DNA from: Bordetella parapertussis
GTDB lineage: Bacteria > Pseudomonadota > Gammaproteobacteria > Burkholderiales > Burkholderiaceae_B
Assembly (NCBI GenBank): GCA_945883615.1
Contig: CAMCYB010000013.1
Location: 1-40,727, forward strand
Length of the DNA stretch: 40,727 nt
Direction of reading: 5' to 3'
Shown here one piece after another: positions 1 through 40,727 of this stretch. Made by a program: the position numbers and the translations under genes. The notes beneath the pieces were generated by a model. The model was not told the DNA's origin. It saw only the letters and a program-made list of their open reading frames with translations, and did not search any database. Numbering within the stretch: position 1 is the stretch's first letter; every line of letters starts with the position of its first letter.

Positions 1-147
1 CATCAAAGATGTACTGACTCGACTGCCCACGCAGAAAGCCAGTCAGATCGAAGAACTATTGCCACATCGCTGGCAACCTGAAGTTGTTGCTGCTTAACCG
101 AAATCAAAATCATGCGTTCTGGCAATATGTGTTCGCTGGACGCTTAC
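1..147 (+). mobile_element. IS66-family insertion sequence, right end
   Basis: The transposase tail ends at 97 and the element appears to end at 147 with GTTCGCTGGACGCTTAC. Its reverse complement starts GTAAGCGTCCAGCGAAC, matching the GTAAGCG termini typical of IS66 elements. The 8 bp after the boundary (148-155, ACAATTAG) would be one copy of the expected 8-bp target duplication. The left end and the rest of the element lie outside the window. Confidence 0.75.
2..97 (+). CDS. IS66-family transposase (TnpC), 3' end only
   Basis: An open frame enters from the left edge and ends at TAA 95-97. The 31 visible residues include DVLTRLP followed by IEELLPHRW, which resembles the conserved C-terminal tail of IS66-family transposases (VLxRLPxxxxxxIxELLPxxW). 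The protein is the DDE transposase that mobilises IS66 elements, but its catalytic core lies outside the window. The match is supported by a terminal inverted repeat of the right type 50 bp downstream (131-147). The reading comes from motif memory of the family, since only the last ~6% of the protein is visible. Confidence 0.85.
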   Translation: MKDVLTRLPTQKASQIEELLPHRWQPEVVAA

Positions 148-471
148 ACAATTAGTCTGTTTACGATTACAGCTGTAGCCTATGCATTATTTGCAGTGGG
201 TTATCTAACAGCAGGTGTTTTTGGTTTTGCAACGATTGCCGCCGTCATACTGATGTACATCAAGCGTTCTGATGTAGCGGGCACTTATTATGCAATTCAT
301 TTCGATTGGTTAATGCACACATTTTTCTGGAGCCTGCTTTGGCTGGCTCTGAGTTTCATTGCAACGTATATTTTAATAGGCTGGTTAGGTGTGATCGCAA
401 CAATTGCTTGGGTTGCTTATCGTCTTTTAATTGGTGGTATCGCGCTTTATGAAAGACGTCCACCCCGCTAA
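112..471 (+). pseudogene. Small membrane protein (DUF4870-like) with 5' end replaced by IS66
   Basis: This 119-codon frame starts inside the IS66 end. Codons 1-12 (to TAC 145-147) are IS sequence; from codon 13 the protein is three hydrophobic segments (about residues 16-50, 66-90, 92-112) around IKRSDVAGTYYAIHFDWLMH. That resembles small DUF4870/TIC20-like inner-membrane proteins of betaproteobacteria, which carry a KRxDVxGTxxxSHxxWxxxTFW motif. The native start and probably about ten residues have been lost to the insertion. No Shine-Dalgarno precedes ATG 112 or ATG 127, so it is probably a remnant, but a translated IS-host hybrid is possible because all membrane segments remain. It ends just before a strong terminator. 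The family assignment is moderate. Confidence 0.65.
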
Positions 472-513
472 CAATCACTCTAAATCAACTCTTTGAAAAA
501 AGATTAATAAATT

Positions 514-550
514 AAAAAAGGCCTATATCAATAAATATAGGCCTTTTTTT
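514..550. terminator. Bidirectional intrinsic terminator
   Basis: A perfect 9-bp stem, GGCCTATAT (520-528) with ATATAGGCC (535-543), has a 6-nt loop. It is flanked by A6 on the left (514-519) and T7 on the right (544-550), so it can terminate in both directions. It sits between the convergent membrane-protein gene (ends 471) and SWIB gene (ends 609). Confidence 0.9.
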
Positions 551-608
551 AAATGAACGGCGATTGACCTGATGTGCAGAACAAAAGTCGATTTAACTTA
601 AAACTAAA

Positions 609-881
609 TTAACTTAAGTGCCCACTTAATAACTTGGTCATTTCAAACATAGAGACTTGATCTTTACCAAATATGGGGCGAAGCTTGTCATCAGCATTGA
701 TGTTGCGGCGATTCGCAGCGTCTTGTAAATCGTGCTTTTTAATGTATTCCCAAATTTTCTTTGTGACTTCAGTGCGGGGTAATGGATCAGCACCAATCAC
801 AGCAGCGAGGTGAGCACTGGGTTTGAGGGGCTTCATAAAAGCAGCATTTGGTTTACGAGCAGTTTTTACGGCAGTGGCCAT
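609..881 (-). CDS. SWIB/MDM2-domain protein
   Basis: A 90-residue basic protein. Residues 1-20 are a lysine-rich tail (KTARKPNAAFMKPLKPS) and about 22-88 form a SWIB/MDM2 fold with LPRTEVTKKIWEYIKKHDLQD and INADDKLRPIFGKDQVSMFEMTKLL. In eukaryotes SWIB domains occur in chromatin remodelling complexes. Small bacterial versions are common in betaproteobacteria and Chlamydia; their role is not established, though nucleoid or DNA-associated function is often suggested. An AGGAG-type site sits about 10 nt before ATG 881. The gene is divergent from pyrC across a 203-bp gap and ends at the bidirectional terminator. Length and motifs fit intact family members. Confidence 0.9.
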   Translation of the reverse strand: MATAVKTARKPNAAFMKPLKPSAHLAAVIGADPLPRTEVTKKIWEYIKKHDLQDAANRRNINADDKLRPIFGKDQVSMFEMTKLLSGHLS

Positions 882-1017
882 TTAGGGCTCTCCTTGTGAA
901 AAATGAGAATGAAACGAGCAAGTTAGCCATGATAACTGCTAATCGTGCGATCATACTAGCCTAAATGTATCAAAGTTTGCACACGACTTAACTATTGTAA
1001 AGCACACGTTTACCCCT

Positions 1018-1033
1018 AGACACGGGTGTGTCT
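1018..1033. repeat. Palindrome upstream of pyrC
   Basis: AGACACGGGTGTGTCT is a 6-bp perfect inverted repeat around a GGGT centre, 52 bp before the pyrC start in the SWIB-pyrC divergent gap. It could be an operator half-site pair or a small hairpin. I know of no regulator that matches it, so the role is open. Confidence 0.4.
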
Positions 1034-1084
1034 CAATTGTTTTTTGACCATTGTGTATTAACTAAGCGAGCTAAATAAACAATT

Positions 1085-2149
1085 ATGCTAACAACACAAG
1101 ACACACTTACCATTATTCGCCCAGATGATTGGCATGTACATTTGCGCGATGGTGCTGCACTTGAAGCTGTCGTAGCCGATACAGCTCGGCATTTTGCACG
1201 CGCTATTGTTATGCCAAACTTAACGCCACCTGTAACAAAGGTGGCACAAGCGCTTGTTTATCGTGAAGCAATACTAATGGCTGCCGCTAAAGCAGGAGTG
1301 GCACAGGGCACTTTTGAGCCTTTAATGACTTTGTTTTTAACAAATAACACCACCCCAGAAGAGATAGTACGTCTAAGTGAAACGCCAGGTGTGCAGGCTG
1401 TCAAGCTTTACCCAGCAGGTGCAACAACGAATTCAGATGCGGGCGTGACTGATTTGTTGAAGTACTGTCGCTCAGCCCTAGAGATGATGCAAAAAAAAGG
1501 GGTGCCGTTCTTAGTGCATGGTGAAGTAACTGACCCTGATATAGATATTTTTGATCGTGAAGCTGTATTTATTGATCGAGTCATGAAACCCTTGCGAGCT
1601 GATTTTCCTGAATTAAAAGTTGTGTTTGAACACATTACAACGCGTGAAGGTGCGCACTATGTTCGTGATGCAGAAGGCCCCGTGGCGGCTACCATAACCC
1701 CGCAACATCTACTCTACAATCGCAACGCAATATTTAAAGGTGGAATCAGGCCACACTATTATTGCTTGCCTATTTTGAAACGCGAGTTGCATCGTCAAGC
1801 TTTAGTCGAGGCAGCCACTAGCGCAAGCCCGCGGTTTTTTCTAGGAACTGACAGTGCACCCCACGCCAAAGGCAGAAAAGAAGACGCATGCGGGTGTGCA
1901 GGCTGTTACAACGCCTTACATGCCATGTCGCTTTATGCCTCAGTCTTCGACGAGGCAGGTCAACTAGACCGGTTAGAGGCTTTTGCAAGTACCCGTGGGC
2001 CTGATTTTTATGGTTTGCCGCGCAACACAAGTCACATCACGCTAAAACGACAAAATTATGTTGTGCCTTTACAGCTCCCTTTTGTTCAAGGCGACACTTT
2101 GGTGCCACTTGCCGCAGGCGAAACCTTGTCTTGGGTTGTGGCAGACTAA
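1085..2149 (+). CDS. pyrC: Dihydroorotase (class II)
   Basis: Catalyses reversible cyclisation of N-carbamoyl-L-aspartate to dihydroorotate, step 3 of de novo pyrimidine synthesis, in the cytosol. At 354 residues it is close to the 348 of E. coli PyrC. The zinc and active-site residues are visible: HVH at 17 and 19 in [12 protein letters not shown], the lysine expected to be carboxylated at 107 ([16 protein letters not shown]), His145 (LVHGEV), His183 (FEHITT) and Asp256 (LGTDSAPH). The start lacks a clear Shine-Dalgarno, but the N-terminus matches the family. An A8 run at 1491-1498 lies inside the coding sequence. The gene ends 12 bp from the convergent uup stop with no terminator between them. 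Confidence 0.97.
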
Positions 2150-2161
2150 AAACTCTACTCG

Positions 2162-4042
2162 TTAGCGTTTAGCCTCTAATAATTCCCAGCGAGCATAGAG
2201 TTTTTTGAGCTCGTTTTCAACGATTTCAATCTTTGCTTGTACCGTATTGAGAGCACCATCTTGGGTTTGATATAGCTCAGGTGAGGCTAGTTTTTCGACC
2301 CACTCCGCTTGTTCAGACTCAAGTGCTTGAATTTTTGCAGGAAGTGCTTCAAGCTCACGTGCTTCCCATGAAGATAAGCGACTGGCTGACTGAACCTTGC
2401 TAGCAGTCGGTGCATGAGAAGCTACCGACGCTGCACCCTGTGTTGAATTTGATGTGGGGTTTGCCGTTACAGATGAACGGGTTGTTGCATTTGTTTCATT
2501 TGGTTTTTTGTCTGAAGAGTTGCTGTCTTGTATGGCCTTTTGTACCAACCAATCTTGATAGCCACCAACGTACCCTGCCCAATGCCCGTTACCTTCGGCC
2601 ACAATCGTTTGTGTGACAACGTTATCTAAAAATAAACGGTCATGACTGACCAAGAGTACCGTGCCGGGAAACTCAAGCAGCAACGACTCAAGCAACTCAA
2701 GTGTTTCAATATCAAGGTCATTGGTCGGTTCATCTAGCACCAAAATATTAGCGGGGCGCGCAAATAAGCGAGCTAACAACAAACGAGCACGTTCACCGCC
2801 AGACAAACTGCTTACGGGTGACTGAGCGCGAGCGGGTTCAAACAGAAAATCGCTTAAATAGCTCATAACGTGTTTGCGTGATTGACCAATTTCGATCCAT
2901 TCGCTGCCGGGGTTGATGACGTCAGCCAGCGTGGCGTTTTCATCGAGCTGGCTACGCATTTGATCAAAATAAGCAACTTGTAAGCTGGTGCCGAGTTTGA
3001 CGGTGCCCTGATCAGGTTTGAGTACACCTAAAATAATTTGTAAAAGCGTTGATTTACCCGCGCCATTAGGCCCAATAAAGCCAATACGATCACCGCGCAT
3101 AATAGTGGTTGAAAAGTTATCGACAATAACTTTTTCACCAAACGATTTGCTGACGTTTTCAAGTTCAGCAACTAGCTTGCCTGAACTTTGGCTGCTGTCA
3201 ATCGCCAAATTGACTTTGCCCGCGACGTCACGCCGATCAGTGCGTTCGCGTCGTAGTTGCTCTAGACGTCTAACGCGACCTTCATTACGCGTGCGACGTG
3301 CTTCAACGCCTTTGCGTATCCAGACCTCTTCTTGGGCTAACAATTTGTCAAAGCGTGCGTTTTCTAGGTTTTGTGCGTTGAGCCATTCTTCTTTATGCAC
3401 TTGCCAAGCCGAGAAATTGCCCGGAAAGCTTAATAGTTTGCCACGATCAAGTTCAATAATGCGTGTTGCAACACTATCTAAAAAAGCGCGATCGTGCGTA
3501 ATCAGTAAGACCCCAGCTTGTGTGGCTTTAAGTTGTGTTTCAAGCCAGGCAATACCTTCCAAGTCTAAATGGTTGGTGGGTTCGTCTAACAAAAGTAAAT
3601 CAGGGTTATGCACCAAAGCAGCAGCCAAGGCAACGCGTTTGCGCATTCCGCCCGACAAAGCAGAAACTGAGGTGTCAGGGTCGATACCTAATTTATCAAG
3701 CCAAGACAGGGCGCGCGCAGGTTTTTGCCAATCTTCATCATCAAAATGCTCATCACCTTTGGGTGGCAACAAAAGCACCTCAATCACTGTTAGGTTCATA
3801 TCAAGTTCGGGCTCTTGCTCAACCGTGGCAATGCGCAAGCTGTCTAGAGAAACGACTTTGCCATCGTCTGGAGAGACGCGACCATCAAGAAGTTTTAAAA
3901 GCGATGACTTGCCGGCGCCATTGCGACCGATGAGACCGACGCGTTCGCGTTTAACGATCGAAAAGTTGACATCATCAAGCAACGCATGATGACCAAATGC
4001 CAGGTGGGCACGTTGTAAAGAAATTAAAGCTGGTGATGACAT
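2162..4042 (-). CDS. uup: ABC-F family ATPase, Uup type
   Basis: A 626-residue cytosolic protein with two ABC cassettes and no membrane domain. Cassette 1 has GRNGAGKSS, LSGGMRKRVALAAAL and LLLDEPTNHLD; cassette 2 has GPNGAGKST, LSGGERARLLLARLF and LVLDEPTNDLD. After a Ser/Thr/Asn-rich linker of about 50 residues, the C-terminus (SSWEARELEALPAKIQALE onward) is a predicted coiled coil like the Uup C-terminal domain. ABC-F proteins act on ribosomes; Uup has been linked to ribosome function and transposon excision. ATG 4042 is chosen because family alignment begins at MSSPALISLQ; the frame can be extended to a TTG at 4069, but no good ribosome site supports either. It is convergent with pyrC and divergent from rnpB. 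Confidence 0.9.
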   Translation of the reverse strand: MSSPALISLQRAHLAFGHHALLDDVNFSIVKRERVGLIGRNGAGKSSLLKLLDGRVSPDDGKVVSLDSLRIATVEQEPELDMNLTVIEVLLLPPKGDEHFDDEDWQKPARALSWLDKLGIDPDTSVSALSGGMRKRVALAAALVHNPDLLLLDEPTNHLDLEGIAWLETQLKATQAGVLLITHDRAFLDSVATRIIELDRGKLLSFPGNFSAWQVHKEEWLNAQNLENARFDKLLAQEEVWIRKGVEARRTRNEGRVRRLEQLRRERTDRRDVAGKVNLAIDSSQSSGKLVAELENVSKSFGEKVIVDNFSTTIMRGDRIGFIGPNGAGKSTLLQIILGVLKPDQGTVKLGTSLQVAYFDQMRSQLDENATLADVINPGSEWIEIGQSRKHVMSYLSDFLFEPARAQSPVSSLSGGERARLLLARLFARPANILVLDEPTNDLDIETLELLESLLLEFPGTVLLVSHDRLFLDNVVTQTIVAEGNGHWAGYVGGYQDWLVQKAIQDSNSSDKKPNETNATTRSSVTANPTSNSTQGAASVASHAPTASKVQSASRLSSWEARELEALPAKIQALESEQAEWVEKLASPELYQTQDGALNTVQAKIEIVENELKKLYARWELLEAKR

Positions 4043-4171
4043 ATGTGAGGGGTGTGGCCTTAAAGCCAATTAATTGATGACACAAACGCTATTGTCGCAG
4101 GTCATGAGTAATTCGGCTTGCAATGTACAAGTGGGTTCAGCATATTTAATAAAATTAAAAGAATAACTACA

Positions 4172-4211
4172 TTTAAATCTGTTTTAAATCAAATTTAAAT
4201 TAGATTTAAAT
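4172..4211. repeat. Four TTTAAAT motifs at exact 11-bp spacing
   Basis: TTTAAAT occurs at 4172, 4183, 4194 and 4205, each start 11 bp after the previous one, about 64-103 bp upstream of the inferred rnpB start and in the uup-rnpB divergent gap. Three copies extend to the palindrome ATTTAAAT. The spacing puts every motif on nearly the same DNA face, as expected for curved DNA or a cooperative binding array. Confidence 0.8.
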
Positions 4212-4262
4212 GCGTTTTGCCCCGACTCAACCCCCAGCTAAACTCTTTGACCATATCGCGCA

Positions 4263-4268
4263 TACAAT
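4263..4268 (+). promoter_or_regulatory. -10 box of rnpB
   Basis: TACAAT lies 6 bp before the start of the P1 stem at 4275, the right distance for sigma70 initiation at the mature 5' end. No good -35 lies 16-18 bp upstream (around 4239-4246). TTGACC at 4247-4252 is too close to pair with it. Confidence 0.6.
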
Positions 4269-4274
4269 AACAAC

Positions 4275-4682
4275 GCGATGCAAGCTGGGCAATCGCGGCG
4301 CTTTGCGTCGAGGAAGGTCCGGACTCCATAGGGCAGGGTAACGGCTAACGGCCGTCCAGTGGCCTAGTGCGCAAGCGCTAGAACGCTGAGGAATAGGACC
4401 ACAGAGACGAGACTGCAGTGGGGGTCGCCGTTAAGGCGACTCTGATACGGTCATCACCGTATTGAGCGGCCTGCTTGCAGGCTCAACATTGCAGGGTGAA
4501 ACGCGGCAACCTCTACCCGGAGCAACACCAAATAGGCATGCGTGCGATGCAAATCGTGACGGGCGGCACCGTCCAAGTATGCGGGTAGGTGGCTAGAGAC
4601 ACATAGCAATATGTGTACCAGAGGAATGATTGCCGACCTACGCAAGTGGGTTTACAGAATCCGGCCTATAGGCTTGCATCGC
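4275..4682 (+). ncRNA. rnpB: RNase P RNA (type A)
   Basis: The catalytic RNA of RNase P, which matures tRNA 5' ends. The closing P1 helix is visible as GCGATGCAAGC (4275-4285) pairing perfectly with GCTTGCATCGC (4672-4682). Conserved blocks follow in order: GAGGAAGGTCCGGACTCC then ATAGGGCAGGGT near 4310-4340, ACAGAGACGAGACTGCAG near 4400, GGTGAAACGCGGCAACCTC near 4495, AAATAGGCATGC near 4530, and ACAGAATCCGGCCTATAG near 4654-4671. The length of about 408 nt is normal for proteobacteria. The mature ends are inferred from P1. No clear intrinsic terminator follows, only an A/T-rich stretch ending in T5 near 4702-4706. Confidence 0.96.
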
Positions 4683-4837
4683 ACTTAATAATTAATAATA
4701 ATTTTTACACAGCTTTTCTAATGTGTCACCTCTAATTGCGCCCGCAATTTACTGATTCATTTGGTTTTTTATCTTTAGGCATGATGAAGGAAGTCTGCTA
4801 AGTCCTTGTCATCATTGAAAAAACTTACAAATTTGAC

Positions 4838-4900
4838 TTGACCAGTTGAAACCATTCACTTAAAGTGGTGAAAAGTGTAATTTTGTGCAAATTTGTGGGG
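4838..4900 (+). promoter_or_regulatory. Promoter and MraZ-type operator of the dcw cluster
   Basis: TTGACC (4838-4843) and TAAAGT (4861-4866) are spaced by 17 bp, a plausible sigma70 promoter. GTG-led half-sites start at 4865, 4875, 4885 and 4895, exactly 10 bp apart: GTGGT, GTGTA, GTGCA, GTGGG with 5-nt spacers. MraZ of E. coli and other bacteria binds direct TGGGN repeats separated by 5 nt upstream of its own gene, so this fits autorepression. The first and last copies match best. The array overlaps the -10 region and reaches the ribosome site of mraZ. Confidence 0.75.
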
Positions 4901-4905
4901 TAAAT

Positions 4906-5334
4906 GTGTTTCAAGGTAGCAGTGCGCTCACTCTCGATACGAAAGGCCGGGTCAATATACCGACTCGGCATCGTGACGCCTTGAATGAACTGGCGCATGG
5001 CCGCCTCACCATCACTCGCCACCCTGATGGGTGCTTGCTAATCTACCCTCGCCCTGAATGGGAAATGAAACGCGATCAAATCGCGGCCTTTCCGATGCAG
5101 GCGCGTGCTTTGCAGCGCTTGCTGCTCGGTAATGCTCAAGACGTTGAAATAGATACCTCTGGGCGTGTATTGATTGCGCCCGAGTTGCGGGCAGCTGCAG
5201 ACCTAGATCGCGACACCATGTTGCTTGGTATGGGTGCACATTTTGAGTTGTGGAACGCTGCGGCACTGGCCAAGCGCGAAGCCGAAGATTTATCTGCTGG
5301 GTTACCAGAAGCTTTAAGTCAGTTTTCGTTTTAA
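4906..5334 (+). CDS. mraZ: MraZ, transcriptional regulator of the division cluster
   Basis: A 142-residue protein of the AbrB-like double-SpoVT fold. MraZ forms a ring-shaped oligomer, binds repeats in its own promoter and represses the division and wall cluster. The two halves are visible: FQGSSALTLDTKGRVNIPTRHRD at the N-terminus and VEIDTSGRVLIAPELRA after about residue 80, each carrying a DxxGRxxIP/AP signature. GTG 4906 is chosen over GTG 4885 because family members begin at (M)FQGSSAL and a GTGGGG ribosome site sits 5 nt upstream of 4906. The upstream GTG is itself one of the operator repeats. Six bases separate the stop from rsmH. Confidence 0.95.
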   Translation: MFQGSSALTLDTKGRVNIPTRHRDALNELAHGRLTITRHPDGCLLIYPRPEWEMKRDQIAAFPMQARALQRLLLGNAQDVEIDTSGRVLIAPELRAAADLDRDTMLLGMGAHFELWNAAALAKREAEDLSAGLPEALSQFSF

Positions 5335-5340
5335 ACACTG

Positions 5341-6354
5341 ATGTTCACACATCAGTCAGTGCTGTTGAATGAGACGATCGAAGGGGTTTGCCCTAACGAA
5401 ATGTCTGAGGGCGTATTTGTAGACGGTACGTTTGGTCGAGGTGGGCATGCGCGTGCTTTGCTGTCGCGCCTTTCTTCCCAAGCGCGTCTGATTGTCATCG
5501 ATCAAGACCCGCAAGCGATTGAGGTGGCATGGGCATTAGCAAAAACCGATTCCCGTGTCACGGTTGTTCATGCCGGGTTTGGTTCGATGCTTGAGTCATT
5601 AGCTCAGCTGGGTGTGACGTCAGTCGATGGTGTGATGTTAGATCTAGGTGTGTCGTCGCCGCAAATTGATGACGGTGCACGTGGGTTTTCATTTATGCGT
5701 GATGGTCCGCTTGATATGCGAATGAATACGACGCAAGGTCAAACGGCAGCTCAGTGGTTGGCCACTGCTGATGTTGAAGAAATTAAAGGGGTAATAAAAA
5801 GATATGGCGAAGAACGGTTTGCTCTTCAGATTGCAAAAGCGATTGTTGCTCGCTGCGCAACTGACCCAATCAACACCACGCTCGAACTTGCAGGCATCAT
5901 CGCTTCCGCAGTCCGTACGCGGGAAAAGGGTCAGCATCCGGCGACACGCACCTTTCAAGCTATACGGATTCACGTCAATCGTGAGCTCGAAGAGCTTGAT
6001 CTCGCCCTCGAGGCAACTTTAACGTTATTGAAAACAGGCGCACGTATGGCTGTGATTAGTTTTCATTCTCTTGAAGATCGAGTCGTCAAACAATTTATGG
6101 CGGCTGCAGCGCGCCCTGAGGCCGCATTGGCTCGTTTGCCAATACGCGAATCAGAATTGCCGCAGCCTGTTTTAACGCAACTCAAACGTGTGCTGACCTC
6201 AGATCAAGAAATTGACACCAATACACGTGCACGCTCTGCTGTGCTAAGAATTGCGACACGGACCGCAACGCCTCTACCTGCTAAAGGCGCGCGTGAGTTT
6301 TTGCCTCAGTTGTCGCATTCACCTGATCGATCATCATCAAGACGGGGTCGTTGA
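5341..6354 (+). CDS. rsmH: 16S rRNA (cytosine-1402 N4)-methyltransferase
   Basis: RsmH (MraW) uses S-adenosylmethionine to methylate N4 of C1402 in the ribosomal P site. The SAM-binding motif DGTFGRGGH is at residues 28-36; MLDLGVSSPQID, GPLDMRMN and ISFHSLEDRVVKQF follow in family order. At 337 residues it is slightly longer than the E. coli enzyme (313), mostly through a basic, serine-rich C-terminal tail ending SSSRRGR. Its stop overlaps the ftsL start (TGATG), so the two are probably translationally coupled. Position 2 of the dcw cluster is canonical. Confidence 0.97.
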   Translation: MFTHQSVLLNETIEGVCPNEMSEGVFVDGTFGRGGHARALLSRLSSQARLIVIDQDPQAIEVAWALAKTDSRVTVVHAGFGSMLESLAQLGVTSVDGVMLDLGVSSPQIDDGARGFSFMRDGPLDMRMNTTQGQTAAQWLATADVEEIKGVIKRYGEERFALQIAKAIVARCATDPINTTLELAGIIASAVRTREKGQHPATRTFQAIRIHVNRELEELDLALEATLTLLKTGARMAVISFHSLEDRVVKQFMAAAARPEAALARLPIRESELPQPVLTQLKRVLTSDQEIDTNTRARSAVLRIATRTATPLPAKGAREFLPQLSHSPDRSSSRRGR

Positions 6355-6623
6355 TGGGGCGAATCAATATTGTGCTTGCTGTGATGTTGATGTTGTCAGC
6401 CTTGTCGCTGGTTACAGCACGCTATCAGGGCCGGCAACTGTTTATGCAAAATGAACAGCTCAAGTCACAAGGGCGAGAGCTCGATATAGATTGGCGACGC
6501 TTGCAAATCGAACGTGCCGAGTTGTCTCGAAATGCACGCGTTGATCAATTGGCACGTGATATTTTGAAAATGGTACCTATTGTTCCTGAACGCACAATTT
6601 ACATTCAAGGGGTTACGCCTTGA
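6354..6623 (+). CDS. ftsL: Cell division protein FtsL
   Basis: An 89-residue bitopic inner-membrane protein. Residues 4-22 form one membrane segment and about 30-65 a predicted periplasmic coiled coil (LFMQNEQLKSQGRELDIDWRRLQIERAEL). FtsL forms a complex with FtsB and FtsQ and helps activate FtsWI at the septum. Identification rests on size, topology and position between rsmH and ftsI, since FtsL sequences diverge strongly. ATG 6354 overlaps the rsmH stop. An in-frame TTG three bases upstream is less likely. The stop TGA overlaps the TTG start of ftsI. Confidence 0.92.
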   Translation: MGRINIVLAVMLMLSALSLVTARYQGRQLFMQNEQLKSQGRELDIDWRRLQIERAELSRNARVDQLARDILKMVPIVPERTIYIQGVTP

Positions 6624-8350
6624 AGCGCGTAACTTTTTTTAATAACCCGATTAAGCGGGTGCCCTTTCCAATGTGGCGGGGCCGTTTGGTATTGATTGTG
6701 TTAGCTGCGGCATTTTTAACATTATTAGGGCGTGCAGTATATCTACAAGGTATTCATGGCGAGTTCTTGCAAGAGCAAGGGGGTAAGCGTTATGAGCGTA
6801 CCATTACGTTGCCAGCAAGTCGTGGCAAAGTGCTTGATCGTCAAGGTATGGTGTTGGCAGCTAGCATACCTGCACGTGCGATATGGGCTATTCCTGAAGA
6901 TGCAAACGATGCAACAGATCAACAAATAAAAGCATTAGCGCTATTGCTTGGCACCACTGACAAAGCGCTTCGAGCTGCACTCGCGAATGAAGATAAGTCT
7001 TTTGTTTATTTGCGTCGTCAGGTGCCACTTGATGTTGCCAAACAAATACGTGAATTGGGTATGCCGGGTGTGCATCAATTACCTGAAACCTTACGGTTTT
7101 ACCCTGAAGGTGAGGTGACTGCGCACATAGTCGGTTTTAATGATTTAGATGACAAAGGTCAAGAAGGAATCGAGCTGGCCTACGACGATCGTTTAGCCGG
7201 TCAGCCGGGTAGCCGTCGGGTCATTAAAGATCGCCTAGGCCGTGTGATTGAAGACGTTCGTGCAGTCAGCCCACCCGTTGACGGCGCTGACCTGACCCTA
7301 TCAATTGACACGCGTATTCAATATCAAACTTTTAAAGCCTTAGAAGAGGCCGTTGAACTCAATAAAGCGAAAAGTGGTGCAGCAGTCGTAATCGATGTAC
7401 GAACGGGAGAAATATTAGCGTTGGCTAACTTTCCGTCTTTTGACCCGAATCAACGGCAATCAATGCGTGGCCCTGGCTTACGCAACAGCGCATTAGCTGA
7501 TACGTTTGAACCCGGTTCAATTTTGAAGCCTTTTACGGTTGGCTTAGCGCTCGAATTAAAACGCATTTCACTCAACACCAAATTTAATACAGGCAACGGT
7601 AAATTTCATTATCAAGGCGCCACCATTAGCGATGTGACTAAAAATGGCACAGTCGATGCACGTGGCGTCATTATGCGGTCAAGTAATATAGGTATGACCC
7701 TTATCTCAGAAACCTTGCAAGCTAAAGAAATGTGGGGTCGATTTACTGAGTTGGGTTTTGGGCAACCCCCTCAAATAGATTACCCTGGCGCCACGGCAGG
7801 CAGATTAAGACCATGGGAAAAATGGCGCTTAATTGAAAAAGCCACGATGTCTTATGGCTATGGCATTTCAACCTCGTTGCTTCAAGTTGCACGCGCCTAC
7901 ACAGCATTTGCGCGAGATGGTGATATGGTTAATTTGACCCTGATCAAGCGCGACAATTCGCCGGCAACGATTCGAGTCTACCCTCCAAGCATTGCACAGG
8001 AACTCAGGTCTATGCTTGAAAGCTCAGCAGGACCAGAGGGTGCAAAATTGGCTCAAGTTAGTGGCTATCGCGTTGCAGGTAAAAGTGGTACGGCGCGAAA
8101 AATTGTCAACGGTGTGTACAGTACTCAATACTACCGAGGTTCATTTGTCGGTTTTGCACCGGTATCAGACCCCAGAATTGTTGTGGCGGTCAGCATCAAT
8201 GAACCCACTGCAGGCCATTATTATGGTGGTCGCGTCGCGGCACCCGCGTTTGCAGCCGTGGTGGGTGGTGCGTTGCGTGTGTTAGGCGTGCAACCTGATG
8301 CTCCGTTTGAGTCGGCCGTCGTCGCCAAAGCAATCGAGGTGCAAAGATGA
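6620..8350 (+). CDS. ftsI: Septal peptidoglycan transpeptidase FtsI (PBP3)
   Basis: A class B penicillin-binding protein of 576 residues that cross-links septal peptidoglycan with FtsW. It has a short cytoplasmic tail, one membrane anchor (about 22-42), a pedestal domain, and a transpeptidase domain with the three active-site motifs: S300-I-L-K303, S354-S-N356 and K488-S-G-T491. The start is TTG 6620: AAGGGG at 6607-6612 lies 7 nt upstream, and the TTG overlaps the ftsL stop (TTGA). The next in-frame ATG at 6671 would cut off the cytoplasmic tail. The stop overlaps the next ATG (ATGA). No key residue is missing. Confidence 0.97.
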   Translation: MKRVTFFNNPIKRVPFPMWRGRLVLIVLAAAFLTLLGRAVYLQGIHGEFLQEQGGKRYERTITLPASRGKVLDRQGMVLAASIPARAIWAIPEDANDATDQQIKALALLLGTTDKALRAALANEDKSFVYLRRQVPLDVAKQIRELGMPGVHQLPETLRFYPEGEVTAHIVGFNDLDDKGQEGIELAYDDRLAGQPGSRRVIKDRLGRVIEDVRAVSPPVDGADLTLSIDTRIQYQTFKALEEAVELNKAKSGAAVVIDVRTGEILALANFPSFDPNQRQSMRGPGLRNSALADTFEPGSILKPFTVGLALELKRISLNTKFNTGNGKFHYQGATISDVTKNGTVDARGVIMRSSNIGMTLISETLQAKEMWGRFTELGFGQPPQIDYPGATAGRLRPWEKWRLIEKATMSYGYGISTSLLQVARAYTAFARDGDMVNLTLIKRDNSPATIRVYPPSIAQELRSMLESSAGPEGAKLAQVSGYRVAGKSGTARKIVNGVYSTQYYRGSFVGFAPVSDPRIVVAVSINEPTAGHYYGGRVAAPAFAAVVGGALRVLGVQPDAPFESAVVAKAIEVQR

Positions 8351-11268
8351 ACACTTTTGCACCGCTGCAAAGCGTAATCGATCAACTGCGCGCTAGCGTT
8401 CCAGCCCATGCACAGTGGCGGCTAGATTCACGCGCAGTTCAGCCGGGTGATGTCTTTATAGCCGTGCCAGGTTTACACGTTGATGGGCGAGACTTTATCA
8501 ACGCTGCGCTTAAATCGGGTGCAAGTTGCGTGTTGCAACATGTTGACGCGACAGATGTTGATCAGGAAAAGAGCCCTACTAATGAATCATTAGATTCATA
8601 TCAGGTCACTAAGCCAGGTGATCAAGATCATTCAGGTCTCAGTATTTGTTTCAAACAAGTAGAGAAAATTTGGTTTATTGAAAACTTGGCATCGCAATTG
8701 GGTGAATTGGCTCATGCCTGGTGTGGCAGGCCGTCAGAGCAGTTAACAGTGATTGCGTTGACGGGAACGAATGGTAAAACCAGTTGCACCCAGTGGTTAA
8801 CTCAAGCGCTAAAGCACCTGGGTCATCAAGTTGGCGCAATCGGTACCTTGGGTGTGACATCGCTCAATGGTGTGCAGCAAAGTGGCACACTCACTACACC
8901 TGACGTGGTGTCATTGCACAATCAGTTGGCGGTTTTTGTGGCTCAGGGCGCCGAGTATGTTGTGATGGAAGCGTCATCTATCGGTCTAGATCAAGGTCGC
9001 TTGAATGGGGTCAACATTCAATGGGCAGGTTTTATAAACCTCACACATGATCATCTAGATTATCACGGCGATATGCAGCAATACGCAAACGCTAAAGCAA
9101 AATTGTTTAGACGCCAAACGTTACGTGGTGCAGTGATTAATCAAGATGATCCTTATCACCTCGTTATGATGAATGCCTGCCAAACCGCGGTGACGTTGTT
9201 TGGTACCCACTCGGCATGTGCCGTACAGGCAAAAAATATCATCTATAACCCAGCAGGCACACATTTTGAGATGTCAATTAATGGTCACGTGACGTCGCTG
9301 CAGCTTCCCTTTTATGGCGCACATAATGTTTCAAATCTGTTGTGTGTTGCCAGTATGCTTAGCATGTTGGGTTTTGGTTACAAGCAAATAGATTCGGCGC
9401 TTCATGCGCTCAAACCCGTTGCGGGTCGTATGGAATCAGTTTTACCATTGTTCGCATCGAATGTTGTTCAGCCTTTAGTCGTGGTTGATTATGCACATAC
9501 ACCTGATGCTTTAAAGCATGTTCTCATCACGTCGCAGGCGATTGCGCGACAACGTCAAAGCCAATTGTGGTGTGTGTTTGGGTGTGGGGGTGATCGAGAC
9601 ACCGTCAAACGCTCAATCATGGGCGATGTGGCAAGTCTACATGCTGATCATGTCATCATCACCAGCGACAACCCACGTAGTGAATCAGCTGATTCAATTA
9701 TTGAACAAATCATGTCGGGTGTTGTCTCCCGCTTGAATAAGCCTGATTCATCGGTGCGCATCGTGACAGATCGCGCGATGGCTATTTTGCGCTGCATTCT
9801 CGATGCCGACCCTGCAGATGTGATTGTCATTGCGGGTAAGGGCCACGAGACCGGACAAGAAATGAATGGCGTAACGTACCCGTTTGATGATCGTCACTGG
9901 GCAGCCGCAGGGCTGCTGTTAAAGCAAATGCCTACTTTTGAAACCGACTCGAGGTTATTCACGCCGGGTGCAGTGTTTCTAGCCATTCAGGGCGACACCT
10001 TTGACGGCCACGCTTATTTAGCGAAAGTGAAGCAAGCAGGAGCTATTGCTGCGATTGTCAATGAAGTTGATCATGACGTCGCCATGCCGCAAATTGCGTT
10101 GGGTGACACGCGTCAAGCACTGACCAAAATGGCATCAGCTTGGCGTCAAAGTTTTAATATACCGGTGATTGGTGTCACAGGAAGCAATGGCAAAACCACC
10201 ACTAAAGAAATGATCGCCGCGATGTTAGCGGCCGCATGGGGTGATGACGCGCGCTTAGCGACGAAAGGTAATTTAAATAACGATTTAGGTGTTCCGCTGA
10301 CTGTCTTGCGTTTACGTTCAACGCACCGAGCGGCGGTGATTGAGTTGGGTATGAATCACCCTGGCGAAATTATACCGATTGCGCAGTGTGCCCAACCGAC
10401 AATAGGGCTGGTATTAAATGCACAGCGAGAGCATCAAGAATTTATGCAATCGGTTCAAGCTGTGGCACAAGAGAACGGCAGTGTATTGATGCATTTGTCT
10501 GGCGCGGGTGTGGCTATATTTCCTGCCGCAGATGAATATTCAGCGCTCTGGCAAACCATGAGTCGAGCGCAGCAGACCTTGACCTTCGGTCAAGATGTTT
10601 CAGCAACTTTTAAAATTATTAATATGAAGTCAATTCAGTCTGGCGGGCATGCCTTCACCTTGAAGACCCCAGACGGTGACGTTGACATCAATTTACCGCT
10701 ACCCGGTATACATAATGTTTTGAATGCAGCGGCCGCCTGTGCTTGCGCGTGGTCTGCAGGTGTGGGTTTGCAAGCAATGGCTCAAGCATTACAAAACTTT
10801 GGCGCGGTGAAGGGACGCATGCAAGTACATGTATTGACGAATTCGCAAACACTGATTGATGACACCTACAACGCAAACCCAGACTCGGTGCGTGCGGCAA
10901 TAGACGTACTGGTCAGTATGCCCGCACCCAGATTATTTATTTTGGGTGATATGGGTGAAGTGGGGCAAGATTCAGCTGCGTTACACGCTGAGGTAGGTCA
11001 TTATGCAAAACATGCAGGCGTTGATCAGCTGTTAGTTATGGGCACCGAGACACGCCAAACTGTTGCCGCATTCGGTGCGCAAGGTCAGCATTGCAACTCA
11101 CCAGAAGAGGTGTGCGCTGAAATGTTAAAGCGAACACCCCATTCAATACTGGTTAAAGGGTCACGCTTTATGAAAATGGAGCGGGTTGTGAATCAATTTA
11201 TGCAAATTAAACAGCAGGTTATCGCACCAGACGATGCCCATAAAAACGGGGTGCAACATGCTGTATGA
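8347..11268 (+). CDS. murEF: Fused MurE-MurF muropeptide ligases
   Basis: One 973-residue frame carries two cytosolic Mur ligases. Residues 1 to about 525 are MurE, which adds meso-diaminopimelate to UDP-MurNAc-L-Ala-D-Glu: P-loop TGTNGKTS at 139-146, probable carbamylated lysine in YANAKAKLF near 250, and DNPRSE at 441-446, the meso-DAP signature. Residues about 530-973 are MurF, which adds D-Ala-D-Ala: [22 protein letters not shown] opens the domain and [10 protein letters not shown] holds the P-loop. The MurF N-terminus is short and joins MurE almost without a linker. A polar stretch at about 68-98 appears to be an insertion in the MurE N-terminal domain. Such a fusion is known in Bordetella. 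ATGA overlap with ftsI; 11-bp overlap with mraY. Confidence 0.95.
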
Positions 11269-12430
11269 GTTGTTTGGCTGGATCGCTGAAAATCACATTC
11301 GCAGCTTTGCGGTATTTGAATACATCACTTTACGTGCAGTGATGGCGTGCGCCACGGCATTGCTTATCGGTCTGGTAGCGGGCCCCCGTGTCATTCGGAA
11401 GTTGGCATCGCTAAAAATTGGTCAGGCTGTTCGTCAAAATGGTCCACAAACACATTTAATTAAAACGGGTACGCCAACGATGGGTGGCGTTCTGATTTTG
11501 ATTTCAATTGGTGTGAGTACGTTGCTATGGGCTGACTGGCGCAACCGTTTTGTGTGGGTCGTGTTAATTGTGACACTTGGATTTGGTTTGATTGGATGGT
11601 TAGATGACTACCGTAAAGTGGTTTACCGCGACCCGGAAGGCATGCCCGCAAGACAAAAGTTTTTCTGGCAAGCCATTATTGGGCTTATTGCGTCGGTGTA
11701 TTTAGCATTTGCAATTTCTGCCCCTGCGAATGCTGATTTGTGGCCATTGTTTCGCGATTGGGTAACCAGCGGTTTTGTGATGCAGTTACCAACTCGTGCT
11801 GACTTAATCGTCCCTTTCTTTAAGAGTGTGAGTTACCCACTTGGGGTGTTTGGCTTTGTGGCGCTGAGTTGGTTTGTGATCGTGGGAACCAGTAATGCGG
11901 TCAATTTAACCGACGGGCTTGATGGCTTAGCGATTATGCCTACGGTTATGGTGGGAGCAGCGCTGGGCATATTTGCTTATGTTGTGGGTCGTGTTGATTA
12001 TTCCAAGTATTTGCTTTTCCCCTACATTCCGGGTGCCGGAGAGCTCATGGTGCTGTGTGCGGCTTTAGCGGGTGCGGGCCTAGCATTCCTTTGGTTTAAT
12101 GCCTACCCTGCACAAGTGTTTATGGGTGATGTGGGTGCGTTGGCGTTAGGTGGCATGCTGGGCACGATTGCAATTATTGTGCGCCAAGAAATTGTTTTGT
12201 TCATCATGGGCGGCGTGTTTGTTGTTGAAACATTATCTGTGATGTTGCAAGTGGGTTGGTATAAATATACCAAGCGAAAATTTGGCCAAGGTCGTCGCAT
12301 ATTTCATATGGCACCCCTGCACCATCACTTTGAAGTTAAGGGTTGGAAAGAAACCCAAGTCGTTGTGCGGTTCTGGATCATCAGCATGATGTTGGTGTTA
12401 ATTGGCTTGTCGGCGCTCAAAATACGATGA
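11258..12430 (+). CDS. mraY: Phospho-MurNAc-pentapeptide translocase
   Basis: MraY transfers phospho-MurNAc-pentapeptide from UDP to undecaprenyl phosphate, giving lipid I on the inner face of the membrane. The 390-residue protein is strongly hydrophobic (about ten membrane segments). Diagnostic loops are GTPTMGG near 71-77, the aspartates D116-D117 in [19 protein letters not shown] in the middle and PLHHHFE near the C-terminus. ATG 11258 is preferred over an upstream in-frame alternative at 11234 because the family starts at MLxE and CGGGG lies 6 nt upstream of it. It overlaps murEF by 11 bp and murD by 4 bp. Confidence 0.97.
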
Positions 12431-13962
12431 CACCTATTAGCCCCGACACCCTCGTTCAGGCACAGCGCACACTCATACTTGGTTTGGGTGAGACCGGTGA
12501 CGCGGCTGCACGTTGGTTAGCCCGTTGCCTAAAGCCTCTACGTTTGGTTGATACTCGAGCAACCCCCAAGGGCGAGGCAGCATTACGTAAAGCATTAGGT
12601 TCGCACGATGTGCAGTGGGCATTAGGTCAGATCGATTTGCCCATTGCATTGCTAGAGGGTATTGATGCTGTTGTGATGAGCCCTGGGTTGTCGCCGCATC
12701 ATCAACCTATTGCAGCTTTTATTCAGGCCGCACGCGAAGTGGGCATAGAGATCATTGGTGAAATCGAGTTGTTTGCACGTGCAATCAATGAATTAAAAAC
12801 AAGTCAGCAATATCAGCCCCACATACTTGGGGTGACTGGTACAAATGGTAAAACAACAGTGACAGCTTTGACGCGTCATATGCTGGAAGCTGCCGGTATG
12901 ACTGCGCGTGCAGCAGGCAATATAAGCCCAAGCGCATTGACTGCGCTCATGCAGGCAATTGATGAAAAGTCGTTGCCAGAGGTCTGGGTGCTTGAGTTGT
13001 CAAGCTTTCAGTTGCACACCTTACAGTCTTTACATTTTGATGCCAGCGTTGTGTTGAATTTGACACAAGATCATCTTGACTGGCATATTAATATGCAAGA
13101 TTACGCTGCCGATAAGGCGCGTATTTTTGCGCACAGTGCCCTCTGCATCGTTAACCGTGACGACCCAGTTGTTTTAGCGATGGTTCACTCATTAACTAAA
13201 ACAACAGTTCGCTCTTTTGGTCGAGATGCCCCCGTGTTGACGCATGATGTTGGCATGATTAACGAAGCGGGCATGCGTTGGTTAGTGAGTGCTGAACCGT
13301 TAGATTTTGAAGACGAACCCAACCCCACTGCTCGCCGCAAAAAGAACGCACCTGAACCGATGCGCCAACCCGGTCGCTTGGTTCAACTCATGCCAGTTGA
13401 CGCGCTCAAGCTGATCGGTTTGCACAATGCAATGAATGTTTTGGCAGCTCTTCAGCTCGGGCGAAGTGTGGGTGCGGGGTTAGCGCCGATGCTCAGAAGC
13501 GCAACAGATTACTTTGGCGAACCGCACCGTATGTGCTTTATTCGCTCCATTAGAGAAATTGATTTTTACAATGACAGCAAAGGCACTAATGTGGGTGCGA
13601 CGGTAGCGGGCATTGAGGGCCTTGATCGACGCATGGTTTTAATTGCCGGGGGTCTTGCTAAAGGGCAAGACCTGACGCCACTTTTACCCGCCATATCAAA
13701 ACTTGTAAAAGCAGTTGTATTGATCGGTCAAGATGCACCGTTATTTGAAGCGCTATTGTCAGGCAGCCCCATTCAATGTGAACAAGCAGACAATATGGAG
13801 CAGGCTGTGAGTAAAGCCTTTGCCGCAGCGCAAGCAGGTGATGCCGTGGTGTTGTCACCTGCTTGCGCGAGTTTAGATATGTTTAAAAATTACCCGCATC
13901 GCGGCGAGGTGTTTATTGAAGCAGTCACTGAGCTTGCTTTGACACACGGAGAGATTGCATGA
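12427..13962 (+). CDS. murD: UDP-MurNAc-L-alanine:D-glutamate ligase
   Basis: MurD adds D-glutamate to UDP-MurNAc-L-Ala in the cytosol with ATP. N-terminal LGLGETG (18-24) binds [12 protein letters not shown] (136-144) is the P-loop, [10 protein letters not shown] follows, and [20 protein letters not shown] marks the C-terminal domain. At 511 residues it is longer than the E. coli enzyme (438). Part of the excess is a charged, proline-rich stretch at roughly 297-320 ([17 protein letters not shown]) that looks like a loop insertion. The start is ATG 12427 in an ATGA overlap with mraY; a longer in-frame extension would lie within mraY and is not family-like. Confidence 0.96.
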
Positions 13963-15152
13963 GCTTCGTTGCGTCACTCACTCAAAGCAGTACAGCGGTA
14001 AACCCCAATCGCACCCAGATACGGTTATATGACTTAGCCTTAATTATTGCAGCCAGTGCCTTGGTCGCAATGGGTCTGCTGATGGTTTATTCAGCCTCGA
14101 TTGCTTTAGCTGATGGGCCTAAGTACGCAAACTATGGGCGTTATTTCTTTGTGATGCGCCATTCTATTTTTGTGTCGGTAGGCATTGTGGTTGCGCTACT
14201 GGTCTGGACGATACCCCTGGCTTGGTGGCAAAAGGTTACATGGCCATTATTTGGCATCACGGCTGTATTACTTATACTGGTTTTAGTGCCTGGTATTGGC
14301 CGAGAGGTTAACGGCGCAAGACGTTGGTTGTCTTTAGGCCCCGTTAATTTTCAGCCCTCTGAATTAATGAAATTGGTGTCAGTCTTGTTTGCAGCGGCTT
14401 ATGTTTTGCGTAAACAGCATCAAATGCACAGTTTTGTACATGGTTTTTTACCGATGGCGTTTGCAATGGGTTTCGTTGGCATATTACTCTTGCTCGAACC
14501 TGACCTGGGTGCATTGATTGTCATCATGGCTATTGCGATGGGCGTTTTGTTTTTGGGCGGTATAAACGCAAAAGTATTTTCTTTTTTAGCCGTTGTTCTG
14601 ATGTCGATGTTTTTACTGCTGATTTGGGTGTCACCTTGGCGGCGTGCCCGATTATTTGCTTATCTTGACCCGTGGGATGATGCCAATATGTACGGCAGTG
14701 CTTACCAGTTATCGCATTCCTTAATTGCGATCGGTCGAGGCGAGTGGTTTGGCGTCGGGCTTGGCTCAAGCGTTGAAAAATTACATTATTTACCCGAAGC
14801 GCACACTGACTTTATCGTGTCAGTCATCGGTGAAGAATTGGGCTTTATTGGTATTGGCTTAGTTGTGGTGTTATTTGCTATCTTAGTTTGGCGCGCATTT
14901 GAGATTGGTCGCCAATCTATTGCACTAGATCGTGTTTTTAACGGGCTCGTGGCTCAAGGCGTTGGCGTCTGGTTTGCTGTGCAAGCCTTCATCAATATGG
15001 GTGTTTGCCTCGGTTTGTTGCCAACTAAAGGTTTAACGTTACCGTTAGTCAGTTACGGCGGTTCAGGCATTGTTATGAATTTTGTGGCACTGGCGCTGAT
15101 TGCACGCGCTGATTATGAAAACCGATCAATGATGTGTGGGGGTCGAGCATGA
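13959..15152 (+). CDS. ftsW: Septal peptidoglycan polymerase FtsW
   Basis: A SEDS-family glycosyltransferase that polymerises lipid II at the septum together with FtsI. The 397-residue protein has about ten membrane segments after a 25-residue cytoplasmic tail. Family signatures include [19 protein letters not shown], the loop [21 protein letters not shown], and [14 protein letters not shown] near the C-terminus. The start overlaps the murD stop (ATGA), and the stop overlaps murG (ATGATC). Motif content and length are normal. Confidence 0.97.
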
Positions 15153-16234
15153 TCACTAAATCGACCAAACCGATCGCTTGGGTGATGGCTGGCGGTACAG
15201 GTGGGCATATTATGCCCGGCCTGGCAGTGGCTGAAACGTTGGCTCAACAAGGGTGGTCAATTCGTTGGTTGGGTAACCCTCAAAAGATGGAAGGCAAACT
15301 CGTGGCGCAAGCCGGTTACGAGATGTTGCCTGTCTATTTTGCTGGTGTGCGGGGTAAGGGTTGGCGTGATGTCGTGCGTGCACCATTAGCTTTGATCAAA
15401 GCATGTTTAACCGTTTGGCGTGAAATGTCTGTGCGTCGTCCTCAGGTCGTGCTGGGTATGGGTGGCTATGTTGCGATGCCCGGAGGCATCGTGTCTTGGT
15501 TGCGTGGCGTGCCGTTGGTATTGCACGAGCAGAACGCAGTGGCGGGTATGACAAACCGATGGCTTGCTAAAATTGCTCGGGTTGTGTTGGCTGGCTTTCC
15601 AAATGCGATTGCTGGTGCGACGGTGGTGGGTAACCCCGTTAGAGCATCGCTTTTGACGCTTGATAGCCCAGTGCAACGATATTCAGTTCATCAGGGCGCG
15701 TTAAAGTTACTGGTTGTCGGCGGCAGTTTGGGTGCCGCCGCTTTAAATAAAGTGGTGCCTGAGGCGCTATCTTTGATGGCCGTGTCACAGCGACCCGTTG
15801 TGGTTCATCAAGCGGGTACACAACACATTCAAGCGTTGCAGTTGTCTTATCAGCAGGCTCAAGTCGATGCAACATGCACGGCATTTATAGATGATATGGC
15901 GAGCGCCATGTCACAAGCCGATCTTATGATCTGTCGTGCAGGGGCGATGACGGTTGCCGAAGTGGCTGCGGTGGGTTTGGCCGCATTATTTGTGCCTTTT
16001 CCTCATGCCGTTGACGACCACCAAACCAACAATGCTAATTTTTTAGTGAAACAAGATGCCGCTTGGTTGTGTCAGCAATCGCAATTAACGGCCAAGTGGT
16101 TGGCGCATTGGTTAAGTGAGTGTGATCGACAGCGCTTAGAGCAGGTGGCTATTCGTGCGTATGCCTGTGCCAAAACAGATGCGGCCCAACAGATCGCTGA
16201 GCAATGCATATCAGTTAGCGGGGTGCATGCATGA
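15149..16234 (+). CDS. murG: UDP-GlcNAc:lipid I N-acetylglucosaminyltransferase
   Basis: MurG is a GT28 peripheral membrane enzyme that converts lipid I to lipid II. The 361-residue protein shows [15 protein letters not shown] (15-29), [40 protein letters not shown] and [35 protein letters not shown] as separate conserved blocks. ATG 15149 overlaps the ftsW stop and is preferred to an in-frame start at 15134, since GGGGG lies 7 nt upstream of it and the extension is not conserved. The stop overlaps the murC start. Confidence 0.97.
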
Positions 16235-17628
16235 AATATCGCATTCAACATATTCACTTTGTGGGCATTGGCGGCTCAGGAATGAGCGGTATTGCTGAGG
16301 TCTTGCATAATTTAAATTACAAAGTGTCTGGCTCTGACTTGGCTGATAGTGTTGTCACAAAACGTTTAGCTTCTTTAGGTATAAATATACATATCGGCCA
16401 TGATGCGCACAACATTGACGGTGCGGATGCCATTGTGACGTCTACGGCAGTCACCAGCCATAACCCCGAGGTGTTAGCCGCCCGCCAAGCAAATGTACCC
16501 GTCGTGCCGCGCGCCATGATGTTGGCAGAACTTATGCGACTTAAGCGCGGTATTGCAGTAGCCGGTACGCATGGCAAAACAACGACAACCAGCTTAGTTG
16601 CCAGCATATTTGCCGCGGCAGGTCTGGACCCAACCTATGTAATTGGTGGGCGATTGAATTCAGCCGGTGCAAATGCAAAATTAGGACAAGGTGACTACAT
16701 TGTTGTTGAGGCTGACGAATCAGACGCCTCATTTTTAAATTTGTTGCCAGTGATGGCCATTATCACGAATATCGATGTTGACCATATGGACACCTATGGT
16801 CACGACGTGACACGACTAAAGCAAGCGTTTATTACCTTTGCTCAAAACCTACCCTTTTATGGTTGCGCAGTCCTGTGCAGCGACGATCAGCATGTAAAAG
16901 AAATCATGCCATTTATATCGCGCCCCATGATTACTTATGGGTTCAATGAGCACGCTCAAGTTCGCGCCACTGACGTGACCGCTGTCGGTACAAAAATGAC
17001 ATTTAATGTGTATCGTTCTTTAAGAGGTGTTTCGACTCAACCTTTTGCTGTGACGTTAAATTTACCCGGCCTGCATAACGTACGCAACGCTCTGGCTGCC
17101 ATCGCAATCGCTTCAGAGGTGGGTGTTGAAGAGATTGAAATTGCACAAGCTTTAGCGAATTTTGATGGGGTGAATCGTCGTTTTACTCATGTGGGCGATT
17201 TTCCGGCAAAGCAGGGCGGTACCTTTACAGTCATTGATGATTATGGGCATCACCCCGTCGAGATGGCTGCAACTCTTGAGGCGGCAAGAGGGTCATGGCC
17301 AGAACGGCGTATCGTTTTAGTTTTTCAGCCACATCGTTATACCCGCACACGAGACTGCTTTGAATCGTTTGTGCAAGTGCTAAGCCGTGCTGATCAGTTA
17401 ATTTTGACTTCTGTTTACCCAGCAGGCGAGGCCCTCATTGCTTCGGCTACTGCTCAGGTTTTAGCAGAGCGCGTAAAAGAAGCGGGCCAAGTCAACCCCG
17501 TTTTTGTTGAAGATGTAAACGCATTGCCTGATGCGATTCGCGCTGTTGCTCAGGCAAACGATATCGTAGTGATTATGGGTGCAGGTTCAATTAGTCGTGT
17601 GCCCGCTTTGATGGAGGCGTCGCGATGA
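16231..17628 (+). CDS. murC: UDP-MurNAc:L-alanine ligase
   Basis: The first Mur ligase of the pathway, adding L-alanine to UDP-MurNAc in the cytosol. The 465-residue protein has [14 protein letters not shown] (10-23) for UDP binding, the P-loop [10 protein letters not shown] (110-119), [10 protein letters not shown], and [10 protein letters not shown] followed by [10 protein letters not shown] in the C-terminal domain. The start sits in an ATGA overlap with murG and the stop overlaps ddl. Length and motifs match active enzymes. Confidence 0.97.
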
Positions 17629-18611
17629 TGATTACCTTTCGTAAAGTAGGTGTTTTGTATGGCGGTCGCTCGGCTGAACGCGATGTTTCATTGATGTCGG
17701 GTCGCGCTGTGTGTGAGGCGTTACAAAATCAAGGTGTCAACGCGCATCTCTTTGATACCGGCAAACATAGCTTGGCAGAATTGGTCGCACAAAATTTTGA
17801 CGCGGTTTTTATTGCCTTGCATGGTCGTTATGGTGAAGACGGCACGCTTCAAGGTGCGCTTGAGTTGATGGGCATACCCTACACCGGCAGTGGTCCCATG
17901 GCGTCTTGTCTGGCGATGGACAAAATAATGACCAAGCGCGTATGGCTTGAATTGGGTTTGCCTACCCCGGCCTACCGTGAAATTAAAACGACATCTGATT
18001 TAGACGGTATTGAGTCGGCAATAGGGTTGCCATTTATTATGAAGGCCCCGCATGAAGGGTCAACCCTTGGCCTGAATAAAGTGCTGCAATCGAGCGACAT
18101 ACAAACAGCCTACAAACAAACCAAACAGTTTGATGATTTGGTTTTGGCTGAGCAATTCATAAAAGGCAGAGAGTTTACCGTCGCACTGTTGGGCGCTTCA
18201 CCCCTAAATAAAAAACCACAGACTGAGGTCGAAGCCTTGCCTGTGATTGAAATCGTTGCGCCTGGGGGGAATTACGACTACGAACACAAATATTTCTCTG
18301 ATGACACCCAATACATTTGCCCCGCAGTGATATCAGATCAGCTGTCTCAACAGATGAAAAATTTGTCTGTGCAGGCGTTTACTGCCCTTCGTTGCGAAGG
18401 TTGGGCGCGCGCTGACATCATGCTTGATGCGCACGATAAGCCATGGTTGATAGAAATCAATACCTCGCCAGGTATGACCAGCCACTCTTTGGTGCCGATG
18501 GCAGCTAAAGCGGCGGGTATGAGTTTTGAGCAACTATGCGTCCATATTTTGAGTCAAGCGCGTTGCAAAGTGGGTCAATTAAATCGCATTCATCAGGACG
18601 AGGGCAAATAG
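17625..18611 (+). CDS. ddl: D-alanine:D-alanine ligase
   Basis: An ATP-grasp ligase of 328 residues that makes the D-Ala-D-Ala dipeptide used by the MurF half of the fusion. Visible blocks are [17 protein letters not shown] at the N-terminus, [48 protein letters not shown] and the C-terminal [18 protein letters not shown], which carries metal-binding residues. It overlaps the murC stop (ATGATG) and ends 3 bp before ftsQ. The DdlB-type position in the cluster is typical. Confidence 0.96.
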
Positions 18612-18614
18612 GCC

Positions 18615-19421
18615 ATGTGGAACGAGGCTCGCATTATCAACGCTTTAGCCAATTCACTGGTGATTATGGCTCTTTTAGTGTTGTTAATAGGCGGAATCTT
18701 TTGGTCTGTTCGCTTACCTATGTTCGCCTTACAGAAAATTGAAATTGTGCCATTGCAAGGCACAAGCGTTCAACATACGACAGCCATAGAAGTACAAAAT
18801 GCCTTAACAGGTCGGTTAAGCGGTAATTTTTTCACAATTAATTTGCCTCAGGCACGCGAAGTGTTTGAGACGCTACCGTGGGTGCGTTATGCGGCAGTGA
18901 GACGTATTTGGCCCAACACGTTAAGAGTGTCAATCGAAGAGCAACAGCCTTTGGCGCTTTGGAATGACACGCAAATGGTCAATACGTGGGGGCAGCTCTT
19001 TACAGCGAACAGAGCTGCCTTAGACAACGAAGACAGCTTGCCTCAATTTGTGGGCCCAGATGGCTCAGAGCGTCTCTTGGTTCAGCGTTATGCAGAGTTA
19101 ACCCGTTGGTTTGCCCCTCTTGATTTGAGAGCTAAGCGTTTAACACTCAGTGATCGCTATGCATGGCAAGTTTCGTTATCAAACGGTATGACGCTTGATT
19201 TGGGTCGAGACCCTGGTGCCGACGCACCTGACCCGCAGGGTGGCATACCCGGTGCGCTGTCTTTTGCCCAAAGAATAGAACGATTTGTAGACGCTTGGCC
19301 ACAAGCCCAGCAAAAATTACATGGGCGTATAGCAACCCATGCCGATTTGCGTTACCCAAATGGTTTTGCCTTAACTCTGGCAGCATTGTCAGAGCCCATT
19401 CACCCTAAAAAGAAACGTTAA
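18615..19421 (+). CDS. ftsQ: Cell division protein FtsQ
   Basis: A 268-residue bitopic inner-membrane protein that bridges early and late division proteins through FtsL and FtsB. A single membrane segment (about 12-32) is followed by a POTRA domain (about 38-110: LQKIEIVPLQG, LPWVRYAAVRRIWPNTLRVSIEEQQPLALW) and the FtsQ beta domain with LVQRYAELTRWFAPLDLRAKRLTLSDRYAWQV in pieces. It ends in a basic tail KKKR. It follows ddl by 3 bp and precedes ftsA by 4 bp, so it belongs to the same operon. Confidence 0.95.
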   Translation: MWNEARIINALANSLVIMALLVLLIGGIFWSVRLPMFALQKIEIVPLQGTSVQHTTAIEVQNALTGRLSGNFFTINLPQAREVFETLPWVRYAAVRRIWPNTLRVSIEEQQPLALWNDTQMVNTWGQLFTANRAALDNEDSLPQFVGPDGSERLLVQRYAELTRWFAPLDLRAKRLTLSDRYAWQVSLSNGMTLDLGRDPGADAPDPQGGIPGALSFAQRIERFVDAWPQAQQKLHGRIATHADLRYPNGFALTLAALSEPIHPKKKR

Positions 19422-19425
19422 TCCC

Positions 19426-20652
19426 ATGACTCGTGACATCAAAGATCTGATCGTCGCCCTTGATATCGGCACCACAAAAATTGTGGCTGTCGTTGCAGAG
19501 GTATTGCCAGAAGGGCGATTTGAAGTGCTCGGTTTAGGACAGCATGAATCTAAGGGAATGCGCAAAGGTGTCGTTGTCAATATTGAAGCGACCGTGGCGT
19601 CAATACAGCGTGCCCTTGAAGAAGCTGAATTGATGGCTGACTGCAAAATTCGAGATGTATATACCGGCATTGCAGGTAATCACATTCGTAGTTTTAACTC
19701 AAGCGGTATGGTGGCCGTCAAAGATAAAGAAGTGAATGCTGCCGATGTCGCACGGGTGATTGAAACGGCCAAAGCAGTCAACATACCGACTGATCAGCAA
19801 GTGTTGCATGTATTAACGCAAGAATTCATTGTCGATAGCCAAGAAGATATTCGTGAGCCAATTGGTATGAGTGCGTTAAGACTTGAAGTCAAAGTGCATA
19901 TCGTAACGGGTTCAGTGAGCGCCGCACAAAACATCATTAAATGCGTACGTCGTTGTGGGCTTGAAGTGCAAGATCTTATTTTGCAACCGCTGGCATCAAG
20001 CTTGGCTTGCTTAACTGCTGATGAAAAAGAGTTGGGTGTCGTGCTGATTGATATCGGCGGGGGCACTACCGATGTGGCGATATATACCGGTGGTGCAATT
20101 CGTTATACCGCTGTGTTTCCCATTGCAGGCGATCAAATCACTAACGATATCGCTGCGATGTTGCGTACACCCACCCCAGATGCTGAAGAAATTAAATTGC
20201 GCTATGGCGTGGCTAAGCAGGTGTTGGCAAGCCCAGACGAAAGCGTTGAAGTGCCTGGCCTGGGCGATCGTGGGCCAAGGCTTGTCAACCGACAAGCCTT
20301 GGGTGCCGTGATTGAACCTCGTGTCGAGGAATTGTTTGGGTTGGTGCAGCAAGATATTCGTGAGCAAGGTTTTGAAGATCTGTTGGCCTCAGGTGTCGTG
20401 TTGACGGGTGGTACAGCACTGATGCCAGGCATCGTGGAATTGGCTGAAGACGTTTTCCTAAAGCCTGTTCGTGTTGCGATTCCAGAGTACGACGGCAGTT
20501 TGGCTGATGTGATGCGTAACCCAAGGTTTTCAACGGTAATGGGTTTGCTGGGTGAGGCACGTATTCAACGCTTAAGAGGTCGAAAAGTGTCACAGCAAAC
20601 CGGCAGTTTTTCAAAAGTACTCGCGCGAATGCGTGAATGGTTTATGAATTGA
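19426..20652 (+). CDS. ftsA: Cell division protein FtsA
   Basis: An actin-fold ATPase that tethers FtsZ to the membrane and recruits later division proteins. In the 408-residue sequence, phosphate-binding loops are at VALDIGTTKI (10-19) and LIDIGGGTTDVAIY (207-220), with LTGGTALMPGI near 327-337. The C-terminal SFSKVLARMREWFMN is an amphipathic membrane-targeting helix. It is the last gene before the only large gap in the cluster, a 251-bp stretch containing an octanucleotide repeat. Confidence 0.97.
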   Translation: MTRDIKDLIVALDIGTTKIVAVVAEVLPEGRFEVLGLGQHESKGMRKGVVVNIEATVASIQRALEEAELMADCKIRDVYTGIAGNHIRSFNSSGMVAVKDKEVNAADVARVIETAKAVNIPTDQQVLHVLTQEFIVDSQEDIREPIGMSALRLEVKVHIVTGSVSAAQNIIKCVRRCGLEVQDLILQPLASSLACLTADEKELGVVLIDIGGGTTDVAIYTGGAIRYTAVFPIAGDQITNDIAAMLRTPTPDAEEIKLRYGVAKQVLASPDESVEVPGLGDRGPRLVNRQALGAVIEPRVEELFGLVQQDIREQGFEDLLASGVVLTGGTALMPGIVELAEDVFLKPVRVAIPEYDGSLADVMRNPRFSTVMGLLGEARIQRLRGRKVSQQTGSFSKVLARMREWFMN

Positions 20653-20731
20653 AATAGATTGAAGTGTTTTGAAGTAATCAGTGCCTGACTTGGCGCGGTG
20701 TTAATTGAGTATCAAACCGTGCACAGTCTGT

Positions 20732-20835
20732 AACATAGTAATAAAGTAACAAATTAACAAATTAACAAATTAACAAAGTAACAAAGTAACAAAGTAACAA
20801 AGTAACAAAGTAACAAAGTAACAAAGTAACAAAGT
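20732..20835. repeat. Octanucleotide tandem repeat between ftsA and ftsZ
   Basis: Thirteen contiguous 8-bp units: AACATAGT, AATAAAGT, three AACAAATT, then eight identical AACAAAGT (20772-20835), followed by a partial AACAATT. Every frame contains TAA stops, so it is not coding. The homogeneous block of eight is the type of array that changes length by slipped-strand mispairing. It ends 68 bp before the ftsZ start. Confidence 0.95.
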
Positions 20836-20903
20836 AACAATTAACCAACTATTTATTTATTCTTTATTTTCAGAAGTACTAAGACTTGAGGGAGTCGATA
20901 CTG

Positions 20904-22073
20904 ATGTTTGAAATGTTAGAAAATCCACATAAAACAACGGTTATTAAAGTCGTTGGGGTTGGGGGCGCAGGTGGTAATGCGGTTTCCCATATGATGCGTT
21001 CTGGTGTTCAGGGCGTCGATTTTATTTGCTGCAATACCGATGCTCAAGCGTTAGCTGCAACTGGCGCACCCGTGCAAATTCGTTTAGGTCGTAGTGGTCT
21101 CGGGGCAGGCGCTAAACCTGACCAAGGACGAACCGCCGCTGAAATGGCACGCGAAGAAATTCGTGCCGCTTTAACGGGTGCCAACATGGTTTTCATCACG
21201 GCAGGTATGGGTGGTGGTACCGGTACGGGTGCAGGTCCAGTTGTGGCTGAAGTAGCCAAAGAGCTGGGTATTTTGACAGTGGGTGTGGTGACTAAGCCTT
21301 TCTCATTTGAAGGCAATCGTCGTGCCAAAATGTCTGGAGACGGTATTGCCGAGCTTTCAAAACACGTTCATTCATTGATCGTTGTTTTAAATGAAAATTT
21401 ATATACCCTGATGTCTGACGACGCAACGCAAGAAGATTGCTTCCGTGCAGCCGATGACGTGTTGCATAACGCTTGTGCCGGCATTGCTGAAATTATTAAC
21501 GTTGAAGGTAACGTTAACGTTGACTTTGAAGACGTTAAAACCATTATGGGTGAGCAGGGCCAAGCCATGATGGGAACGGCCATTGCCGGTGGCGAAGATC
21601 GTGCACTTGTCGCAGCCAAGCAAGCGGTTGCATGTCCATTGCTTGAAGGTGTTGATTTGCAGGGTGCTAAAGGTGTATTGGTTAACATCACGGCTAGCCG
21701 TTCGCTCAAAATGCGCGAAACCCGTCAAATTATGGACCACATTCAAGGTTTTGCTGCAGATGATGCGACAGTCATCTTCGGTACAGCTTACGACGAGTCG
21801 ATGGGTGACAACTTGCGCGTGACCGTGGTTGCAACAGGTTTGGGTCGTGTTGCGAAGCGCCCACACTTGGTTCATAGCCAAGACAAGCAAGAAGCTTTGC
21901 GCACAGGTACAGATAATGTGCCGTTAATGACCGATGCACGTGCACAAGATCTTCAAATACCGACCGTAATGCGCAACCCGCGTACCCAGGCTTCGGCTCA
22001 GGTACGAGCACTCGAGACTTCTGGAATGGAGCACTATGACATTCCTGCATTTTTGCGTCGCCAAGCTGACTAA
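20904..22073 (+). CDS. ftsZ: Cell division GTPase FtsZ
   Basis: The tubulin homologue that forms the Z ring. In 389 residues the GTP-binding parts are visible: [15 protein letters not shown] (16-30), the tubulin signature GGGTGTG (103-109) and the T7-region after FEDVKTIM. The C-terminal tail ends [12 protein letters not shown], the conserved peptide that binds FtsA and other partners. ATG 20904 is chosen because GAGGGAG lies 9 nt upstream; an in-frame TTG at 20886 would place that site inside the gene. It is separated from ftsA by 251 bp with the octamer repeat, so it probably has its own promoter, although none is obvious. Confidence 0.98.
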
Positions 22074-22135
22074 GTTTTAATTTAGGAAAGCGATTCCCTC
22101 AGTTACCTACCTCACTTGAGGCGGGGTGACACGTT

Positions 22136-22168
22136 GGCGCCACGCTGTTTTGACAACGGTGTGGCGCC
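22136..22168. repeat. 12-bp hairpin between ftsZ and lpxC
   Basis: GGCGCCACGCTG (22136-22147) pairs with CGGTGTGGCGCC (22157-22168) around a 9-nt TTTTGACAA loop, with two G-T wobbles. It starts 63 bp after ftsZ. No T-run follows, so it is not a standard intrinsic terminator. It may protect the ftsZ mRNA 3' end or be an RNase or Rho-linked boundary. Confidence 0.7.
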
Positions 22169-22207
22169 ATCGTCGGCGACAAAAGACTGGTGCGGCGTCA
22201 AAGAAAT

Positions 22208-22236
22208 ATGACGACTGCAAAAAAAAGCATTACAAT
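22208..22236 (+). promoter_or_regulatory. Probable lpxC promoter
   Basis: ATGACG (22208-22213) and TACAAT (22231-22236) are separated by 17 bp, 38 bp before the lpxC ATG. Four of six -35 and five of six -10 positions match sigma70 consensus. It lies after the hairpin, consistent with lpxC being transcribed independently of ftsZ. Confidence 0.55.
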
Positions 22237-22273
22237 ATAAAAATCGTATTTAATTCAAAGGGTTGGCTTTTAA

Positions 22274-23197
22274 ATGTTTAGTCAACGCACGATCAAAAAG
22301 ATTGTTTCTACTATTGGTGTTGGGCTTCACTCTGGTCAGCGCGTTGAGCTTACGCTTCGCCCTGCAGCTGTGGGTACGGGTATTGTTTTTCACCGCGTCG
22401 ATTGTGAGCCGGTCGTTGACTTGCCTGCCAACGCGTCAATGGTGAGCGACACCCGTATGGCTTCAGTCTTACAAGCTCAAGGTGTTCGCGTTTCAACAGT
22501 CGAGCACTTGATGTCAGCGTTGGCGGGTTTGGGTATTGATAACCTGCATATCGATATCAACGCTGAAGAAGTTCCTATTATGGACGGTAGCGCGGCAACC
22601 TTTATCTACCTGTTGCGTTCTGCCGGCTTAGAAGAACAGCGTGCGCCAAAGCAGTTTATTCGCGTACTTAAAACAGTTGAAATTTCCGAGGGCGAAGGCG
22701 CAAATAAGAAATGGGCACGTTTAGAGCCACATGAAGGTTTTGCCTTATCTTTTTCAATTGATTTTAAACATCCCGCCATTGATGCAACAGCCGGTTTTGC
22801 TGAAATCGATTTTGCCGATCAGTCTTACATCAAAGAAATTGCCCGCGCACGTACGTTTGGTTTTGTAAGCGAAGTTGAAGCGCTCAGGTCAATGGGTTTG
22901 GCACGTGGCGGCAGCCTAGAAAACGCCATTGTGCTTGATGAATATAGGGTGCTCAATACTGATGGTTTGCGCTACGACGATGAGTTTGTTAAACATAAAA
23001 TTTTAGATGCCATTGGTGATTTATATTTAATCGGTAAGCCACTGGTCGCACGCTATGTTGCATGTAAATCCGGTCATGCCATCAATAACCAGCTTGCGCG
23101 TAAATTGCTTGCCCAGCAAGATGCCTGGGAATTCGTGACCTATGAGTCAGTTGAAAAAGCACCTGCTGCCTTCAAGCAAGCTTGGCAGCTTGCCTAA
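22274..23197 (+). CDS. lpxC: UDP-3-O-acyl-GlcNAc deacetylase
   Basis: LpxC catalyses the committed step of lipid A synthesis, a zinc-dependent deacetylation in the cytosol. The 307-residue protein carries the zinc ligands His78 ([10 protein letters not shown]), His241 and Asp245 (HKILDAIGD), plus the catalytic His268 in SGHAINN. Length and start ([21 protein letters not shown]) match the family (E. coli 305). An AAAGGG site lies about 12 nt before the ATG. Its place next to ftsZ is conserved in gamma- and betaproteobacteria. It proves an outer membrane with lipid A synthesis capacity. Confidence 0.97.
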
Positions 23198-23203
23198 TAT
23201 AAT

Positions 23204-23249
23204 AGCCCTTCATTAAAGCCCTTCATCAAAGCCCCTCATTAAAGCCCTT
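23204..23249. repeat. 13-bp tandem repeat across the dciA stop
   Basis: AGCCCTTCATTAA (23204-23216), AGCCCTTCATCAA (23217-23229), AGCCCCTCATTAA (23230-23242) and a partial AGCCCTT (23243-23249) stand in tandem between lpxC and the convergent dciA. The last copies include the dciA stop codon (23239-23241) and its final codons. Confidence 0.85.
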
Positions 23250-23709
23250 TGCGGCGAGCAATAAGCTTAGCGACAGCATCTGCCAAAGGGCCCGGTTCTA
23301 ACGAATCGGCTAGCAACACAAAATGCCCCAGATCACTTCCATCTATGGGGCGTGCCTCTTTCACGAGATGAACCGCTGCAGGTACAGGCGGTTCGGCTAA
23401 AACCTTAATCGTTACCGCATCAACTTTATGACCCAGCTCAGTCATTCGTTGTTGCATTCTGGGCGCAAATTGTCGTAATTTTGCTGCTTGTGCAGAATCT
23501 TGTGTTCCGAGCTTGAGTTCACCATCGCCCCATTTGAGCACCACAAAATGTTTTTGTAAGGTGGGTGGCAGTTGTTGAGCGAGGCTTTCTTGCAAAGATA
23601 AAAGTCGTTGTGCTGTCATTAAAACGGAAGCACTCATGTTTTCTTTGCTTAACCACCCAAGCACCTGCGCTGAGACGGAATTGCCTACCCTAGAGTTTGA
23701 GCGACTCAT
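23239..23709 (-). CDS. dciA: DUF721 / DciA-like protein
   Basis: A 156-residue protein with a DUF721-type core in the N-terminal two thirds: SAQRLLSLQESLAQQLPPTL-like helix, then the strand-rich VVLKWGDGELKLGTQDSAQAAKLRQFAPRM as recognisable pieces. DciA is the ancestral loader of the DnaB replicative helicase in bacteria lacking DnaC or DnaI; that function is family knowledge, not shown here. The position between lpxC and an M23 peptidase plus secA is the same as in Bordetella-type genomes. No strong ribosome site is visible before ATG 23709. Its C-terminus is encoded by a tandem repeat, so residues just before the stop may vary. Confidence 0.8.
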   Translation of the reverse strand: MSRSNSRVGNSVSAQVLGWLSKENMSASVLMTAQRLLSLQESLAQQLPPTLQKHFVVLKWGDGELKLGTQDSAQAAKLRQFAPRMQQRMTELGHKVDAVTIKVLAEPPVPAAVHLVKEARPIDGSDLGHFVLLADSLEPGPLADAVAKLIARRKGL

Positions 23710-23743
23710 ATCTTGTTAAGGTTCGTAAAATTAAAAGTCATAT

Positions 23744-24385
23744 GTGAACAGTCTAATGCAACCAACAATTGCTGTCAGGGTTAAGGGTTTTGGGCTAAAG
23801 AGTTTGATCATCTGCGGCACTTTTTTTGCAGTCGGTTTAGCGCCTTTTTTTGCACAACCCTCTCAGCAAGTCAAAAAACAAACGCATACAAATGTAGAGG
23901 GTAGGGCTTATCTAGCAACTTATTCATTAAAGCAGGCGTTGAGCCAAATGTACTTAAATAGAGTTAAAAAATACTTAAATTTACCTATCTTAGGTGAAAT
24001 GCGACTAACTTCAAAGTTTGGCGTGAGAAAAGATCCGATCAGTGGTGAGTTAAAAAAACACCTCGGAATTGATGTGTCAACCTCAGCAGGCACCCCTATT
24101 ATTGCTGTTGCAGGCGGTCAGGTTGTCAAGGCGGGGTGGCACCACATATATGGGTTAAATATAGAAATTGAGCATACCCCAACATGGCGAACACGTTATG
24201 CCCACGCTCGTTTGCTCTACGTTGTAACGGGGCAATACGTAGAGGCCGGGCAATTTATCGGCCAGGTCGGGTCAACAGGTCGTTCAACGGGACCACATTT
24301 GCATTTTGAAGTATGGCGAAATGGCGAGCCTATTGACCCATTTTTGGTGGTTCAAGGGATGCCTAAAATGGGTAACCGCCAATAA
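23744..24385 (+). CDS. M23-family (LytM) metallopeptidase
   Basis: A short exported or membrane-anchored peptidoglycan endopeptidase candidate of 213 residues (209 if it starts at ATG 23756 instead of GTG 23744; neither start has a clear ribosome site). A hydrophobic segment at about 18-37 is a signal or anchor. The LytM domain (about 84-205) keeps all zinc ligands: His106 and Asp110 in KKHLGID, and His187 in GPHLHFE, with His154 (RYAHA) and His185 as catalytic partners. It is therefore likely active, unlike the degenerate EnvC/NlpD type. It lacks the long coiled coil or LysM domains found in many relatives. It lies divergent from dciA and 66 bp upstream of secA. Confidence 0.88.
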   Translation: MNSLMQPTIAVRVKGFGLKSLIICGTFFAVGLAPFFAQPSQQVKKQTHTNVEGRAYLATYSLKQALSQMYLNRVKKYLNLPILGEMRLTSKFGVRKDPISGELKKHLGIDVSTSAGTPIIAVAGGQVVKAGWHHIYGLNIEIEHTPTWRTRYAHARLLYVVTGQYVEAGQFIGQVGSTGRSTGPHLHFEVWRNGEPIDPFLVVQGMPKMGNRQ

Positions 24386-24451
24386 GGCGTGAAGCCTGCT
24401 GTACACTTATAGCTTCGATTATGGGCGCGTTCGCTCTGGGCTTTGACACGC

Positions 24452-27208
24452 ATGATTCCATTACTTAAAACACTATTTGGTAGCCGTAATGATCGCTTGA
24501 TTAAGCAGCTTAAACGGCAGGTTATAGCGATTAATGCGCTTGAAGCGCCGATGACAGCTCTGAGCGACGACGCGCTTAAAGCTAAAACACCTGAACTTAA
24601 AGCCAAGCTTTTAGCGGGTACACCTTTAGACAATTTATTGCCTGAGGCGTTTGCCGTTGTTCGCGAAGCAGGTAAGCGAGTATTCGGTATGCGTCACTTT
24701 GATGTGCAGTTAATGGGTGGCATGGTTCTCAACAGCGGCAAAATTGCTGAAATGCGTACGGGTGAAGGTAAAACCCTGATGGCTACCTTGCCTGTTTACC
24801 TCAACGCACTATCTGGGCGTGGCGTTCATGTGGTGACGGTAAACGATTACTTGGCACGACGCGATGCCGAGTGGATGGGGCGTCTCTACAGCTACCTAGG
24901 CTTAACGACTGGCGTCGTGGTGCCACACCAAGACAGCGAAGAAAAACGCGCAGCGTATCAAGCTGATATCACTTACGGCACCAACAACGAGTTTGGTTTT
25001 GATTATTTACGCGACAATATGGAACATCGTGCCGTAGACCGTCGGCAACGGGGTTTAGTGTTTGCAATTGTCGACGAAGTTGATTCAATTTTGATCGATG
25101 AGGCTCGTACGCCGCTAATTATTTCTGGCCAAGCTGAAGACTTTACTGAGCAGTACATGCGTATGAACGCTGTGCCGCCAAAACTCAAGCGCATGGCTTC
25201 AGAATCTAAACCTAACGAGGCCGATCCAGAAGGTGATTTTTGGGTTGACGAAAAGCACCAACAAATTTATTTGTCTGAAGACGGCCACGAGCATGCAGAA
25301 CAGATATTGACACAAATTGGTTTGTTACCTGAAGGTCAATCGCTCTATGACCCGCGTAATATCACCTTAATGCATCACTTGATGGCTGCTCTGCGCGCAC
25401 ATTATTTGTTCTTTCGTGACCAACATTATGTGGTTCAAAACGGCGAAGTCGTTATTGTTGACGAGTTTACGGGTCGTTTGATGGTGGGTCGGCGCTGGTC
25501 TGATGGTTTGCATCAAGCCGTTGAAGCTAAAGAAAAGGCAACCATTCAACTAGAAAATCAAACGTTAGCCTCTATTACGTTCCAAAACTATTTTCGTATG
25601 TACGAAAAATTGTCTGGTATGACGGGTACGGCTGATACGGAAGCCTACGAATTCCAAGAAATTTATGGTCTTGAAACGGTTATTGTGCCCACAAACCAAG
25701 CCATGATTCGCCTTGATCAAAACGATCAAATTTTCAAAACTGATCATGAAAAATACGCTGCAATTGTTAATGACATACGCGAATGCCAAACCAAAGGCCA
25801 GCCCGTTTTAGTTGGAACAACCAGTATTGAAAATTCTGAATTATTGTCTCACGCACTTAACGAAGCGGGGCTTAAGCATGAAGTGCTTAATGCTAAACAG
25901 CACGCGCGCGAAGCTGATATTGTGGCGCAAGCGGGTAAGCCCGGGCAAATTACCATTGCGACAAACATGGCGGGTCGAGGTACTGACATCGTCTTAGGCG
26001 GTAACGTTGAAAAACAAGTCGATATGCTGATGCGTGACGAATCGTTATCAGGCCCTGACCGGCAGGTCAAAATTGATTTGTTGCGCTCTGGCTGGCAAGC
26101 CCTCAATCTTCAGGTAAAAGCAGCCGGTGGGTTGCGCATCATCGGTACTGAGCGCCACGAGTCGCGTCGTATCGATAACCAATTACGAGGTCGTGCAGGT
26201 CGTCAAGGTGACCCGGGTGCCTCACGTTTTTATCTTTCACTTGAAGATTCGCTTATGCGCATCTTTGCCGGTGATCGCGTTAGAAGCATTATGGAACGCT
26301 TAAAACTGCCAGAAGGTGAACCGATTGAAGCAGGCATGGTGTCTCGCTCTATCGAGTCAGCGCAACGCAAAGTTGAAGGTAGAAATTTTGATATGCGTAA
26401 GCAGTTACTTGAATACGACGATGTGGCTAATGATCAACGTAAAATTATTTACGCGCAACGTAACCAGGTGCTTGAAGCTGAATCAGTAAGCGGAATGGTC
26501 GAAGGCTTACGTGATGGTGCCATTAAAGACTTGGTTGAAGAATATGTGCCCGAAGGGTCGGTTGAAGAGCAGTGGGACCTTCCCGCTTTACAAAAAATTC
26601 TTGAATCTGATTGGCAGCTAAGTGTGCCTATCGTGCAACAGATCGAATCAGCAAAACAGGCTGATGAATCTGATGTGTTGGCTTGGGTAATTGATGCGGC
26701 TCGTACCGCATACGAAGGAAAAATAGCCACAGTCGGTATTGATTCATGGCAACCCTTTGAGCGGTCTGTTCTGTTGCAGGTGATTGATAATCAGTGGCGC
26801 GAGCATTTGGCTGCACTCGATCATTTGCGTCAGGGTATTCATTTGCGTGGTTATGCACAGAAAAACCCCAAGCAAGAATATAAACGAGAAGCGATTGAGC
26901 TCTTTTCATCAATGTTGCAGCGTATACGCGATGATTTAGCCAAAATAGTGTTGACTGTAAAAGTAGAAAGCCCCGAACAAGTGGCGTTGGCTGAACAAGA
27001 GGCTTCGGCATCGCATTTAAAAAATGTGAGCTTTGTGCATACAAACCTCGATGACGAACCAGATAGAGAGCAGCCTTTAGCACAAGGTATGCCTTCAGAT
27101 GAGGGTCAATCTACTGTTCGCCATGTCGCCCCAAAAGTGGGTCGCAACGACCCCTGCCCTTGTGGAAGTGGAAAAAAGTACAAACAATGTCACGGTAAAT
27201 TGAGTTAA
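24452..27208 (+). CDS. secA: Preprotein translocase ATPase SecA
   Basis: SecA drives secretory proteins through SecYEG using ATP. The 918-residue protein has Walker A MRTGEGKT (101-108), the DEAD-type Walker B in [15 protein letters not shown], helicase motifs [12 protein letters not shown] and [15 protein letters not shown], and [28 protein letters not shown] split across motif VI. The C-terminus holds the zinc site [16 protein letters not shown], which binds SecB and lipids. ATG 24452 is chosen because the family starts M(I/V)xLLKxxxGSRNDR; an in-frame TTG lies 9 bp upstream. Only a weak ribosome site is visible. The stop is 3 bp before the ackA start. Confidence 0.98.
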
Positions 27209-27211
27209 GCC

Positions 27212-28465
27212 TTGCCTAAAAATCAAGCTGCCGCACACCGCTTGGCGGGCCAAGTATTGGCAGTCAATATTGGTTCGTCTAGCCTCAAATTTGCGCTTTA
27301 TGCCGCGCACACTGACGGTCGAGCAGTTGATGTCGCGCATGTTGCGGGCCTAATTGAAGGGCTGCAAGAGACGCCTCAAGACGGTCATATCGCTGAACTG
27401 ACATTGACATTGAAAGAAAAGGGCGTATCGCAACGTTTAACCATTACCTGTGGCACAGGTGAGACAACATTAGAGGCAGCTTTAGCCAAACTACGTGTTG
27501 AAATCAATCGCGTTTTAAACGGTCGTGAACTATTAGCTGTTGCGCATCGCGTTGTGCATGGTGGCATCTTATATAGCGGTCCGGTTGAGTTGACCGCTGA
27601 GGTTATTCAAGCCTTGTCGGTACTTAACCCGTTGGCGCCCCTTCACCAGCCTTTTAACTTATTAGGTGCGCAAGCGATGATGCGTGCTTTTGATAAAACG
27701 CCGCAATTTGCATGTTTTGACACAAGCTTTCATCAAACACTTTTACCACTTGAAACCCATTTTGGTTTACCAGAATCGTATTTTGAGCAGGGTGTTCGAC
27801 GCTATGGTTTTCATGGGCTTTCCTATGATTATGTGTCAAGCCGCTTAATGAGTCATACCAAAGCCGCCCAAGGCCGTTTACTCATGGCACACCTTGGAAA
27901 TGGCGCAAGCTTGTGTGCTGCGATTGCGGGGCGAAGTGTAGCCACCACAATGGGTTTTTCAGCGTTAGACGGTCTTCTTATGGGTACCCGTTGCGGGTCT
28001 ATTGACCCAGGCTTACTGTTGTATTGGTTGCAGCAGGGTTGGTCAACAGAAAAGATATGTGAACTGTTGTATAAAAAATCAGGTTTGCTAGGCGTCTCAG
28101 GTGTTTCTTCAGATATGCGCAGTTTGCACGATTCTAAATTACCACAAGCTGCCTTTGCGATTGATTTGTTTGTGCACCGTATCGTTCGAGAGGCAGGTGC
28201 ATTGACCGCTGTTATGGGCGGTATCAATGCAATTGTTTTTACAGGTGGAATCGGCGAGAACGATGCCGATATACGAGACCGTGTTTGCGATGCCCTGAGT
28301 TACCTCGGGGTGTATATAGAGCCTAGTTTAAATATCAACGCGCGCGGCGACCGCATTGCGGCCATACACTCTGATGATTCGCCCGTTGAAGTTTGGGTTG
28401 TTCCCACTGATGAGGGTCGCGTTGCTGCAGAACAAGCTATCAAGTTATTGCAGCGACGCGTTTAA
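27212..28465 (+). CDS. ackA: Acetate kinase
   Basis: Acetate or propionate kinase of the ASKHA fold, interconverting acyl phosphate plus ADP and acid plus ATP in the cytosol. The 417-residue protein shows VNIGSSSLKF (18-27), AHRVVHGG with Arg113, FDTSFHQTL with Asp170 and His174, RRYGFHGLSYDYV, HLGNGAS, FSALDGLLMGTRCGSIDPG and FTGGIGEN. TTG 27212 is used as the start because it follows the secA stop by 3 bp and suggests coupling; TTG 27242 or 27257 would also leave the core intact, and no ribosome site decides. There is no pta beside it. It ends 16 bp from the convergent livM with no terminator. Confidence 0.95.
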   Translation: MPKNQAAAHRLAGQVLAVNIGSSSLKFALYAAHTDGRAVDVAHVAGLIEGLQETPQDGHIAELTLTLKEKGVSQRLTITCGTGETTLEAALAKLRVEINRVLNGRELLAVAHRVVHGGILYSGPVELTAEVIQALSVLNPLAPLHQPFNLLGAQAMMRAFDKTPQFACFDTSFHQTLLPLETHFGLPESYFEQGVRRYGFHGLSYDYVSSRLMSHTKAAQGRLLMAHLGNGASLCAAIAGRSVATTMGFSALDGLLMGTRCGSIDPGLLLYWLQQGWSTEKICELLYKKSGLLGVSGVSSDMRSLHDSKLPQAAFAIDLFVHRIVREAGALTAVMGGINAIVFTGGIGENDADIRDRVCDALSYLGVYIEPSLNINARGDRIAAIHSDDSPVEVWVVPTDEGRVAAEQAIKLLQRRV

Positions 28466-28481
28466 TTGTAAAGAACAACGA

Positions 28482-29471
28482 TTAAAGTCGAATATTCAGG
28501 CGGTGTGAAATTTCGCCAACAATACCACGACGGAACGCCAACACACAGATCACAAAAATAGCACCAGTGGCGATTGTGCTCCACCCGCCCAAGTCAGCAA
28601 GGTAGTTTTGTAAGTTGATAATGATGGCTGCACCTAAAACAGGGCCCCAAAGGGTACCAATGCCGCCTAGAATCGTCATTAAAACAGCTTCACCTGACAT
28701 TTGCCAGAATACATCTGTTAATGAGGCTAACTGTAAAACTAAACTTTTAAGACCACCGCCTAAGCCTGCCAGGCCCGCTGAAATAGTGAAAGCCATTAAT
28801 TTATAGCGATCAACGTCGTAGCCTAAAGAAATGGCGCGAGGTTCATTTTCACGAATAGATTTGAGCACTTGGCCAAAGGGTGACTGAACAACGCGTTGAA
28901 TTAACAAAAACGCCAAGATAAAAACGCCCAAAGCAAACCAGTACATATGCGACGAGTTTGATAAATTAATCAAACCTAAAAAATAGCCACGTGGTACGCC
29001 TTGAATACCGTCTTCACCGTTGGTAAATGGAACCTGTGTTGCAATGAAGTAAACAACCTGTGCTAAAGCTAAAGTGATCATGGCAAAATAAATGCCCTGG
29101 CGACGAATAGCAAGCGAACCAAAAACATAACCCATGGCGGTCGAAACTATAACCCCTAAAAGTAGGCCGATCTCTGGGGTAACACCCCATTCTTTCATAG
29201 CGTAGGCGGTGACATAAGCCGAAGCGCCAAAAAATGCCGCATGACCAAACGATAACAAACCTGAATAACCCAATAACAAATTGACTGACGCGGCAAAAAT
29301 AGCAAAACAAAACACTTTCATCATGAATAAATCATAGATTGCGTTTTGAAAAGGCAAAAGGGCAAGTAAAACAAAAACGATTAATGTGACAGTGTTGATC
29401 ACCGTGGTGTTCACCACATTGGTCTTGCCAACAGCGCCTTGCGCAGATGATTGTGTTGTTGATGTGTTCAT
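28482..29471 (-). CDS. livM: Branched-chain amino acid-type ABC permease, LivM family
   Basis: A 329-residue integral membrane permease with 8-10 hydrophobic segments and the LivM signature NLLLGYSGLLSFGHAAFFG near residues 63-81. It pairs with LivH as the membrane channel of a HAAT-family importer; the coupling-loop region is SIRENEPRAISLGYDVDRYK. ATG 29471 is chosen over an upstream in-frame start at 29531 that would run back into livH; AAAGG lies upstream, overlapping the livH stop. Last gene of the five-gene transporter operon, 13 bp after livH. Confidence 0.9.
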   Translation of the reverse strand: MNTSTTQSSAQGAVGKTNVVNTTVINTVTLIVFVLLALLPFQNAIYDLFMMKVFCFAIFAASVNLLLGYSGLLSFGHAAFFGASAYVTAYAMKEWGVTPEIGLLLGVIVSTAMGYVFGSLAIRRQGIYFAMITLALAQVVYFIATQVPFTNGEDGIQGVPRGYFLGLINLSNSSHMYWFALGVFILAFLLIQRVVQSPFGQVLKSIRENEPRAISLGYDVDRYKLMAFTISAGLAGLGGGLKSLVLQLASLTDVFWQMSGEAVLMTILGGIGTLWGPVLGAAIIINLQNYLADLGGWSTIATGAIFVICVLAFRRGIVGEISHRLNIRL

Positions 29472-29484
29472 GATGAATTGACCT

Positions 29485-30399
29485 TTAACGAACTTTGCCA
29501 AACAAACCGGCTGGTTTGAGCAAAAGCACAATAATCATGATGATGAAAATTGAGACGGAAGAAGCTTGTGGATAAAACACTTTTGTTAACCCCTCAATTA
29601 CACCTAAACCAAGGCCTGTCAAAATTGAACCTGATATCGAACCCATGCCGCCAATAACGACCACCGCAAACACAACAATAATAAGATCTGATCCCATAAT
29701 GGCGGTCACTTGATAAATCGGTGCGGCGAGCACGCCAGCAAACGCAGCGAGGGCACACCCTGCACCGTACGTCAGGGTAATAATCAGGGGGACATTAACG
29801 CCCAACGCTTGCAATAATCTTGGGTTTTCTGTGCCAGCGCGAAGCAAACTACCCAAATTAGTACGCTCGATAAAGTACCACGTTGCAAAACATGCAGCCA
29901 GGGCCATACCAACAACCCATAAGCGATACCAAGGAATAAATAATTCACTGACGCGCATACCGCCGCGTAAGAGATCTGGAACGGGGTAGCTATTACCTAA
30001 AACGCCAAACCAATGGCGAAATAAGCCTTCCGTAACCAATGCCAGACCAAATGTAAGAAGTAAGCCGTACAAATGATCAAGGTGGTAGAGGCGTTTAAGC
30101 ATGGTTTTTTCAATCACAATGCTAAACAAACCCACTATTAACGGTGCGACAACAAGTGCTAACCAATAGGGTAATTGCAAGTCAGGCATACCTACCCAAC
30201 CACCCACTTGGGTGAGGCCAATCCAAGCCACCATGGCGCCCAACATATAAAGGGCGCCATGGGTAAAGTTGATCACGTTGAGCAACCCGAATATGACCGC
30301 TAAGCCTAAGCTTAAGAGCGCATAGAAAGAGCCATTGATCAAACCAATCAATAACTGTGAAACTAGCGCCTGCGGAGATACGCCGAACAACTCAAACAT
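29485..30399 (-). CDS. livH: Branched-chain amino acid-type ABC permease, LivH family
   Basis: A 304-residue permease with about eight membrane segments and family motifs: LLIGLINGSFYALLSLGLAV, NFTHGALYMLGAM, RAGTENPRLLQALGVNV (coupling helix) and VVIGGMGSISGSILTGLGLG. A GAGGAATAATC ribosome site precedes ATG 30399. It is 29 bp downstream of the substrate-binding protein gene and forms the heterodimeric channel with LivM. The transported compound is not determinable from the permease. Confidence 0.92.
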   Translation of the reverse strand: MFELFGVSPQALVSQLLIGLINGSFYALLSLGLAVIFGLLNVINFTHGALYMLGAMVAWIGLTQVGGWVGMPDLQLPYWLALVVAPLIVGLFSIVIEKTMLKRLYHLDHLYGLLLTFGLALVTEGLFRHWFGVLGNSYPVPDLLRGGMRVSELFIPWYRLWVVGMALAACFATWYFIERTNLGSLLRAGTENPRLLQALGVNVPLIITLTYGAGCALAAFAGVLAAPIYQVTAIMGSDLIIVVFAVVVIGGMGSISGSILTGLGLGVIEGLTKVFYPQASSVSIFIIMIIVLLLKPAGLFGKVR

Positions 30400-30428
30400 G
30401 ATTATTCCTCAAATAAAAAACAAGTCAA

Positions 30429-31652
30429 TTAAGACTTCACACCGGTTACAAGACTGCACTTTGACTGCGACAGAGGCTGTGTGGCTTCTTTTGCAGGAAT
30501 GACTTGTAAAACAGACGCGACGTCATTTTTATTTTTCGACTCTTTAGGGGTTTTAACTTTAAGCAGATACATGTCATGCTCAAACTTACCATCAGCGCGA
30601 ATCACACCTTTAAACAAACCGTCATCAATTGGGGTTGATTTAAGTTGCTTCATGACCGCATCTGAATTGTCAGTACCCGCTGTTTTAATGGCTTGCAAGT
30701 AGTTCATGGTTGCAGAGTAGACACCCGCTTGAACTGAAGTGGGTGCATCACCATTAAATCTTTTCATAAAGCGGTCAGAAAACTTGCGATTTGCGTCTGA
30801 GAAGTCCCAGTACCAACCCACTGTAAAGTTCATACCAGACGTGTCTTTCAAGCCCAAAGCTTTAATGTCGCTGATAAACATAAGTAAGGGTACGATGGTT
30901 TGCTTCGAACCCACGATGCCTAACTCAGCCGCTTGCTTAATTGAACCAATTGTGTCGCCACCTGCATTAGCTAAAGCAATGACCTCAGCTTTTGATGACT
31001 GAGCTTGTGCCAAATAAGAAGCAAAGTCTGTGGTTTTGATGGGGTGCAAGACGCTACCTAACACTTTACCGCCGCCAGCTTCAACGACCACCGATGCGTC
31101 TCGTTGTAAGGTGTGACCAAACGCATAATCTGCAGTTAAGAAATACCAGGTTTTTTTACCTGTTGCCATCACGCCAGCAGCTGTGCCGTGTGCTAGAGCG
31201 TAGGTGTCATAAACATAATGAATGGTATAAGCATTGCAACGCTCGTTGGTAATAGGCAAAGATGCAGCGCCCGTCACGATGGCAATACGTTTGAGTTGGT
31301 CCGCGACTTCCATTGCGGCCAAAGCTGACGCCGTTGAAACATTACCTATAATCATGTCAACGTTGTCACGCTCAAACATTTCGCGTGCTTTAGAAGCAGA
31401 TAAGTCAGCTTTTGATTGGTGGTCAGCTGAGATGACTTTAATAGGCTTACCTAAAACGGTACCGCCAAAATCTTCAACAGCCATTTGAGCCGCTAAAACA
31501 GCACCAGGACCTTCAATGACTGAAAAAATACCTGACAAGTCGGTTAAAACACCGATATTGACCGAGTCGTTACTAAGGCCTTGAGCTGAGGCAACACCAA
31601 CGCTTGCAAATAAGGCGCCAGCAATAAGTTTAGAGAGATAACGCTGTTTCAT
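30429..31652 (-). CDS. Periplasmic substrate-binding protein (Peripla_BP_6 type)
   Basis: A 407-residue exported type I periplasmic binding protein. Residues 1-23 are a signal peptide with cleavage expected after VASA; there is no lipobox cysteine. The mature part starts with VNIGVLTDLSGIFSVIEGPG, followed by AAQMAVEDFGG and GNVSTASALAAMEVADQLK, typical of HAAT-family binding proteins. Two cysteines, in NERCNAY and near the C-terminus (SKCSLV), could form a disulfide. A GGAG site precedes ATG 31652. It sits between livF and livH. The relatives of this subgroup are often not leucine binders, and the neighbouring CoA-ligase operon suggests a carboxylic acid or other ligand, which is inference. 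Confidence 0.9.
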   Translation of the reverse strand: MKQRYLSKLIAGALFASVGVASAQGLSNDSVNIGVLTDLSGIFSVIEGPGAVLAAQMAVEDFGGTVLGKPIKVISADHQSKADLSASKAREMFERDNVDMIIGNVSTASALAAMEVADQLKRIAIVTGAASLPITNERCNAYTIHYVYDTYALAHGTAAGVMATGKKTWYFLTADYAFGHTLQRDASVVVEAGGGKVLGSVLHPIKTTDFASYLAQAQSSKAEVIALANAGGDTIGSIKQAAELGIVGSKQTIVPLLMFISDIKALGLKDTSGMNFTVGWYWDFSDANRKFSDRFMKRFNGDAPTSVQAGVYSATMNYLQAIKTAGTDNSDAVMKQLKSTPIDDGLFKGVIRADGKFEHDMYLLKVKTPKESKNKNDVASVLQVIPAKEATQPLSQSKCSLVTGVKS

Positions 31653-31699
31653 CTTTTAGTCTCCAGAAATAACGGCATAGCCGCAAATTTTAAAAATTG

Positions 31700-32410
31700 T
31701 TAAACACCAAGAAGGGTTTCTAAAGTTTTGCGGTTTTCTTCGAGCCGCTCTTTTTCAACCATTTTGACGACTTCGCCATGTTCGATGACATAGTTTCGGT
31801 CAGCCAATTTTGAAGCAAATCTAAAGTTTTGTTCAACCAACACAATAGTAAAACCGCGTTCACGCAATGTGCGTACGATTTCACCTAACTTTTGAACAAT
31901 GACGGGTGCTAAGCCTTCGGTGATTTCATCAAGCAAAAGCAAGTTTGCACCGGTTCGTAAAATTCGTGCGATGGAAAGCATTTGTTGCTCGCCACCTGAA
32001 AGACGCCCGCCTGGGCTTGAGCGGCGTTCTTTTAAATTGGGAAACATCTCATAAATTTCTTCAACTGACAAGCCTGTTCCTTGCCCCACTTCCGGGGGCA
32101 ACATTAAGTTCTGCTCACACGATAGACTTGCAAAAATACCGCGCTCTTCGGGGCAATAACCAATGCCGAGCCGTGCAATTTCGTGAGTTGGCTTGCCAAT
32201 TACTTCAACGCCGTTGACTTTAATTGAGCCTTCTGCACGGCCAATCAAACCCAAAATTGAACGAAGTGTGCTGGTGCGGCCCGCACCATTTCGACCGAGC
32301 AGGCAAACAACTTCACCACGGTGAACCGTTAAATCAATGCCATGTAAGACATGAGACTCACCGTACCATGCGTTGAGGTCTTTGATTTCGAGTGCGATAG
32401 TGGCAGACAT
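31700..32410 (-). CDS. livF: ABC transporter ATP-binding protein, LivF family
   Basis: A 236-residue cytosolic ATPase of the HAAT transporter. Walker A reads GRNGAGRTS (39-47) with Arg45 in place of the usual invariant lysine (codon CGC at 32278-32276). The Q-loop region CPEERGIFASLS, signature LSGGEQQMLSIARIL, Walker B LLLLDEITEGL (Ile in place of the usual Pro) and the His-switch position VLVEQNF follow. ATG 32410 is chosen over an in-frame TTG at 32428. The gene follows livG after an 88-bp gap containing a repeat and precedes the binding-protein gene by 47 bp. Confidence 0.9.
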   Translation of the reverse strand: MSATIALEIKDLNAWYGESHVLHGIDLTVHRGEVVCLLGRNGAGRTSTLRSILGLIGRAEGSIKVNGVEVIGKPTHEIARLGIGYCPEERGIFASLSCEQNLMLPPEVGQGTGLSVEEIYEMFPNLKERRSSPGGRLSGGEQQMLSIARILRTGANLLLLDEITEGLAPVIVQKLGEIVRTLRERGFTIVLVEQNFRFASKLADRNYVIEHGEVVKMVEKERLEENRKTLETLLGV

Positions 32411-32441
32411 TAAGCGTAAATTACCCAATAGTTATGAACAA

Positions 32442-32489
32442 TTCATTCAATTAAATGCATGAGCATTGTGAATGAATGTTGTGAATGAA
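32442..32489. repeat. Inverted and direct repeats between livG and livF
   Basis: TTCATTCA (32442-32449) is inverted relative to TGAATGAA (32469-32476), and TTGTGAATGAA occurs twice 13 bp apart (32466-32476, 32479-32489). The elements can fold into alternative stems in the mRNA between the two ATPase genes. Weakly stable A/U pairing; no T-run. Confidence 0.6.
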
Positions 32490-32498
32490 CAGTGTAAA

Positions 32499-33275
32499 TT
32501 AATGGCCGGCTAACTCAGTATCGGCAGAACCCATGTAAGCTTCCATGACTTGGGGGTTACTAGAGACTGTTTCATAATTGCCTTCAGCAATGATCTCACC
32601 CCGTTGCAAGACCGAAATCGTGTCAGCAATATTGGAAACTACTTTCATGTTGTGTTCCACCATAATAATGGTGCGACCAGCCGACACCTTGCGAATCAGT
32701 TCAGCCACGCGCTCAACGTCTTCATGACCCATGCCTTGGGTTGGTTCGTCAAGCAACATAACCTCTGGATTCATGGCAACTGTCGTGGCTATTTCTAGCG
32801 CTCGCTTTCGACCATAAGGTAAATTGACAGCAGTTTCTTCCGCATAATCAACAAGACCCACTTGTTCAAGTGCATCAAGCGCGCGCTCATTTAAAACATT
32901 TAAAGAGGCGTCACTTTTCCAAAAATGAAAAGAGGTGCCTAATTGTCTTTGCAAACCAATGCGTACATTTTCTAGCACTGACATATGTGGGAAAACAGCT
33001 GAAATTTGAAATGATCGCACAACACCCTCACGTGCAATCTGTGAGGGATTTTGACTGGTAATGTCAACCCCATTAAACAGTATTTGACCCTTAGTGGGGG
33101 TCAAAAACTTGGTGATCAAATTAAAGCACGTGCTTTTACCCGCACCATTGGGACCAATGATGGCATGAATGGTGTGGCGCTTCACTTTTAAATTGACGTC
33201 ATTTACCGCAACAAAACCCAAAAACTCTTTGGTTAATTGACGCGTTTCAATGACATGTTCAGAGGAGTTTTTCAT
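32499..33275 (-). CDS. livG: ABC transporter ATP-binding protein, LivG family
   Basis: A 258-residue cytosolic ATPase. Walker A is intact (GPNGAGKST, 41-49), followed by GVVRSFQISAVFPHMSVLENV, signature LPYGRKRALEIA, Walker B VMLLDEPTQGM and the switch histidine in IIMVEHNM. The C-terminal VSSNPQVMEAYMG is the usual LivG tail. It is the first gene of the transporter operon and pairs with LivF, whose Walker A is altered, so this subunit may carry the intact ATP site lysine of the heterodimer. No ribosome site is visible before ATG 33275. Confidence 0.92.
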   Translation of the reverse strand: MKNSSEHVIETRQLTKEFLGFVAVNDVNLKVKRHTIHAIIGPNGAGKSTCFNLITKFLTPTKGQILFNGVDITSQNPSQIAREGVVRSFQISAVFPHMSVLENVRIGLQRQLGTSFHFWKSDASLNVLNERALDALEQVGLVDYAEETAVNLPYGRKRALEIATTVAMNPEVMLLDEPTQGMGHEDVERVAELIRKVSAGRTIIMVEHNMKVVSNIADTISVLQRGEIIAEGNYETVSSNPQVMEAYMGSADTELAGH

Positions 33276-33323
33276 AGGAGAGTTTATAACCCACTAAACA
33301 TTTGTTTTCAACTATTTATTTAA

Positions 33324-33392
33324 AGTGTTTACCCTAATCTTGTAACTTGATTTTGCATTAAATCAGGCAACAAGATTAGAACTTTAAACACT
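33324..33392. repeat. Long imperfect hairpin upstream of livG
   Basis: AGTGTTTA (33324-33331) and TAATCTTGT (33335-33343) pair with TAAACACT (33385-33392) and ACAAGATTA (33370-33378); an inner pair TGATTT (33348-33353) with AAATCA (33360-33365) closes the top. The 69-bp structure is interrupted by small internal loops. It lies 49 bp before livG in the 268-bp gap after the acyl-CoA operon; the rest of this gap is A/T-rich with a short direct repeat near 33500 and no other feature I can name. Confidence 0.75.
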
Positions 33393-33543
33393 GCCTTTAA
33401 CACTGAAGTAGGCCGATCATTAGGCTGCGCAAATAAGCGTTCTCAAATTTGCCACGGTTAATCGCAAAAGGTTATTAATTAATTGCTAAATATTATTTAA
33501 TAATCACTAAATAATCACTAACTTATTACATAAAAGTTGCCAA

Positions 33544-35331
33544 TTAAACCCCACCTGTTTCGATACCTTGCCGACCTGCCGTAATCGCGGCAACCAAACC
33601 TAAAGAGGGAAGCAAGACATGTTGACCGTAGAAATACGCACTGGCTTTTTTTTGCAAACCAAAAGACGTCTTGTTATCTGTTTCATGGCAAATTAAGGCT
33701 GCACGTGCCATCATCCAACCGCCTAATACATGGCCGGCGAGCATAAGTAGCGGTACTGAACCAAAATAAGCCGCCGGTGCATCAGTTTTACCCTGGCTCA
33801 GCATGTAGTCAAAGCATACTTTTAATGCATCATGACCCGCCTTGAGGTTTGAACCTAAAACTCTTAAATCGCTATCTTGAGTTTGATCAAGCGAGGCGAC
33901 GGTGGTGGCCATATCATTTAATAAAATGTGGGCGCATGCACCTTGGTCGCGTAACAACTTGCGCCCCAATAAATCGTTGGCTTGTATTGCGGTGGTGCCT
34001 TCGTAAATGGTCGTGATGCGGGCATCGCGAAGTAATTGTGCGGCGCCAGTCTCTTCAACATAACCCATGCCGCCATGCACTTGTACCCCGTTTGAGGCAA
34101 TATCAACAGACAGTTCAGTACACCACCCTTTTATAATCGGAATGAGAAAGTCAGCTCTCAATTGAGCCGCTTGTGCAAGCGTTAAGTCAGGTGACCGTGC
34201 GGCGATATCAAGTTGCGCCGCAGCTTCATAAGCCAGCGCTCGCATGGCTTGAATGCGTGAACTCATTGATGCCAAGATACGTCTGACATCGGGGTGATAA
34301 GCAATTGGAGCATGTGCAGCGTTACCATCTGGGGGTGTCAGTAACGTTTTGCCCTGTACTCGATCATATGCATACCAGTTGGCTTGCTGCAAGGCCCGTT
34401 CAGACACTGCAATACCTTGTAAGCCTACGTTTAAGCGTGCATGGTTCATCATGGTGAACATGTATTCTAGGCCTCGGTTTGGCTCACCCACCAAATAGCC
34501 GACTGCACCGCCTTGGTCACCATAACTCATAACCGCTGTGGGGCTACCATGAATACCCAGTTTGTGTTCAAGTGAAATGCACTGAACGTCGTTGCGCTGC
34601 CCAATTGAGCCATCGGCGTGAACTAAAAATTTAGGCACAATAAAAAGCGAAATACCTTTTACGCCAGCTGGTGCTCCCGGTATGCGCGCTAAAACGAGAT
34701 GAATAATGTTTTCAGTGAGGTCATGCTCACCGTAGGTAATATAAATTTTGATACCACTCAAAAGATAATAGTCGTCTTTTGGTTCGGCTTTGGTCGTGAC
34801 AGCCGCCAAATCAGAGCCCGCTTGTGACTCTGTTAGGTTCATGGTGCCAGCCCATTCACCTGAAATGAGTTTGCTTAGATAGATCTTTTTTTGTGCTGCT
34901 GAACCATGGTGCTCAATGGCATGAATCGCACCGGCCGTCAGCATCGGACACAAAGCAAAAGACATGCTGGCGCTGTGCCACATTTCATTGGTGGCGGTTG
35001 CCAACACTTCAGGCAAACCTTGCCCATCATGTTCAATGTTGCCGGCCAAGCTATTCCAGCCTGCTGCCACGTATTGTTGATAAGCTTCTTTAAAACCAGG
35101 TGATGTTTTAACCAGATTGCCAGGCAAAAGCGTGGCGCCATGTTCATCACTCACGCTGTTTAAGGGCGAAATTACACCCGAAGCAAATTTGCCTGCTTCT
35201 TCAATAATCGCTTCAACCAAGTCTTCAGAGAATTCCTCATAACCAGGCAACTGACGAATGGCTTGGGCATCAATCAGTTGCTCAAGAACAAAACGCATAT
35301 CATCTTGTGGGGCAATGTACTCAACGGGCAT
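33544..35331 (-). CDS. Acyl-CoA dehydrogenase, large (DmdC-like) class
   Basis: A 595-residue FAD enzyme that would form an alpha,beta double bond in an acyl-CoA. It belongs to the long class with an extra N-terminal segment (MPVEYIAPQDDMRFVLEQL) and C-terminal domain, which includes 3-methylmercaptopropionyl-CoA dehydrogenase DmdC but also general short- and medium-chain enzymes. Seen: MNLTESQAGSDLAAV (164-178, FAD loop), EHKLGIHGSPTAVM, VHGGMGYVEE and the catalytic Glu444 in IYEGTTAIQ. An AGGA site lies 10 nt before ATG 35331, 5 bp after the crotonase gene. It is the last gene of the three-gene operon. Confidence 0.92.
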   Translation of the reverse strand: MPVEYIAPQDDMRFVLEQLIDAQAIRQLPGYEEFSEDLVEAIIEEAGKFASGVISPLNSVSDEHGATLLPGNLVKTSPGFKEAYQQYVAAGWNSLAGNIEHDGQGLPEVLATATNEMWHSASMSFALCPMLTAGAIHAIEHHGSAAQKKIYLSKLISGEWAGTMNLTESQAGSDLAAVTTKAEPKDDYYLLSGIKIYITYGEHDLTENIIHLVLARIPGAPAGVKGISLFIVPKFLVHADGSIGQRNDVQCISLEHKLGIHGSPTAVMSYGDQGGAVGYLVGEPNRGLEYMFTMMNHARLNVGLQGIAVSERALQQANWYAYDRVQGKTLLTPPDGNAAHAPIAYHPDVRRILASMSSRIQAMRALAYEAAAQLDIAARSPDLTLAQAAQLRADFLIPIIKGWCTELSVDIASNGVQVHGGMGYVEETGAAQLLRDARITTIYEGTTAIQANDLLGRKLLRDQGACAHILLNDMATTVASLDQTQDSDLRVLGSNLKAGHDALKVCFDYMLSQGKTDAPAAYFGSVPLLMLAGHVLGGWMMARAALICHETDNKTSFGLQKKASAYFYGQHVLLPSLGLVAAITAGRQGIETGGV

Positions 35332-35336
35332 GGTGA

Positions 35337-36125
35337 TTATTCCTGATTTTTAAAAGCCCAATTGGGCGGGCGTTTATCAATAAAAGCTTGAATGCCCTCG
35401 AGCGCATCAGGGTCCATCATGTTGCACGCCATGGTTTGGCTGGCTAACTCGTATGCATTTTCAAGTGACGTTTCAAGCTGTTTATAGAATAACTGCTTAC
35501 CCAGCATAACGGCTGCTGGGGGTTTAGATAAAATCTTTTTGGCAAGCGCTAAGGTGGTTTGCTCGAGCTCTTGCGGCTCGACGACTTCATTCACCAAGCC
35601 ATAAGACATGGCTGTGTGTGCATCAATAAAGTCGCCTGTTAACAGCAGTTGCATGGCACGCTTACGCGACAAATTGCGTGAAAGAGCCACAGCAGGTGTT
35701 GAACAAAACAACCCTAACGTCACGCCTGAAACAGCAAACTTTGCAGATGTTGCCGCAACGGCTAGATCACACATGGCAACCAATTGACAGCCTGCAGCGG
35801 TCGCTGTGCCATGTACTTGAGCAATAACGGGTTGTCGCAGTTTTTGTAAGCTCAGCATAACTTGACTACACGTTGTGAAAAGTTTTTGGTAATACTCAGT
35901 TGAAGGTTCTGCGCGCATTTCTTTTAAATCGTGACCGGCACAAAATGCGCGACCATTGGCAGCAATGATGACAACGCGTGCAGTTTGATCATGTGTGAGC
36001 TGCTCAAACTCAGCTTGCAACGCAGACAACATTTCTTCAGACAGCGCGTTGAAGGCATCGGGCCTGTTCAAGGTCAGCATGACAACACCTGCTGTGGGGC
36101 TGCTTCTCAATATAAGTGTAGACAT
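35337..36125 (-). CDS. Crotonase-fold protein (enoyl-CoA hydratase-like, ECHDC3-like)
   Basis: A 262-residue crotonase-superfamily protein. The CoA and oxyanion-hole region FCAGHDLKEM (61-70) and GTATAAGCQLVAMCD (106-120) are present. However, the two acids used by canonical enoyl-CoA hydratase (Glu144 and Glu164 in rat) align with Gln114 (AGCQL) and Gly134 (VSGVTLG), so a standard hydratase mechanism is not supported. It may be an isomerase, hydrolase or a non-catalytic member. ATG 36125 is chosen because GAGGA sits about 9 nt upstream; an in-frame extension to 36149 would cover that site. It lies between the ligase (50 bp upstream) and the dehydrogenase (5 bp downstream). Confidence 0.88.
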   Translation of the reverse strand: MSTLILRSSPTAGVVMLTLNRPDAFNALSEEMLSALQAEFEQLTHDQTARVVIIAANGRAFCAGHDLKEMRAEPSTEYYQKLFTTCSQVMLSLQKLRQPVIAQVHGTATAAGCQLVAMCDLAVAATSAKFAVSGVTLGLFCSTPAVALSRNLSRKRAMQLLLTGDFIDAHTAMSYGLVNEVVEPQELEQTTLALAKKILSKPPAAVMLGKQLFYKQLETSLENAYELASQTMACNMMDPDALEGIQAFIDKRPPNWAFKNQE

Positions 36126-36175
36126 TAACTTTTTCCTCGTTCGGATCAAAAAATTAAATGCTGATTTGTGAAAAT

Positions 36176-37861
36176 TTAACCGTCAATTGCTAGCGCTGAG
36201 CCTGCTTGTTTACGCAATTCGAACTTTTGAATCTTGCCGGTTGAGGTTTTGGGTACTTCACCAAAAACAACAGTGCGTGGTACCTTAAAGTGTGCCAAAT
36301 GTAATTTGCAAAAGTTTACGATATCGATCGGTTCAACTTGAGCGCCTGCTTTGAGTTCGATAAATGCGCAGGGCGTTTCACCCCATTTGGCATCGGGTTT
36401 GGCAACCACGGCCGCGGCCAAGACAGCAGGGTGACGGTACAACACATCTTCAACTTCAATTGATGAGATGTTTTCACCCCCTGAAATAATGATGTCTTTG
36501 CTACGATCTTTGATTTTGATGTACCCATCGGGGTATTGCACAGCTAAATCGCCAGAGTGAAACCAACCGCCAGCAAAGGCAGCTTTTGTAGACGCTTCAT
36601 TTTTTAGGTAGCCTTTCATGGCAATATTGCCGCGAAACATGATTTCACCCATCGTTTCACCGTCCCACGGTACGGGGGTCATCGTTTCTGGGTCAAATAC
36701 TCTAACATCTGCTTCAAGATGGTAGGGTAAGCCTTGGCGTGAATTTAGCCGTGCACGTTCAGGCACGTCAAGTGACTGCCAGTCGTCGTGTTTCACACAT
36801 ACGGCTGCGGGGCCATAGACCTCGGTTAGGCCATAAACATGGGTTAATTCAATACCCATGTTTTCCATACCTTCAATCATGGCGGCGGGGGGTGCTGCGC
36901 CGGCAACCATGCCTTTGATACCACTCGGTAGACCTAGCTTCATTGCATCAGGCGCGTTAACCAACATGCCATGCACGATCGGGGCTGCGCAATAGTGGGT
37001 GACATGGTGCTCACGCATTAAATCAAAAATGCTTTGTGCATCAATTTTGCGTAAACAAACATTGACCCCAGCGCGCGCGGCGATTGTCCAGGGAAAACAC
37101 CACCCATTGCAATGAAACATGGGCAGAGTCCAAAGATAAGTAGGGTGTCGTGCCATATCCCATTCTAAGATGTTTGATATTGCATTGATGGCTGCCCCAC
37201 GATGGCTATAAACCACCCCTTTTGGGTCGCCCGTTGTGCCTGATGTGTAGTTTAGGCAGACCGACTGCCATTCATCTGCTGGCAATGTAAACGTAAAATT
37301 TGGGTCGCCCTGCGCAACCATTTCATCGTATGTTTGCTGACCTAGGCGCAGTTCTGTTTTAACAAACGCGTCATCTAGTGCATCAATCACAATGGGTTCG
37401 CGGCCGTGGTCTCGTTTAAGGGTCGCTAGTGCAGCATGCATAACGCCCGCAAATTCAGCGTCAACGATCACCATTTTGGCTTCACTATGATTAAGCATAA
37501 AAGCGATAGTGGACGCATCAAGCCGTGTATTGAGACTATTAAGCACAGCGCCAGAGAGCGGTATTCCAAAATGAGCCTCAACCATCGGCGGCGTGTTGGG
37601 TAACATGACAGCAACCGTATCGCCTAGCCCCAAGCCATGTGATTGAATTGCACTTGCCAGTTGCCTGCAGCGGGTATAAGTTTGGAGCCAATTTTGAGTC
37701 AGTTTGCCATGCACAATAGCCACTTTATCTGGGTAGACTAAAGCCGCACGTGCTAAAAATGACAGGGGTGATAACGCCACATGATTTGCTTCATTTTGGT
37801 TCAAACCCTTAACATATTGATGATCTGCGGGTAAGAATGTTGGGCGGGCATGGTCTGACAT
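36176..37861 (-). CDS. Acyl-CoA synthetase (AMP-forming), DmdB/FadD-like
   Basis: A 561-residue adenylate-forming ligase that activates a carboxylic acid to its CoA thioester. Core motifs are YTSGTTGDPKGVVYSH (205-220), YGLTEVYGP, FHSGDLAVQYPDGYIKIKD, DIIISGGENISS and the C-terminal catalytic lysine in TSTGKIQKFELRK (about 543). ATG 37861 is chosen because GGAG lies 7 nt upstream; the in-frame extension to 37939 passes through a palindrome in the promoter region. The class includes 3-methylmercaptopropionyl-CoA ligase DmdB and medium-chain ligases; substrate cannot be told apart by reading. First gene of the operon, divergent from the AI-2E-type permease. Confidence 0.92.
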   Translation of the reverse strand: MSDHARPTFLPADHQYVKGLNQNEANHVALSPLSFLARAALVYPDKVAIVHGKLTQNWLQTYTRCRQLASAIQSHGLGLGDTVAVMLPNTPPMVEAHFGIPLSGAVLNSLNTRLDASTIAFMLNHSEAKMVIVDAEFAGVMHAALATLKRDHGREPIVIDALDDAFVKTELRLGQQTYDEMVAQGDPNFTFTLPADEWQSVCLNYTSGTTGDPKGVVYSHRGAAINAISNILEWDMARHPTYLWTLPMFHCNGWCFPWTIAARAGVNVCLRKIDAQSIFDLMREHHVTHYCAAPIVHGMLVNAPDAMKLGLPSGIKGMVAGAAPPAAMIEGMENMGIELTHVYGLTEVYGPAAVCVKHDDWQSLDVPERARLNSRQGLPYHLEADVRVFDPETMTPVPWDGETMGEIMFRGNIAMKGYLKNEASTKAAFAGGWFHSGDLAVQYPDGYIKIKDRSKDIIISGGENISSIEVEDVLYRHPAVLAAAVVAKPDAKWGETPCAFIELKAGAQVEPIDIVNFCKLHLAHFKVPRTVVFGEVPKTSTGKIQKFELRKQAGSALAIDG

Positions 37862-37912
37862 ACTGCTTCTCCAATACAATGAATCGTTGCATTTTACTTT
37901 ACACCTAAGTCG

Positions 37913-37948
37913 CTTTAGAAAGGGCATCATTTTGCCCATGATCTAAAG
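37913..37948. promoter_or_regulatory. Nested palindrome in a divergent promoter region
   Basis: CTTTAGA (37913-37919) and TCTAAAG (37942-37948) enclose a second inverted repeat, GGGCA (37922-37926) with TGCCC (37933-37937). The site lies between the divergent acyl-CoA ligase and permease genes, 28 bp from the permease start and 52 bp from the ligase start, where a regulator of the operon would be expected to bind. No regulator gene is adjacent. Confidence 0.5.
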
Positions 37949-37975
37949 TAACTTCACTTAATTCTGGAATTTGTC

Positions 37976-39040
37976 GTGAATTCACAAAACGACTTTATGC
38001 GTTATGTCATGCTGACTGTTGTTATCGGTCTTTTGCTTGCCATTTCAGTTTGGGTTCTGTTACCTTTTTTTGCTGCAGGCGTTTGGTCAACCATGATTGT
38101 AGTGGCGACATGGCCGTGGTTCATGAAACTCGATCGTAAGTTAGGCAGCAGGCGATACCTTTCTGTAACGATCATGTCTCTTTGTATGTTGGCTTTTTTG
38201 GTTGCGCCACTTTGGCTGGCTATCACCACTATATTTAAACATTCAGATCAAGTCGTGGTGTTTGTTAAAACGCTTGCTACCGATGGCTTTCCCGCTGCAC
38301 CGACTTGGTTAATGGGTATTCCCTTAATCGGTCAGCAACTCAATGATGCTTGGCAGACGGTCGCACATAGTGGCTTAAAAAGTCTTTTGCAAGAATATGT
38401 TGTGCCCCACATGGCTGATACTGGTCGCTGGTTTATTGGCCAGGTAGGGGGTTTAGGTGGTGTGTTGATTCAGTTTTTTCTCATCGTTGCCTTGTCAGCT
38501 GTGATGTATGCTGGGGGCGAAAATGCCGCCGCGCAAGCCCGTCAGTTTGGCAAAAGGTTGGGGGGTGAACAGGGCTTGAATGCAATCATTTTGTCTGGTA
38601 ATGCTATTCGTGGCGTTGCGCTTGGCGTTGGCGTCACGGCAATCGTACAGACAATCATAGGCAGTGCGGGTTTAGCTATTGCGGGTGTGCCGTTTGCCGG
38701 TCTTTTGACTGCTGTGATGTTATTACTTTGTATCGCTCAAATCGGCCCAACGCCCGTTATGGTGCCCGCTGTTATTTGGTTGTTTTGGCAGGGTGATCAA
38801 ACCGGGTGGGCTATTTTTCTAGCAGTTTGGGGTACGTTCACCATAAGTATTGACAATTTTTTAAGACCAGCACTCATAAAACGGGGCGCTGATTTACCGC
38901 TATTGTTGATTTTGCTTGGTGTGATAGGAGGCTTGATGTCGTTTGGTCTCATCGGTATATTTTTAGGCCCAGTTGTTCTAGCAGTTACTTATACGTTAAC
39001 TTTGTCTTGGTTACATCAAAAACAAGGTGGCCAAACCTAA
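37976..39040 (+). CDS. AI-2E family transporter (UPF0118/YdiK-like)
   Basis: A 354-residue inner-membrane protein with about eight hydrophobic segments. The family pattern is present: an N-terminal pair of helices (LTVVIGLLLAISVWVLLPFFAAGVW), a polar middle region of about 100 residues, then the conserved C-terminal bundle with LLCIAQIGPTPVMVPAVIW and DNFLRPALIKRGADLPLLLILLG in pieces and FGLIGIFLGPVVLAV. Members export autoinducer-2 or act as Na+(Li+)/H+ antiporters; most, including YdiK, have no proven substrate. GTG 37976 has a weak GGA site upstream. The last 30 bp overlap the 3' end of mgtE on the other strand. Confidence 0.9.
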   Translation: MNSQNDFMRYVMLTVVIGLLLAISVWVLLPFFAAGVWSTMIVVATWPWFMKLDRKLGSRRYLSVTIMSLCMLAFLVAPLWLAITTIFKHSDQVVVFVKTLATDGFPAAPTWLMGIPLIGQQLNDAWQTVAHSGLKSLLQEYVVPHMADTGRWFIGQVGGLGGVLIQFFLIVALSAVMYAGGENAAAQARQFGKRLGGEQGLNAIILSGNAIRGVALGVGVTAIVQTIIGSAGLAIAGVPFAGLLTAVMLLLCIAQIGPTPVMVPAVIWLFWQGDQTGWAIFLAVWGTFTISIDNFLRPALIKRGADLPLLLILLGVIGGLMSFGLIGIFLGPVVLAVTYTLTLSWLHQKQGGQT

Positions 39041-40495
39041 GAAAATAAAGAAACCTAACGAGTCAGTCGCAAACGTCAGCAACACCGAAGAGCCCATGGC
39101 GGGGTCTTTGCCCAAACGAGCCCGCACCATAGGCACAAGAACGCCCACTGACGCACCGACCAACATGTTGCAAATCATGGCAGCCATCATCACAATTGAA
39201 ATGGCAATTGAGCCTGAAATTCCCCACGCGAAGAGTGCCGCTACCACGCTTCCAACTAACCCAACAAGTAGCGTGACGAGCAATTCACGCTTTATCAGTT
39301 GCCATATATTTTTGCCTGAAATGCGGCCAACAGCTAAAGCTCGAATAATTAATGTCATGGTTTGATTGCCTGAGTTACCGCCAATACCCGCAACAATAGA
39401 CATCAAAAAAGCCAACACAACAATTGCGCTCACTGTATCTTGAAATCGTGACGCAACAAACGAAGCCGTAGCAGCTGTAACCAAGTTTACCAATAGCCAA
39501 GGGGCGCGGTTTTTAAGCGCCTTGGTGATCGGTGCAAAAATATCTTCTTCTTGCATACCGGCTCGTGACAGTGCTTGTTCGTCAGAGTCTTCTCGAATCA
39601 CGTCGACCACTTCGCCAATTGTTACGCGACCAATGATGCGACCCTGATCATCGATCACGGGTGCAGACACCAGGTCGTAACGTTCAAAAGCCCCAGCAGC
39701 CTCAGCATCTGAGTCAAGTGGGTTGAGTGTAAGGTAATCTGTGCTCATGACATCGAACACTTGAATGTCAGGTTCATTAACCAGTAGTGCTGAAAGCGTC
39801 AGCACACCTAAAAGTTTATCACCACGATCAACCACAAAAATTTGATCAGTGTGGTCAGGTAATTCGGGTAGGCGCCGCAAATAACGTAGAACAACTTCAA
39901 GTGAAACGTCTTCACGCACCCGCACCATTTCGAAATCCATGATGCCACCGACACTGTTTTCGGGGTAACCCATGGCTGCAATTAGGTGCGCACGCTCTTC
40001 AACGGTTAAGCCTTTTTGAACCTCTGCTATCACGTCTGGTGGCAAATCACTAGCCAGGTCGGCTATTTCGTCAGCGTTCATGTTGACGGTTGCAGCAACC
40101 AGTTCAGCTCGGTTCATTGACTCAATGAGCGACTCACGCACCCAGTCAGCGACCTCAAGCAAAACATCGGCGTTGTACTCTTCGTCAACCAGCCCCCAAA
40201 CTAATTGGCGCTCGTCTTTAGGTAGCGACTCGAGAATAAAAGCAATATCTGCAGGGTGTATTGCGTTGATAACTGTTTTAATTTCAGTTTCGTGTTGACG
40301 ATGCAATAAACCTTCAACCAGGGGCGCGCGATCATCAACTGCCTCTTGCCGATGAACCAAACCTTCGACGAGTTTGTGACGACGAAGAAGGTCTTGAACT
40401 TTTAACAAGGCTTGTTGCGCATCTTCAGGATCTAGGCGGCGGGCGGGCGAATGAGGATGTACTGCAGATTTAGTGTTGTGTGTCGTGGCAGGCAT
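39011..40495 (-). CDS. mgtE: Magnesium transporter MgtE
   Basis: A 494-residue Mg2+ channel/transporter. The N-terminal superhelical domain (about 65-195, with IHPADIAFILESLPKDERQLVW), a CBS pair (about 200-320, VMSTDYLTLNPLDS and GRVTIGEVVDVIRED) and five C-terminal membrane segments (about 325-494) with GIGGNSGNQTMTLIIRAL and FATDSLGFFIFLGLATLFL are visible. Before the N domain, residues 37-70 contain a duplicated LVEGLVHRQ / LVEGLLHRQ unit, as in other betaproteobacterial MgtE proteins. In studied homologues the cytosolic domains close the pore when Mg2+ is high. The start is preceded by an inverted repeat and no ribosome site is evident. Confidence 0.96.
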   Translation of the reverse strand: MPATTHNTKSAVHPHSPARRLDPEDAQQALLKVQDLLRRHKLVEGLVHRQEAVDDRAPLVEGLLHRQHETEIKTVINAIHPADIAFILESLPKDERQLVWGLVDEEYNADVLLEVADWVRESLIESMNRAELVAATVNMNADEIADLASDLPPDVIAEVQKGLTVEERAHLIAAMGYPENSVGGIMDFEMVRVREDVSLEVVLRYLRRLPELPDHTDQIFVVDRGDKLLGVLTLSALLVNEPDIQVFDVMSTDYLTLNPLDSDAEAAGAFERYDLVSAPVIDDQGRIIGRVTIGEVVDVIREDSDEQALSRAGMQEEDIFAPITKALKNRAPWLLVNLVTAATASFVASRFQDTVSAIVVLAFLMSIVAGIGGNSGNQTMTLIIRALAVGRISGKNIWQLIKRELLVTLLVGLVGSVVAALFAWGISGSIAISIVMMAAMICNMLVGASVGVLVPMVRARLGKDPAMGSSVLLTFATDSLGFFIFLGLATLFLM

Positions 40496-40496
40496 A

Positions 40497-40529
40497 AATT
40501 CAACAGTGTGAGTTTAGAGTTGTTGAATT
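40497..40529 (-). promoter_or_regulatory. Inverted repeat just before the mgtE start
   Basis: AATTCAACA (40497-40505) and TGTTGAATT (40521-40529) form a perfect 9-bp inverted repeat with a 15-nt spacer, ending 1 nt before the mgtE ATG. In RNA it would place a stem where the ribosome must bind; in DNA it could be a repressor operator. Confidence 0.6.
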
Positions 40530-40593
40530 ATGACGTAAATGCTCATTTGGAGTGTGACAAGTTTATGAAAAGATGCACGAAAAAAAGAGTTAG

Positions 40594-40727
40594 GGAAGGT
40601 CTGAATAAGTCGGTTTAAAGCGGAAATTTCCGCGGTAGAAATTTACTGATTCAATAATATTTACTTTTTTGCCCAATATGGACAGATATTTGGGCATTTT
40701 AGCCCGTTTAGCACCCCGAATCAGGGT
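40594..40727. mobile_element. Probable IS5-family insertion sequence, one end
   Basis: The sequence from GGAAGGTCTGAATAAG (40594) resembles the terminal inverted repeats of IS5-subgroup elements, which begin GGAAGGTGCGAATAAG or similar. It is preceded by TTAG (40590-40593), which fits the YTAR target site duplicated by IS5. The following ~115 bp are non-coding as far as visible and contain an imperfect hairpin, GCCCAATAT with ATATTTGGGC (about 40671-40695). The transposase lies beyond the window, so orientation is unknown. Confidence 0.6.

Follow-up and report, generated by a model that had tools for sequence, protein, structure and literature searches.

Contingency-locus repeats and long simple sequence repeats (LSSR) of Haemophilus and Neisseria consist of short homogeneous units in the 5' regions of genes, expand by slippage and mostly govern surface traits. 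LSSR are treated in the introduction of PMC4679880. The same paper describes AGAT repeats in the 5' untranslated region of Moraxella catarrhalis uspA2, whose copy number has been tied to expression experimentally, and TAACTGA heptamer arrays of marine Beggiatoaceae, Cyanobacteria and Bacteroidetes (MacGregor 2015, PMC4679880). The heptamer arrays lie upstream of start codons, many of them forward and in some cases ahead of essential genes; contigs sometimes end within them, and the proteins S1, Csp and Csr were proposed as their binders (PMC4679880). For ftsZ, antisense control by StfZ and DicF has been described in E. coli, and StfZ shows that there are other ways in which the ftsA-ftsZ junction can affect ftsZ (PMC9628754). 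Among the open-licence literature matches listed, judged by titles and the starts of abstracts, neither an array before ftsZ nor an Alcaligenaceae ftsZ-leader hairpin appeared.

The window (the whole stretch of 40,727 nucleotides that was analysed) carries a forward-strand octamer array in the 251-base spacer between ftsA and ftsZ (Table 1). The first-pass annotation had described 13 octamers, the eight 3'-most identical, and this was borne out by reading of the units and by TRF (20730-20840, period 8, 13.9 copies, 95% matches, score 187); the 68 bases said to separate the array from the ftsZ ATG were confirmed exactly. The unit of the uniform block, AACAAAGT, is a rotation of GTAACAAA. The score was the highest of six TRF rows in the window (runner-up 78), and the best values obtained from 50 dinucleotide-shuffled windows and from 2000 shuffled copies of the spacer were 65 and 81, respectively, so that the array is not explained by chance. 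It is thus made of homogeneous head-to-tail units beyond chance, as expected of a slippage-type repeat. Its layout comprises degenerate 5' units, a small subfamily of three AACAAATT units and a uniform 3' block, which, as far as sequence can tell, are the traces expected from repeated expansion. A plasmid search with the spacer gave no match.

Table 1. Features of the ftsA-ftsZ junction and neighbouring genes in the window.
Feature	Position	Strand	Remarks
ftsA	19426..20652	+	Pfam; protein identical to that of sister genome G072 over 408 residues
predicted hairpin 5' of array	20687..20728	+	GCGCGGT/ACCGTGC; G072 equivalent GCACGT/ACGTGC
octamer array	20732..20835	+	AACATAGT, AATAAAGT, 3 x AACAAATT, 8 x AACAAAGT
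array end, partial unit AACAA and flank	20836..20846	+	AACAATTAACC; common to G072
ribosome-binding site	20883..20896	+	GACTTGAGGGAGTC, in loop of small predicted hairpin; 47 bases 3' of array
ftsZ	20904..22073	+	Pfam; ATG at 20904
lpxC, next gene 3' of ftsZ	22274..23197	+	Pfam

FtsQ, FtsA, FtsZ, LpxC, MraZ and an MraW methylase were confirmed in the window by Pfam. The spacer had been described as the one gap of notable size within the division cluster. This holds from mraZ to ftsZ as far as checked, since the apparent gap at 6354-6620 in the list of ORFs of at least 100 aa is occupied by an ORF of 90 aa where ftsL would be expected (which, from gene order, we take to be ftsL); a 200-bp gap between ftsZ and lpxC lies beyond. 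The TTG at 20886, given by the ORF lister as the start of ftsZ, falls within the ribosome-binding-site motif. This motif was compared across unique ftsA-ftsZ spacers (104 from 123 loci, 140 after addition of 40 loci), of which 85/140 contain GAGGGAGTC, 36/140 the full GACTTGAGGGAGTC and 17/140 GACTTGTGAGGGAGTC, a variant with a longer loop; by sequence, the ftsZ ribosome-binding site of the window is intact. The predicted hairpin 5' of the array is weakly supported because it was compared in two sequences only, the window and its sister. A consensus scan of 20560-20960 yielded no sigma-70-like site, against 1.1 expected from shuffles; for a betaproteobacterium, such a negative carries little weight. 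In the same interval, two terminator-like sites were detected (0.2 expected), both with poor T tails. One of them (20681-20696) lies between ftsA and the array and, if a real terminator, would alter which transcript contains the array.

Other short spacer arrays are present in the window. A 13-bp array (AGCCCTTCATTAA x3.5, TRF score 78) at 23204-23249 directly follows lpxC and overlaps the end of a minus-strand, convergent ORF (23239-23709); it had no TRF counterpart with a score of at least 45 in the corresponding stretch of the sister genome. AT-rich 21-bp and 11-bp repeats occupy a spacer between two minus-strand ORFs (33458-33521), where similarity to the two closest relatives is interrupted, and a short 11-bp array (4171-4211) lies near a bacterial class A RNase P RNA (4277-4684; Rfam RF00010, 206 bits).

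An FtsA search of species genomes returned 80 loci, the best Alcaligenaceae genome reaching 91% identity, with Zwartia vadi at 90%, Bordetella genomosp. 4 at 90% and Sheuella amnicola at 88%. A DNA search of 268 family genomes (265 with a match) revealed two closer relatives, G072 (90-91% DNA identity to the window), which encodes an identical FtsA protein, and G077 (81-83%). In an ftsA tree of 30 taxa, the window grouped with G072 (1.000), then with G077 (1.000) and then with six Orrella-type genomes (0.948). Metagenomes contain FtsQ proteins that reach 97% identity to that of the window (P0001), and the lineage has therefore been sampled elsewhere. An array is present in G072 at the corresponding ftsA-ftsZ site; its contig C6 ends and its contig C194 starts within this array. 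The two contigs match the window at 151-20789 and 20816-35975, which puts their junction in the array (chance of a break there about 1%, assuming at least 194 contigs). The complete units read GTAACAAA, GTAAGGAT, GTAACGAA, GTAAGGAA, GTAACGAA, GTAACGAA on C6 and GTAACGAA, GTAACGAA, GTAACAAT on C194, followed by the TAACC flank common to the window. The commonest unit is thus GTAACGAA (5/9 visible complete units), while GTAACAAA occurs once (1/9), at the 5' edge; because the two contig ends share 23 bases, these nine units may include duplicates, and the break conceals the full copy number of G072. As 4/9 visible units differ both from GTAACGAA and from each other, homogenisation in G072 is partial as far as visible.

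Given an array at the same place in the sister genome, an assembly artefact or a mis-counted array is highly unlikely. Assembly does fail at this site in G072, but the G072 assembly, separate from that of the window, shows an array on either side of the break, and the window and G072 are collinear for about 36 kb; the copy number of the window may nevertheless be mis-stated.

The ftsA-ftsZ spacer of G077 is 143 bases long and has no array, and no such array was found in the six Orrella-type relatives (G070, G073-G076 and G078). Two adjacent GTAACAAA or GTAACGAA units occur in the window alone among the 140 unique spacers, from which the G072 spacer is absent because it is split across two contigs. 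The comparisons place the origin of the array in one small, Orrella-related lineage of Alcaligenaceae. The idea of a dispersed element gained no support: the exact pattern GTAACRAAGTAACRAAGTAA was present in one of the 268 family genomes, G072, at its ftsA-ftsZ site only, and in none of the others. When one mismatch was allowed, 2/10 genomes matched, G072 with five matches, all at the ftsA-ftsZ site, and G077 with a single stray match on a different contig.

TRF arrays scoring at least 50 were found in 6/140 unique ftsA-ftsZ spacers (6/104 in the smaller set), the window array being the strongest, and in 3/74 ftsZ-lpxC spacers. The idea of the ftsA-ftsZ spacer as an array hot spot is weak on these counts (6/104 against 3/74). 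Slippage arrays in ftsZ leaders are rare among the sequences compared, with the octamer in 1/268 family genomes and any array scoring at least 50 in 6/140 spacers. Elsewhere in G072, about 20 TRF rows of at least 50 were recorded in about 386 kb sampled from 2.2 Mb (15.5 kb of the sample being N), one of which scores higher than the window array (231, period 48). A second octamer array of G072 (TTAAGTGC x4.4) lies on contig C17 (L145:350-383). The spacers of L106 and L109 (457 and 507 bases), from the tree sisters G222 and G223, hold long degenerate tandem arrays with units such as GCAGGACAAGCAGTAAG and AAGAAGTACCGAAC, which are independent and lie upstream of an intact leader hairpin. In other Burkholderiales, heptamer arrays were seen in the spacers of L041 (122 bases; CGTCAGT x4.9, TRF 54) and L040 (115 bases; AGTCGTC x3.1, TRF 35).

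The window and G072 differ at 56/205 four-fold sites in ftsA and at 62/205 in ftsZ (about 29%). From the ftsA stop to the first units, 59/79 aligned bases are identical, with indels, so the spacer 5' of the array appears to diverge about as four-fold sites do; in the 3' part, 65/75 bases are identical, mostly at the array edge and in the last ~30 bases. At half the four-fold divergence, eight unmutated units (56 bases) would have a probability of roughly 2e-4, a rough figure that points to recent expansion in the window because such a block is otherwise unlikely. The array was probably present before the window and G072 split, and the present units appear younger than this split because the window has eight identical units and G072 another commonest unit. 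At the same site, units have thus turned over between the relatives (GTAACAAA in the window, GTAACGAA in G072), which is good sequence evidence that they were renewed by slippage-type turnover since the two sister species parted; this evidence is comparative, between species, and separate from present-day copy-number polymorphism. The array is therefore real and recently expanded, and its description as slippage-prone gains support from the eight identical units, the AACAAATT subfamily and the different commonest unit in G072.

Identical, evenly spaced units would also suit iteron-like binding sites for a DNA-binding regulator of ftsZ. This explanation is very improbable, as the commonest unit differs between the sisters, the octamer spacing is off the helical repeat and the exact pattern is found nowhere else in G072. 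Turnover between species, together with the homogeneity of this slippage-type array and its position 5' of a gene sensitive to dosage, might instead be read as a sign of a contingency locus, in which copy-number changes by slippage would alter how ftsZ is transcribed or translated and thereby make FtsZ supply vary among clones; the uspA2 AGAT repeats offer a leader precedent (PMC4679880). We regard this as rather unlikely: the array has been seen in two genomes only, the known contingency loci mostly serve surface traits, no sigma-70-like site lies near the array and the ribosome-binding site is kept intact. The proposal of a phase-variable or copy-number-tuned ftsZ gained no support on the latter two grounds, and the suggestion that promoter spacing is altered is left with no recognised promoter in 20560-20960 to act on, the scan being weak evidence.

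In much of the family, the ftsZ leader contains a larger, strongly covarying hairpin upstream of the ribosome-binding-site motif. A covariance model (R1) built from 19 sequences matched 169/268 family genomes at E up to 1e-3 and left 99 without a match, in a search whose filters lose weak matches. Much of the Alcaligenaceae carries this hairpin, among them loci of Bordetella and Achromobacter. An alignment (A3) was prepared from 61/82 sources (E up to 3e-5), with no match from the window and L033, and holds 59 matches of 39 to 131 bits (e.g. L001:9303-9420, L004:9292-9418 and L002:9285-9399). Another 21 sources were not used, either as near-duplicates (L006, L109, L184 and L204) or because they were weak or unmatched (L027, L038, L090, L111-L113, L119-L124, L196, L197, L200, L206 and L210). 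Across the 59 matches, 95.2% of cells pair and 16/23 pairs have changed on both sides, in an alignment that leans towards structure because it was fitted to R1 and its sequences are related. None of 500 shuffles reached any of five measures, and pairing fell to 28-52% once the partner was displaced by one to three columns. At two pairs, G-C/A-U exchanges occur in about half of the rows, and there are many G-U steps; by its sequence pattern, this is what an RNA helix gives. Rfam gathering scans gave no match in five loci (hairpin-bearing L092, L097 and L106 among them) and, in the window, matched RNase P RNA only. By eye, a second hairpin follows the first, with arms TTTCTAAA/TTTAGAAA in Zwartia-like sequences and TCACAAAA/TTTTGTGA in Bordetella and Achromobacter.

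The family search with R1 gave no match in G072, G077 or the six Orrella-type genomes. When these eight genomes and the window were searched alone, weak matches of 12 to 29 bits emerged (window 12.3 bits, E 1.3; G073 28.8 bits, E 5e-4), which rest on the ribosome-binding-site end, the hairpin being for the most part mispaired or reduced to a few pairs. The simplest history would be a single loss in an ancestor shared by the nine genomes, before the array arose; loss or divergence of the hairpin is also seen elsewhere in the family. Destruction of the hairpin by the array is not favoured, since the hairpin is also absent from the array-free G077 and six Orrella-type genomes. About 20708-20728, the window weakly matches the left arm of the hairpin (reached by 3, 8, 26 and 44 of 500 shuffles for four references), and G072 shows no such resemblance; by this weak match, hairpin loss and array growth may be linked. 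It is improbable that a hypermutable array replaced the conserved structured leader and that its copy number now sets FtsZ supply heritably and reversibly; if true, it would amount to a contingency locus on the central cell-division gene in a free-living bacterium. The leader hairpin is itself a candidate for post-transcriptional control of FtsZ and may matter more than the array, and its absence from the Orrella-type lineage provides a useful contrast.

The description of the array as A-rich and unstructured agrees with a G+C content of 21% and a predicted minimum free energy of -0.1 kcal/mol, and the predicted fold of the whole spacer is less stable than its own shuffles (z 2.25). RNase E processes the ftsA-ftsZ mRNA of E. 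coli. An unstructured leader could be functional in its own right, whether by offering ribosomes a standby site, by binding S1 or by giving RNase E a point of entry; in the last variant, entry would free the ftsZ message from the ftsA part, and turnover would be tolerated while the array stays open. The predicted openness of the array RNA, the E. coli processing and the retention of an A-rich octamer array by G072 despite a different sequence fit such a role, as does the proposal of S1, Csp and Csr as binders of TAACTGA arrays (PMC4679880). We nevertheless consider it unlikely, because G077 and the six Orrella-type relatives do without such an array and the window array stops 47 bases short of the ribosome-binding-site motif rather than beside it.

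Our preferred reading, with a probability of about 0.62, is a slippage minisatellite in a relaxed leader that is largely passive. Slippage would have grown an octamer minisatellite between ftsA and ftsZ in a single uncultured Alcaligenaceae lineage related to Orrella, whose ancestor presumably already lacked the structured ftsZ leader hairpin, leaving the stretch under little constraint; array growth would have been tolerated because of this earlier loss. Slippage would then expand and renew the array while copy number drifts. TAA stops within the array close all three frames, and, if transcribed, the array would lengthen the ftsA-ftsZ message by a stretch that is A-rich, full of stops and unstructured; any influence on FtsZ supply is probably slight and unselected. 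The array has outlasted a divergence of about 29% at four-fold sites between two species, which could reflect selection keeping it, and its standing as the strongest of the few spacer arrays with TRF scores of at least 50 (6/140) counts against the passive reading. Two sisters with different commonest units at one site offer a natural test of whether length matters for an essential gene.

Among the systems described above, StfZ shares its location with the array, as it arises from the same intergenic stretch and the start of ftsZ, but StfZ and DicF are antisense RNAs, whereas the element found here is a tandem array (PMC9628754). The TAACTGA arrays resemble it as TAAC-containing, stop-rich short spacer arrays; they differ in unit and period, the window unit being GTAACAAA with a period of 8 rather than 7, and, according to PMC4679880, in occurring at many sites, as opposed to the single octamer site in G072, and in lying over the Shine-Dalgarno sequence, as opposed to well upstream of an intact one. 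Like the uspA2 AGAT repeats, the array is a tandem array upstream of a start codon and clear of the coding region, with 8-base instead of 4-base units and with evidence that is purely sequence-based. The array belongs to the known simple-sequence-repeat kind: it has in common with LSSR and contingency-locus repeats short homogeneous tandem units 5' of a gene and expansion by slippage, and differs from them in that no promoter was found (scan of 20560-20960), that it is known from sequence alone and that it precedes an essential gene of cell division instead of a surface gene.
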